Source: an uncultured Holophagaceae bacterium
GTDB taxonomy: Bacteria; Acidobacteriota; Holophagae; Holophagales; Holophagaceae
Length of the DNA stretch: 44,750 nucleotides
NCBI GenBank assembly: GCA_903913215.1
Contig: CAIWKE010000009.1
Coordinates: 1-44,750, forward strand
Direction of reading: 5' to 3'
The position numbers were made by a program, and so were the translations under genes. This document shows positions 1 to 44,750 of the stretch, one piece after another. The notes beneath the pieces are model-generated. The model had not been told where the DNA came from and made no database searches. It saw only the letters and a program-made list of their open reading frames with translations. The stretch's first letter is position 1. Each line of letters starts with the position of its first letter.

Positions 1-140
1 AACCTCGCGTGCGTCCAACACCTCGGCCCCCAGTTGTCTGGGATCCAGCGTCCTCCACTCCCTATCCAAGCCGCCTCCTCGGCGACTCAGGGGGTCAATA
101 GTTCTGTCGCCAGGGGGTCAGTTTTGGCTGTCGCCCGATA
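1..140 (-). mobile_element. End of an insertion sequence (left copy, truncated by the window)
   Basis: These bases are the exact reverse complement of positions 44611-44750; similarity stops abruptly at 140/141. Near the inner tip lie two imperfect direct repeats of about 23 bp, at 89-111 and 112-135, both beginning AGGGGGTCA and ending TGTCGCC. Repeated transposase-binding units of this kind are typical of IS21-family ends, but the family is not proven. On the minus strand an open frame starts with TTG at 69 behind an AGGAGG Shine-Dalgarno and runs off the window edge; it would be the start of the transposase. The element therefore lies mostly outside the window and reads outward. Confidence 0.7.
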
Positions 141-218
141 AGCCCATCAGCACATACTCCGCTTGGAGAATCTACCTGGAACTCAACGGTTCGGAACGAG
201 TTGAAAGGCCTTTTTTTC

Positions 219-1289
219 TCAGAGGTTCCAAATAGCCGAAGGGTCCCAAAAATGGGTCCCATGTGCCCAGCCCTCTTGGATCTTTATTTGACGGAAATGA
301 CCACGCAATGCCTCGTGGTTGAAGAACCCCCGGGGCAGGGGGCGGCCGCCCCCCTCAATCTCGAAGGAGACCTCCAGGGGCTCAGGGCAGTTGGGGGCGT
401 AGGCCACCTGAACGCGGCATTCGCGGGCCCCGGACTGCACGGCTTGAACAGCCGCCTCCCGGGCTGCGTAGGACCCGATGCGGTCGATGTGGGTGAAGTG
501 CTTGCCGCTGAGGGCGCCGCCACCCTGGCCGATGCGGGGTCCGTAGAAGTCCATGGCGAGCTTACGGCCGGTCTGGCCGTTGTCCCCCTCGGGACCCGCG
601 TCCAGCAGGGGCCCGTTGGGATTCAGGCTGAGGGCCACTTCCTCCCAGGAGGCTGACCAGCGGGGATCCGCCCGGCGGGTGGCCTCGTAGGCCCGGCGCA
701 GGACGGCTTCCAGGCGGTGGATAAAGACCAGGTAGTCCAGACCTGGATCCTGCTGCAGGGTCACCAGAACCTGCTCCAGGCGCCAACTCTTCCCTTCTTC
801 GGCTAGCAGCACCAGCAGCTTCCCATCGGGACCCTGGCCCACCAGATCGCCACCCTGGATGGCCATCCAGAGGGCCTCCCGCAGGCTGTGGGCCAGGAAG
901 TGCTCGGGGGTGTGGAAGCGGGTGAGGCGGTCGTAGCCCGCCCAGCCCACGCAGATCGCCTGGTCGTTCACCTTGCGGCTCCACTGGAGGGGATCCTCCG
1001 GGTAGCGGCAGGCGTGGTCCATTACCTGGAAGCTGCGGAGGTCGCCCGCCGGGTTGCGGTAGCCGACCTGCGCCGCCACCTCCTGCACAATGGCTTGCAC
1101 CGGGATGTCTTCGCCGGCGCGCAGGGCGAAGCCACCGGAGACCCAGACTTGGTCGCACCAGGCGCCCACCTCCACCTGGCAATAGGCCTCGGGATCGAAG
1201 GCCTCGCAGCGGGCCACGATGGCCTCGGCCACCTGGTCGCAGAACTTGTCGGGGTGGCCCGGCAGGACCATTTCACTGAAGCGCATCAT
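219..1289 (-). CDS. metK: Divergent S-adenosylmethionine synthetase
   Basis: Predicted to make S-adenosylmethionine from methionine and ATP in the cytoplasm. The N-terminus has the ATP/methionine motif GHPDK (about residues 11-15). The middle and C-terminal parts carry GPEGDNGQTGRKL and GGGALSGK..T.IDR.GSYAAR, matching the family signatures GGPxGDxGLTGRK and GGAFSGKD. At 356 residues it is shorter than the usual roughly 384, and the central motif is diverged, so it is probably not the housekeeping copy. The start overlaps the stop of the preceding VWA gene (TGATG), which implies translational coupling. It is the last gene of a MoxR-VWA operon led by a SAM-riboswitch-like RNA, which fits a SAM-making product. 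The product could also make a SAM analogue or supply a dedicated methyltransferase. Confidence 0.85.
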   Translation of the reverse strand: MMRFSEMVLPGHPDKFCDQVAEAIVARCEAFDPEAYCQVEVGAWCDQVWVSGGFALRAGEDIPVQAIVQEVAAQVGYRNPAGDLRSFQVMDHACRYPEDPLQWSRKVNDQAICVGWAGYDRLTRFHTPEHFLAHSLREALWMAIQGGDLVGQGPDGKLLVLLAEEGKSWRLEQVLVTLQQDPGLDYLVFIHRLEAVLRRAYEATRRADPRWSASWEEVALSLNPNGPLLDAGPEGDNGQTGRKLAMDFYGPRIGQGGGALSGKHFTHIDRIGSYAAREAAVQAVQSGARECRVQVAYAPNCPEPLEVSFEIEGGGRPLPRGFFNHEALRGHFRQIKIQEGWAHGTHFWDPSAIWNL

Positions 1290-2602
1290 CAGGGCACCTT
1301 TGGTAGCTGGGTATAGGAGAGTCCGGCGCGGGTGAGTTCGGCCCCCGAACCGTCGCGGGTGAGCAGGACGTGGATGCGGGTGGCACTGGCGGCCTTCACG
1401 AGCACCTTGGGGACTGCCTCGATGTAGCCGTCGGTGACGATGATGGCGGCTTCGGGCCGGGTAAGGGCCAGGTGCTCCAGGACGCAGGCAAGGCTGGTGC
1501 CCCCGGTGGTGTCGGCCTTCAGGACCGCCTTCGTGATGCGGGCCGGGGCCACCACCGTACTAAAGGCCCAGAAGGGCATGCGGATGTGGCTTCGTAAGCG
1601 GTTCAGGAGGCCGATCACCAGGGGCATCTCGGCGTTCATGGAGCCGCTCACGTCCAGGTAGACCTGGGCCGTACCCCGGGGCCGCTCCGTCGTGAGCTCC
1701 CACCGGGAACTGGGCAGGACAGGGCTCCACAGAGACTGGAGAAAAGCCCGTCGGTCCCCGGGGCTGAGCACGGGCAGCAGGCTCTCCCGGGGCTGGGGTT
1801 GCCGCGCCCGGGAGCGCTGATCCGCGAGGAGGTGCTCCCGGAGCACCTTCAGGGCGGTCCTCTGCCACTGACGCAGAGCCTCGGGCACACCAGCCATGAG
1901 GGCCTCGTAGGCCGGGAGCAGGGCCTCGTGGTTCCGGGGGCTGCGCCAGAGGCCCCCCCCGTTCATCGTCCGCATGGACTGGCCCAAGGCCTCCTTCAGG
2001 GCCTCGGGCAAGGGCAGGTGGGGGTCCTCCTCGTGGTTGCCCAGGAGTTGGCCCGGGACTAGGGTCAATGGTTTGTGTCGCTGTCCCATGGTCTCGGCAA
2101 GTTCGCGGATGTCGTCCACCATGAGCCGCCCCGCATAGAGCGCCTCCCAGGTGGCCCCGAAGAACCCGGGCATGACGTGTTCATGGATCCTTTCACCGGG
2201 TGCCGGCGGTCTGAGGAGGCGCAGGAGGCCCTCCGCGTTTGCGTAGTAGCGGCTCATCATGGCGCTGGCCTCGGGGCCCACCTGGCGGTGGATGAGGGCG
2301 TTGATGACGGCGTCCATGGCTAGGTGTTCGGCGGGGCTCAGGGGCCCGGAGCCCTCCGTGTGGCGCAGCAGGATGTGCAGGAACTCGTGGAGGATGACCG
2401 CCTTCACCTCGGCATCCCTCCGGCAGTGGGCCTTCAGGAAGCCCAGGTTCACCATCAGGCGGGGGGCGGCCTCCCGGGTCACGGCCAAGGTGGGCACGGA
2501 ATCCGTAAACTCCACCCGTGCCACCTTAAGGAATGGGCGGATGGCAAAGGGGTTCTCATCCAGTAGTTCGCGGATGAGGTCATGGAAGCGGTCAGGCTTC
2601 AT
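1289..2602 (-). CDS. Metallopeptidase-like / VWA domain protein (DUF2201 type), MoxR partner
   Basis: A 437-residue protein of the type encoded beside MoxR ATPases. The N-terminal half resembles the putative metallopeptidase domain of this family, with HEFLH at residues 72-76 as the zinc-binding core. The C-terminal part is a VWA-like domain with the metal-ion-dependent adhesion site DVSGS (317-321), a later TGGTS and a TDG. The ATPase is thought to remodel or load a target held by the VWA partner; the substrate here is unknown. It overlaps the upstream unknown gene by ATGA and the downstream metK by TGATG, so the four genes 4466-219 are one transcription unit. A paralogue is encoded at 38770-40293. 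Confidence 0.85.
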   Translation of the reverse strand: MKPDRFHDLIRELLDENPFAIRPFLKVARVEFTDSVPTLAVTREAAPRLMVNLGFLKAHCRRDAEVKAVILHEFLHILLRHTEGSGPLSPAEHLAMDAVINALIHRQVGPEASAMMSRYYANAEGLLRLLRPPAPGERIHEHVMPGFFGATWEALYAGRLMVDDIRELAETMGQRHKPLTLVPGQLLGNHEEDPHLPLPEALKEALGQSMRTMNGGGLWRSPRNHEALLPAYEALMAGVPEALRQWQRTALKVLREHLLADQRSRARQPQPRESLLPVLSPGDRRAFLQSLWSPVLPSSRWELTTERPRGTAQVYLDVSGSMNAEMPLVIGLLNRLRSHIRMPFWAFSTVVAPARITKAVLKADTTGGTSLACVLEHLALTRPEAAIIVTDGYIEAVPKVLVKAASATRIHVLLTRDGSGAELTRAGLSYTQLPKVP

Positions 2603-3051
2603 GCGTAAAACTCCGAGACGCCGAAGAGCTCCAGGCGACGGGTGAGGCTGGCCTGGGTCCAGAGGACCGGTCGCCCGGGGTCAAAACCCACGCTGGTGCA
2701 GAGGCCCAGCAGGAACACCTGGCGTAAGACCTCTTGTGGATCAGCTGTGGCCACCTGGAGGGGGGTCAGGGCGGGGTTCACCAGGCAGACCATGGGCCCG
2801 GGCACTGGCGCGAAGGTGAGACGCAGCAGCTCCGGGTTGGGTATGCGCAGGGCCTTCAGAAGGCGCTGGGCGGTGAGGACGGGATCTTTACGCCCGAAGT
2901 CGAGGGCCAGACAGAGGTGACGTGGGCAGAGGATGGGTCCATCGGCTCGGCCCAGTAGGCTCTGCTCCACCCGCTGGGTGCGAGTCCGGCTACGGGGCCC
3001 CCCGGAATTGACATAGCGCAGGTCATCCGCGTGCGGGGAGGGGCAGAGCAT
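2599..3051 (-). CDS. Unknown protein between MoxR and VWA genes
   Basis: A 150-residue protein with no family I recognise. It starts two bases after the MoxR ATPase stop and ends overlapping the VWA start by ATGA, so it is clearly expressed as part of this unit. The N-terminus is polar and arginine-rich; the rest is leucine-rich and soluble-looking, with no signal peptide or convincing membrane segment. The second MoxR/VWA pair (37566-40293) has no equivalent gene. It may be an adaptor or substrate of the ATPase, but that is inference from position only. Confidence 0.7.
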   Translation of the reverse strand: MLCPSPHADDLRYVNSGGPRSRTRTQRVEQSLLGRADGPILCPRHLCLALDFGRKDPVLTAQRLLKALRIPNPELLRLTFAPVPGPMVCLVNPALTPLQVATADPQEVLRQVFLLGLCTSVGFDPGRPVLWTQASLTRRLELFGVSEFYA

Positions 3052-3053
3052 GG

Positions 3054-4466
3054 CTAGGCCCGGTCCCGGCCCAAGGCCTTCTGGATCACGCCCACGCAGT
3101 CCGCGAGGGCTTGCTCCAGGGCGGCGGGGTCGTCGGGCAGGAGCTTCTTCACGAGGAAGTGGGAGAACAACTGGCGGGCCCGGGACCGGCGCGGCTCCGC
3201 CAAGCCGTCGAGCACCCGGTTGAAGCGCACGATCTCTGGATGCGAGCTACCTCCGTGGTCCAGGCGCTCCTGCCAGGAGATGTCACCGCTCACGCTGAGG
3301 ATGGGCATGGCCACTTTCCCAAGGTCGTGGATGCCGCCTGCGCCGAGGGTGCCGAGGCCCTGACTGGCCGCCGGGTAGAGGGCCAGGCAGAGGGCGGCCA
3401 CCCGGGGGTAGGGCTCGGTGCCGATGAACTCGGCGATGGCCTGGGTGGCGGCGTCGGGGCCTGGGGAGCAGAGGAGTAGGCCAACCTTCCGGGGCAGGGA
3501 GCGCTCGCAGTGGAAGAGGTGGACCCACTTCCGGTCGCCCTGGAGGAAGGCCGAGTCCCAGGCCAGGAGGTGGGCGGCCTCAATGAGCTTCGGTTCGATT
3601 TGCTCGCCCCAAGTCAGGTGGGGCAGGCTGGCCGCCAGCACCCGCTGGGCCAAGTCCTCCTGCATTCCTTCAACCACGATGGCCCCTGCCAGGAGGCTTC
3701 GACTGAGGAAGCGGGCTCGGCGGGGCGAGACTCGGACTCCGTGGCTGTTGAGGAAGGTGGTGGCGGCCACTACGTAGTCCTGGACGGCCCTGGGGCAGTG
3801 TGTCGCCTGCTGTTGGAAGCGCTCCCGCCAGGTGGCAAGGGCCTGCCGCAGCGCGCCGCCGTCCTCGGCCAAGGCGCCCTCCCCAGCGGGGTGGGCGATC
3901 AGGGCACGGTCCTCGTCTTCCAGGTCCCCCCAGTCCGCGGCCTCGATGAAAAGCCCGAAGCGGTCGCCCAGGGCCAGGTCCAGGGGTTCGGATCCGCTAT
4001 AACCCAGGCCCTCCTGATCTGTAGAACAGGGGTTCATGGCAGCCCAGCGGAAGCGCAGGCGGTCCAGGGCGATGCCCTGGATGCGGCGCTCGTGGATCAG
4101 AGAGAAGAGGCGGTTCTGGTGCTCGGGTTTGCAGCGGCTGATCTCGTCCACCAGCACGGACTCGGCGCCCCACACCGTGGCCGGAGTCTGGAGGAAGGTC
4201 ACGCCGCCCTTCTCTGGATCCGGGAAGGGGAAGCCCACCAGGTCATCGAAGGAGATCAGGCTGGCATTGTAGTGCCGGTGCTCCAGACCCAGGGCCTCGC
4301 TCAGGGAGTTCAGGAGAAAGGTCTTTCCGGTGCCGGAAGCCCCGATGAGCAGGAGGGGATCCTCGGTCACCAGGGCGGCCAGGACCAGCGGCGCCACGCG
4401 GTCAAAGCTGAAAGCGCCGATGGCGCGGAGGTAGGACGCGGCGGTGCTTGGCTGGGCGGTTGCCAT
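3054..4466 (-). CDS. MoxR-family AAA+ ATPase
   Basis: A cytoplasmic AAA+ ATPase that probably acts as a chaperone for the VWA protein encoded downstream. Walker A is GASGTGKT at residues 42-49; Walker B is VLVDEIS at about 104-110, followed by the MoxR-typical arrangement R.....EHQNRLFSLIHERR. At 470 residues it is longer than most MoxR proteins (about 330), the extra being C-terminal. The ATG at 4466 is preceded by AAGGAG at good spacing and fixes the start just after the structured leader RNA at 4494-4565. It is the first gene of the operon MoxR, unknown, VWA, metK. Confidence 0.88.
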   Translation of the reverse strand: MATAQPSTAASYLRAIGAFSFDRVAPLVLAALVTEDPLLLIGASGTGKTFLLNSLSEALGLEHRHYNASLISFDDLVGFPFPDPEKGGVTFLQTPATVWGAESVLVDEISRCKPEHQNRLFSLIHERRIQGIALDRLRFRWAAMNPCSTDQEGLGYSGSEPLDLALGDRFGLFIEAADWGDLEDEDRALIAHPAGEGALAEDGGALRQALATWRERFQQQATHCPRAVQDYVVAATTFLNSHGVRVSPRRARFLSRSLLAGAIVVEGMQEDLAQRVLAASLPHLTWGEQIEPKLIEAAHLLAWDSAFLQGDRKWVHLFHCERSLPRKVGLLLCSPGPDAATQAIAEFIGTEPYPRVAALCLALYPAASQGLGTLGAGGIHDLGKVAMPILSVSGDISWQERLDHGGSSHPEIVRFNRVLDGLAEPRRSRARQLFSHFLVKKLLPDDPAALEQALADCVGVIQKALGRDRA

Positions 4467-4493
4467 GGGGCTCCTTTTTCAGGTTGTTCCTGC

Positions 4494-4565
4494 GTATGGG
4501 ATCGGAATCCATGGCACCGTGGCGTCTTGCTCGGTTGCCGGCCCCGGATGGGGCACTCTTCATAC
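4494..4565 (-). ncRNA. Structured leader RNA, SAM-I/SAM-IV-like riboswitch candidate (copy 1)
   Basis: Read on the minus strand this leader starts with GTATG and closes with CATAC (P1), then runs AAGAG, a hairpin GCCCC-ATCC-GGGGC, the conserved stretch CGGCAACCGAGCAAG, GCCACGGTGCC, and a hairpin GGAT-TCCG-ATCC. The pairing partners GCAACC...GGTGC are the hallmark of the SAM-I/SAM-IV core. A second copy at 12772-12847 keeps the unpaired core letter for letter while P1, the first hairpin and the last hairpin change with compensation. That is direct evidence for a selected RNA fold. It leads an operon ending in metK, which supports SAM as ligand. Control is probably at translation of the MoxR gene, since the Shine-Dalgarno follows closely; this is inferred. 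Confidence 0.72.
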
Positions 4566-4572
4566 AAAGTCC

Positions 4573-4600
4573 AGCATGACCTCTGGGTCGGCCCTGTCAA
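4573..4600 (-). promoter_or_regulatory. Promoter of the MoxR-VWA-metK operon
   Basis: The minus strand has a perfect -35 TTGACA (4595-4600), a 16-bp spacer and a -10-like CATGCT (4573-4578). The predicted transcript starts near 4566, exactly at the P1 stem of the leader RNA. The second riboswitch copy has the same layout. Confidence 0.6.
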
Positions 4601-4618
4601 GAGCACGCCCGGTGATTG

Positions 4619-4631
4619 GACAAAAATTGGC
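4619..4631 (-). promoter_or_regulatory. GACA-N5-TGTC regulator site, one mismatch
   Basis: GACA AAAAT TGGC differs from the window-wide inverted repeat by one base. It lies 18 bp upstream of the -35 box of the riboswitch promoter, the same distance as the exact site at 12900-12912, near position -59 of the predicted start. That is a usual activator position. Confidence 0.45.
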
Positions 4632-4723
4632 GAATATTCTGGGGCACGCGACAGAATTTATGAACTGAATCGGGACCCGAGCGACTCGCAGGGAAGCAGG
4701 CTAGGGAGGCGGAATCGAGTCGG

Positions 4724-4751
4724 TTTGAATAATATGCTTAATGCATATAAG
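4724..4751 (+). promoter_or_regulatory. Sirtuin promoter with overlapping inverted-repeat operator
   Basis: -35 TTTGAA (4724-4729), 16-bp spacer, -10 TATAAG (4746-4751). Between and over them lies the inverted repeat TATGC-TTAAT-GCATA (4733-4747), placed to block RNA polymerase. A related ATGCATA occurs at 17337-17343 between the NrtR and methyltransferase genes, and GCATATATGC at 15981-15990. NrtR is a candidate binder, but this is not proven. Confidence 0.5.
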
Positions 4752-4773
4752 ATGAGTCCACGGAGGCCTGCCC

Positions 4774-5484
4774 ATGAAGTTCCCAAAGAACGCTCCCATC
4801 GTCATTCTCACGGGGGCGGGCATCAGTGCTGAGAGCGGCATCCGAACCTTTCGCGACTCGAATGGACTCTGGAAGGACCACCGGCTGGAGGAGGTGGCCT
4901 CCCCGGAGGGCTTTGCTGCCCACCCGGAGCTGGTCCTGGAGTTCTACAACATCCGCAGAGCTCAGATGAACGAAGTAGAGCCCAATGCTGCCCACCTGGC
5001 CCTGGCCCGGTTAGAGCGCGAGTGGCCGGGGGGCTTCCTGCTGGTAACCCAGAATGTGGATGATCTTCATGACCGGGCTGGCAGTAACCAATTGATCCAT
5101 CTGCACGGAGAGCTGCGAAAGGTGCGGTGTGAATCCTGTGGCGTGGTCTTCTCCTGGCAGGGGGATCAGAGTCGCCAGGACGAATGCCACCGCTGCCGTC
5201 GCCGAGGGCGCCTCCGTCCGCACATCGTCTGGTTCGGCGAGATGCCTTTCGAACTGCAGCGCATATCCGAGGCCCTTGCGACCTGTGGTTGCTTCGTGGC
5301 AATCGGTACCAGCGGTCTAGTGCGTCCTGCTGCGGACTTCATCCTGGAGGTGAACCACCGTGCCAGCACCTTGGAGCTCAACTTGGACCCCTCCCGAGGA
5401 GCAAACCGGTTCCAGGAGCAACGCTACGGACGGGCCACCGACCTGGTGCCGGCATGGGTGGATGAGATGCTGGGGGCACTATAG
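4774..5484 (+). CDS. cobB: NAD-dependent protein deacylase (sirtuin, CobB type)
   Basis: Removes acyl groups from lysines using NAD, releasing nicotinamide and O-acyl-ADP-ribose. The 236-residue protein has GAGISAESGI.TFR near residue 12, TQNVDDLHDRAG, the catalytic HLHGEL, two CxxC zinc pairs (CESC, CHRC) and RPHIVWFGE. The segment FYNIRR matches the Tyr-x-x-Arg signature of class III sirtuins such as E. coli CobB, which also remove succinyl groups. GGAGG eight bases before the ATG supports the start. Its product O-acetyl-ADP-ribose is a substrate for the macrodomain protein at 16062-16562, and an HDAC-family deacetylase lies 1.8 kb downstream. Confidence 0.92.
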   Translation: MKFPKNAPIVILTGAGISAESGIRTFRDSNGLWKDHRLEEVASPEGFAAHPELVLEFYNIRRAQMNEVEPNAAHLALARLEREWPGGFLLVTQNVDDLHDRAGSNQLIHLHGELRKVRCESCGVVFSWQGDQSRQDECHRCRRRGRLRPHIVWFGEMPFELQRISEALATCGCFVAIGTSGLVRPAADFILEVNHRASTLELNLDPSRGANRFQEQRYGRATDLVPAWVDEMLGAL

Positions 5485-5495
5485 GTCACCAACTA

Positions 5496-5527
5496 GACAT
5501 GTTCTGTCCATTCTCATCGATGATACT
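5496..5527 (+). promoter_or_regulatory. GACA-N5-TGTC box with -10 element, upstream of 5632
   Basis: GACA TGTTC TGTC (5496-5508) is followed after 13 bp by GATACT (5522-5527). The same GATACT at the same spacing follows the site before the sigma-factor gene. Predicted transcript start is near 5534, giving a leader of about 100 bases to the gene at 5632. Confidence 0.6.
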
Positions 5528-5631
5528 CATGTTGCCTTGGTCACTTTACTCAGGGCCTCCACTGGAGAACTATGCCAATGGGCTAGCCTCGGCTCCTGAT
5601 TTGAATTTGATTGTTCAAATAGGGAGGCACT

Positions 5632-6210
5632 ATGCCTACACGCTCCAAATTCCCGTTCCCAGGTGCAGTGAGCCCCATCCCGGAAGGGCTGCGGGCCGAT
5701 CCAGCCGGATGGAAGGCATACATGCTCGGTGGTGTTCCCGCCCATACCTGGCTCGAGAGAGCGGGACTCCTGTCCAGCCTCAGGGTCCTGGTTCTGCCCG
5801 AAGGGTGGCCCTATGCAAGGGTCAATGGGGCGCCGCTGAAGTATCCAGAACTGGAGGGATGGCGCATGGAAGACCCGCCCCTCGATCCCGGTGAACTCTG
5901 CAGATCTGTGAACACGGATGATGAATGCTGGTTGTTCACCTGTGAGTGCGGTGTTCAAATCTGCGGGGGAGTTGAGGGCCCTCTGCGGGTCGCCCATGAC
6001 GAAGGGCTAACCGTCTGGATATGCCCTGAAAATCCTCTAGAGCCCCTGGCCGTCTTCGACCAGAAACAGTACCGGAGGGCGATCCTGAAGACCGTCAATA
6101 ACCTTCTCCAGGTGCCAATCCCGAAAGGTGGAATGGCCTGGACTCAGAGCGTGAATCCTGAGTTCGTCCGCCGGGCGCTGGACTGGGCCCGGGCAGGCAA
6201 GTGCTGGTAA
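5632..6210 (+). CDS. Unknown protein with a Cys-rich centre
   Basis: A 192-residue soluble protein that I do not recognise. Around residue 100 it has CECGVQICGG, a Cys-x-Cys-Gly...Cys arrangement that could hold a metal, inside an otherwise mixed alpha/beta-looking sequence. AGGGAGG precedes the ATG. It is the first gene after a GACA-N5-TGTC promoter and is followed in the same direction by Nudix, a small unknown and an HDAC-family gene, so it may be the first gene of that operon. It may be a sensor or immunity-like protein; no function is assigned. Confidence 0.7.
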   Translation: MPTRSKFPFPGAVSPIPEGLRADPAGWKAYMLGGVPAHTWLERAGLLSSLRVLVLPEGWPYARVNGAPLKYPELEGWRMEDPPLDPGELCRSVNTDDECWLFTCECGVQICGGVEGPLRVAHDEGLTVWICPENPLEPLAVFDQKQYRRAILKTVNNLLQVPIPKGGMAWTQSVNPEFVRRALDWARAGKCW

Positions 6211-6279
6211 CGGAATGCAATCGGTACCGATGGTTTTCTATGGATTCCATTGGCACTCAATCCAAAAGGAGTTGATGCC

Positions 6280-6933
6280 ATGATGTTCCACCCCCGATTA
6301 AATGATCACGGGAAGCCTGAGGGAATCTCGAAGCCCCACTCGCCGTCGGCCATATCCGCCTGGTCCGACCCCTCCCAGGTTGGCGTCGTCGTTCCAGATG
6401 GACCCATGCCAGGCACCCTCAACGGCATGGACTTCAAGCCGTGGCCTTCGCCTCCCCGGACATCGGAGGGTTGGCTGGCGCTCGCGCGTGGGTGCCAGTT
6501 CAAAGAACCCTCTTACGATCCCATGTCACTGCAACCTGCAGCAGGGGCGGTCATCCTTGAGCCAGATGGCCGGATCTGGCTCGTGGCACCCACCAATGGC
6601 TATGGTGGCTACAAGGTTACCTTCCCCAAAGGAAAGACGGATGGGGCAGACCTCCGGGCTACAGCCATCAAGGAGTCCTACGAGGAGTCTGGCCTGCGGG
6701 TGGAACTCCTGGCCCATCTTGTCGACGTTCGTAGGAGCACCTCGGTTACCCGCTACTACCTGGCCAAGCGCACAGGTGGGTCTCCGTCAGACATCAGCTG
6801 GGAGAGTCAAGCAGTTCTCCTGGTGCCCGTGGACCAGTTGAAGACCTTCCTGAACAACAAGTACGACATGCCAATCTTGGATGCCCTACTGAAATCCACC
6901 CATTCCCCAACCAGCCATGAGTTCTCGGAGTAG
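6280..6933 (+). CDS. Nudix hydrolase
   Basis: Nudix proteins cleave nucleoside diphosphates linked to another group, for example ADP-ribose, NADH or diadenosine polyphosphates. The domain covers about residues 85-200, after an unusual 80-residue proline-rich N-terminus. The catalytic box reads PKGKTDGADL..TAIKESYEESGL: the EExG core is present, but the loop after PKG is one residue short and the first Glu is Asp. The second ATG pair at 6280 is preferred because AAAGGAG lies eight bases before it; an upstream TTG at 6250 lacks one. Surrounded by sirtuin and deacetylase genes, it is plausibly an ADP-ribose or acyl-ADP-ribose hydrolase, which is inference. Confidence 0.85.
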   Translation: MMFHPRLNDHGKPEGISKPHSPSAISAWSDPSQVGVVVPDGPMPGTLNGMDFKPWPSPPRTSEGWLALARGCQFKEPSYDPMSLQPAAGAVILEPDGRIWLVAPTNGYGGYKVTFPKGKTDGADLRATAIKESYEESGLRVELLAHLVDVRRSTSVTRYYLAKRTGGSPSDISWESQAVLLVPVDQLKTFLNNKYDMPILDALLKSTHSPTSHEFSE

Positions 6934-6937
6934 CCAC

Positions 6938-7249
6938 ATGTGGATTTTTTTGAACAACGCCTTCCTGTCGATCGTTGACAAGGGGGGCGACGGAACAACT
7001 CTCCTCGTCCGTGGTCGCCGCGAGGGTGATATCGAGCGTGTGTTTCCCAACGCACAGGTCAAGAAGACTCCCCACAATGATTACCGCCATCGTGCCCTGA
7101 TCGACCGCGAACTGATTGCCAAAGCGATCGCTGATTCCATCCGATCGATTACCTACTCAAACTTCAAAGGATCAGTCGAGGAGAACCACCGTCATGAAGC
7201 CTATTTGGATGTGTGGCAGGCCATGTACAAGTATCAGCGGCAGATCTGA
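6938..7249 (+). CDS. Small conserved unknown protein (MWIFLNNAFLSIV type)
   Basis: A 103-residue soluble protein starting MWIFLNNAFLSIV, with DIERVFP, then YRHRA and a C-terminal AYLDVWQAMY. I recognise the pattern as a widespread small family of unknown function in proteobacteria and mobile DNA. The ATG at 6938 is preceded by GGAG at seven bases; an upstream ATG at 6917 overlaps the Nudix stop. It lies between the Nudix and deacetylase genes in one apparent operon. Confidence 0.75.
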   Translation: MWIFLNNAFLSIVDKGGDGTTLLVRGRREGDIERVFPNAQVKKTPHNDYRHRALIDRELIAKAIADSIRSITYSNFKGSVEENHRHEAYLDVWQAMYKYQRQI

Positions 7250-7280
7250 ACACGACGATTAACCAGGAAGGATGCCTTCA

Positions 7281-8159
7281 GTGAAAAAATTCAAGCTGTT
7301 CGTCCCCAATTACGGCGTGTTTTCCGAAATAGATGTCCATCGTCGGCACATCGTTGTTGGGGCGCGGGCTGAAGCCGAAGGGTTGGCTACGGTTGAATGT
7401 GCCCCGAGTGCCAACGTTCAGGACCTTTCCCTCGTACACACACCAGAATATGTCGAAGCATTCAGGACGGGTGCACCCGGCGACCTCGCCTCCACGGGAG
7501 GCGTATGGTTCCCTGGATTCCTGGAGATTTCGCTCTCGGTGCTGGGGAACTACCTGGGGGCGATTGATGTTGCACTCGCTGAAGGCATCGCAGGGGTAGC
7601 AGCGGGTGGTGGTCACCATGCCTTCCCAGATCATGGGGGAGCTCTATGCCCGGTCAATGACGTTGCCATAGGTATTCATCACCTCAGACGCAAGGGGATC
7701 AGGAAGATCCTGGTCCTCGATCTGGACGCCCATTTTGGGAATGGGACAGCCGCCTGCATCCCCAATGATCCAGACGTGTTCCTTTTCGACTTCCATGGAC
7801 ACGCTTCGAATTTCTGGAACCCTGACACCCCGCACCTCTTCAAGAACTTCCATCACGAACCGGATGCCTCCCTCTATTTGAGGACCCTCCGCAGGGAGTT
7901 GCCCCGAGTGCTGGATGAGTTCCAACCCGATTTTTGCATTTTTGGCGCAGGTATGGACGTGTTCTCTGGGACTCCGAACCCCCCATTACGCTTGAAGTTT
8001 CCTGATATCGAAAAGCGGGACGCCTTCGCATTCGAGTCTCTTTCGAGCAGAGGGATTCCTTTGGCCTATGTGCACTCAGGGGGCTACGCCAGCCACGAGA
8101 CGGTGGTTTCGCTCCATCTCATCACCGCTCGTGCAGCGCACAAGTCCTTGAATTCATGA
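7281..8159 (+). CDS. Histone-deacetylase-family protein (class II HDAC / acetylpolyamine amidohydrolase like)
   Basis: A zinc-dependent amidohydrolase of the arginase/deacetylase fold; bacterial members remove acetyl groups from proteins, polyamines or acetoin-related substrates. It has the GGGHHAFPDHGG histidine pair, the zinc site DLDAHFGNGT and GAGMDVFSGTP near residue 215. The C-terminus carries the HSGGY equivalent of the transition-state tyrosine motif. The start is uncertain: ATG at 7272 has a Shine-Dalgarno touching it, whereas GTG at 7281 has GGAAGG eight bases upstream and is preferred. It shares the strand and probably the transcript with the Nudix gene. A zinc-dependent and an NAD-dependent lysine deacylase therefore sit in one locus. 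Confidence 0.88.
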   Translation: MKKFKLFVPNYGVFSEIDVHRRHIVVGARAEAEGLATVECAPSANVQDLSLVHTPEYVEAFRTGAPGDLASTGGVWFPGFLEISLSVLGNYLGAIDVALAEGIAGVAAGGGHHAFPDHGGALCPVNDVAIGIHHLRRKGIRKILVLDLDAHFGNGTAACIPNDPDVFLFDFHGHASNFWNPDTPHLFKNFHHEPDASLYLRTLRRELPRVLDEFQPDFCIFGAGMDVFSGTPNPPLRLKFPDIEKRDAFAFESLSSRGIPLAYVHSGGYASHETVVSLHLITARAAHKSLNS

Positions 8160-8192
8160 GCAGGGCTCTGCATTCTTTGGCGCTTGCTTCGC

Positions 8193-8696
8193 TCAAAACT
8201 GCCAACTCCGAGCCATGCCATCCCAATCGACCTTGAGGAGTTCCGCTCTGGGCTCATCTTCCATCAAGGACTCGGCGCTTTTCTGGAACCAGATGATGGA
8301 AAGGTAGGAGGCGTCTCCACAATCTGGGTCATTCTTGATCGGGTCGGAGATGAAGAGAGCCACAGAACCGATGCCAGGCATCCATTCGTGGTAGGTGGGT
8401 CTCCTGGTCTCTGGGGGGGCCTCGGGAATGCCCCTGAATGCATACCATTCGGAGGGTTCTACCTGTTTCGTTTCCCGGTTGACCAGGCCGGTCGGGAGCA
8501 GGGCCGGCTCTCGACCATCAGTGGCCCACTTCATAAGGGTCCGCTCCCAATAGAGCAGGCGCATGATCATGGCGTGGTTGTGATGGCGAGTGGGCGAGCC
8601 CTCCAGAAGCCCATGATAGATGTTCTCCCGAAACAGCTTGATGAGGCGGATGCGCCGGCCATCCTGGAGGGTAAATTCTGGATCTTTGGGCCACAT
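8193..8696 (-). CDS. Unknown protein
   Basis: A 167-residue soluble protein with no family I recognise; Trp-rich and acidic towards the C-terminus (GMARSWQF end). It converges on the HDAC-family gene and lies 60 bases after the N-formylglutamate-amidohydrolase-like gene, so it may be the last gene of that unit. The region before the ATG is pyrimidine-rich and shows no ribosome-binding site, and an in-frame TGA lies shortly upstream. The start is therefore weak, although the protein looks real by composition. Confidence 0.55.
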   Translation of the reverse strand: MWPKDPEFTLQDGRRIRLIKLFRENIYHGLLEGSPTRHHNHAMIMRLLYWERTLMKWATDGREPALLPTGLVNRETKQVEPSEWYAFRGIPEAPPETRRPTYHEWMPGIGSVALFISDPIKNDPDCGDASYLSIIWFQKSAESLMEDEPRAELLKVDWDGMARSWQF

Positions 8697-8756
8697 AGAC
8701 TGCTCGAGGAGGAAGAGTTGAAGGCGTGAAGGGATGGATATATCTGAGGTTTTGGT

Positions 8757-9533
8757 TCATTTATCCGGGTTGGCGTGCAGGCTAAATGCCACCAGGAGTT
8801 CGATGGCAACGTCCTGGAGCAGAGTGCGCATGGCATCGAAGGTCTCGCGGGGGCGGACGTCCGACTCCTCCATGTAAGTCGAGCGATTGACCTCGATCAT
8901 CAGAGCCAGCACACGGTTGTCTTGCCCGTGATGGCTGGTGGGGACCAGAGCGCCACTGAAGGGCCTGTTCACGGCGACGGAGAGGTGCCTGGACTCGAAG
9001 GCCTTCCGGGCGGCGGCCAGGAGCCAACCCGGTGTGTGAAACGGGTCGGTCCCAAGACACATCTGAGGACGCTCGGATGACTGGTCCACCTCATTTGGAA
9101 GAGGGACCGATGGGAAGCTGTGGCAGTCGAGGAGTAAGACATGGCCGTGGCTGGTGAGCGCCCGGTCCACTGCCTCGGTCAGGGTCCGGTGGTGGGGTAT
9201 GTAGAACCGCTCGATCAGGTGCTTCCTATGTGCCAGGGTAGGCTCCCGCCGGAGTGGGCGCCCTGACGAGGTCCTGGAGTAGATCACGCCCATCCCCCTG
9301 CGGGCCATGGGTTCCTTCTCGTCATCCAGGAACCGCTCGGGGTCCAGGACCAGGCGACTGATCGGGAAGACGATCCGTATGGCTCCGGAAAGTTCGAACA
9401 GCTCATCCGTGAACCAGTCGGTCATGGCCAGGAGTTCCCGACTAAGTTCAGTGTCACTCAGGGCCAGGCTAGATCGAAAGTCGGCAGGAATGCAGGTGGA
9501 ACTATGGGGGATATGAAGGACTAAAGCCGGATG
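8757..9533 (-). CDS. N-formylglutamate amidohydrolase-like protein
   Basis: Zinc-dependent amidohydrolases of this family cleave N-formylglutamate in histidine breakdown; many accessory-genome members have other, unknown substrates. Visible are LVLHIPHSS at the start, DWFTDELF, SRLVLDPER, LLLDCHSFPS (the metal-site region), SHHGQDNRVLALMIEVNRSTYM and a final helix. No other histidine-degradation genes are nearby, so a different amide substrate is likely. GTG at 9533 with AAGGAAG eight bases before it is chosen; a longer frame from TTG at 9593 would overlap the upstream gene and has no clear site. Confidence 0.82.
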   Translation of the reverse strand, partial: HPALVLHIPHSSTCIPADFRSSLALSDTELSRELLAMTDWFTDELFELSGAIRIVFPISRLVLDPERFLDDEKEPMARRGMGVIYSRTSSGRPLRREPTLAHRKHLIERFYIPHHRTLTEAVDRALTSHGHVLLLDCHSFPSVPLPNEVDQSSERPQMCLGTDPFHTPGWLLAAARKAFESRHLSVAVNRPFSGALVPTSHHGQDNRVLALMIEVNRSTYMEESDVRPRETFDAMRTLLQDVAIELLVAFSLHANPDK

Positions 9534-9573
9534 CACGGCGATATCTTCCTTGGTGCCGGCCTTCCCTGGCCAG

Positions 9574-10149
9574 CTACCATTCGAAACCCTCAACGAGGAG
9601 TTCGACCATGGTGGTGGGTTTGAGCTGATAGAACTCTGTGACCAGGCTTATCCCCAGTTCAGCGATTCCGGGGCCATCGACGCGAAGATATTCGACCTGG
9701 TTCATCTCGCGGTGGTTGAACTCGTGCCCACGGCTTTTGGCGAAGGTCGTGAGGGCCTCGGCATCTTGGATATTCCTCCCCCCTAGGAGGACCCAATCCA
9801 GGCCCACTTCCCCGTTCTCCATGGAATATTGGAGGTTCACGTGCTCCTGGTCCGTCGAATCCTTGGGAATGAACATGAGCACGGCATACCTGGGATCTCC
9901 CGTGCCAAGGCCTAGTTTTTCGATGATGGTAGGGATGTCGTGGGCTGTGACTAGGGGAAAACTTGGCTCCACCTGGGGATACCTGGCATTCTTCCCGGCT
10001 TCGAGGTTGTCCTCCCCCTTGAAATCAGGGTCGAGGAGCATAACCATGTCCCCATCGTCGTAGATTATTTTGATAAAGCCATTGCCCATCGAGGCATAGG
10101 TGCCCTCTCGTCCTTCTTCGGTTTTGAAGCGTTTGATCTCGATGGCCAC
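9574..10149 (-). CDS. Unknown protein
   Basis: A 191-residue acidic soluble protein that I do not recognise. It starts with GTG at 10149 behind CAGGAGC. The sequence is rich in short beta-like segments (GFIKIIYDDGDMVMLLD; GLDWVLLGGRNI) and has no Cys motif or membrane segment. It is followed closely by the N-formylglutamate-amidohydrolase-like gene and may form a unit with it. About 90 bases separate it from the HD-domain gene upstream, so it may be a continuation of that operon. Confidence 0.65.
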   Translation of the reverse strand: MAIEIKRFKTEEGREGTYASMGNGFIKIIYDDGDMVMLLDPDFKGEDNLEAGKNARYPQVEPSFPLVTAHDIPTIIEKLGLGTGDPRYAVLMFIPKDSTDQEHVNLQYSMENGEVGLDWVLLGGRNIQDAEALTTFAKSRGHEFNHREMNQVEYLRVDGPGIAELGISLVTEFYQLKPTTMVELLVEGFEW

Positions 10150-10241
10150 TGGTTGCTCCTGTTTAGGGCATCAATAGTTAGGAAGGTGGAATGGGAGTGA
10201 CGTTTCCGACTCCCTGTCGCATTCACATGCAAGGTGAGTGG

Positions 10242-10859
10242 CTAAGGCCTTTCCTCTAGTTGGCACTGAAGTGTCTCGACGGCCTCTCGCAGTGGGCGAG
10301 ACCATGGCTCTGAATGATCAAGCCCAAGCAGATCGAGGCATGAGGTGTAGTACCAAAGCTGGTCCTTGGGGCCTGCCTTGAAGCGATTCCAGAGATTTGG
10401 ACCTTCCGTCTGCAAATCCGTAAGGATGGACTGGAGGTTGTGTAGCTTGTCACTGGCTGCCACCAAGCGAACCGATCTTACTGATGAGGCCAGGCCTTCA
10501 AGGTGGTGTAGCTTGCGCTCATGCCAGGGTGCTTTCTGCTCCGGATTGACTGTGAGGCTGTCGCTGCAAGCTCGGACAATGGTCTCGACCTCCGGGCCGA
10601 AAGCCTTACGAACATCACCGAGGACAGTCTCTCCACCGCCGTCCTCCGCCGTATCGTGGAGGAGGGCTGCGATGGCTTCGTCTTCAGTGGCACCAAAGGT
10701 TAGGGCTAGGGCGCAGACAGCCAAAGGATGGGTGATGTAGGGAATGGTGGTTCCCTTGCGAAGCTGACCATTGTGAACCCGCCGAGCGAACTCGAATGCT
10801 TCCGAGAGGCGTGGCCCGGGCATGGCCCCTGAGGTCGATGTTGTGGGCCGTTCAGTCAT
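10242..10859 (-). CDS. HD-domain protein, (p)ppGpp-hydrolase-like (SpoT/MESH1 type)
   Basis: A 205-residue single-domain HD phosphohydrolase like the small alarmone hydrolases. It shows the ARRVHNGQLRK..IPYITHPLAV start, the metal motif LLHDTAEDGG and a later ASDKLHNLQSI, all typical of the SpoT hydrolase domain; there is no synthetase or regulatory domain. MESH1 relatives hydrolyse (p)ppGpp or NADPH, so a role in alarmone or NAD-type nucleotide turnover is likely. The ATG at 10859 overlaps the stop of the preceding gene, implying coupling. It is the last gene of the operon led by the second copy of the SAM-like leader RNA. Confidence 0.85.
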   Translation of the reverse strand: MTERPTTSTSGAMPGPRLSEAFEFARRVHNGQLRKGTTIPYITHPLAVCALALTFGATEDEAIAALLHDTAEDGGGETVLGDVRKAFGPEVETIVRACSDSLTVNPEQKAPWHERKLHHLEGLASSVRSVRLVAASDKLHNLQSILTDLQTEGPNLWNRFKAGPKDQLWYYTSCLDLLGLDHSEPWSRPLREAVETLQCQLEERP

Positions 10860-11298
10860 GCGGGGCTCTTTGCCGCGGGAGGGCCTGGACGGCCACCAAC
10901 TCCGCCTCGAGCCCCGGCTCGGCCGCGGTCTCCAGGACTTCACCGGGATCCGGCCCTTGCCCGGGCCACATCCGGAAGGGGCCCGCGTTGAGGTCGTTGC
11001 AGTCGTCCGCCCAGCGCCCGAGGATGTGCTGGCCATTCCACTGGCCGATGTAGGTCATGCGGGCCGGCACCATTCGCACGCGGGTGGTGTAGACCTTGCC
11101 CAGCTCCACCTGCCCGGCCGGGGTGAAGGTGCCCGTGTATTGGAAGGTCCCGTCCCTGTCCGACCCGAGGCCTAGGACCTGGCCCTCCTGGAAGGCGAGG
11201 TCCAGCAGCTCCGTGCCCTGGTCGGGTCCCTGCTTCCAGAGGGCCGTCCAGGGGCCGCTCAGCAGGTCCAGGGAGCCGGTGTTCCATGGTTCAGTCAT
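10852..11298 (-). CDS. Unknown small beta-rich protein
   Basis: A 148-residue protein. The core (GTFQYTGTFTPAGQVELGKVY..., YIGQWNGQHILGRW) alternates like an antiparallel beta barrel, recalling lipocalin-like domains of unknown function, but I cannot name the family. ATG at 11298 is preceded by GGAGGG at five bases; a longer upstream frame has no site. Its stop overlaps the start of the HD-domain gene. Confidence 0.65.
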   Translation of the reverse strand: MTEPWNTGSLDLLSGPWTALWKQGPDQGTELLDLAFQEGQVLGLGSDRDGTFQYTGTFTPAGQVELGKVYTTRVRMVPARMTYIGQWNGQHILGRWADDCNDLNAGPFRMWPGQGPDPGEVLETAAEPGLEAELVAVQALPRQRAPHD

Positions 11299-11351
11299 CG
11301 AACCCTCCGCATGGGGTTGGGTGATAATCAGGTCTTGGGCTGGAACCGGGC

Positions 11352-12068
11352 TCAGAGGCCCCAATCCTCGTGGGCCCGGCGCCAAAAGGTCCAGGAGGTC
11401 TCAACGGCCGAGTTGATCAGTGAGTCCAGGGTCTTCTGGTGGACGCCGTGGGGAAGGCAAATCTGGTAGTCGAGGATGAAGTGGGTCGCGTGGGTGGCCT
11501 CGCGGGCTTCGACCTCCTCCTTGGAGGGCGGCGGGTCCTCGTCGGCGTCGGTGTAGCGAAAATCCTGCTCCACCATGGCCCTCGGCCAGCGGTATTCGTT
11601 GTTCCACCAGTTGCAGAGCCGCAGGGCGCGCAGGAACTGGTCGGGGGGAACCCGCTTGTCGCAGCACCAGTTGAGCACCAGGATGTCGGCGTTCTTCCCG
11701 GTGATGTAGATCCGGAAGGTCACGCAGCGGTCGGAGCGCAGCCCGAACTTGTAGTTGATGAGGAAGCCCCGGGTGGGATGGCTGAAGGCGGTGTAGCCCT
11801 CCTGAGCAACCCAGGCACCGATCATGTCCTGTGTCAGGGGAGTTAGGCCTTCGTCGGGCAGTGGCAGGTCGGGCATCTCGTCCGTCATGGCTTGGGTCTC
11901 CGCGGAAGGCTCCCAGGGGGCGTGATAGGCCTCCCAGGCTGCCTGGTTCAGGGTTTTCAGGACCTCGGGGCTGCGGTCGCCGGCCTGGTGGCGGCGAAGT
12001 GCCTCCTCAGCGCTCAGAGGGGCCAGGGAGGGATCTTGGGGCTTCTCGGCCTTCTGCCTGGGGTTCAT
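11352..12068 (-). CDS. YbjN-domain protein
   Basis: YbjN domains resemble type III secretion chaperones and occur in predicted sensory or stress proteins. The 238-residue protein has an N-terminal segment (about residues 28-55, HQAGDRSPEV...LNQAAWEAYHAPWE), then a YbjN-like domain (about 75-235) with VTFRIYITG, ALRLCNWWNNEYRWPRA and LDYQICLPHG. The same N-terminal segment occurs in the protein at 34197-34832, so the two are paralogues. The start overlaps the upstream stop by ATGA. It is the second gene of the operon behind the second leader RNA. Confidence 0.72.
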   Translation of the reverse strand: MNPRQKAEKPQDPSLAPLSAEEALRRHQAGDRSPEVLKTLNQAAWEAYHAPWEPSAETQAMTDEMPDLPLPDEGLTPLTQDMIGAWVAQEGYTAFSHPTRGFLINYKFGLRSDRCVTFRIYITGKNADILVLNWCCDKRVPPDQFLRALRLCNWWNNEYRWPRAMVEQDFRYTDADEDPPPSKEEVEAREATHATHFILDYQICLPHGVHQKTLDSLINSAVETSWTFWRRAHEDWGL

Positions 12069-12739
12069 TCGGTTTCCTCCTCAGGCGGGCGCACCCTCCT
12101 GTCCAGGAAGGCGTCCGACACGCCGCGGTAGTGGCTCGCCAGATCCGGGTAGAAGTCCGAACTTACCCAGATGAAGTCGCGCAGGCGCTCAGCATCGTCG
12201 TATTCGCAGTTCAGTTCTAGAAAGGGCAGGACGAGCCCCGTGTCATCCCACTCGGCACTGTCGATGAGTTGGATCATTTCTCGGCAGTTCAGGGGCAGGT
12301 CGGAGGCCTCAATGGGCAGTCGGAACTCCCGGTCGTACTCATCCACTACACGGTAGTGGAGGCGCCCGTCCTCCTCGATGCTTGCCCGGATGCTGATCAC
12401 ATCTCCAGTGGTCGAGTTCATGGCAACCCGGGCGATCTCGACCTCCTCCGGGAGACAGTCCGGCAGGTATTCACCCCCCATGAAGCTGGGGTGGATCTTC
12501 CCGAGCAGGTCGCGAAGCTCCGGCTCCAGGACGGGCCTAAGCAGGCCTTCGGGGGGGAAGTCGCCGTCACCGGCTTCCAGGGCGCGCTCCAGGAGCTGGC
12601 GTCGGGCCTCGCCCAGGATGTTGCATAGGATGGCGAGGCGGACGGAATCTTCCGGCCAGTAGGACTCCGGGCGGAAGTCGAGGTCAGGACTCGCCGACTT
12701 AGTGTTGGATGGGGAAGAGAGAGGGACCCTTCGGGCCAT
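12065..12739 (-). CDS. Unknown protein, first gene behind the second leader RNA
   Basis: A 224-residue acidic soluble protein that I do not recognise. It has a Ser-rich N-terminus and a helical stretch (VRLAILCNILGEARRQLLERAL), then mixed segments ending DFIWVSSDFYPDL and a charged tail. ATG at 12739 is preceded by GGAGG; the leader RNA at 12772-12847 ends about 30 bases upstream. The stop overlaps the YbjN gene. Its leading position under a SAM-like aptamer suggests it matters to whatever the RNA senses. Confidence 0.7.
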   Translation of the reverse strand: MARRVPLSSPSNTKSASPDLDFRPESYWPEDSVRLAILCNILGEARRQLLERALEAGDGDFPPEGLLRPVLEPELRDLLGKIHPSFMGGEYLPDCLPEEVEIARVAMNSTTGDVISIRASIEEDGRLHYRVVDEYDREFRLPIEASDLPLNCREMIQLIDSAEWDDTGLVLPFLELNCEYDDAERLRDFIWVSSDFYPDLASHYRGVSDAFLDRRVRPPEEETE

Positions 12740-12771
12740 GGTTGCCTCCGGTTTTTCAGGTTGTGTCCCGC

Positions 12772-12847
12772 GCATGGGATCTTGCGATCCAGGCACCGTG
12801 GCAGCTTGCTCGGTTGCCGGGCTCCACCATGGAGCCGCTCTTCATGC
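12772..12847 (-). ncRNA. Structured leader RNA, SAM-I/SAM-IV-like riboswitch candidate (copy 2)
   Basis: This is the second copy of the RNA at 4494-4565. P1 is GCATG/CATGC where copy 1 has GTATG/CATAC. The first hairpin is GGCTCC-ATGGT-GGAGCC instead of GCCCC-ATCC-GGGGC. The last is GGATC-GCAA-GATCC with a GNRA-type loop instead of GGAT-TCCG-ATCC. The unpaired core CGGCAACCGAGCAAG and GCCACGGTGCC are identical. The changes keep pairing while the core is frozen, as expected of an aptamer. Downstream genes are an unknown protein, YbjN, a beta-rich protein and an HD hydrolase, not methionine genes, so the ligand assignment rests on copy 1. Confidence 0.72.
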
Positions 12848-12853
12848 ATCTTC

Positions 12854-12881
12854 AGTTTGAGCTGGTGCTGGGGGGTGTCAA
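12854..12881 (-). promoter_or_regulatory. Promoter of the YbjN-HD operon
   Basis: -35 TTGACA (12876-12881), 16-bp spacer, -10-like CAAACT (12854-12859). Predicted start is at about 12847, the first base of P1 in the leader RNA. Layout matches the promoter at 4573-4600. Confidence 0.6.
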
Positions 12882-12899
12882 GGGACGCCCGGGCCAATA

Positions 12900-12912
12900 G
12901 ACAAATCGTGTC
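12900..12912 (-). promoter_or_regulatory. GACA-N5-TGTC regulator site
   Basis: Exact GACA AATCG TGTC, 18 bp upstream of the -35 box of the second riboswitch promoter, the same distance as in the first copy. Confidence 0.55.
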
Positions 12913-12915
12913 CAA

Positions 12916-13167
12916 TCATGTCGGCAGGCGGACGTGAAGGGCCCACCAGGCGACGGCACCAATAGGGAAGAACAGGAGCCATCCACAGCCTTTTAGGCCG
13001 AAGGTGGTTCGGTTGTAGACGCGGTTGTAGGCCGCCTTGCGGGGATTTGTGAGCCAGCCCCAGCCGCGGGGCGCCTTGAGCCCCAGGCTATTTCGAACCC
13101 ATCGGGCGGGGCTGGTGCGGGCGGCTAAACGCTTCTTCAGTGATGGAATTCGAAGACCGATCTTCAT
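12916..13167 (-). CDS. Small membrane protein
   Basis: An 83-residue basic protein with an arginine/lysine-rich N-terminus, a segment AAYNRVYNRTTF, and one C-terminal hydrophobic segment (WLLFFPIGAVAWWALHV) that should cross the membrane. It starts at ATG 13167, overlapping the stop of the ADP-ribosylglycohydrolase gene by ATGA, and is the last gene of that four-gene unit. No known function. Confidence 0.65.
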   Translation of the reverse strand: MKIGLRIPSLKKRLAARTSPARWVRNSLGLKAPRGWGWLTNPRKAAYNRVYNRTTFGLKGCGWLLFFPIGAVAWWALHVRLPT

Positions 13168-14141
13168 GAAACCCCCTGGGCAGGAACCAGCCCCGAACGC
13201 TGGAAGAGCTGCCTCCCCATCTGGAGGATGCGGTCCCCTTGGGCGACACATCTCCGCCAATCGGTGGGAATGGCGAAGATGCCATCCCGCGCCCCCAGCA
13301 GTGCCCCTACGATGGCGCCGTTGGTGTCGGTATCGCCGCCCTGGCGGATGACCCAGGGCAGGGCCTCGACGTAGGGCAGACCCGAGGCCAGGATCGACAC
13401 GGCCACCTTAAGGGCCAGTAGGGTGGAACCCATGTCCCAGCCATCGAGGCGGCGCTGGGCCAGGTCCTCCAGGGAGAGGGGGTTGAAGGCCTCGGCCACC
13501 TCGGGCAGCAAGGGGCCCGCCTCCGTGCGGGCAAAGGTGAGGGGGGCCCGCTCGCCGCGCACCAGGGCCGCGCTCAGGAGGGCGATGAGGGCTGCGGTCT
13601 GGCGGCAGATGGGGTCGAAGTGGGTGAGGGCTGCGTCCTCGCCGGCCAGCAGGGGGATGCGCCAGGGCTCGGCCGCGAACGCAACACCCAGGGGTGCGAT
13701 CCGCATGGCGGCGCCGTTGCCCAGGGGGGGCTGGTCCCGCTGACAGCGGGCCTTCCAGACCTGCTGTGCCGCGTCGGCCTCGCCGGCAAGACTCTTGAGG
13801 AGCACCTCCCGCGTGAGGCCGCCGATGCCCCGGGACCCGGAGCGCAGCCAGGCCAGGTAGGCGTCCTGGATGGCGGCGGTGTCCAGGTGCTCGGCCCCTG
13901 GGGGCAGACCCACCAGGGTCTCGGCAAGGGCCATGGCCATGGCGAGGTCGTCGTCCCAGTCCCGGCTGCGCTCCTCAGTGGGTAATCGCGTGAACGGGCC
14001 CCTCGCGCCCAGTCGGAGGTGGACCTCCTCCCGCGTGCGGGACTCCACGGCGAGGCCCAGTACGTTGCCCACGGCAAGGCCGGCTAGGCAGCCTAGGGCG
14101 CGGTCTTCCATGGCGGGGGGAGGATTGCCGTCGAGGATCAT
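13164..14141 (-). CDS. ADP-ribosylglycohydrolase (DraG/ARH family)
   Basis: Removes ADP-ribose from modified proteins or nucleic acids using two divalent metal ions. The 325-residue protein has CLAGLAVGNVLG at the N-terminus, the metal motif WDDDLAMAMA (normally TDDT) near residue 61, GNGAAMRIAPLG in the middle and RQGGDTDTNGAIVGALLGA near residue 266. Its start overlaps the previous stop by ATGA. It sits in an operon VWA, Cys-rich, ARH, small membrane protein, and 2 kb from a macrodomain gene, so two different ADP-ribose erasers lie together. The target and the matching ADP-ribosyltransferase are not visible in the window. Confidence 0.9.
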   Translation of the reverse strand: MILDGNPPPAMEDRALGCLAGLAVGNVLGLAVESRTREEVHLRLGARGPFTRLPTEERSRDWDDDLAMAMALAETLVGLPPGAEHLDTAAIQDAYLAWLRSGSRGIGGLTREVLLKSLAGEADAAQQVWKARCQRDQPPLGNGAAMRIAPLGVAFAAEPWRIPLLAGEDAALTHFDPICRQTAALIALLSAALVRGERAPLTFARTEAGPLLPEVAEAFNPLSLEDLAQRRLDGWDMGSTLLALKVAVSILASGLPYVEALPWVIRQGGDTDTNGAIVGALLGARDGIFAIPTDWRRCVAQGDRILQMGRQLFQRSGLVPAQGVS

Positions 14142-14401
14142 GGGGCCTTTTGTCTGAGTGGTCGGGGGCGGGAGAGGGGTGCGTGTGTAGCGGCGGGTAT
14201 GGGCCCTGGGCAGCGGTAGTAGCGCGTGCCGAGGTCAGGGAGCTCGAACCAGTCCGGCCAGGTGCTCAGGAGCTGGAGTTCCAGCAGGCGGCGCCCGCAG
14301 CCGGGGCACCACCCGCGCAGCCCAGCCTTCCCGCGAAAGCGGGCGCGGCAGCGTGGACGCGGGTGCTCGGGGCTACGGGCGGGGAGCTTGGGTCGACTCA
14401 C
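14138..14401 (-). CDS. Small Cys-containing protein
   Basis: An 87-residue basic protein with CPGCG at about residue 32 and a further Cys pair further apart (RCRAR, YRCPG), resembling an incomplete zinc ribbon. It begins with GTG overlapping the VWA stop and ends overlapping the ADP-ribosylglycohydrolase start, so it is translated between them. Function unknown. Confidence 0.6.
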   Translation of the reverse strand: MSRPKLPARSPEHPRPRCRARFRGKAGLRGWCPGCGRRLLELQLLSTWPDWFELPDLGTRYYRCPGPIPAATHAPLSRPRPLRQKAP

Positions 14402-15732
14402 TCGGCTGCCTTGGGGGGCTCTGGGTCCTCGGGGGGCATGGGCTTCCCGCGCCGAGGCTTCCGGCGGGTGTATGAGCTGGACGACGGCATGAACAGGTCC
14501 TCGTCACAGTCCGTGAGGCGGTCGCTGGTGGCCATGGACTGGTAGAGGAACTCCTTCTTCAGAGATCGGAACTCCCGGTGCTCCAGGAGGGAGGAGAGTT
14601 CGTCCACCACGACCTTGGACCAGGGATGGTCCGCAGCCAGGGCCTTCATCTCATCGAGGTAGGTCCGCACCAGGTTCCAATCGTCCAGCTCCGCGGCCTG
14701 GTGGGCCAGGGCCTGCAACTCGCCCACGCTCAGTTCCGAGATGCGGTTGGCCACCTGGGGATCCAGGAGTAGAGCCAAGGCCTCCGCCTCGGGCAGGGCA
14801 GGCAGCAGGAAGGTGGCGGCGGCGGAATGGGTGGCCTGGCCCTCAAGGTCCTGCCAGGTGATCTTGATGCGGCCCAGGTCCATGAGTTCGCCCACCTTTG
14901 CCGTGCAGGTGCCTTGCAGCCGGAACAGGGCCCAGGTCTCGGCTTGGCTTGCCAGGTCCGGCAGGCGCCACTGGCCCGGCTCCGCCTGGGCGTAGCCGTT
15001 CAGCTGGGTGAGGGTCCAGCCGTCCGGGGTGTCGAAGACCACCGTAAGCTTGCGCGCCACCAAGTTCGAGAGGAGGTCGAACTCCTCCATGAAGGGATCA
15101 AGCAGGTCCTCGGCTAGGTCGCCGTAGTAGGAGCGCCCGGTGCCCTGCTTGGCCATGGCGGTCATGAGGCCCTCCTCGAAGTCCCGGCCCAGCCCGTAGG
15201 TGGAGGTGCTGATGCCCTCTAGGGCGGCGGCCTGGGCGGCAGAGCCAAGGGTCTCCGGGTCCGTGATCCCGTTGTTGGCGGCCCCGTCCGAAAGCAGGAG
15301 CACCCGGCTGATGACATCGGGGCGGTGGGCCTGGCGCAGGGCCTCGACCCCGGCGGCCCAGCCGCCGTGCAGGTTTGTGTTCCCGCCCGCCGTGAGAGCG
15401 TGGATCTGGCGCTGGAGTTCGGCCAGATCCCCCACGGGCTGGCAGGGACGCAGCACCCGGACCCGGTTGTCGTAGGCGATGATGGCCACCTGGTCGCCGG
15501 CGACCAGACGCTCGGCAATGGCCGAGGCGCAGCGGCAGGCCTCCTGGAGCGGCTGGCCGGACATGGAGCCCGAGCGGTCCAGGACCACGGCGAGATGGAG
15601 GGGGGTGTGCTTGCGGTTCAGATCCGCCGGACGCTCCGGCGCCTGGACCCGGACCAGGACATGGAGGTCGCAGGGGCCGGAGGCGGGAAGGCCCTGACGG
15701 AGGGGCTGGAGGATGAGTTTGAGCTGGGTCAT
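14398..15732 (-). CDS. VWA-domain protein
   Basis: A 444-residue soluble protein with a complete VWA domain (about residues 40-230). The metal site is DRSGSMSG, followed by a Thr in GGNTNLHGG and an Asp in LLLSDGAANNG. The C-terminal 200 residues are helical and end in a basic, proline-rich tail. Unlike the two DUF2201-type VWA proteins in the window it lacks a peptidase-like N-terminus, and no MoxR gene is adjacent. ATG at 15732 with GAGGA is preferred over an upstream in-frame start at 15750. It leads the operon with the Cys-rich, ADP-ribosylglycohydrolase and membrane-protein genes, behind a GACA-N5-TGTC promoter. Confidence 0.85.
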   Translation of the reverse strand: MTQLKLILQPLRQGLPASGPCDLHVLVRVQAPERPADLNRKHTPLHLAVVLDRSGSMSGQPLQEACRCASAIAERLVAGDQVAIIAYDNRVRVLRPCQPVGDLAELQRQIHALTAGGNTNLHGGWAAGVEALRQAHRPDVISRVLLLSDGAANNGITDPETLGSAAQAAALEGISTSTYGLGRDFEEGLMTAMAKQGTGRSYYGDLAEDLLDPFMEEFDLLSNLVARKLTVVFDTPDGWTLTQLNGYAQAEPGQWRLPDLASQAETWALFRLQGTCTAKVGELMDLGRIKITWQDLEGQATHSAAATFLLPALPEAEALALLLDPQVANRISELSVGELQALAHQAAELDDWNLVRTYLDEMKALAADHPWSKVVVDELSSLLEHREFRSLKKEFLYQSMATSDRLTDCDEDLFMPSSSSYTRRKPRRGKPMPPEDPEPPKAAE

Positions 15733-15764
15733 GGTTCCTCGTGGTGGCAATGGGCCGACATTTC

Positions 15765-15796
15765 AATATCGACTGGGTGGTTGGACAGAAACTGTC
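15765..15796 (-). promoter_or_regulatory. GACA-N5-TGTC box with -10 element before the VWA/ADP-ribosylglycohydrolase operon
   Basis: Exact GACA GAAAC TGTC (15784-15796). On the minus strand a -10-like GATATT (15765-15770) follows after 13 bp, giving a predicted start near 15758 and a 26-base leader to the VWA ATG. Confidence 0.6.
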
Positions 15797-15967
15797 GAAA
15801 ATGGTTTTACAAGTTGCCTAGATTTAGTTATTTAAAAACGAAATAAAAACGAAAATACTAATAAGCGACTTGAATTGAACTCGCCCGTGGGTCGGTCCCA
15901 GCCAGGCCTCCGGCCCACCCAAGGTCGGGTGGGAAAGAGGGTGGAGTCGGGCCAGGAACAGACCGGC

Positions 15968-16003
15968 TTAGATATTAAAAGCATATATGCAATATAGATC
16001 TAA
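15968..16003. promoter_or_regulatory. Long AT-rich palindrome in the 15733-16061 intergenic region
   Basis: TTAGAT (15968-15973) and ATCTAA (15998-16003) flank a perfect GCATATATGC (15981-15990) symmetrically. It lies in an AT-rich gap of about 330 bases between the macrodomain and VWA genes. The half-site GCATA is shared with the sirtuin operator. The rest of this gap holds a GGGTGGG hairpin near 15917-15940 without a T-run, and no gene that I can see. Confidence 0.4.
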
Positions 16004-16061
16004 GTCAAGTCCCCAGGCTGGGGCCCTGGACCCACCAACCCCAACCTAGTTACCGCAGCGC

Positions 16062-16562
16062 TCAGAGCAGGCGAAGGTAGACTTCCAAATCCCGTTCCCT
16101 GTAGCAGCAGAATATGACCCGCTCAATGCCCGGGGTCGAAGGCAGGGCCTCCCTGACGGCATTAACGGCCACGGTGGCCGCCAGGTCCCGTGGGTATCCA
16201 TAGACGCCAGTGCTGATGCAGGGAAAGGCGATGGCCCGGAGCTGGTGGGCTTCAGCCAGCTCCAGGGTCTTTCGGTAGCAGGAGGCCAGCAGCTCCGGCT
16301 CACCCCGGTGCCCACCCTGCCAGAAGGGGCCCACGGTGTGGATGATGTGGCGCGCCGGCAAGCGAAAGCCTTCGGTTATGACCGCTGCGCCCACCTCGCA
16401 GCCGCCGATGCGGATGCAGGCCTGCAGCAGTTGAGGACCCGCCGCCGAGTGGATGGCGCCATCTACCCCACCGCCGCCCACCAACCGGTGGTTGGCGGCG
16501 TTCACGATGGCATCCACCTCCAGGGTAGTGAGGTCGGTGCAGGCTGCGCTCAGAGTGGCCAT
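16062..16562 (-). CDS. Macrodomain protein, O-acetyl-ADP-ribose deacetylase (YmdB type)
   Basis: Macrodomains bind ADP-ribose; YmdB-type enzymes hydrolyse O-acetyl-ADP-ribose, the sirtuin by-product, or remove mono-ADP-ribose from acidic residues. The 166-residue protein is a single domain with VDAIVNAANHRLVGGGGVDGAIH (residues 16-38), HTVGPFW and the phosphate loop ISTGVYGYP. It starts 21 bases after the NrtR-type gene, probably co-transcribed. The sirtuin (4774-5484) in the window would supply its substrate. Confidence 0.93.
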   Translation of the reverse strand: MATLSAACTDLTTLEVDAIVNAANHRLVGGGGVDGAIHSAAGPQLLQACIRIGGCEVGAAVITEGFRLPARHIIHTVGPFWQGGHRGEPELLASCYRKTLELAEAHQLRAIAFPCISTGVYGYPRDLAATVAVNAVREALPSTPGIERVIFCCYRERDLEVYLRLL

Positions 16563-16583
16563 GCGTTGCCTCCCTGGAATGGG

Positions 16584-17321
16584 TCAGGCGCTGTAGCGGT
16601 AGAGGGCAGCAGGCCGGTGGCCCACGTCATCCTGCTGCTCGCCGGTGGGCTCCAGGAGCCCCGTGGCCAGCATGCGCCGACGGAAGGAGTCCTTGTTCAG
16701 CTTCCGGGCTAGCACGGTCTCGTGGACCTTCTGGAGATCGTAGAGGGTGAAGGCCTTGGGAAGGAGCTGGAAGCCCACGGGCGTGTAGTCCAGCTTCCCC
16801 CGCAGCCGCTTGACTGCCAGCCCTAGAATTTCAGCATGGTCGAAGGCCAGGGGCATGGGCTTGCCCTGCTCGTCGAGCACTTCGACCGGACCGCCCTCTT
16901 CCCCATCCCAGGGCACCACCAAGCGAGCCACGACACTTCCAGCCTTACAGGCGCTGAACCGCTCCTGATCCACGAGGGCCATATAGGCCACGCTGAGGAT
17001 GCGCGTCCGGGGGTCCCGCTTGGGAGCGCCGAAGGTGCCGAGCTGTTCCAGGAAGATGCCTTTGAGGCCCGCCTTCTCCCGCAGAACCCTTGCAGCGGCA
17101 GCCTCCAGGTCCTCGTTCATGCGGATGAAGCCACCGGGAAGGGCCCACTTCAGGCGAAAGGGGTGCTCCTGTCGCTGAATCACCAGCGTGTGGAGACTAC
17201 CCTCAGTTGGGGCCAGCAGCACCACATCAACGGCAACGGAAGGGCGCTCGAAAAACGCCGGGTCGTAGCCATCTAGGAAGGCCTGTTCATCGGGGGAGGG
17301 GGGCATGTGGGAGCTGCTCAT
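16584..17321 (-). CDS. nrtR: NrtR-type regulator (Nudix domain plus winged helix)
   Basis: NrtR proteins repress NAD-biosynthesis and related genes and are released by ADP-ribose, which binds a catalytically inactive Nudix domain. The 245-residue protein has an N-terminal Nudix-like domain (about residues 25-160; LKWALPGGFI, degenerate box LREKAGL lacking the EExG glutamates) and a C-terminal winged helix (YDLQKVHETVLARKLNKDSFRRRML). ATG at 17321 is chosen because the domain starts soon after it; the frame runs further upstream without a domain. It is followed by the macrodomain gene and faces the methyltransferase-HNH gene. A regulator sensing ADP-ribose next to ADP-ribose enzymes is a coherent arrangement. 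Confidence 0.85.
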   Translation of the reverse strand: MSSSHMPPSPDEQAFLDGYDPAFFERPSVAVDVVLLAPTEGSLHTLVIQRQEHPFRLKWALPGGFIRMNEDLEAAAARVLREKAGLKGIFLEQLGTFGAPKRDPRTRILSVAYMALVDQERFSACKAGSVVARLVVPWDGEEGGPVEVLDEQGKPMPLAFDHAEILGLAVKRLRGKLDYTPVGFQLLPKAFTLYDLQKVHETVLARKLNKDSFRRRMLATGLLEPTGEQQDDVGHRPAALYRYSA

Positions 17322-17390
17322 GGGGTTAACTACTCCATGCATAATACCCATTTCTTGAAGGCGATCTGGATTTTTGGCCAGAATGGGGCC

Positions 17391-19070
17391 ATGACCAATC
17401 CGTGGGACGTGTACCACCAGGAGGCCAAGACCTTCTTCGAAGTGTACGAATCCAAGCCCTTTGAAGTTCTCCATGCTGACTTGATGGGGTGCCTGCCAGA
17501 GGCTCCTGGCACGGTGCTGGACCTGGGTGCAGGCTCCGGCCGAGACGCGGCTTGGTTCGCCGACATAGGCTTCGATGTTGTGGCGGTGGAACCTGCGGAG
17601 GCCCTTCGATCCCTGGGGCAGGCCGCCCATTCAAGCGCCCGGATTCAATGGATGGGGGACCACCTGCCGGATCTGGGACAGATCTATCGGAGCGGCCTTA
17701 GCTTCGACCTGATCTGGCTGGCTGGTGTCTGGATGCATGTCCCACCTGGGGAGCGGGCACGGGCTTTTCGGAAGCTTGCAGCCCTCCTCAACCCGGGAGG
17801 GCGGCTTGTCTTCTCACTCCGGCAGGGGCCGGTACCGCCGGGCAGGATCTTTCACCCCGTCTCCGCGGATGAGTTGGAGGCCTGGGGCAGTCGACACGGG
17901 CTGTCCGTCCTGCTCCGAACGCATGCCGAGGATGCGTTGGGGCGCGAAGGCGTGTCCTGGACTACCTTGGTGCTCCAGCTTCCTGAGGACGGGACCGGGG
18001 CCCTGACCCTGATCCGGAGCCTGATCCTGCGGGATCGGAAATCCTCTTCCTACAAACTCGCCCTTCTGCGTGTCCTGGGCCGCATTGCGGAAACTCATCC
18101 CGGTACGGCCCGGGAAGAGGATGGAGAGGCTGTGGAGTTGCCCCTGGGACTGGTGGCACTCTACTGGTTGCGGGCCTATCTCCCACTGGCGAGGCTGGGC
18201 CTGCCGCAGCATCCCCAGGCCGCCTCCGGCTTCACGGCCATGATGTCGCGATTGAAGGACTTGGACGCGCCGCAGCTTCGGCCAGGTGTCTCCTTCCATG
18301 GCCAGCTAGCGGTAGACCTTCACCACTCCCTTGTGGAGGCTGCCCAGACCATACGCAGGATGCCCGCGACCTACCTGACGCATCCCGGAACGCAGTCGCC
18401 AATTTTTGGAGTCCGCTCCCGTCGTGCCGGCGCGGTCCTGGTTGATGAAAGCCTCAGGCTGGATCAGGAGGCATTGTGGGCCTTTGGAAGCATGACGGTC
18501 CCCTCGCATCTTTGGAGGGCTTTCCGGCGCTGGGGCCCCTGGATCGAGCCACTCCTCCGCCAGGAGTGGGCGGCATACATGGAGTCCCTCATTGACACCC
18601 GGGATCCCAGGGACCTCTGGCGTGCTCTCACGTGGGTGGATCCCCAGAGGGACACGAGGGAGGTTCGGACCCTGGTGGAGGACCTTCGAGCCCGGGGCCA
18701 GTCCATCTACTGCGTCTGGAGTGGCCGCCATCTCCAGAACGAACTCGATATCGACCACTGCCTGCCACTGGCCGCCTGGCCCTGCCAGGACCTGTGGAAC
18801 ATGCTGCCATTTTCAGCCACGGTGAACCGGGCCAAGGGCGACAAACTGGTCACCCCTGAGCGCCTGGAGGGAGCGAGAGAACGCCTGCTTGAGTGGTGGG
18901 ACAGGGCCTACATCCGGGGACCCAGGGCTTTGGAATCCAGGTTCAGACTGGAAGCCCAACTGAGCCTCGCCATCCCAGAGGAGGGCGGGCTGGGGCTCGA
19001 TCGGGTCTTTCACGGATTGGCCATGAGGCGGATGGCATTGGCTCACGGGAAGCTCTTGAGCGCTTGGTAG
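17391..19070 (+). CDS. Methyltransferase-HNH endonuclease fusion protein
   Basis: A 559-residue two-domain protein. The N-terminal domain is a class I SAM-dependent methyltransferase with motif I VLDLGAGSGRD (about residues 42-52), VVAVEPAE and LIWLAGVWMHVPP. A middle section (about 210-430) is helical and unrecognised. The C-terminal domain (about 440-510) looks like an HNH nuclease: YCVWSG, DIDHCLPLA, LWNMLP and NRAKGDK, with the usual CxxC reduced to one Cys. ATG at 17391 follows AT-rich DNA shared with the NrtR promoter. Methyltransferase and nuclease in one chain suggests a restriction-like or DNA/RNA-repair function. The methyltransferase most resembles small-molecule or protein enzymes, so its target is open. 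Confidence 0.78.
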   Translation: MTNPWDVYHQEAKTFFEVYESKPFEVLHADLMGCLPEAPGTVLDLGAGSGRDAAWFADIGFDVVAVEPAEALRSLGQAAHSSARIQWMGDHLPDLGQIYRSGLSFDLIWLAGVWMHVPPGERARAFRKLAALLNPGGRLVFSLRQGPVPPGRIFHPVSADELEAWGSRHGLSVLLRTHAEDALGREGVSWTTLVLQLPEDGTGALTLIRSLILRDRKSSSYKLALLRVLGRIAETHPGTAREEDGEAVELPLGLVALYWLRAYLPLARLGLPQHPQAASGFTAMMSRLKDLDAPQLRPGVSFHGQLAVDLHHSLVEAAQTIRRMPATYLTHPGTQSPIFGVRSRRAGAVLVDESLRLDQEALWAFGSMTVPSHLWRAFRRWGPWIEPLLRQEWAAYMESLIDTRDPRDLWRALTWVDPQRDTREVRTLVEDLRARGQSIYCVWSGRHLQNELDIDHCLPLAAWPCQDLWNMLPFSATVNRAKGDKLVTPERLEGARERLLEWWDRAYIRGPRALESRFRLEAQLSLAIPEEGGLGLDRVFHGLAMRRMALAHGKLLSAW

Positions 19071-19233
19071 GCTCCGTTCTTCCATGAGACTGGGGTGCCG
19101 TTGACATCTGATGATGGTTCGGGCCCCTTAGAGATCCTTGAGTGGATGGGAGGCAACTGTGGTTTGGGTTGCAACCTGTCCAATAGCGGTTCTGCTGAGA
19201 ACAGGGGACCATTGAGTCAGGCAGTGACCACGC

Positions 19234-19265
19234 GACAATTTTTGTCCATCCGCAGGGGCTATACC
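19234..19265 (+). promoter_or_regulatory. GACA-N5-TGTC box with -10 element before sbcDC
   Basis: Exact GACA ATTTT TGTC (19234-19246); a -10-like TATACC (19260-19265) follows after 13 bp. No -35 hexamer at normal spacing is seen, so the box may replace it. Predicted start near 19272, with AAAGGAG before the sbcD ATG. Confidence 0.62.
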
Positions 19266-19287
19266 TAGATTCATCCAAAGGAGTGAG

Positions 19288-20433
19288 ATGCGCATCCTCC
19301 ACACTTCCGACTGGCACCTTGGGCGGGTGTTCCATGACCACCGCCTCCTCCCTGACCAAGCTAAGTTCCTGGGAGACCTCCTGGCCCATCTGGGGGAAGT
19401 CCGTTATGACGCACTGATCATCGCTGGGGACATCTTTGATCTCAACGTCCCGTCTGAGGAGGCTGTCGCAACCTGGAACCGGTTCCTGGAAGCTTTTGTG
19501 GAGACATGTCCAGAGACTACGCTGGTGGCCATTGCTGGCAACCACGACAGTGGGACCAGGGTATCGGTGGGCTCGAGACTCATCGAGAAAGCGCGGGTCC
19601 ACATCCGAGGTGGTGCAGAGCGTTTGGAGGAACCTGTGCCGGTGGTTGATGCCCAGGGCCGCATCGCTCGGGTTTGGCTGGTCCCCTTCCTCTGGTCGGG
19701 CAGTCTCGTTAAGGATGGTGAGGAGGGTGGACTCGTCCTGAGAACACAGGAGGAGGCACTTACAGAAGCGATCCAGCGGATTCGTACAAGGCTTGATCCG
19801 GCAGAGCTCAACCTGCTTGTGGCCCACTGTTTCGCGAGCGGGGGCAAGGTATCCGACTCTGAACGGACCCTGGTGGGAACGGCCGTTCAGGTGGACCCTT
19901 GGATTTTTGAAGGCTTTGACTACGTTGCCCTTGGACATCTACACCGCTCACAGGCCCTCAGTCCCAGGGTCTGTTATAGCGGCTCCCCAATCGCCTACAG
20001 CTTCTCCGAGGCAGGCCAGGCGAAGAGCATGACTTCGGTGACCCTTGGGGAGGGAGTTGATCCCGAGTTGGTAAAGGTAAGCATTACCCCGCTGCGCCCC
20101 ATGAAGGACCTGCAGGGAACCATGAAAGAATTACAGGAGGACCCTCAATACGCAGGCCTGGAGGGCACCTATGTCCGCGTCAGCCTAACGGAGCCTGCTG
20201 GCGTCAGTCAGCCGGTAGCACGGCTGCGGCTCCGCTTCCCCCTCCTGCTGGATTTCAAAGACTTCACAGCTCCTTCGGGGGCCAGCTCGGGAAGCCTGCC
20301 GGATCTCCGGAAGGTGGACCTGCTCGAGGAGTTCAAAGCCTTCGAGCAGCGACTCCGTGGGGAGGATGGGGCCTCGGAGCGCCTGATTGCAACCTTCACC
20401 CAGCTCCGTGAGGAAGTGGAGAAATCCCGATGA
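19288..20433 (+). CDS. sbcD: Exonuclease subunit SbcD (Mre11-like nuclease)
   Basis: Nuclease half of SbcCD, which cuts DNA hairpins and processes double-strand ends. The 381-residue protein has all phosphodiesterase motifs: HTSDWHLGR (residues 5-13), AGDIFDL (about 48), AGNHDS (about 85), VAHCF (about 177) and GHLHRSQ (about 215), followed by the capping and C-terminal helical region. AAAGGAG precedes the ATG. The stop overlaps the sbcC start by ATGA. Its promoter carries the window-wide GACA-N5-TGTC box, which suggests induction with the rest of the island. Confidence 0.95.
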   Translation: MRILHTSDWHLGRVFHDHRLLPDQAKFLGDLLAHLGEVRYDALIIAGDIFDLNVPSEEAVATWNRFLEAFVETCPETTLVAIAGNHDSGTRVSVGSRLIEKARVHIRGGAERLEEPVPVVDAQGRIARVWLVPFLWSGSLVKDGEEGGLVLRTQEEALTEAIQRIRTRLDPAELNLLVAHCFASGGKVSDSERTLVGTAVQVDPWIFEGFDYVALGHLHRSQALSPRVCYSGSPIAYSFSEAGQAKSMTSVTLGEGVDPELVKVSITPLRPMKDLQGTMKELQEDPQYAGLEGTYVRVSLTEPAGVSQPVARLRLRFPLLLDFKDFTAPSGASSGSLPDLRKVDLLEEFKAFEQRLRGEDGASERLIATFTQLREEVEKSR

Positions 20434-23400
20434 AACCGCTGACTCTCACCCTCCAAAACTTCGGTCCCTATGCCGGCCCCGAGGTGAGCGTTGATTTCGC
20501 GCGCCTCGATCGGCTCTTTCTCATCGGGGGGGATACTGGATCCGGCAAGACCTCGATTTTCGATGCTCTCAGCTATTCAATCTACGGGGTCCCCCTTGGG
20601 ACTCGCAGCGAGGACTCGGTGCGGTCCCAGTTCGCCGCTGACGACGAGAGCACCCTCGTCACCTTTCGCTTCGAGACCCTCACCGAGGAATACCAGGTGA
20701 CTCGGTCCCCCTACTGGATCGAGAAGAGAGCCCGGGGGGCAGGCCTCAAGAAGGCCTCGGACCACCTTACTGTCCTGCGCCGCCCCTTGAGTGGAGGAGA
20801 TTGGGCTAAGGTCACGAAGGACAGCCACTCGGAGGGCCCGGATGCTGTTCTGGAAGAGGCCATCGGGTTTTCGCACGCGGAGTTCTCAAAACTCGTAGTG
20901 CTTCCGCAGGGACAGTTCCAGCAATTCCTAGAGATGGAGAGCTCGAAGCGAGAAGCCCTCTTGAAATTACTGTTTCCTGTGGAGATCCATGAGCGAGTAG
21001 CCGCCCTCTCTAAGGAGCGCTCGGAGGCGTTTGCGGAGGCCGGGAAGGACCTGAGTTCGCGCATGGCAGAGGTTCGCAAGACCTATGACCCGGACACGGC
21101 TGCCGCCGTGCTCCTGGAACTAGAGACCCGGAAATCGGTGACCGGGGAACTCGCCGACTCTGCGGAGGAGCACTTGGAGGCTGTCACCCGAGCGCTGACC
21201 GAGGGCAGACTTCAGGCTGAGCAGTTCAGGGACCTGGCGCTGCAGAAGGATCGACTCCAGGAACTCCTCAACCAGAGCGATTCTATGGACATGTTGCGGG
21301 CCCAGCAGGCCGAGCATGTCCGGGCGCTGACAGTGAGATCTCCTCTGGATCAGTTGGACACCATCGAAAGGAACATCGCCCAGACGGAGCGGGAGCTGGT
21401 AGGGCTCAACCTCCTTCTGGAGGAGGCCGCTGATCGGGACAGGGAGGCGAAGGCCGCAGCCCAGGACCTCCAGACTGAGCGGGTCACCCTCCAGGAGCAG
21501 CGGGACCAGCTCCAGATCCTCCAGAACAGAAAGGCGCATTTGGCCGACCTGCTGAGTCTCGACCTGGAGATCCAGGGACTCGAGAAGGCCCAGGTTGCGA
21601 TCCTGGGTTCCTATGAGAAGGCCCAGGGAGTGCACGCCGGCTTCCTGGAAGCCCTCTCGGCTCTGGACAGTCTTGAGGAGCAGGCCAGTTCCCTGCGCAC
21701 CGAGAGGGACGCCCTGCTGGAGCAGCTGAAGCCTCTCTCCCTACTCAAGAAGGACTCTGAACGCTGGATCCATATTCGGGACCTGGACCTCCCGCAGGCC
21801 ACAGCAGCCCGAAATACGGCTGAAGGCAAGGTCCAGGAAGCCGAGCTCAAGCTCAAGGTTGCAGAGGTGGCGCTGCAGCTCTCGGTGGAAGCCCGGGACC
21901 GCAGTCAGGCTGCTTCGCTCTCCGAACGACTGAGGCCGGGCCAGCCATGCCCCGTGTGCGGAAGCTCGGAACACCCGGCCCCCGCCTCCTTTCAGGATGA
22001 ACCCGAGGCAGAACTGCTGGCCGCCCGCCAAGAGTTGGTCGGCACCGCCGGCCAGTCGGTTCAGGACGCGAAAGAACTTCGGGGCATCAAGTCTCAGGCC
22101 TTGGCCCAGAAGGAGTCCGAGACCCAGCGACTTCAGGAGGCCCTTGGGACTGCTGGCTACAGTGATCCGGAGAGCCTGCTGGCCCGACTGAAAGAATTGA
22201 ACGATGCCGCAACTGAGCGCTCAGACCGGCTAAAGGGCCTGGATCTGTCCCTGGCAGAACGCCCAAGATTGAGCGAGGACCTGAAGACTGCCTCGGCGTC
22301 GTTAAGCGAGTGCCAGCAGAAGGTTGGCGACAGTCAGTCCGAGCTGGATAAAAAGCGGGGGGGGCGGGCGCAGGTGGCCATCGCCGCAGGTGCTCCGGAG
22401 GATCCCACCTCTGCCTCCATGGCCCTGGACGTTCAGGTCAAGGCGGAGACCCAGGCGGTGCAACAGGAGGCGGCCCGCCTGGACAGGCTGGAGAAGGAGG
22501 CCCGAGAGGCACGGGAAGGGCTGGGCGCCCTAGAGGCAGCTATCGGGCAGGCGAAAAAGGGCCGATCCGGGCAGGAAACTCAGCGGACTGAATTCAAGAC
22601 AGCACTGGCCATCGCCCTCGCAGCCTCGGGTTTCCCTGATGGCGAGACTGCGCGGAAGGCCCTGCTCTCTGAAGAAGAAAGCTCGGCGATGAAGGATTCC
22701 CTCAAGACATACGACCACGACCTGGGTAAGACCCGTGGTGGGATCAGTGCACTGGAAAACTCCCTGGCTGGCAAGGAACTGCCGGACCTCCCGTGCCTCA
22801 GTGCGAAGGAGGCAGAGGCCCGCGAAAAGCGAGATGGCGCGCGGTCTGATTACCAGCGAGCCCAGGCGGACCTCCAGAGCCACTCAGCTTCCGCGGGGCG
22901 CTGGATGCAACTACAAAAAGAGGAGGCGGCTCTGCGCGACAAGGGGGCGATCTTTATCGAACTCTCCAACGACTTGAACGGCTTGGGAGGCGAAGGCCGA
23001 CCGAAACTGGGCTTTTCGAGTTTCGTGCTGGGACGCTGGCTCCGGCAGGTGCTGGAGCAAGGGAGCACCCGTCTCTCGACCCTCTCTGGAGGAAGATATC
23101 GGTTCATCTACAGCGACGCCACCAGTGACAAGCGCAAGAAATCCGGCCTCGACATCGACGTGCACGACGCGCATGCCGGCGGTGTGCGTGGTGTGAGGAG
23201 CCTCTCCGGAGGGGAGAAGTTCCTGGCCTCCCTTTCTCTGGCCCTTGGCCTGTCGGATGTCATTCAGGCTGCCTCCGGTGGGCGCCGGCTAGATGCCCTC
23301 TTCATCGACGAAGGGTTCGGCAGCCTGGATGGGGAGTCGCTGGACAGGGCCATCGGGGTCCTGGAGGAGGTCGGCGAAGGCAGACAGGTGGGCATTATCT

Positions 23401-23486
23401 CCCACGTCGAGTCCCTCAAGAAGACCATCACGAGCCAGATTCAGGTGGTCAAGGGACCTGCAGGCTCGAGCCTCTCGATCCACTAA
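20430..23486 (+). CDS. sbcC: Exonuclease subunit SbcC (Rad50-like ATPase)
   Basis: ATPase and coiled-coil half of SbcCD. The 1018-residue protein has Walker A GGDTGSGKTS near residue 34, a Q-loop LPQGQFQQFL, two long coiled-coil arms, a zinc hook CPVCGSSEHP near residue 508, an ABC signature LSGGEKFLASLSLALG and Walker B DALFIDEGFGSLD near the C-terminus. Length and domain order are normal for the family. It overlaps sbcD by ATGA. A helicase gene with a nuclease-related domain follows after about 100 bases, so an end-processing module is likely. Confidence 0.95.
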   Translation: MKPLTLTLQNFGPYAGPEVSVDFARLDRLFLIGGDTGSGKTSIFDALSYSIYGVPLGTRSEDSVRSQFAADDESTLVTFRFETLTEEYQVTRSPYWIEKRARGAGLKKASDHLTVLRRPLSGGDWAKVTKDSHSEGPDAVLEEAIGFSHAEFSKLVVLPQGQFQQFLEMESSKREALLKLLFPVEIHERVAALSKERSEAFAEAGKDLSSRMAEVRKTYDPDTAAAVLLELETRKSVTGELADSAEEHLEAVTRALTEGRLQAEQFRDLALQKDRLQELLNQSDSMDMLRAQQAEHVRALTVRSPLDQLDTIERNIAQTERELVGLNLLLEEAADRDREAKAAAQDLQTERVTLQEQRDQLQILQNRKAHLADLLSLDLEIQGLEKAQVAILGSYEKAQGVHAGFLEALSALDSLEEQASSLRTERDALLEQLKPLSLLKKDSERWIHIRDLDLPQATAARNTAEGKVQEAELKLKVAEVALQLSVEARDRSQAASLSERLRPGQPCPVCGSSEHPAPASFQDEPEAELLAARQELVGTAGQSVQDAKELRGIKSQALAQKESETQRLQEALGTAGYSDPESLLARLKELNDAATERSDRLKGLDLSLAERPRLSEDLKTASASLSECQQKVGDSQSELDKKRGGRAQVAIAAGAPEDPTSASMALDVQVKAETQAVQQEAARLDRLEKEAREAREGLGALEAAIGQAKKGRSGQETQRTEFKTALAIALAASGFPDGETARKALLSEEESSAMKDSLKTYDHDLGKTRGGISALENSLAGKELPDLPCLSAKEAEAREKRDGARSDYQRAQADLQSHSASAGRWMQLQKEEAALRDKGAIFIELSNDLNGLGGEGRPKLGFSSFVLGRWLRQVLEQGSTRLSTLSGGRYRFIYSDATSDKRKKSGLDIDVHDAHAGGVRGVRSLSGGEKFLASLSLALGLSDVIQAASGGRRLDALFIDEGFGSLDGESLDRAIGVLEEVGEGRQVGIISHVESLKKTITSQIQVVKGPAGSSLSIH

Positions 23487-23588
23487 ATTCATCCCATGTG
23501 AAGCCATAGGTCAGCTGGGATTCCTAATGGCCCCGGCTGGGATGGGCGAGAAGGATGGGGAACCGTGTACGCTTCCCAGGAGCGCTTC

Positions 23589-25412
23589 ATGCCCGTCCTC
23601 CATCCCGATCCCCCCCGCATTCCGCCCCATCTCGCTAGCGAGTTGGAGGTGCTTAAAGCGCTGCGCACCTTGCCCCCCGAGACCCACGTCTTCGCCCGCC
23701 TAACGATCCTTGATCCCAAGACCAATCGGGAACGGGAGCTGGACTTCCTGGTGATCCACCCGGAACTGGGCCTGGTGATCATCGAGGTGAAGGGTCGGGG
23801 TGTGGAACCCCAGGGGGACGTCTGGATCAGGCGTTACCGGGACGAGCGAGTGGAGGTCCTCCCCGAAACGCCGGGCGAGCAACTTCATGAACAACAATAC
23901 AGCCTGATGAACTACCTGCGCTCCGAGGAAATTGGGTTCATCCCTCAGCTGACCCGGGTGCTGGCCCTGCCCGCGCTGCCACTGAAGGAAGGCGACTCAC
24001 TGGGACCGGACCTGCCGGCCTGCCGCCTGCTGACCCGCGCCAAACTTGGCCAACCCTTCCTGTCTCTGAGGGCTGCGGTCAGTGGCGGCCAGCCTTGGGA
24101 TAGCTGGAAAAGGAGCCCAGAGGGCCTGAACCACCAGGTGCGTCCTGAGGTCATGCGTAGACTGGTGGAGGTCCTGAGTCCCAGACTGCTTCCGCCGCCC
24201 TCACTTGCAGAGTTGCTGGAGGCGGAAGGCCGCCTTCAGGACGACCGTTCGCGAGAACTGCTGGACCACCTCGCCCTTAACTTCAGTCGGGGCCGCTTTC
24301 ATGTTGCGGGTGGACCGGGCTCCGGCAAGTCCCTTCTGGCCCGTCAGGTCACCCGGCTCTGGGCGGCGGAGGGAAGGAAAGTCCTGCACATCGCCTTCAA
24401 CCGGGCCCTGACCTATGCCACCCAGTGCGCTCTGGACGACCTGGTGTGTGAAGATCGGGCCACGGTGAGCACCTACCATGATCTGGCGGTCAATCTATTG
24501 GACCAAGCTGGACGGAAGCCCCAGAACGAGGATGACAGTCGTTTCTTCAACCACCAGTTGCCCGAGGGTTTCAATGACCTCCTGGCCCAGCCCAGGGCGG
24601 TGGGGGAGAAGTGGGATGCCCTGGTGATCGATGAGGCCCAGGACCTGGATCCCAACTGGGTCGGTCCCTTGCGGACCCTCCTCCGCGACCCTGAACACGA
24701 CCCGATCCTGTTGCTGGAGGATCCAGCCCAGAACCTGTTCCGAGAGGGTAGGCACGAGGCCGGTCAGCCCTGGCGCATGGACCTGAGCCTTCGCCAGCAC
24801 TCGGCCATCCGGCGAGCTGCCTGTCTGGCCTTTCCAAGCTGCGGCTGGGCGCCCCCGGAGGAACTCCCGGACGAGGGGGCGCTGCGCTTCGTCCGGAGCC
24901 AACCGGCCACATGGCGACGGGATCTGGCAGCACAGCTGGAAGGGCTGGCAGGGGAGGGGCTGCAGCCTCAGCAAGTGATGATCCTCTCTCGGCGGAGGCC
25001 TAGTTCCCTCGGCCTCAAGGACGGAGAGCTACTGGGTCCCTGGCGTCTCAACGCCATCCCTGACTGGTGGGAGGAGGAGAAGGCAGGTCAGGTGCGCATG
25101 GGGTCGGTCCAGGCCTTCAAGGGGCTCGAGGCTGACGTGGTCATCTACCTCGCTCCGGACTACCGGGACGAGGCTGGACCCCGCCTCGCCTACACGGCCT
25201 ATTCCAGAGCCAGGCACCGGCTCATCGTCCTGGAAAGAGCCATTGCCCGCCCGGCGGAGGAGAAGACAGTTGTGGCACCGTCGGCGGAGGTAACCCGGAA
25301 AGCGGCACCTCCGCCGCTCCGACTGTTCAGTGAAGGGGAGCGCCAGAACCTCATGGCGGCCCTTAGTAAGGCCAGCCAGTGGCGTCCGGGCTCCGGGGCG
25401 GGGCGAGGCTGA
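23589..25412 (+). CDS. NERD-domain UvrD-like helicase
   Basis: A 607-residue protein with an N-terminal nuclease-related domain (about residues 20-130; ELDFLVIHPELGLVIIEVKG gives the D...E.K residues) and a superfamily I helicase core. Walker A is GGPGSGKSL near residue 240, Walker B VIDEAQDLDP near 348, and the C-terminal motifs are VQAFKGLEADVV and YTAYSRARHRLIVL. Proteins of this type occur in defence and repair islands. ATG at 23589 with AGGAG is preferred to a GTG at 23565. It follows sbcC in the same direction and meets a DEDDh exonuclease gene tail to tail. Confidence 0.9.
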   Translation: MPVLHPDPPRIPPHLASELEVLKALRTLPPETHVFARLTILDPKTNRERELDFLVIHPELGLVIIEVKGRGVEPQGDVWIRRYRDERVEVLPETPGEQLHEQQYSLMNYLRSEEIGFIPQLTRVLALPALPLKEGDSLGPDLPACRLLTRAKLGQPFLSLRAAVSGGQPWDSWKRSPEGLNHQVRPEVMRRLVEVLSPRLLPPPSLAELLEAEGRLQDDRSRELLDHLALNFSRGRFHVAGGPGSGKSLLARQVTRLWAAEGRKVLHIAFNRALTYATQCALDDLVCEDRATVSTYHDLAVNLLDQAGRKPQNEDDSRFFNHQLPEGFNDLLAQPRAVGEKWDALVIDEAQDLDPNWVGPLRTLLRDPEHDPILLLEDPAQNLFREGRHEAGQPWRMDLSLRQHSAIRRAACLAFPSCGWAPPEELPDEGALRFVRSQPATWRRDLAAQLEGLAGEGLQPQQVMILSRRRPSSLGLKDGELLGPWRLNAIPDWWEEEKAGQVRMGSVQAFKGLEADVVIYLAPDYRDEAGPRLAYTAYSRARHRLIVLERAIARPAEEKTVVAPSAEVTRKAAPPPLRLFSEGERQNLMAALSKASQWRPGSGAGRG

Positions 25413-25418
25413 GGGGCC

Positions 25419-25961
25419 TCAACCCACGGCCAGCTTCGCCATCTCCCAGGATTCCAGTGTTGAGCAGAGTCGTTGGGTCAGCTCTGCGTCTGCTGCCGCG
25501 CGATGGAGCCCCTCGGTTCTCCAACCCAGGGCGGTAGCCAGGGCCCCAAGACGATAGCCAGTAGGGGCCTTCGGGAGGAGGCGGCGGGACAAGGCAAGGG
25601 TGCAGATCCAGTGGATCTCCGGGAGTAGCATGTGTTCCCGCGCGGCCCAGGCCTCCAGGAAGGCCCGTTCAAAGGGGGCGTTATGGGCAACAATTTCGAC
25701 CGGGTTAGTTCCCAGGTCATCGATGAGCTCGCCCAGTACCTTCCGCCCGGGCCGCCCCTTCTGATGGCATAGATCTGGGGAGATCCCGTGGACCCTTAAA
25801 GCCTCGGGCGAAGAGGCCGGGGCATCCGAGATGAGGCGGTCCAGGTGGGCGGCTCCGCGAAGGGCCACCTCAAGGACATGGGCCTTGGCGGGATCCAGAC
25901 CAGTGGTCTCGAAATCCAGGAAGAACCTGCGAGGGAGGGGGGGTGAGGGCAGGATGTTCAT
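25419..25961 (-). CDS. DEDDh 3'-5' exonuclease (DnaQ-like)
   Basis: A 180-residue exonuclease of the DnaQ/RNase T type. The active-site motifs are FLDFETTGLDP (Asp, Glu), VAHNAPFERAFL (Asn/Asp region), and a C-terminal H.AAADAELT giving the His and final Asp. The ATG at 25961 follows GGAAG; a longer frame begins at 26009. The predicted -10 (25969-25974) lies so close that the message may be leaderless. It converges with the NERD helicase gene, so this repair set is served by two promoters with GACA-N5-TGTC boxes. Confidence 0.87.
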   Translation of the reverse strand: MNILPSPPLPRRFFLDFETTGLDPAKAHVLEVALRGAAHLDRLISDAPASSPEALRVHGISPDLCHQKGRPGRKVLGELIDDLGTNPVEIVAHNAPFERAFLEAWAAREHMLLPEIHWICTLALSRRLLPKAPTGYRLGALATALGWRTEGLHRAAADAELTQRLCSTLESWEMAKLAVG

Positions 25962-25968
25962 GCTTCCA

Positions 25969-26000
25969 ACGATAGGGGCAACGTTTTGACAACCGATGTC
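25969..26000 (-). promoter_or_regulatory. GACA-N5-TGTC box in a divergent promoter region
   Basis: Exact GACA ACCGA TGTC (25988-26000). On the minus strand TATCGT (25969-25974) follows after 13 bp, towards the exonuclease gene. On the plus strand the same bases form a near-consensus promoter, TTGACA (25986-25991), 17 bp, AATAAT (26009-26014), towards the LRR operon. One regulator could thus act on both directions. Confidence 0.6.
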
Positions 26001-26021
26001 CAATGCCAAATAATTGAGGTC

Positions 26022-26053
26022 GTCAGAATCTGTCCACCAGGAAGGCGGATGTT
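26022..26053 (+). promoter_or_regulatory. Near-match box with -10 element before the LRR operon
   Basis: GTCA GAATC TGTC (26022-26034) differs by one base from the consensus box. GATGTT (26048-26053) follows after 13 bp, and the small gene starts at 26072 behind GGAG. Confidence 0.4.
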
Positions 26054-26071
26054 CTAGTGGATGGAGTTCTC

Positions 26072-26350
26072 ATGTCCCGCTGCTTTCTGCTGTGGTTTCT
26101 CCCCTTGCCGATGGGGCTTGAGCCCCAAGTCCCCGAGAGGGCGACCATCCTGCCTCAGGAGGGGGGGCGCCTCTATGTGGTGGGCCCGGACACACTTCAA
26201 AAGGAGGAGGCCACTGCCAGGGAGAGGGCAGGCCCCCGAGCCCACTCGGAATCCCTCCTGCTGGGCTACCGGCCTCATCCCGCCCGGCGGATCTACGGCC
26301 GGGAGAGCGGGATCCTCGAGCTTGGAGTGGGCGCGAGCCTGCAATTTTGA
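26072..26350 (+). CDS. Small unknown protein
   Basis: A 92-residue frame starting ATG with GGAG seven bases upstream. The N-terminus MSRCFLLWFLPLPMGL is hydrophobic and short; the rest is polar. It is the first reading frame after the divergent promoter region and precedes two LRR-like genes in the same direction. An alternative overlapping frame from 26061 has an unlikely composition (very rich in Arg, Pro and Ser). Confidence 0.4.
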   Translation: MSRCFLLWFLPLPMGLEPQVPERATILPQEGGRLYVVGPDTLQKEEATARERAGPRAHSESLLLGYRPHPARRIYGRESGILELGVGASLQF

Positions 26351-26453
26351 AGGTGACCAGGTAGCGCGGAGAAGAGGCCGCGGCCCTCTGCCAGCGCTTC
26401 ATGGCCTTCATAGTGCTTTGAAAATTCACACTTGATGGAAAATCCCTAGCCCC

Positions 26454-28121
26454 ATGGCTGCCTCGAATCGACGCCTAGGCAAACGATCCCGCAGGGAGCC
26501 CCTCCCGACTCTGATGGAAGTCTACCGGCGCTGGCTGGGCGGGCTACCCATCCGGCTGGCCGCAAAAAGCCTTCGCAAGGCTGGCATCCACCCATGGAGC
26601 TTGGCCCTCCACGCAAGTCGCCATGAACTGGAGGTGCTGGCTACGGCCCTAGGTTTACCAGCGGCGCTCAGGCAGGCCCGCTTGGCTGGGCCTGGCTGGG
26701 GTCTGCATTTCCAGGACCAGGACCGCCTGCCCAGACTTCCGGAGGGACTGGTCATAGAGAGCCTATTCTTCGGCTGCTGTTCGGGGGCGATCCGCCTGCC
26801 GCGCAACCTGCGGGTCGCGTATCTGCGTGTGGAGGATTGTCCCCACCTCGAGCGGTTCCCCAAGCGCTGCCGGGGGCTTATGTCGCTGAGGGCAGAGCGC
26901 TGTTCGCGCCTCCAGGTCGAGGGTATGCAGATGCGGGAGGAGGCAGAACTCAGGCTGGCCGCCTGTCGAAGGCTTAGGCATCTGCCCAAAGTCAGGCGGC
27001 TGCGTGATTTGACCCTCAAGGATCTAACTGGGCTGAGGGACTTAGACGGCATCCGGGAGGTCAAACGGCTCGCACTCTGGCGCCTTCCCGGCCTCAGGGA
27101 TCTCTCGGCAACCGAGGTTACAGATACGCTCGTGATTCAGGCCTGCCCTGATCTTCAGCTACTCCCCCGGGCCAATCGTGATGTGCGGGGCAGTGTTCTC
27201 GACTGCTCGGCCCTCCTGGACCAGGGCTTTGGCCCCGGCGTCTGGGACTTTCCCATCGAGCCCAGCCAGACTCACGCTTGGTATGCGCCTGCCTGCGAGG
27301 TGTCCAATGCGCCGGATATGGGTCCGTCACCCCTGTCGGGATTGTGCATAGCCAAGGCTGCTGAGGCTTGGCCATGGCCCCCGGCCGAGTTCTGTCCCAT
27401 AACTTTGGATCCGGCCCTCGATCTGACAATGAGGGGCGTTGGTTTCGATCTCCTGGATCGGCTAAGGCTACATGTGGGCGCGGGGACCCCCATCGCACCG
27501 GCCCTACGTGGGTTGCTGCTTCAGGGGCGGGATCCAGGTGAAGCTGTCCGGCTCGGAGCCTCCCTGCTGGAGATTGCCCTGGCCCGGGGGGATGGGGGGA
27601 CGGCTCAGCAGGTTTGCCTCGAAGCCGAGCGACTGGGCCTGGGTTCACTGTCCTTGGGATTGGCGCTGGGCGGAAAGACGGACATTGGGGCGCTAGCGCC
27701 CCTACTTGGCGACTTCTGGGCTCAGCGTTCTAGTTCGGCAAGGGGATACCATTTGGCCCACTTCCAGTGGTACCACGCCACCTGCGTGCCGGGTCCCCTG
27801 GTCCTCCTCCGGTGGGCCTATGTCTCTGAGAACACCGAACTCTGCTGTATCGATGGGCCACTCTGGGCGAGGCTGCCACTGTGGTTCAGTGACTGCTCCC
27901 GCCTAGAACGACTCCCTCGGGTCATGGTCGCCCAGGCGAGTCTGACCATTGAGTCCTGTCCCAGGCTCCAGGGCTTTCCAGAGTGGCTCGAGGTGGCCGG
28001 CGACCTGGTTCTCAGGGATTTACCGAGGCTGAGTGGTCACACCTGCCGAATCCGGGTTCGGGGATCGGTTCGGGTCGAGCGCTGTCCAGGCCTCTGCCTG
28101 ATCCCGATTGACATCCCCTGA
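26454..28121 (+). CDS. Leucine-rich-repeat-like protein 1
   Basis: A 555-residue protein with a basic helical N-terminus (about 1-80). About eight irregular repeats follow (about 90-250) of the pattern L..L....CP.L..LP, for example LRVEDCPHLERFP and LVIQACPDLQLLP. A central non-repeat helical segment comes next (about 290-440), then further repeats to the C-terminus (LTIESCPRLQGFP, VRVERCPGLCLIP). No signal peptide or membrane segment is seen. LRR-like solenoids bind proteins; the role here is unknown. A second, related protein follows directly. The ATG at 26454 has no strong Shine-Dalgarno. Confidence 0.75.
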   Translation: MAASNRRLGKRSRREPLPTLMEVYRRWLGGLPIRLAAKSLRKAGIHPWSLALHASRHELEVLATALGLPAALRQARLAGPGWGLHFQDQDRLPRLPEGLVIESLFFGCCSGAIRLPRNLRVAYLRVEDCPHLERFPKRCRGLMSLRAERCSRLQVEGMQMREEAELRLAACRRLRHLPKVRRLRDLTLKDLTGLRDLDGIREVKRLALWRLPGLRDLSATEVTDTLVIQACPDLQLLPRANRDVRGSVLDCSALLDQGFGPGVWDFPIEPSQTHAWYAPACEVSNAPDMGPSPLSGLCIAKAAEAWPWPPAEFCPITLDPALDLTMRGVGFDLLDRLRLHVGAGTPIAPALRGLLLQGRDPGEAVRLGASLLEIALARGDGGTAQQVCLEAERLGLGSLSLGLALGGKTDIGALAPLLGDFWAQRSSSARGYHLAHFQWYHATCVPGPLVLLRWAYVSENTELCCIDGPLWARLPLWFSDCSRLERLPRVMVAQASLTIESCPRLQGFPEWLEVAGDLVLRDLPRLSGHTCRIRVRGSVRVERCPGLCLIPIDIP

Positions 28122-28147
28122 CCACTTGGCAGAGGGAGACTCCAGTC

Positions 28148-28228
28148 ATGCTGTGTGGACCCGTTCTCTTCGCCCCTCCCGGCTCCCAGTCCTTTGGTTG
28201 GCCGATCAATCCCCTCGTCGTGATGTGA
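28148..28228 (+). CDS. Possible 26-residue leader peptide coupled to LRR protein 2
   Basis: ATG at 28148 follows GGAGA by nine bases; the frame stops at TGA 28226-28228, which overlaps the ATG of the next gene (TGATG). It could be a coupling leader, or the N-terminus of the LRR gene shifted out of frame. Confidence 0.35.
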   Translation: MLCGPVLFAPPGSQSFGWPINPLVVM

Positions 28229-30123
28229 TGCGACTACCCTATGCGAATGGCGTGAACGGGTGGCTCCGGGCGGCCCCAGTGGTCCTGAGCCCCCTCGACT
28301 CGTTCCGGAAGACACATGGTGCTCTGCCCTTCAGGCCCGGCCAGGATCTGCAGGCGGTCCTGCCTTCCCGGCTTCATGATGTGCCTGGTCTGGAGGCCAG
28401 GGTCCGACTGATCCTTGCTGCGCTGGCTCTAGGATTGGATCCTGCCTGGGTGCGCCCTCGGTTACCGGAGTGGGGAGTGCATCCGGCCTCGGTCATCGCT
28501 GCGGAGTCTCAATCGACGACCCGGGAAGCCCTTCGGTGCTCCCTGATGCCGGCGGACCCAGACTGGACCTTTGGCACCCAGGTGGTGTTCCGTGGAGCGA
28601 AGCTGGTGCGCGGGCTGAGCATGAAGGCCCTAGTGCTCGATGGGTGCCGGGGGCTGTCGGACTTGCCTGAGGATCTTTGTGCTGAGGTTCTGTCTATCCA
28701 GCACTGCCAGGACCTTAGGAGGCTCGGTCGGCTTCCCGTGGGCGTCGGGGGGCTCTGGATCGAGAATGCAACGAACCTGGTAGAACTCCCGGAGGTGGTC
28801 CAGCTAAGGTCCTCCTTCCACCTTTCCGCCTGCCCTGGGTTGCGGGTACTCCCTCAGGTCATCAGGGCCCGTGATGTGAAGATCAGCCACTGCCCGGGCC
28901 TTCAGTCGATCACCTCGAAGGTGAAATGCGAACGCCTTCAACTCGAGGGCCTGTTCCAAGTGGTTACTCTCCATCTCGACCTAGATCTCACAGGGGACCT
29001 GGACCTGACGCTCCCATCCCTCCAGCAACTCTGGCTCCAGGGTCGCATCGGCTCGAGGCTTCGAGTCGCCTGCCCTGGGCTCCGCAGGGCGAGCCTGGAC
29101 CTCAGGGTGGAGGAACTTGCCGTGATCGAGACTTGCAAAGCCTTGGAGGAAGTCGGAGGCTGGCTCGAGCTGAAGGGTGGCCTGCAGGTTCGGCGGAACC
29201 CACAACTTCGGACCCTGCCAAGTGGGGTGGTCGGGGCCTACGTTGACCTAGTTGCCCTACCAGCCCTCCTCACCCTCGATTCGGCCCTGTTGAGCTCGAG
29301 CCGTGCGATTCACATTCGCCGATGCGACCGGTTGCAGGATCTGCCGGAGCTGCCCGGTTGGAAGGGACACCTGACCCTTCTGGACCTGCCGGCCCTCAGT
29401 CGATGGCCGGCTTCCCTGGAACTGCGGGCGCTCACCGTCTTAGGTTGCCCAAGGCTCCCTCCACCACCTCCAATATTGAGGATCCATGGGGCGCACCGGC
29501 GGGCAGATACCACTGCCCGAGAAGCGATGCGTTTGGCCCTGGATATCGAAGTCGACCAATCCGGTGCCTGGATGCAGGAGCTGCGGGGGGCGATCCGAAC
29601 TCTGAGCCTGGTGGGAGTGTCCTACAACGACGTGTGGCACCTGCTTCGAGCTGAAGGTAGATCCGAGGAGGACTTGGCGGTGGCGCTTCTGCAGGAAGGG
29701 GCGGACCCGAGATTCCTACTCGAGCGGTGCGCCCACCTTACAAATGGGCGGGGGGGTGAAGTCCGGGCGGCCCGCGCATGTACGCGGTTGGGCATCCACC
29801 CGGGCAGCTTGGCCCTGGTGGTCAAGGACCCGGTCAAGGCCCGGTGGCTCATGGAACTCTTCAGCGAGTCCCGGGATCTCCTGGCTGGGTGGCGAGGCGA
29901 CGGTGGGCTGAGGCTGGATGGGCCGCTGGCCTGGGACCTACCGGAAGACCTCCTGCTGCCAGGCCGGTTGAGGATTCATGACGTAAGGGGACCTGCAATT
30001 TGGCCAGAACGCATGACGGTGCTGGGGGGAATCCTGGTCAAGTCCTCTGATGTTCAGCCGCCCCCTTGTAGGCAGGTCTTGGGTTTGGAGGGTGCAAATG
30101 ATAGGCCACTGATTCCGGTGTAG
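28228..30123 (+). CDS. Leucine-rich-repeat-like protein 2
   Basis: A 631-residue relative of the protein at 26454-28121. Repeats such as LVLDGCRGLSDLPEDL, LSIQHCQDLRRLGRLP, FHLSACPGLRVLPQVI and IHIRRCDRLQDLPELP run from about residue 120 to 430. A helical section follows (EEDLAVALLQEGADPRFLLE), then a partial return to the repeat pattern. ATG at 28228 overlaps the stop of a short upstream frame; a longer in-frame start (TTG 28108) would overlap the stop of LRR 1 and has no ribosome-binding site. LRR 1, LRR 2 and the WYL regulator run in one direction with short gaps. Confidence 0.72.
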   Translation: MRLPYANGVNGWLRAAPVVLSPLDSFRKTHGALPFRPGQDLQAVLPSRLHDVPGLEARVRLILAALALGLDPAWVRPRLPEWGVHPASVIAAESQSTTREALRCSLMPADPDWTFGTQVVFRGAKLVRGLSMKALVLDGCRGLSDLPEDLCAEVLSIQHCQDLRRLGRLPVGVGGLWIENATNLVELPEVVQLRSSFHLSACPGLRVLPQVIRARDVKISHCPGLQSITSKVKCERLQLEGLFQVVTLHLDLDLTGDLDLTLPSLQQLWLQGRIGSRLRVACPGLRRASLDLRVEELAVIETCKALEEVGGWLELKGGLQVRRNPQLRTLPSGVVGAYVDLVALPALLTLDSALLSSSRAIHIRRCDRLQDLPELPGWKGHLTLLDLPALSRWPASLELRALTVLGCPRLPPPPPILRIHGAHRRADTTAREAMRLALDIEVDQSGAWMQELRGAIRTLSLVGVSYNDVWHLLRAEGRSEEDLAVALLQEGADPRFLLERCAHLTNGRGGEVRAARACTRLGIHPGSLALVVKDPVKARWLMELFSESRDLLAGWRGDGGLRLDGPLAWDLPEDLLLPGRLRIHDVRGPAIWPERMTVLGGILVKSSDVQPPPCRQVLGLEGANDRPLIPV

Positions 30124-30168
30124 GTAGACGCGGCTGATAGAAATAGGGCATTCGAAGGGATTGAGCTT

Positions 30169-30181
30169 GACAGTGAATGAC
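30169..30181 (+). promoter_or_regulatory. Near-match GACA-N5-TGTC box before the WYL gene
   Basis: GACA GTGAA TGAC differs from the consensus by one base and overlaps a TTGACA (30167-30172). It lies 36 bp before the WYL start and would allow self-regulation. Confidence 0.4.
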
Positions 30182-30217
30182 CACCAGCGTTCAGTTGGTT
30201 CAGCGTCGGGAGCAATC

Positions 30218-31267
30218 ATGGCCATCGTGGATACAGAGAAGCTTGTAGACGGTGAACGCCTCAGAATGGCGGTCCAGGCCTTCCGGGATGCGGCAGAGAA
30301 GGGACTCACGCGGGGGAAGCTGGCGGAAGCCATGGGTCATGTGGGACTCCGGTCTGCTGACCGAGCCCGAAAGCTCCTAAGCGACCAGGGGGCCGAGTTC
30401 GACTGTCGCTCTGAACTCCGGACCCGAGAGAAGGTTTTCGTCATGGTGAAGGGCCCTCGATGGGACGACAACATCAGCCGGGAGACCCGGCTCGCCCTGC
30501 GGGTGGCTGCAATGACTCTTGGCCATGGCGGGAACGCCATCCTGGAAAAGCAATTGGAGATCCTCGAGCAGATCGTCGACAAGACCCTAACCGACAGGGA
30601 CCGCAAGGTCCTTGATCGGCTGCGGAAGAACATCCACGTGCGTGGTGGGGTGTCCGAACAGACTGGGGATAACCAAGTCGCAGTGCTTGGGAAGATCTTC
30701 GACTCCTTCTCGGCCGACATCCCCAGGCAAGTGGAACTGGACTACCAGAAAGCCGGGGCCTCCCAGCCCCGGAAGATCCTGTTTTCCCCCTACTGCCTCA
30801 CCCAGGACATCTTCGGTGGGGGCACCTTCGTGCTCGGGGAGGAGGCGGTGTCCCACGAGGTCATGCAGGTGCGCCTCTCAAGAATCCACGGCATCCGAGT
30901 GGTGAACCGGCCCGTCATCTTCCTGAAGGCCGACAAACTGAAGCGAGCCGCAGAACACCAGATCGGTGGCTGGATCAAGACGGATCATCCCTACGAAGTG
31001 CGCCTACGAGTGACGGGCCGTAGCTGGATCCAGGCCATGTCCGAGGCTCGACCGGACTTGCCTGGTTTCCGGATCGAGAAGAAGGGCTCCCACGCCCTGA
31101 TCAGTTTTCAGGCCAATGCTCCCGAGGGGCTCATCCGCTGGATTCTGCAGATGGGTCCAGCGGCAGAGGTGCTTGAGCCAGAGGCGTTGAGATCGAAGGT
31201 TCGGGAAGCCGCAGAGGCAATGGTCCAAGTCTATGGTGGACCGAATGAGGTGAATTCTACGTTATGA
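30218..31267 (+). CDS. WYL-domain transcriptional regulator
   Basis: A 349-residue regulator. The N-terminal part (about 1-65) is helix-turn-helix-like (LTRGKLAEAMGHVGLRSADRARKLLSDQG). The WYL domain (about 140-240) contains KILFSPYCLTQDIFGGGTFVLGEE and VMQVRLSRIHGIRVV. A C-terminal WCX-like extension follows (ALISFQANAPEGLIRWILQMG). WYL proteins bind nucleotide or nucleic-acid ligands and often control DNA-damage genes or phage-defence islands (PafBC, BrxR and CapW are known examples). ATG at 30218 with GGGAG is preferred to TTG 30161. It follows the LRR genes and is the obvious candidate reader of the GACA-N5-TGTC boxes, which is inference. Confidence 0.87.
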   Translation: MAIVDTEKLVDGERLRMAVQAFRDAAEKGLTRGKLAEAMGHVGLRSADRARKLLSDQGAEFDCRSELRTREKVFVMVKGPRWDDNISRETRLALRVAAMTLGHGGNAILEKQLEILEQIVDKTLTDRDRKVLDRLRKNIHVRGGVSEQTGDNQVAVLGKIFDSFSADIPRQVELDYQKAGASQPRKILFSPYCLTQDIFGGGTFVLGEEAVSHEVMQVRLSRIHGIRVVNRPVIFLKADKLKRAAEHQIGGWIKTDHPYEVRLRVTGRSWIQAMSEARPDLPGFRIEKKGSHALISFQANAPEGLIRWILQMGPAAEVLEPEALRSKVREAAEAMVQVYGGPNEVNSTL

Positions 31268-31394
31268 ATGGACTGTTTTTCGGGGAGAACGTCACCGGCC
31301 TACCCTGCACTGAGACGCTGAACGAAGCCGAGGAAAGCGAATTAAGAGAAAGAGCAGGAAGACACTGCAGGCGGGGTCTGAGTTGAACTATTGA

Positions 31395-31703
31395 TTAGTT
31401 CGGTTCATATCTGAGGAATATCAATTCGCTAAGGTGTTCCATCTTGGAAGGAGAGGGGAGAACCCTGAAATCTTCCTGAAAGGAGAATAGCTTTGGTCCG
31501 CAGTAACTAATTTCCTCCCCTGCTGCTTTCAACAAATCGATTTCGGCATCTGTGGGGGGGGAATCAAAATAGCATCGAAATTGAATTTCAATGTCCCCGA
31601 CACCAAGTGACACAGAGCGAAGGCAACTTGGAACGCGGCCCCACAAGGAGATGTGTGCAGTGAGTCGGAGTTGATTAAGCCGATCTTTGCCGAGTGGTTT
31701 CAT
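31395..31703 (-). CDS. Small unknown protein
   Basis: A 102-residue protein with VGDIEIQFRCYFDSPPTDAEIDLL and a C-terminal LSELIFLRYEPN. The codon use is less GC-rich than that of its neighbours. The size and plan recall small immunity-type proteins, but I cannot assign it. ATG at 31703 follows AAGG. It lies at the border of decayed DNA. Confidence 0.5.
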   Translation of the reverse strand: MKPLGKDRLNQLRLTAHISLWGRVPSCLRSVSLGVGDIEIQFRCYFDSPPTDAEIDLLKAAGEEISYCGPKLFSFQEDFRVLPSPSKMEHLSELIFLRYEPN

Positions 31704-31908
31704 AGAAGGCCTTATGAAGATATCCAACCGGTCCGAATTGCGACCGAGGGGGCGAGCAGCAAACCGGAGGGAGAATAACCCTTACTCTACGTTGTGGGGG
31801 ACACGACGAATAGGCCCAATTGGCCTAAAGAAAACACAGCGCGACTAGGGCGATGGCCCGAAAACTGGTTCCCACACCAGCATCCGCGCCGCCTTTGTGG
31901 CGGGCAAC

Positions 31909-32058
31909 ATGGCGGGCAAATTCGCAGGTTTGAAATCGGCAAATGCCGACGAACTCTTGTGGGAAGCAGAACAAGCAACGCAGGCGGGCGATCACGCCGA
32001 GGCGGAACGTCTAGAAGCTCAAGCCTGGCCGCCCAAGTTGCGGATGTGGAATCCCTGA
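31909..32058 (+). CDS. Possible small helical protein
   Basis: A 49-residue frame rich in Ala and Glu (ADELLWEAEQATQAGDHAEA). It looks like a genuine amphipathic helix, but the start is weak and the surrounding 31704-32151 region otherwise shows no gene and may be decayed. Confidence 0.25.
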   Translation: MAGKFAGLKSANADELLWEAEQATQAGDHAEAERLEAQAWPPKLRMWNP

Positions 32059-32151
32059 AGGCGGCCCTTGAGCGCCTACCGAAGAAGGCGGCTCAGACGG
32101 TGGAAATGGGGTGGAATAAGCCCAAGAGATTTTGGGAAACTGGTGGTGTTC

Positions 32152-32634
32152 ATGGGCGGATCGGGAAGCGGCCGATGGGACTGCCACAAGAAGGCGCGGA
32201 CAGTGGAAGGGTGCGCCTGTATCCAAGTGCTGCCTGGCGGGGCACTGGCTGCGAAGACCTGGGGCGGAATGTGGAAGATGCGCCAAGGGAAGCAGGGCGA
32301 CACATTCTTGGTGGTGCTGCAAGGCGCCATGGGCGGATGGAAGGCCGATTTGTGGATCCAGATTGAATTCTGGCAACCACAATTGGCAGGCGGTCCCTGT
32401 GGCTGCTCTCTCCCGGGTGTGGGGCGGAAGTTCTGAAAGCTCTACGTGCCGCCCCAGCTAGTGGACTACCTGTGCCGGGCCTGCCGGAATTTGACCTATC
32501 AATCCTCACAGACGGCCCATGCCTTTGATCGGGGGATCGTGGCCGGGTTACTGGCGCCGATGTATGCGGCCAAGGGCTACTCGACGCGTCAGGTCGAAAA
32601 GGCGATGCGCCGGGATATGAAGGCCAGGCAGTAA
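32152..32634 (+). pseudogene. Broken GGSGSGR-type gene (zinc-ribbon family)
   Basis: ATG at 32152 starts MGGSGSGRW, the N-terminal signature of a family found in many bacterial accessory regions. These proteins usually end in a Cys-pair zinc ribbon and a Leu-Tyr-Val-Pro-Pro stretch. Here the ribbon region (32390-32450) switches frame at least twice (RSLWLLSPGCG in one frame, GRKF-stop-KLYVPP in another), and a TGA at 32434-32436 lies in frame. The C-terminal part, CRACRNLTYQSSQTAHAF to KARQ, is intact to 32634. One or more frameshifts plus a nonsense codon mark it as dead. Confidence 0.6.
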
Positions 32635-32708
32635 GCAGAACAGTAAATGCGGCATGGATTTATGATTAGGTCAGATCCCTTTGGCCATGTTGAGCGAGGA
32701 GGTAGGCG

Positions 32709-32882
32709 GTGCATAAATTTGGCACCTGGTATTTCCAGTGGTGCTGGTTGCTGGTGACCGTTTTTGCGACGGTCGTGGTTTTTTTTGCTCCGAGAACTAA
32801 GCATCCAAAACCTTGGCGGGCGGTTGGGTTAGGTGTTCCGGTTCTCATAGGTGGCATCGCATTTTACTGGAAATGGCGGTGA
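32709..32882 (+). CDS. Small two-segment membrane protein
   Basis: A 57-residue frame starting with GTG behind GAGGAGGT. Two hydrophobic stretches (WCWLLVTVFATVVVFFA and VGLGVPVLIGGIAFYW) flank a basic loop, predicting a hairpin in the membrane. Lower GC than the surroundings. Unknown function. From its stop to the terminator at 33136 (about 250 bases) I see no gene. Confidence 0.45.
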   Translation: MHKFGTWYFQWCWLLVTVFATVVVFFAPRTKHPKPWRAVGLGVPVLIGGIAFYWKWR

Positions 32883-33135
32883 ATGCCAGAGGATGGGTCA
32901 TGGGCTCCGGCCGCCTAGGTTCTCCTGGGCCACCATGGCTGGTGGTATCGCGGAAGCCCGCCCGGTCCACCTAGCTTGCCAATAAAACCGTGTCCGGTTC
33001 CGACTGCCCGCGCAGCCCGCCGGACTTGGATCTAGCGGGCCACAAAGGCGACATGCCGCAGGTTCTCCAAGGCTGATCCGCCAAGGCCGAAAGGGGCACT
33101 GATTCCAAGGGATGTGGTAAAGATACGGTAACAGC

Positions 33136-33161
33136 AAAAAGGCCGCTCCAAGAAGGCGGCC
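33136..33161 (-). terminator. Rho-independent terminator
   Basis: On the minus strand the stem GGCCGC...GCGGCC (33156-33161 with 33141-33146, loop about 9) is followed by TTTTT (33136-33140). It lies 20 bases beyond the tRNA fragment, where a tRNA gene's own terminator would be expected. Confidence 0.75.
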
Positions 33162-33179
33162 CTAAATGTGGTTATTGTC

Positions 33180-33224
33180 GGCGCCCCGGAGCGATTCGAA
33201 CGCCCGACTCTCAGATTCGTAGTC
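33180..33224 (-). other. 3' fragment of a tRNA-Arg(ACG)-like gene, candidate attachment site
   Basis: The minus strand reads GACTACGAATC (anticodon loop CTACGAA) and continues through a good T-arm, GGGCG-TTCGAAT-CGCTC, to the acceptor end CGGGGCG. Upstream there is no D-arm or 5' acceptor strand, so only the 3' half of a tRNA is present. Such fragments are left when an integrating element enters the 3' end of a tRNA gene. Because the terminator follows the fragment, the native chromosome would lie to the left and the inserted DNA to the right. No integrase gene is seen within the window. Confidence 0.6.
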
Positions 33225-33244
33225 ACAGTGACTAAGGGGGTCTC

Positions 33245-33451
33245 CTAGAAGCATCTCCCCTTGAACCGCTCCGCGTCCTCGGGGCGACTGGGCAAATCTA
33301 GCGTGCTGCTCTTCCCGAAGCTGCGGGGCGACTCGCTGGTGATGAACCCTGCAGAGAGGGGTTTGTCTCGGATTGGCTGCTTCATTTCGATGTGCGTGAT
33401 CGTCTCCTCGAAGATCACGAGCCCGAGGTGCTCGAAGTGGATGTACTTCAT
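33245..33451 (-). CDS. Small conserved-looking unknown protein
   Basis: A 68-residue protein starting MKYIHFEHLGLVIFEETITHIEM with AGGAG six to seven bases before the ATG. It contains SAGFITSES and ends with a charged RPEDAERFKGRCF. I have an impression of similar short proteins in phage and island DNA, but cannot name a family. It is the last of three co-directional genes (34832, 34129, 33451) next to the tRNA fragment. Confidence 0.6.
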   Translation of the reverse strand: MKYIHFEHLGLVIFEETITHIEMKQPIRDKPLSAGFITSESPRSFGKSSTLDLPSRPEDAERFKGRCF

Positions 33452-33505
33452 GAACGCTCCTGTGGGCTTGTTCTTTTGTACGATGGCTCTGCCTGCAGTC
33501 TGGAA

Positions 33506-34129
33506 TCAGGCATCGAGGGCCTTCTGCTTGGTTCCGATCTCAGTCTCTATAGGATCGGCTGCGAGTAGGAGTTCCAGGAGCCCCATGCCCTCCTGCCAGA
33601 CTGCGTTGATGCGCCCAGAGATCTCCTCTGGACTAAGTTCGGGGTTGCCCACCTGCAGGGCCTCCTTGGCCAACTCCAGGGTCAATTGGGTGGTTGCCTC
33701 TTGATGGTCGCGCAGTTCCTTCAGAACCTCCCCGAGGGGGGCAATTCCGACGTGGGCACTGCGCTTGATGGCGTCTCGCAGAAACATGGCCTCCTCCGTG
33801 AACCAGTCCGCCCGCTTACGCGTGGCACGGCCCCAGGGTGCTGACCAGAGGCGCTTGGCAAGGGCGTGATGGAATCCATTTGCTGTTTCCATGGTCGAGG
33901 CTTGGGCGAGGCACTCTCCTTTCCGACTTGTCTCGTAATGGACGTCACTCCAGAGGACGCACTCGAAGTGGCCGAGGCCCCGGTAGGTGGTGACCAGGGT
34001 AAGGGCCCCGATGTGGCTCACTTGCAGCACCCCGCCTTTGGAATCCAGCACTGCCTTCAGGTAGGCATCCGGGCCCTGAAGGATCGGGGTACGTTTGGCG
34101 GGAGGAAACTGAAGGTTCGGGAGATTCAT
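33506..34129 (-). CDS. Unknown protein
   Basis: A 207-residue protein with an N-terminal mixed region (VLQVSHIGALTLVTTYRGLGHFECVLWSDVHYE) and a helical C-terminal half (EVLKELRDHQEATTQLTLELAKEAL...). No motif I recognise. ATG at 34129 is chosen because the frame upstream has an unlikely composition; its Shine-Dalgarno is weak. It lies 67 bases after the YbjN paralogue. Confidence 0.6.
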   Translation of the reverse strand: MNLPNLQFPPAKRTPILQGPDAYLKAVLDSKGGVLQVSHIGALTLVTTYRGLGHFECVLWSDVHYETSRKGECLAQASTMETANGFHHALAKRLWSAPWGRATRKRADWFTEEAMFLRDAIKRSAHVGIAPLGEVLKELRDHQEATTQLTLELAKEALQVGNPELSPEEISGRINAVWQEGMGLLELLLAADPIETEIGTKQKALDA

Positions 34130-34196
34130 GGGTGGAGTTTTCCTGAGAGATGGGCGGGATAGGGTAACGGGGGTGGGCACCCAAGCTAAGGAAAGG

Positions 34197-34832
34197 TCAG
34201 GAGGTGGGTCCGTTGCATTTGAGGTACCTCCAGAATTGAAGGTTCTTCTGAAGGAGAAGTTCCAGGTGCCGGCAGGAGTCGGTCTTCCCGTAGGGCAGAG
34301 AAGCAGTCCACTGGACACGCAGATTCGCAAACTCCGAGAGGTAGATCACACGGGCCTCCACCCCGGGTTTCTGCTGACTGTAGGCCCTGCACGCCGCCTC
34401 GAGAGGGGTCCTGTGCCCGCGGACCCAGCCGACATCGCCCTGGCAGACCATGTCGAACAATCGTCTGGCGGGATCGGCTGTGAATAGCAGGTGGCCCTGG
34501 CAGTCGGCTGTCGGATCATAGGGAAGGGTCACAGTCAGGCTTGCGTCCCTGCACCGGTGTGCCTGGAGACCGATGGTTTCCAGACTTACGCTGAGACTAT
34601 CCATGGGGGATTCAGTTTTCTGGCGCCGGCCAGGGTTTAATGGGGCCGGATCCCCTTCTTCCTTGAAGTCTGCCCTACTCTCCAGGGAAGGCAGGCGTTC
34701 GACCTGCTCCCAGGGAGCGTGGAAGCAGTCGAAGGCGGCTTGGTTCAGGAGGTGCATCAGCTCTGAGCTCCGATCGCCGGCATCGAAGCGCTGGACCAAA
34801 TTGCTGAAGTCCTGATTGCCCGGTTTGCGCAT
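34197..34832 (-). CDS. YbjN-like protein, paralogue of 11352-12068
   Basis: A 211-residue protein. Residues about 12-45 (QRFDAGDRSSELMHLLNQAAFDCFHAPWE) match the N-terminal segment of the YbjN protein at 11352-12068. The rest, with LLFTADPARRLFDMVC and ARVIYLSEFANLRVQW, is compatible with a diverged YbjN fold. ATG at 34832 is preceded by AGGAGAG. Its promoter region shares the exact GACA-N5-TGTC box with the divergent sigma-factor gene. It leads a three-gene unit. Confidence 0.65.
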   Translation of the reverse strand: MRKPGNQDFSNLVQRFDAGDRSSELMHLLNQAAFDCFHAPWEQVERLPSLESRADFKEEGDPAPLNPGRRQKTESPMDSLSVSLETIGLQAHRCRDASLTVTLPYDPTADCQGHLLFTADPARRLFDMVCQGDVGWVRGHRTPLEAACRAYSQQKPGVEARVIYLSEFANLRVQWTASLPYGKTDSCRHLELLLQKNLQFWRYLKCNGPTS

Positions 34833-34888
34833 GTTGAGGCTCTCCTGGCGGGACCATCCCACCCAGGTGAGCATGGCCCCCATAGGTT

Positions 34889-34920
34889 GACAAATACTGT
34901 CAAAAGGTCTGTCCGATAAG
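34889..34920 (+). promoter_or_regulatory. GACA-N5-TGTC box between YbjN paralogue and sigma factor
   Basis: Exact GACA AATAC TGTC (34889-34901). On the plus strand GATAAG (34915-34920) follows after 13 bp; on the minus strand CATGCT (34870-34875) follows at the same distance. The symmetrical site could drive both directions. Confidence 0.6.
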
Positions 34921-34998
34921 AGAAATGGTGGATCAATGGAAAACATCAACATCAAACAAAACAGCAAAAACAACATGCATGACAAAATCAATAGTATT

Positions 34999-35030
34999 GA
35001 CAATAACTGGCAATCGCTATGGACGATACT
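34999..35030 (+). promoter_or_regulatory. Near-match box with GATACT before the sigma-factor gene
   Basis: GACA ATAAC TGGC (one mismatch, same TGGC variant as at 4628-4631) inside TTGACA; after 13 bp comes GATACT (35025-35030), identical to the hexamer at 5522. Predicted start near 35037, 31 bases before the gene. Confidence 0.5.
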
Positions 35031-35067
35031 GAGATTGGGATCGTATCCCCCACCTGGAGCCCCCCAC

Positions 35068-35736
35068 ATGAAGACCACCCACGCCAAGCCCACCCAGCCC
35101 CGTTTCGTGGCCATGAATGGCCGCACCTACAGCTGGGATGCCACCAGGGGGCTCGACCCTTGCGTGGCTTTGGAGGTGGAGGGCTTTATCAAAAAGAAGG
35201 CCTGGGGCTACAGCCGCCGGGCCACGCTGGCAGGGCTCGAGTTCGAAGACCTGGTGCAGGAGGGTTGGACCGGTGCGCTCAAGGCCGCCGCCAAGTTTAA
35301 CCCGGAGGCGGGTGCCAACTACCTCACCTACGCCTCCTGGTGGATCGACGCCGCCATGAAGGAGGCCCTGAGTCGGCCCATCATCAGGACCCCCGAGGGG
35401 GAGGCTTTCGCCCGGGTCGACTCCCTCGACGCCCCCCTTGACGGCCAAGGCGACGGGCAGGCTGTCAGCCGCGTGGACTGGCAGCGGGATGATCAGCCCA
35501 GCCCCCATGAACTCTCTGCCATAGCAGAGGATCAGGACCGGCTGCGCCGAGCCCTGCCGAGCCTGCATCCCAGGGACCGGGAGGTTCTGGTTCGTCACCT
35601 GGGGCTTCAGGGGGGCGAGCCACAGCCCCTCCAGGTCGTGGCCAGGGAACTGGGGGTCACGCGTCAGCGGGCGGGCCAGATCGTGGACCGGGCACGCCGG
35701 GAGCTTCAGCAGAAGCTAGGGGCCCCTAGGATCTGA
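35068..35736 (+). CDS. Sigma-70 family RNA polymerase sigma factor
   Basis: A 222-residue alternative sigma factor. Region 2 is clear (DLVQEGWTGALKAAAKFNP, YASWWIDAAMKEAL, about residues 55-105), and region 4 ends the protein (LHPRDREVLVRHLGL, LGVTRQRAGQIVDRARRELQQKL, about 165-215). Region 1.1 is absent and region 3 is short. ATG at 35068 follows GGAG and is preferred to an AT-rich frame from 34936 that would add 44 unlikely residues. It is divergent from the YbjN paralogue and sits behind two box-type promoters, so it may be induced with, and then amplify, the island response. No anti-sigma gene is adjacent. Confidence 0.88.
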   Translation: MKTTHAKPTQPRFVAMNGRTYSWDATRGLDPCVALEVEGFIKKKAWGYSRRATLAGLEFEDLVQEGWTGALKAAAKFNPEAGANYLTYASWWIDAAMKEALSRPIIRTPEGEAFARVDSLDAPLDGQGDGQAVSRVDWQRDDQPSPHELSAIAEDQDRLRRALPSLHPRDREVLVRHLGLQGGEPQPLQVVARELGVTRQRAGQIVDRARRELQQKLGAPRI

Positions 35737-35808
35737 GCGGCCGGCCTCCGGCCAGTCCCTACGCATCGCCGCCCAGGTGATGGTCCGGTTGGCGGAAGGA
35801 GTCGCCTG

Positions 35809-35825
35809 GGCTGCCTTGGGCAGCC
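35809..35825. terminator. Perfect hairpin between convergent genes
   Basis: GGCTGCC-TTG-GGCAGCC lies between the sigma-factor stop and the end of the convergent gene at 35853. There is no T-run on either strand, so termination is only a possibility. Confidence 0.25.
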
Positions 35826-35852
35826 ATGAGAGATTGTTCCCCCGAGGGTTGC

Positions 35853-36320
35853 CTAGTCGTCCCTGCAGGAGGAGATCACTTTCACCCGCCTGAGGAGGGC
35901 CACGACCTGGACCACCAGTAGGGCGAGGGGGTAAACGAAGGCCAGGGCCAGGAACTTTGCAGCGAGCGCCAGGCCACACCACACGCCGTAAAGGACGCAA
36001 CGCACCAGCATCCCCAGGACGTTGATGCCTACCCCTGGATGCCAGCCTGCCCGGGAAAAAGTGAAGCAGCAGATCCTCCAGCCCAGGATGAAGAATTCGA
36101 TCAGGTCCATGTCCGGAGCGCAGCGCAGGGCCGCCTCCTCCTCCGGATGGCACCCCGCATCGATGGCGAGACCCAGGACCCTCCGGCCGCGCCCATCGGT
36201 AACTAGGCCCTGCTCGCGGGACGCACGGGTGAAGGCTTGGTCGGCCTGCTCCTGGTCCTCGAACCAGAGCTCCACCGCCTGGGGTGGATCGGATTGGGAG
36301 CGGGCGTAGAAGGGTTGCAT
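35853..36320 (-). CDS. Unknown membrane protein
   Basis: A 155-residue protein. The N-terminal half (about 1-70) is soluble and acidic with VELWFEDQEQADQAFTRA. The C-terminal half has two or three hydrophobic segments (FFILGWRICCFTF, LGMLVRCVLYGVWCGLALAAKFLALAFVYPLALLVVQVVAL). No family recognised. The ATG lacks a nearby Shine-Dalgarno; GGAGAG lies 17 bases upstream, so the true start may differ. A half box TTTGACA touches the ATG. Confidence 0.55.
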   Translation of the reverse strand: MQPFYARSQSDPPQAVELWFEDQEQADQAFTRASREQGLVTDGRGRRVLGLAIDAGCHPEEEAALRCAPDMDLIEFFILGWRICCFTFSRAGWHPGVGINVLGMLVRCVLYGVWCGLALAAKFLALAFVYPLALLVVQVVALLRRVKVISSCRDD

Positions 36321-36536
36321 CTGTCAAACGATGGGGACTCTCCCTTGCCAGTGACTGTCGCATCTTCAACCTGCGGGACCGACCGCCTAGTCGCCGGGCT
36401 GGGGGCTGGGCATACTTAGCGAAACCGGGCGAAGGTGCCTAGGTGTCTCCACTGCCGAACCGGAGCCCCCTGTGCCCAGACCCCTTTGTCCCAACCCAAG
36501 GTGGAAACCGATTCCCCCTAGCCTTGTTCCAGGGCT

Positions 36537-37391
36537 TCAGGGCTTCCCAGTAGCCCCGTTAGTGCCTGCTGGGACTGCATTCGGGTCAGAACCCAGAGCG
36601 GTCAGGATGCCTGCGAATGGGGCCCTGCTGGTGGCGTCAAGGCTCAGGGGCGTGACCGAAACGACTCGGTCCCGCACCAGGGCGTAGATGTCGGAATCTG
36701 GCTCTAGGGTGGCCTCGTCAACCCGGACGGAGATGCGGCCCTCGCCCAGGGCGCTCCCTGGGTGGGGCTCGTCCAAGAGCACCTCCACATAGTGCTGGCG
36801 GGAGAGGCGGGTTAGCCGCCAGGGGGTGTCCGGTGTCGCGCTTTCGGGCACGTCCACCTTGAGCACATCCACATCCGGTGGCATCGAGCGCTCTAAGAGG
36901 CGCAGGGCAAAGAGGCGGACGAAGTGGGCGGCGGCCCGCCAGTCGGCCTCTCCATGGTGGTGGATCTTGGAGAAATCCATCTGAAGGGAGATGGCCAGAG
37001 CCGGAATGCCGTGGACGGCCCCCTCAAAGGCGGCGCCCACGGTTCCCGAGACCGTGATGGTGCTCCCGACGTTCTCTCCGTAGTTGATGCCAGATACCAA
37101 CAGGTCCGGCTTGCGGCCCTGGCAGAGGGCCTGAAGGGCGTGGCGCACCACCGTGGCCGGGGAAGCATCCAGGCCGTAGGCGGCCACCTTCGGGTCTTGG
37201 ATTCCGATGTCCACCTTCTCCAGTAGGGCTCCCTGCCGACCAGTGTGGCTTCGGCCCATGGCGGTTTGCTGGTTCGCGGGAGCGGCCACGAGCAGGTCTC
37301 CGATGCTGGCCAGAGCGTAGGCAGCCGCGTGGAGTCCCGGAGAGGTGATGCCATCGTCGTTGGTGAGTAAGATGAGCGGGCGAAGGGACAT
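36537..37391 (-). CDS. surE: 5'/3'-nucleotidase SurE
   Basis: Metal-dependent nucleoside-monophosphate phosphatase of stationary phase and stress. The 284-residue protein starts LILLTNDDGITSPGLHA (metal-binding NDD), then VAAPANQQTAMGRSHT, PDLLVSGINYGENVG and GTVGAAFEGAVHGIPALAIS, all SurE landmarks; the dimerisation arm and C-terminal tail follow. The family is usually about 250 residues, so the tail is slightly long. It lies 174 bases downstream of the second MoxR gene on the same strand and may be the last gene of that unit. Confidence 0.92.
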   Translation of the reverse strand: MSLRPLILLTNDDGITSPGLHAAAYALASIGDLLVAAPANQQTAMGRSHTGRQGALLEKVDIGIQDPKVAAYGLDASPATVVRHALQALCQGRKPDLLVSGINYGENVGSTITVSGTVGAAFEGAVHGIPALAISLQMDFSKIHHHGEADWRAAAHFVRLFALRLLERSMPPDVDVLKVDVPESATPDTPWRLTRLSRQHYVEVLLDEPHPGSALGEGRISVRVDEATLEPDSDIYALVRDRVVSVTPLSLDATSRAPFAGILTALGSDPNAVPAGTNGATGKP

Positions 37392-37565
37392 GGCGGAATC
37401 ACCGGAACTTGGAAGAACTGGCCTGCGATCGAGCAGGCCTGAGCGGGAGAATGGACCATGGCCAGGATGGCATAGTGGCGCCCCGGGGCCCTTCCATTGC
37501 CGTTCTCGGCCTCATGGTGCGGAGCCCGGCCCCGGGGGGGCTGCGGCGGGAGCCTGGGAGGGCCC

Positions 37566-38777
37566 TCAGGCGGCCCCCTCCTGCTGCATGGCCTCAAGGA
37601 AGCGCTGGAAGGAGGGGGTCTCGCTGAGGGTCTGGACTGCACTGAAGAACCGCAGGTTCGGGAGAGAGCCACCGCCCTTGCGAAGCTTTTCCGCACTGCG
37701 CCAAGCTCGTCGCAGGGAGAAGATCGCGACCTCCTCGAAGCCCGCCTTGGCGAGCCGGGCCAGTACCACGCCCACTGCATGCCCGAGGGGATCACGCTCA
37801 CCAAGGCGGGCCTTGGAGGGCGTGAGGAGGTGGTCGCTGAGGGCGGTCCCCAGAATCCAGGCCCGGTCTAGCTGGCCCTCGGTGGGCACCTTCACGGCCT
37901 TGGGATCCTCTAGGAGCCGGGCGACTTCGGGCACGACGTCGGCGTGCTTCTGGAAGGTGCGGAAGAGCTGGGCGGCCTCCACCCCGACAGTGCTCTGCAT
38001 GATGTGGCTGTGGAGCGCCTCGGGGGTCCTGGGAAGGGCTAACCCGGCACCTGCCCAGGTGCGGGGCGTTGGTTGCTGCGGGCTGGGACTGGCTGGGTCG
38101 AAGCGGCTGAGGTAACCGGGGTGGCGGGCCAGAAAGGCCCGGACGATAGGAGAAAAGTCCGCCTGCCGGAAGGCCCAGTCCAGCCAGGCTTCGTGGTCCA
38201 CCAACAACTCGAAGTGAGCACAGCGGTTGCTGAAAGCCGTGTCCAGGCTCCGGACGCCGGCACGGTCCTCCAGGCGATTTCCCGCCATGCAGACCACGGA
38301 GCCCTTGGGCAGACAGAAGCCCCCAGAGGTGGTTCGGCCCGTGATGAGCTGAAACAGCGCGTTGCGTACTGAGGGCTCGCAGCGGTTTGGCTCGTCGATG
38401 AAGAGGATGAAGGGCCTTGTGGGATCAAGGGCCGCCGGTGTCGCCCAGCGGGTCACCTTGAACTTCTGCTCGGAGCCGTCTGGGAGTCTGCGAATCAGCT
38501 CCTCCACGGTGGGCACACCCAGGAGGTCCTCAACATTGAGCTCCGGGGCGCTCAGGGTCACCACTGGGAGAGCCTGGAGGGCTTCGCTGCATTGCTCGGA
38601 GGCCCAGGCCACCAGGCGGGGTTCATCACCCAAGGCTTGGAAGAGGGAGGTTTTCCCGATTCCGGGGCTGCCATAGAGCATCAGAGCGAGGCCGCTGTGG
38701 GCCAGGGCCACGGCCAAGTCAGGGAGATCCCCAGGGCGGACCTGGGGGAGGTAGGTGGGCTGGATCTTCTCAACCAT
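37566..38777 (-). CDS. MoxR-family AAA+ ATPase (second pair)
   Basis: A 403-residue ATPase with Walker A GSPGIGKTSLF near residue 36, Walker B FILFIDEPNRCEPSVRNALFQLI near 125 and sensor-1 region VVCMAGNR, then a helical C-terminal part. ATG at 38777 overlaps the VWA stop by eight bases. With the VWA protein at 38770-40293 it forms a second MoxR/VWA pair in the window, in the opposite gene order to the first (VWA gene first). The two ATPases are clearly diverged, so this is not a recent duplication. Confidence 0.88.
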   Translation of the reverse strand: MVEKIQPTYLPQVRPGDLPDLAVALAHSGLALMLYGSPGIGKTSLFQALGDEPRLVAWASEQCSEALQALPVVTLSAPELNVEDLLGVPTVEELIRRLPDGSEQKFKVTRWATPAALDPTRPFILFIDEPNRCEPSVRNALFQLITGRTTSGGFCLPKGSVVCMAGNRLEDRAGVRSLDTAFSNRCAHFELLVDHEAWLDWAFRQADFSPIVRAFLARHPGYLSRFDPASPSPQQPTPRTWAGAGLALPRTPEALHSHIMQSTVGVEAAQLFRTFQKHADVVPEVARLLEDPKAVKVPTEGQLDRAWILGTALSDHLLTPSKARLGERDPLGHAVGVVLARLAKAGFEEVAIFSLRRAWRSAEKLRKGGGSLPNLRFFSAVQTLSETPSFQRFLEAMQQEGAA

Positions 38778-40293
38778 TGTGGGCTCCGAGTTCGAGGTGG
38801 ATGGCGTCATAGCCGAAGTTGGGCCCTGGAAGCTGGTCACTGCACACCACCAGCAGATCGAGGGGCCAGTCGTCGGCGGCGGGCCACGGAACATAGCCAT
38901 CCGTGAGGAGTACGCCGAAATTGAGGGCCGGCAGATCCAGGACCTCGAGGGAGTCGAGGCGCTCAATGACGCAGCGGGGGTCGGTGCCTCCGCCGCCTCT
39001 GAACTCAAGGCTGCGCTCCTGAATGGCAGAGAGTATGTCCTCTGGGTGTTCCAGATAGAGGTCTTCCTGGACGCTGGCATCCCAGGTGATCAGGCGCACG
39101 GGCAACTCGGCATTCTGCAGGATGCCCACTAGCTCACCCATGAAGGCGCCGAGTTGGTCTGGGCCGACGCTACCGGAGACATCGACGAAAACTCCCACAG
39201 GACCACGGTCCTTTATGGGGCCGGGCAGCACAGCCCCCACAGCGTGGGAGCGACGACCGGGCCGCGAGAAGGTCCGGCGTCTTCCTCGGAGGTGGCCATG
39301 AATCCTCTGAGCCAACATCGCCTGCCAGGGGATCTGGGGTGTGAGCAATGGGCCCAGGAGCTTCTGGGCCCAGCCTGGCAGGTGGCCGATACCTTTCGCC
39401 CCCTGGAGGGCCTGTTCAGCAGCCTCCATGAGCTTCTCGCGCCAGGACTCGCGCAGGGCCTCTCGCTCGGCCGCCGTGAGGGCGGTCCAGGCATCGAACC
39501 AGAGGTCCCCATAGCCGCCGCCGGGGCCGGCCACGAGAGGGAACAGCTCGCGCAGACGGTCGAACCGCTCGGGGCGGCCCTGGGCCAGGCTCGGTGGCAG
39601 GTCGCCGCGGATTCTGGCAGGAATTCCCTCGGCTGCCTTCCGGACCGAGCCCCACTCGTCGGCGCTCAGGGCTTCCTGGTTGAACTCATTCAGGATCGCC
39701 TTGCCAAATGCGGCCTTCTCCTCGCGGGACATGCCCTCGATGGCGTCCCGAATGCAGTCGGCGTCAGCGAGGCCCAGTTCACCCAGATCCTGGGGAAGCC
39801 CCTCGTAGATCTCCTCGGCCGGGAGGCCCTTGAACCGGGCATCCAGGAGTGGCTTGAAGGCCTCTGGAAGGCCCAGGAAGTCCCGGCCCAGGTCGCTCTC
39901 ATCGATGAGTAGGTTGATGGCGAAATCATGGGCGATGTTCCAGCGCAGAGGACGTCGGGCCCCGCAGCGCGGGAAGGCATCCAGGGCCAAGTGCAGGGCC
40001 TCGTGAAGGAGGACTGAACGCAGGGCCGGAAGCTCCAGGGCCTCCAGAAACGACCTGCCGAAATAGCAGATGCCCCGGCCGTCCACGCAGGCGGTCTCGA
40101 CCCTGGGATCCTCCGTGATGAGCAGGGGCACCTTCAGGACGAGGCTCCCCAGGAAGGGGCTCGCCTCCACCAGGGTGGCCCGGGCCCGGAAGAGCCTGGC
40201 CTTGAGGACGGTCAGGTCTGCGGGGCTGCTGCTAGGGGGCTCTTGGGTGGCAGTGGGTTCCAGGGGGGGCATCGTCTCTCCAGAGGGAACCAT
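38770..40293 (-). CDS. Metallopeptidase-like / VWA domain protein (second pair)
   Basis: A 507-residue paralogue of the protein at 1289-2602. The peptidase-like core is LLHEALHLALD (about residues 94-104); the VWA-like domain near the C-terminus has VFVDVSGSVGPDQ (DxSxS metal site), RGGGGTDP and LLTDGYV. A downstream ATG at 40272 has a good GGAGAG and would suit the predicted -10 element better; the ATG at 40293 has AGAGG. It is the first gene of the unit with the second MoxR ATPase and possibly SurE. Confidence 0.85.
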   Translation of the reverse strand: MVPSGETMPPLEPTATQEPPSSSPADLTVLKARLFRARATLVEASPFLGSLVLKVPLLITEDPRVETACVDGRGICYFGRSFLEALELPALRSVLLHEALHLALDAFPRCGARRPLRWNIAHDFAINLLIDESDLGRDFLGLPEAFKPLLDARFKGLPAEEIYEGLPQDLGELGLADADCIRDAIEGMSREEKAAFGKAILNEFNQEALSADEWGSVRKAAEGIPARIRGDLPPSLAQGRPERFDRLRELFPLVAGPGGGYGDLWFDAWTALTAAEREALRESWREKLMEAAEQALQGAKGIGHLPGWAQKLLGPLLTPQIPWQAMLAQRIHGHLRGRRRTFSRPGRRSHAVGAVLPGPIKDRGPVGVFVDVSGSVGPDQLGAFMGELVGILQNAELPVRLITWDASVQEDLYLEHPEDILSAIQERSLEFRGGGGTDPRCVIERLDSLEVLDLPALNFGVLLTDGYVPWPAADDWPLDLLVVCSDQLPGPNFGYDAIHLELGAHNG

Positions 40294-40320
40294 GGGGCCT
40301 CTGGATCGACACTGATTGTC
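40289..40320 (-). promoter_or_regulatory. GACA-N5-TGTC box before the second VWA/MoxR unit
   Basis: Exact GACA CTGAT TGTC (40308-40320). On the minus strand CATGGT (40289-40294) sits at the 13-bp distance, a weak -10, compatible only with the ATG at 40272. Confidence 0.5.
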
Positions 40321-40357
40321 ATGCTTCCCATACCCAGGACTGGGCGGCTATGCGCCC

Positions 40358-41125
40358 CTATAGGGGTGCTGGGTCAGTCGGGCCCTCTTTAGGTTCCAAC
40401 TCGGGGTCCTCGCCAAATAGGTAGTCAAGATCGCTCTTTCCACGGCCCATCCGCTGGAGTAGGGCTCGGGCATTCAGGCCCGCCGGATCCGAGACTTCCG
40501 CCGCGGACTCGAGGAACCCGATCGATGTCCTGGATCCCATCTTGAAGCCGGCTCTAGCCCACTGCCGAACGACCTCATCAGGGTGGAATAGCAGCCTCCC
40601 GAGGATCAGTCGATGCCAGAAACTCGCCCGACAGAGGCTGCTGACCGCCGCAGCACAGACCCGGCTCATGGGATCCTGTAGCAGGGGTTTGAGCGCGGGC
40701 AAGGCCGCCGCACCGAAATGGCCCAGGTTCCCCGCCGCCCACTCCCGAACGATTGGTTCCTTGTCCGAGGAGAGAAGGGACAGTAGCGGGATCCCGCCTT
40801 CCTTCCGCTTACCCAGGGACCCGGCAACAAAGGTTCTCGCCCTTGGGTCCGGATGATGGGAGAAGTGGGCTAGAGCTAGGAGGACATTGTCATTCGTATT
40901 CCCAGGGTCCTGATGAATGGACCCAAGGCCCTGAATCGCCCGATCGCGGATGTCCCGGTCAGGGTCGTTGAGCCACGTTTCATAGGTATCCCACACAGAA
41001 GCCATGGTGAAATTCGTGCCGACCCGATTGAAGCGGAAGGGGGCAGATGTCGCCACTGGGCCCCCTTCTCTGTTAGGCATTCCGGGAGGTTCGGGGGCAC
41101 CGGATGGGGTTGATTCATCCTTCAT
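40358..41125 (-). CDS. HEAT-repeat-like protein
   Basis: A 255-residue protein. About residues 40-220 form helical repeats of the HEAT/PBS type (DPDRDIRDRAIQGLGSI, HPDPRARTFVAGSLG, DKEPIVREWAAGNLGHFG, DPMSRVCAAAVSSL, HPDEVVRQWARAG). The ends are acidic and disordered-looking. Such repeats make protein-binding scaffolds. The start at 41125 has GAGG ten bases upstream; a second ATG at 41005 begins just before the repeats. It lies upstream of the second VWA/MoxR unit on the same strand but is separated by the box promoter. The 236-base gap upstream (41126-41361) shows no gene. Confidence 0.75.
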   Translation of the reverse strand: MKDESTPSGAPEPPGMPNREGGPVATSAPFRFNRVGTNFTMASVWDTYETWLNDPDRDIRDRAIQGLGSIHQDPGNTNDNVLLALAHFSHHPDPRARTFVAGSLGKRKEGGIPLLSLLSSDKEPIVREWAAGNLGHFGAAALPALKPLLQDPMSRVCAAAVSSLCRASFWHRLILGRLLFHPDEVVRQWARAGFKMGSRTSIGFLESAAEVSDPAGLNARALLQRMGRGKSDLDYLFGEDPELEPKEGPTDPAPL

Positions 41126-41361
41126 GTTTTGGGATCCTCGCTGAACCGAGTGGGTATTCCCCGATTATAACTGGGCAGTTTGCCAGGCGGGCTGTAGATA
41201 GAACTTCAGCCTGCCAGCGATGAGGTAACTCTGTAGATCAACGGCATGACGTGAAACCGGTCGAAGGTCAGGTGGGCCTTGACATGGCAGTCCAAAGGGT
41301 TCCTTCCAGTGGCGAAACGATTGGATCGGCCCTCACCCTAAGGTGGGCTTGGCGCCGGGGT

Positions 41362-42066
41362 TCATGGGCGCTTCCCCTCAGTTGGGGGCTTCACGCGGTT
41401 CCAGGAAATGGCGCGCCTTTGCCAATGGGTGCCGATGGCCTGGGCGAAATCGGGGCGGACCAGTTTCGCCCGGCCTTCGCACCATTCGGCAGAGTTCTGG
41501 CGCACCACCACCCCTTCCAGGGGCTGCTTGTCGCGAAAACGGCTGGGCATCTCCATCAAGGATTGCTTGAGGGCATCCAGCGTAGTGCTCCCTTGGAGCA
41601 CCTGGGGCACCGAGAACAACTTGGCCGCCCGCGCCAGCGCAATTCGACGGGGCGTGCTCCAGAAGCAACCCTTCTTGCCGTCGTACACATCGAACAGCAG
41701 GAACCAATCGGGCAGCGCCTGATAGTCAAGAGAATGGCGCGCAGCGCACCACTCACCAAACAGGATCAGGCCGGGCGCGAGCACAGAATGGAGCGCCTCG
41801 TCATGCTGGTCGAGCCACGTCGGCAGGCGCGAGAACTGTCCCTGGTGCGGCTCGATGAGATACTGCCCCCGGTTCTGCGCGCGCAGACTACCGTTGGGTG
41901 TCAGCGACAAGCCCAGGTTTGCGCCGTCCAGCTTTTCTTCCACTATGACTTCGCCAGCGAGCAGGGCCTCGGCCTCGGCGGGTGAAAGCACCTTGTCGTC
42001 GCGCGGCGCTACCTTGCCCAGCCAGGCCAGGTGCGGAGTGTGGGGGAAGCGGAAGAAGTCAGTCAT
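41362..42066 (-). CDS. RNA ligase (Rnl2/nucleotidyltransferase family)
   Basis: Joins RNA ends through a lysyl-AMP intermediate. The 234-residue protein has motif I EEKLDGANLG (lysine near residue 43), motif III-like WFLLFDVYDG, motif IV EGVVVR and motif V KLVRP. The segment LFGEWCAARHSLDY is typical of small bacterial RNA ligases related to T4 Rnl2. No C-terminal ligase domain is present. It starts 12 bases after the PIN gene and is the third gene of an ATPase, PIN, ligase operon. An RNA cutter with an RNA sealer suggests damage and repair of a defined RNA, perhaps tRNA. Base composition is less GC-rich than the island average. Confidence 0.85.
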   Translation of the reverse strand: MTDFFRFPHTPHLAWLGKVAPRDDKVLSPAEAEALLAGEVIVEEKLDGANLGLSLTPNGSLRAQNRGQYLIEPHQGQFSRLPTWLDQHDEALHSVLAPGLILFGEWCAARHSLDYQALPDWFLLFDVYDGKKGCFWSTPRRIALARAAKLFSVPQVLQGSTTLDALKQSLMEMPSRFRDKQPLEGVVVRQNSAEWCEGRAKLVRPDFAQAIGTHWQRRAISWNRVKPPTEGKRP

Positions 42067-42078
42067 CGGTTCAGCCTT

Positions 42079-42606
42079 CTATCGATGCTGTTTCTCAGCA
42101 TGCTTCTGGCGCGACCAGGCTTCGATGATCGGTTCCAACAGCATGTGGTGTTGGGCCAAATCGGCCTCCCAGTCATGCCAATCGGTGTCACCGGCAAATG
42201 CCACGCAACCCTCACCCCACAACATGTGCGACTCCAGAGCGGCAGCCACCATTTTCTTGTCCGCGTTGTCGTGGATAACGGGGGAGAGCGCTGCCGGTAA
42301 CACTCCATGGCCATCGGCATCGTAAACTACGTTGACATCGTCGACCGCCGCTGTGCTCCACTTATGCATTACTACCTGGATGCCGAAGTCGTTGAATCCG
42401 AGCTTGTTGTTGTACTCGGCATAGATTTTCATCTCCAAGTCCAAGACCAGTCGCGACTCACTTTGCTGAAACAGATCCAGCCATCTCCATACATCCAGTC
42501 GCAGTGCGGGATCAGTGGGCGTGGCGTCGATGTCCTTCGGGTCGGTCGGGTCAGCAGCGCTGGCGGCAATCAACACATTGGTGTCCACCACATAGCGGGC
42601 CCTCAT
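42079..42606 (-). CDS. PIN-domain nuclease
   Basis: A 175-residue PIN protein; such enzymes are metal-dependent ribonucleases. It has VVDTNVLIAAS at the N-terminus (first Asp, residue 8), a mid Glu region (LDLEMKIYAEYN), HDNADKKMVAAAL and AGDTDWHDW, which supply the remaining acidic residues. Its ATG overlaps the stop of the ATPase gene (ATGA), implying coupled synthesis. Unlike VapC toxins it has no small antitoxin gene; the partner is a large ATPase, which may gate the nuclease. Confidence 0.82.
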   Translation of the reverse strand: MRARYVVDTNVLIAASAADPTDPKDIDATPTDPALRLDVWRWLDLFQQSESRLVLDLEMKIYAEYNNKLGFNDFGIQVVMHKWSTAAVDDVNVVYDADGHGVLPAALSPVIHDNADKKMVAAALESHMLWGEGCVAFAGDTDWHDWEADLAQHHMLLEPIIEAWSRQKHAEKQHR

Positions 42607-43889
42607 GCCTTGGTCGCCTGTTGACGTTCGAACATCAGTCGGGCCTGCTCCCGAGTTTCGCCCAGAGCGTCGCCGAAGAAACCATCGGGCCAGTTCTTCA
42701 AGCGGCCATAGTCGTCGATCTCCAACTCACGAAGCTTCGCGACCTTACCTTCACGCTCGACGAAGTACATCGCCGCCTCGTTTGCAGTCACCTGCTGCTT
42801 AGCCATCAAGGTCTGCATGCGACGGAAAAGGTGTTCAGAGTGGGTCTCGACGATGAACTGAACGTTGCGTTTTTGACTGATTGTCACGAACAGATCAGCA
42901 AGAACCGATTGCGCCAGGGGGTGCAAGTGAATCTCTGGCTCTTCCAGCATGATTGTGCTGCCGGGAGGTGCAAAGTAGGCCACGACAATGACGGGTAGCA
43001 CTTGCGAAACACCGATCCCCACGTCACGCAGATTACAAGCCACCCCGTCGCGATGGACGATTAGTTCGTAGCGATTAGAACGCCCTTGCTGACGAACCTC
43101 CAGCCTGTCGGCGACCTTCATGCGCGCCAACCAAGACGACACTCCATCGACGATATAGCGGTGCTCATCGCTCTTTAACAAGTCACTAGCCAGTAGGGCG
43201 TCGATGGCGCTGCGGCCATCGATGCCCACATCGCCGGGCTTTGTCTTGTTCCATGGGTAGTCTCGCTCAGGCTTGCGCCGCAGCGGTCCCAGGTAGCTGA
43301 CCGCTTCCAGTTCCCGCCGGATGGCCAGGCTGAGGTCCTCTACAACGGTCCCGTCCTGATTTAGGTCCGCAATCGCGTCCGCCGAAAACGCGATCGACCG
43401 CTCGGGCGAATAGTTGCGGCCTTTTAATCGAGGTAGCGCCTCCTCATCCACAACGATAGAGAAAGCCCCTTTTTCACGACGAATAGCCCTGAAGCGTCGC
43501 TCGGCGGTCCGCAAGTCCAAGGTCTGGATAACTACACTGCCCGATGACGTCTGGCCATAGATACATCCGAACTGCCCTGCAACGACTCGATCGCTGCTCT
43601 CGCGCAGGAAGTCGAATCCAATGGAAAACTGGCGCGGGCTTTCTGCAGCTTGATTCAGCACATCCTCAAACCCGCCAAAGCTGAATAAGTCATTTAATTC
43701 GTCGCCACCAAGGTTCAGGTGCACGGTGCGATCGGGAGATTGGACAGTCTGCTTGAGCAACAAAAGGCTCTGGATCAACGTCGATTTACCGGATGAATTC
43801 GTACCCAGGAGCACCGTCACGGGCTTCAAGGGGATGGCCCCAGTATCCTTCCAGGCCTTGAAATTGGTCAGGCGAAGTTGTGTGAACAT
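42603..43889 (-). CDS. AAA ATPase with DUF3696-like C-terminus (OLD/ABC type)
   Basis: A 428-residue SMC/ABC-like ATPase. It starts FTQLRLTNFKAWKD, with Walker A LLGTNSSGKSTLIQ near residue 28. The signature-like region is DVGIGVSQVLPVIV and Walker B TIMLEEPEIHLHP; THSEHLFRRMQ gives the H-loop. The C-terminus (YFVEREGKVAKLRELEIDDYGRL...GFFGDALGETREQ) matches the DUF3696 type. No TOPRIM domain is present, so it differs from OLD and from the PARIS pair. ATG at 43889 has GGAGAGG upstream. Related ATPases sense phage or damage and switch on an associated nuclease; here that would be the PIN protein. Confidence 0.87.
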   Translation of the reverse strand: MFTQLRLTNFKAWKDTGAIPLKPVTVLLGTNSSGKSTLIQSLLLLKQTVQSPDRTVHLNLGGDELNDLFSFGGFEDVLNQAAESPRQFSIGFDFLRESSDRVVAGQFGCIYGQTSSGSVVIQTLDLRTAERRFRAIRREKGAFSIVVDEEALPRLKGRNYSPERSIAFSADAIADLNQDGTVVEDLSLAIRRELEAVSYLGPLRRKPERDYPWNKTKPGDVGIDGRSAIDALLASDLLKSDEHRYIVDGVSSWLARMKVADRLEVRQQGRSNRYELIVHRDGVACNLRDVGIGVSQVLPVIVVAYFAPPGSTIMLEEPEIHLHPLAQSVLADLFVTISQKRNVQFIVETHSEHLFRRMQTLMAKQQVTANEAAMYFVEREGKVAKLRELEIDDYGRLKNWPDGFFGDALGETREQARLMFERQQATKA

Positions 43890-43912
43890 CAGGGCACCTC
43901 TCCAAGGCGTAC

Positions 43913-44290
43913 TTATGAATGGATAGTGTATGTGAAATTTGGTATTTGCTGCTGAAACCGCGCCCACCATTCCCAGTCCCGATCCTGCAGGCACCTCACA
44001 TGCTCAGTGAGATCAATCCAATCCCAGGCCATAGGTGTCGCCAGGACCCGGGCGCTGCGGGTCAGCAGGTGCGATGACCACACAGGCGAGGTGGTTAGGT
44101 GCGAAGGCGTCGATGGAGGCCGGGTCCAGCAGGTCGAGGCTTGTGGTTCCACTCAGGGGATGCCGGCCAGATTGGCGCGGGCCTTGTCCTGGCTCCGGCC
44201 GGCACGATCATGGTTGCGCCAACCGCCCTCAGGACCCTGTTGGTTACAGCCGCCCATCTGCCACGAGGGGGGGCCAGGGTCTTTCCTCCT
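43913..44290 (-). pseudogene. Decayed reading frames upstream of the ATPase operon
   Basis: Protein-like stretches lie in different minus-strand frames. SGRHPLSGTTSLDLLDP...GDTYGLGLD runs to a TGA at about 44015, and MAWDWIDLTEHVRCLQDRD continues in the next frame to a stop at 43913. No single start serves both. This suggests one gene broken by frameshifts. The rest of 44290-44610 shows no convincing gene. Confidence 0.3.
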
Positions 44291-44610
44291 TTATGAAGGG
44301 GAACACGACGATTCGGCGGGAGGTAGACATAAGTGGGTTTCCAACACCCTCGGGCTGAGCCTGGAAAACGCTGACGCGTTTCCCGCAGCGACCCTTAGCA
44401 GCAGCAGGGACCTGAGCCCCTTGTTGCCTGGAATGCTAGTCACGGCCTCAGCATGCCGGCGGAATCCTGGCAGATCAGAACTCCCCGGCGGGCCTCCTGG
44501 CGCTATATGAGTCGGTTACCCACACGAAACAGCGTGGGGCCATGTTTTGCCTCCAGGGAGGGCCCAACTCGGTGGTTAGGCTCCTTGCGAAAGCCTGCCC
44601 CATCCCGGGC

Positions 44611-44750
44611 TATCGGGCGACAGCCAAAACTGACCCCCTGGCGACAGAACTATTGACCCCCTGAGTCGCCGAGGAGGCGGCTTGGATAGGGAGTGGAGGA
44701 CGCTGGATCCCAGACAACTGGGGGCCGAGGTGTTGGACGCACGCGAGGTT
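44611..44750 (+). mobile_element. End of an insertion sequence (right copy, truncated by the window)
   Basis: Perfect inverted copy of positions 1-140, with the same two 23-bp direct repeats near its inner tip. A frame starting TTG at 44682 behind GAGGAGG runs off the window; it is probably the transposase start. The two copies point outward, so the 44.5 kb between them could move as a unit only if both copies are complete. Confidence 0.7.

Follow-up and report, generated by a model that had tools for sequence, protein, structure and literature searches.

A MoxR–VWA operon with a diverged SAM-synthetase paralogue recurs under SAM riboswitches in many unrelated bacteria

Organisation of the cassette

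The window analysed here is the complete 44,750 nt contig C9 (CAIWKE010000009.1) of assembly GCA_903913215.1, from an uncultured Holophagaceae bacterium. ORF analysis of its minus strand showed a SAM-I/IV riboswitch (4464–4570) followed by four tightly coupled genes, encoding in this order a MoxR-type AAA+ ATPase of 470 residues (3054–4466), the 150-residue protein X, type I (2599–3051), a VWA protein of 437 residues (1289–2602) and MetK*, a diverged SAM-synthetase paralogue of 356 residues (219–1289). MoxR and X are separated by 2 nt, the X and VWA genes share 4 nt, and the MetK* start and VWA stop overlap in the sequence TGATG (1291–1287). Past MetK*, 218 nt remain before the contig edge. 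An earlier note on this DNA had described a MoxR–X–VWA–metK operon coupled by TGATG, with a diverged metK, an uncharacterised protein of 150 residues and a leader RNA; the ORFs, the overlaps and recurrence in at least 42 loci confirm the operon, and the database comparisons below agree with the remainder of this description.

SAM riboswitch leaders

The leader matches Rfam family RF01725 at 54.8 bits (cut-off 41.1) and is thus a real aptamer, which in the window extends across the Shine-Dalgarno sequence to the MoxR start codon. Compensatory changes occur at 10 of 14 consensus pairs when 20 aptamers are compared. SAM riboswitches generally mark methionine and SAM metabolism. Rfam models placed a gathering-level SAM riboswitch upstream of the cassette in 23 of 42 testable cases and a match below the cut-off in 12 further ones; three of the weak leaders (L047, L053 and L077; E 0.03–0.3, near chance level) are doubtful because unrelated RNA families also scored in this range in the same search. 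No SAM aptamer was detected in 7 of the 42 testable leaders. All gathering-level SAM hits counted by position (21/21) lie on the cassette strand and at most 1.5 kb upstream, a zone making up 4.7% of the sequence searched. L074, the MoxR of which is truncated by the contig edge, was excluded from the 31 loci with 250 nt upstream. The sole SAM-type match of L236 is located behind MetK*.

The leaders come from three Rfam families, namely SAM-I/IV (RF01725), SAM-I (S-box, RF00162) and SAM-II (RF00521). The kind of aptamer, SAM-I clan or the unrelated SAM-II, swaps at least four times on a MetK* tree of 19 rows. These riboswitches support SAM control of the cassette well beyond the source genome, as had been suspected when the unit was first thought to respond to SAM supply, and from the riboswitch class we infer that the cassette would be induced at low SAM.

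Distribution of the cassette

The VWA–MetK* pair was found in at least 42 loci, the window included, from 11 phyla by record title, and is preceded by MoxR in 34 of them; the adjacency to metK is therefore not confined to the source genome. Retrieval relied on MetK* peptide patterns containing HPDK, which makes the 42 a minimum. All 38 loci of the species scan are, going by their titles, metagenome-assembled, and L037, being the same contig as L033, was counted once. The MetK* pattern scan yielded 79 genome loci, 39 of them cassettes and 40 canonical metK without MoxR or VWA. No MoxR was found in L041 and L048 despite room for it, and no MetK* in L239. With VWA alone as the query, hits were obtained in 14 of 396 Acidobacteriota genomes, and in 12 of these MetK* lies next to the hit; four of the 12 were already represented (G000 and G079 in the profile, G184 as a copy of L066, G211 as a copy of L064), leaving eight new ones.

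Judged by MetK* identity, the cassette is present in 4 of 100 genomes searched, its own included, and among 47 genomes of the genus only in the source genome. Phyla are intermixed on the tree, with 16 changes against a shuffled mean of 17.5, a value as low being reached in 16 of 200 shuffles. A phage or plasmid home was considered and rejected: the MetK* matches listed (30 of the 125 phage records and 30 of the 166 from plasmids) were canonical-like MetK with at most about 34% identity, and none of the 80 top-ranking viral loci, out of 415, had the cassette MoxR or VWA, hence no sign of the cassette living in these collections.

A canonical-type, housekeeping metK is present elsewhere in the source genome (G000:C28) and in 33 of 37 host genomes, a survey using 37 of the 38 scan loci (L065 shares its assembly with L063) and judging the canonical type by PF00438 score. 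Seven of the 42 cassette loci themselves contain a canonical-type metK (L033, L034, L048, L060, L061, L067 and L071), and each of these genomes has a further metK elsewhere.

MoxR, VWA protein and protein X

MoxR scores above the Pfam cut-off for AAA_5 (E 1.3e-8), and its nearest PDB match by sequence search is midasin. Residues G45, K48, D107, E108, N145 and R169 are invariant among 32 aligned members; by their position they are taken to belong to Walker A, Walker B, the sensor and the arginine finger. The VWA gene follows on the same strand in 34 of the 34 cassette loci holding MoxR. Its product combines an N-terminal HExxH domain (HEFLH) with a C-terminal VWA domain carrying the MIDAS motif (DVSGS); H72, E73, H76, D317, S319 and S321 are invariant, with HExxH and the MIDAS DxSxS in all 34 aligned members. 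In Pfam the window protein reached 21.4 bits for DUF2201, below the cut-off of 26.4, and gave no match to DUF2201_N. A sequence search of the PDB with the VWA profile gave no significant match. The nearest solved fold to its structural model is chain G of the NorQD complex (E 9.6e-5), taken to be the VWA domain of NorD, with further VWA domains and integrin I domains ranking next. MoxR, VWA and MetK* diverge together over 30 cassettes (r 0.91–0.96), a correlation as high being found in none of 1000 permutations.

No Pfam, NCBIfam or PADLOC family matches protein X, and neither does any PDB entry, by sequence or by fold. The alignment of 13 type I members shows an invariant LGLC...DP.R and an N-terminal N.G.P motif. 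The AlphaFold model has a mean pLDDT of 79.7, with residues 1–35 disordered. Across cassettes X falls into two families, between which no similarity was detectable (10 type II members aligned).

Active site of MetK*

MetK* matches the Pfam S-AdoMet_synt C (E 1.6e-20) and N (E 4.1e-13) models. Against the MetK equivalog TIGR01034 (E 6.4e-39) it scores 134 bits with a cut-off of 309.4, and thus stays below equivalog level. MetK* retains the SAM-synthetase residues for catalysis and for phosphate and ribose binding, Asp118, Asp163 and Lys165 being present in 42/42 MetK*; conservation of His14 and Asp16 is partly by construction, since the retrieval patterns contain HPDK. The residues that contact methionine in the bacterial enzyme are largely replaced: Glu55 is found in 0/42 and Lys269 in 23/42 sequences, Gln98 in 1/42 and Ile102 in 0/42, the last two counts being limited by a poorly aligned loop. 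The window protein has Gly, Tyr, a gap and His at the Glu55, Gln98, Ile102 and Lys269 positions, respectively. The flexible-loop residues are absent from MetK*. The canonical MetK used for comparison were picked via HPDK, GAGDQG and GG..F.GKD, which makes their conservation at these motifs one by construction; Glu55, Gln98, Ile102 and Ile302 lie outside them. An identical residue pattern was seen in 12 of 12 further MetK*, eight obtained via VWA alone and four via the Pfam domain. On an unrooted tree from a quick search, with long branches, MetK* is set apart from canonical MetK (SH-aLRT 99) and may form a single clade.

Since methionine contacts are exchanged for other residues in almost every member, MetK* may lack the usual route from methionine to SAM. 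Archaeal MATs, however, likewise do without the Glu55, Gln98 and Lys269 contacts and yet use methionine, according to part of PMC3853416, and the altered pocket is therefore no proof of an altered substrate.

Genomic surroundings

A second SAM-I/IV riboswitch in the window (12741–12852, minus strand; RF01725, 55.6 bits against 41.1) leads a satellite operon of four genes on the same strand. Gene 1 (12065–12796; 243 residues, its true start possibly further in) has no Pfam match and is 39% alike to an L038 gene that precedes riboswitch and MoxR there. Gene 2 (11352–12068; 238 residues) is YbjN-like (PF10722, E 1e-7), and a stretch of 39 residues is 49% alike to a gene behind the canonical metK of L033. 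Gene 3 (10852–11385) is 49% alike, across 139 residues, to a neighbour of the canonical metK in L034. Gene 4 (10242–11036) encodes an HD hydrolase of the RelA/SpoT type (TIGR00691, E 5.1e-16, below cut-off), which has relatives beside four further cassettes, the one in L113 standing between the riboswitch and MoxR. Neighbour clustering gave the HD hydrolase as the most recurrent extra neighbour (5 loci) and no constant gene besides the four. A second MoxR/DUF2201 pair in the window, at 37.6–40.3 kb, has a VWA protein above the cut-offs for both DUF2201_N and DUF2201; no riboswitch was found with it.

Known defence genes lie within 4 kb of three cassettes, namely MzaCDE 2.8 kb behind L043, AbiE 3.6 kb behind L110 and dCTP deaminase directly behind L239. 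Of the candidate proteins, the flank scan covered 132 out of 209 beside cassettes and 121 out of 397 beside canonical metK. Counted by family rather than by member, 81 and 4 matched, respectively, the 81 being for the most part repeats of few genes; the canonical-metK control flanks also contain defence-type matches. PADLOC gave no strong match for any cassette protein and only weak ones for MoxR (best E 1e-4).

Discussion

Comparison across the loci shows genes that stay and diverge together under SAM riboswitches, and a MetK* in which the ATP side of the active site is preserved and the methionine side changed. The four-gene unit, present in many unrelated bacteria, joins SAM-sensing leaders, a protein-remodelling motor and an altered SAM synthetase, and this points to an undescribed bacterial response to SAM shortage. 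The reading we prefer, to which we give an even chance, is that of a self-contained operon for SAM shortage which moves horizontally and whose NorQD-like motor acts on behalf of an adenosyltransferase that has had its acceptor pocket rebuilt. A fall in SAM would free the Shine-Dalgarno sequence and allow the unit to be made. MoxR would then assemble into an ATP-driven ring to which the VWA protein docks, as NorD does to NorQ, and the VWA protein, together with X, would present the client. MetK* would spend ATP and transfer the adenosyl group to an acceptor bound unlike canonical methionine; alternatively, the motor might mature it as a specialised MetK subunit. Overall, the unit would serve to maintain SAM-type chemistry during SAM shortage. 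A bolder version, offered tentatively, makes MetK* a second kind of biological MetK-fold ATP adenosyltransferase, loaded by the MoxR–VWA motor, whose acceptor would not be free methionine but a side chain of a protein, X, or some other small thiol or thioether; the unit would then be a widespread mobile SAM-depletion response that has repeatedly come under different SAM riboswitch families.

The active sites of MetK are located at its dimer interface. MetK* could form mixed dimers with canonical MetK and hand it over to the MoxR–VWA motor for reactivation or protection in SAM shortage, as CbbQ/CbbO does for Rubisco. The changed methionine side of the pocket would suit such an adaptor, as would the canonical-type metK within seven cassette loci; yet none was seen nearby in the other 35 of 42, many on short contigs, and MetK* keeps its triphosphate, Mg and ribose ligands, which a pure adaptor need not. 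We regard this activase role as unlikely.

Phage SAMases exist, as described in part of PMC7877911, and by lysing SAM such an enzyme could open the riboswitch, whereupon the unit would restore a SAM-like supply for restriction-modification or kill the cell through its HExxH domain. The patchy spread (including 14/396 genomes of the phylum), the mixing of phyla on the tree and the three defence neighbourhoods are in line with this, whereas the PADLOC result is not; the flank comparison, with its repetitive 81 families and the defence-type matches in control flanks, points neither way. Defence against phage SAM depletion is a possible, weakly supported role, and as an account of the whole unit quite unlikely; three cassettes near defence genes are too few to decide on the sensing of phage SAM hydrolases that the earlier note had proposed. 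It had also suggested SAM delivery to a dedicated modification. A MetK* that provides one particular methyl- or alkyltransferase with a SAM analogue would fit the changed acceptor pocket, but clustering found no constant transferase beside the four genes, HD hydrolases being what recurs, and we hold this pathway to be improbable. Of the earlier interpretation, the novelty of the combination, as far as the papers searched go, and SAM control are supported; dedicated modification and phage SAM hydrolase sensing stay conjectural. MoxR/VWA pairs and metK are both common, but a chance neighbourhood of ordinary genes is contradicted by gene order, overlaps, co-divergence and riboswitches and is next to inconceivable.

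Three Rfam SAM riboswitch families ahead of a mobile MoxR–VWA machine with its own MetK paralogue pose a testable question, namely which task the motor performs once SAM is exhausted and which acceptor a SAM synthetase with an altered methionine pocket adenosylates. Whatever the outcome, it would add something new, to the known MoxR–VWA clients or to MetK-fold chemistry.

Comparison with known systems

The combination of MoxR, X, VWA and MetK* with a SAM riboswitch, unfamiliar to the earlier note, was not described in the open-access papers searched, and these gave no case of a MoxR/VWA operon controlled by a SAM riboswitch. The MoxR-vWA-centric ternary conflict systems (VMAP, iSTAND, FtsH, beta-propeller; PMC7159879) share with the cassette MoxR, VWA and a third gene as well as a patchy spread. 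Unlike these, the cassette has an X that matches no family, and it scores 19.6 bits for bpMoxR against a cut-off of 27; this was the only ternary-system model matched, models for the other classes being perhaps absent from the libraries. The terms 'riboswitch' and 'metK' are absent from the main text of PMC7159879. The DUF2201 MoxR/VWA pairs have a metallopeptidase-like N-terminus and a VWA-like domain, as in the cassette VWA, which however falls below the DUF2201 cut-off that the second pair of the window exceeds. With MetK (TIGR01034), MetK* shares the family and the ATP-side residues, and differs in its score, its replaced methionine contacts and its missing flexible-loop residues. The leaders are ordinary members of the SAM-I/IV, SAM-I and SAM-II riboswitches.

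No nor or cbb gene was seen among the scanned window genes; for a nor neighbourhood at other loci, the view covered 25 of 127 matched neighbour families. NorQ/NorD, which part of PMC9976466 describes as ATP-driven remodelling for cofactor insertion, CbbQ/CbbO and RavA/ViaA resemble the cassette in pairing a MoxR with a VWA partner that has a MIDAS; the cassette is distinguished from all three by its HExxH N-terminal domain, its MetK* partner and its SAM riboswitch.

Organisation of the cassette in the window

The window is one entire contig, C9, of a 3.9 Mb genome, and on its minus strand four head-to-tail genes encode MoxR (3054–4466), the small protein X (2599–3051), a VWA protein (1289–2602) and MetK*, a diverged paralogue of SAM synthetase (MetK; 219–1289). 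MoxR and X are spaced by 2 nt, X and VWA overlap by 4 nt, and the end of VWA overlaps the start of MetK* in TGATG. A SAM-I/IV riboswitch was detected with Rfam at 4464–4570 on the same strand (54.8 bits; cut-off 41.1). Because it covers the Shine-Dalgarno sequence up to the MoxR start codon, SAM would be expected to shut off MoxR translation. No further metK besides MetK* was found on C9; a housekeeping-type metK, which the earlier note had expected elsewhere in the genome, is located on contig C28.

Several other features of the window were recorded. A satellite operon (10242–12852), led by a second SAM-I/IV riboswitch, consists of genes for an unknown, a YbjN-like and a further unknown protein and an HD hydrolase, with relatives beside the cassettes of loci L033, L034, L038, L067 and L113. 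The region 4774–17630 contains an NAD/ADP-ribose gene cluster (Sir2, NUDIX, histone-deacetylase-like, ADP-ribosylglycohydrolase-like, macro domain and, as judged by eye, another NUDIX-like gene), several genes of which have relatives beside other cassettes. A methyltransferase (17307–19070), with a weak C-terminal HNH match below cut-off, shares 43% identity across 569 residues with a gene close to the L058 cassette. A second MoxR/DUF2201 pair (37.6–40.3 kb), where the Rfam search found no riboswitch, adjoins an RNA ligase (PF09414, E 9.8e-33) and a gene judged HEAT-like by eye, all within 37566–42066; the open-access literature searched yielded no description of DUF2201 paired with MoxR. An AAA ATPase (42603–43994) strongly matches the defence candidates HEC-03B, PDC-M55A and NsnB.

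Recurrence of the cassette

The earlier note had allowed that the MetK*-VWA neighbourhood might be limited to its own genome; instead, at least 42 distinct loci (species scan, window and three relatives) carry the pair, in 11 phyla as labelled. Among 100 genomes of the genus, family, class and phylum, a MetK*-like gene adjoins a VWA gene in four (the own genome G000, G048, G051, G079), and within the genus (47 genomes, G000–G046) the MetK* kind, judged by identity, occurs only in the own genome. The species scan (one genome per species, 84,980 species) returned at least 79 loci, 39 with the cassette VWA adjoining MetK*, one of these being a copy of L033, and 40 with canonical metK and neither VWA nor MoxR nearby. 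Canonical-like MetK, distinct from the cassette, is also present in many streptococcal phages (H6–H30, among the matches listed).

Where MoxR is present (34 loci), it is followed by an X-sized gap, VWA and MetK*; a 4-nt overlap joins VWA to MetK* in 23 of the 42 loci, and a 1-nt overlap does so in two. X was found in the gap by similarity or N-terminal motif in 33/34 loci (weakly in L035) and was recognised by neither in L053. Eight loci are without MoxR: six are truncated by the contig edge, and in L041 and L048 none was found despite room on the contig.

A second retrieval, with the VWA profile alone (E up to 1e-20) against 396 genomes from the phylum, gave matches in 14. In 12 of these, eight being new, VWA is followed by MetK*; in G428 the contig stops behind VWA, and in G341 (L239), where VWA is split, no MetK* was found.

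Co-divergence and proposed horizontal transfer

Pairwise identities of MoxR, VWA and MetK* correlate at 0.91–0.96 (30 cassettes), a level reached in 0/1000 permutations. The MetK* tree (40 rows) separates type I (16), to which the window belongs, from type II (24). Between the X proteins of the two types (13 and 10 aligned) hhalign detected no similarity; near the start of both, an N-x-[GS]-x-P motif is seen by eye. Phyla are mixed on the tree (16 changes among 11 phyla; shuffled mean 17.5, as low in 16/200 shuffles), though labels may be blurred by MAG binning. Given co-divergence and mixed phyla, these sequence data fit horizontal transfer of the whole cassette.

SAM riboswitch leaders

A cassette was testable when its contig extended beyond the first gene on the upstream side (n = 42, a set differing from the 42 VWA-MetK* loci: 30 species-scan loci, the window, L033, L210–L212, and L231, L232, L234–L236, L238 and L239 from the VWA search). 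A SAM riboswitch at Rfam gathering level precedes 23/42 (window, L033, L038–L044, L046, L049, L051, L052, L055, L057, L058, L064, L075, L113, L210, L212, L232, L235). Weaker support was obtained for 12/42: L047, L053, L054, L059, L060, L061 and L077 (E 0.004 to 0.44), L231 (1e-5), L234 (1e-4), L239 (0.053) and, using a model derived from the SAM-I/IV set, L211 (0.007) and L238 (2e-7). This model re-found L054 (2e-4), L059 (0.01), L061 (3e-5) and L239 (4e-4). The sole support for L047, L053 and L077 (E 0.03–0.3) is near chance level, since unrelated RNA families matched similarly in the same search (e.g. E 0.023, 0.07). In L060 the aptamer leads a canonical metK located before MoxR. No SAM aptamer was found upstream in L048, L056, L067, L071, L111, L112 and L236; L236 has a SAM-type match 1.6 kb behind MetK*, and the Elusimicrobium-labelled L071 an AdoCbl riboswitch ~1.5 kb behind it (9596–9723).

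Three Rfam families occur among the leaders (SAM-I/IV, S-box, SAM-II), at 9 nt to 1.4 kb from the first gene, with other genes intervening in L046 and L113. Aptamers are in tandem at gathering level in L049, L052, L055, L075 and L210; L212 and L235 have a weaker second copy. In one set of leader scans, 21/21 gathering-level SAM matches were on the same strand as the cassette and up to 1.5 kb upstream; such zones make up 4.7% of the searched sequence. Two further SAM aptamers, at 12741–12852 in the window and 1383–1491 in L033, lie outside zones of this kind. An alignment of 20 aptamers including these two shows compensatory changes at 10/14 pairs, and on the MetK* tree (19 rows) at least four changes occurred between the two unrelated aptamer kinds (SAM-I clan, SAM-II).

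The active site of MetK*

MetK* was compared with 103 canonical MetK (E. coli numbering, positions set by motif). His14, Asp16, Glu42, Asp118, Asp163 and Lys165 are retained in 42/42, His14 and Asp16 partly by construction, as the scan patterns contained HPDK; so are Asp238 and Lys245 in 41/41 (one gap) and Lys265 and Asp271 in 40/40 (two gaps). The adenine side is partly retained (Phe230 in 26/42); neither Arg229 nor Ser99 is one of the residues seen most often at its position. Ile302, which we take to have an assigned role in the MetK active site, is Pro in 40/40. Glu55 is substituted in 42/42 (Arg 21, Gly 11) and Gln98 in 41/42. At position 269, 23 sequences have Lys and 16 have His, and all 42 have a gap in the Ile102 column; the Gln98 and Ile102 columns are less certain than Glu55 because their loop is much altered and poorly aligned. 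Twelve additional MetK* show the same pattern (Glu55, Gln98, Ile102 in 0/12). Roles of Glu55, Gln98, Lys269, Ile102, Asp163 and Asp238 follow PMC3853416 and PMC1282579.

The acceptor side thus appears rebuilt on sequence grounds. This does not prove another substrate, since archaeal MATs without Glu55, Gln98 and Lys269 hold methionine another way, according to PMC3853416.

A canonical-type metK (PF00438 score) resides on a different contig in 33/37 host genomes; none was found on a different contig for the hosts of L047, L049, L062 and L113, all labelled MAGs. Seven of 42 cassette loci contain an extra canonical-type metK.

Possible function and relation to known systems

Our searches of the open-access literature found no description of MoxR combined with SAM synthetase/metK and VWA, or of MoxR under a SAM riboswitch. 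PMC9964418, retrieved for MoxR with riboswitch, is unrelated in the parts available, and the cassette is not described in those of the MoxR-vWA papers PMC7159879 and PMC9976466.

At the level of sequence, the comparisons demonstrate a conserved unit, its RNA leaders and retention of the ATP side of MetK*. That the cassette is an anti-phage unit is not established; its patchy distribution would agree with this, as would three neighbours, MzaCDE, AbiE and a dCTP deaminase. The closely related Comamonadaceae-labelled cassettes L043 and L110 differ in their neighbours, MzaCDE in the former and AbiE with a NERD-helicase-like gene in the latter, and an anti-phage-type dCTP deaminase (5284–7545; PADLOC dCTPase, E 2.7e-153) directly follows the L239 cassette.

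Expression of the cassette would rise when SAM falls. MetK* may transfer adenosyl to an acceptor other than canonically bound methionine; alternatively, it could be a special subunit serving MetK. The predicted structure of X has an ordered core (residues 36–150) for which a PDB search found no match, and type I X has one invariant Cys, C118. MoxR retains the AAA+ signature residues, and VWA retains HExxH and MIDAS in 34/34 members. The best structural match of the VWA model (mean pLDDT 80.4, pTM 0.54) is chain G of the NorQD complex (E 9.6e-5), which we take as the VWA domain of NorD, and MoxR and VWA would form a motor of the NorQD-like kind.
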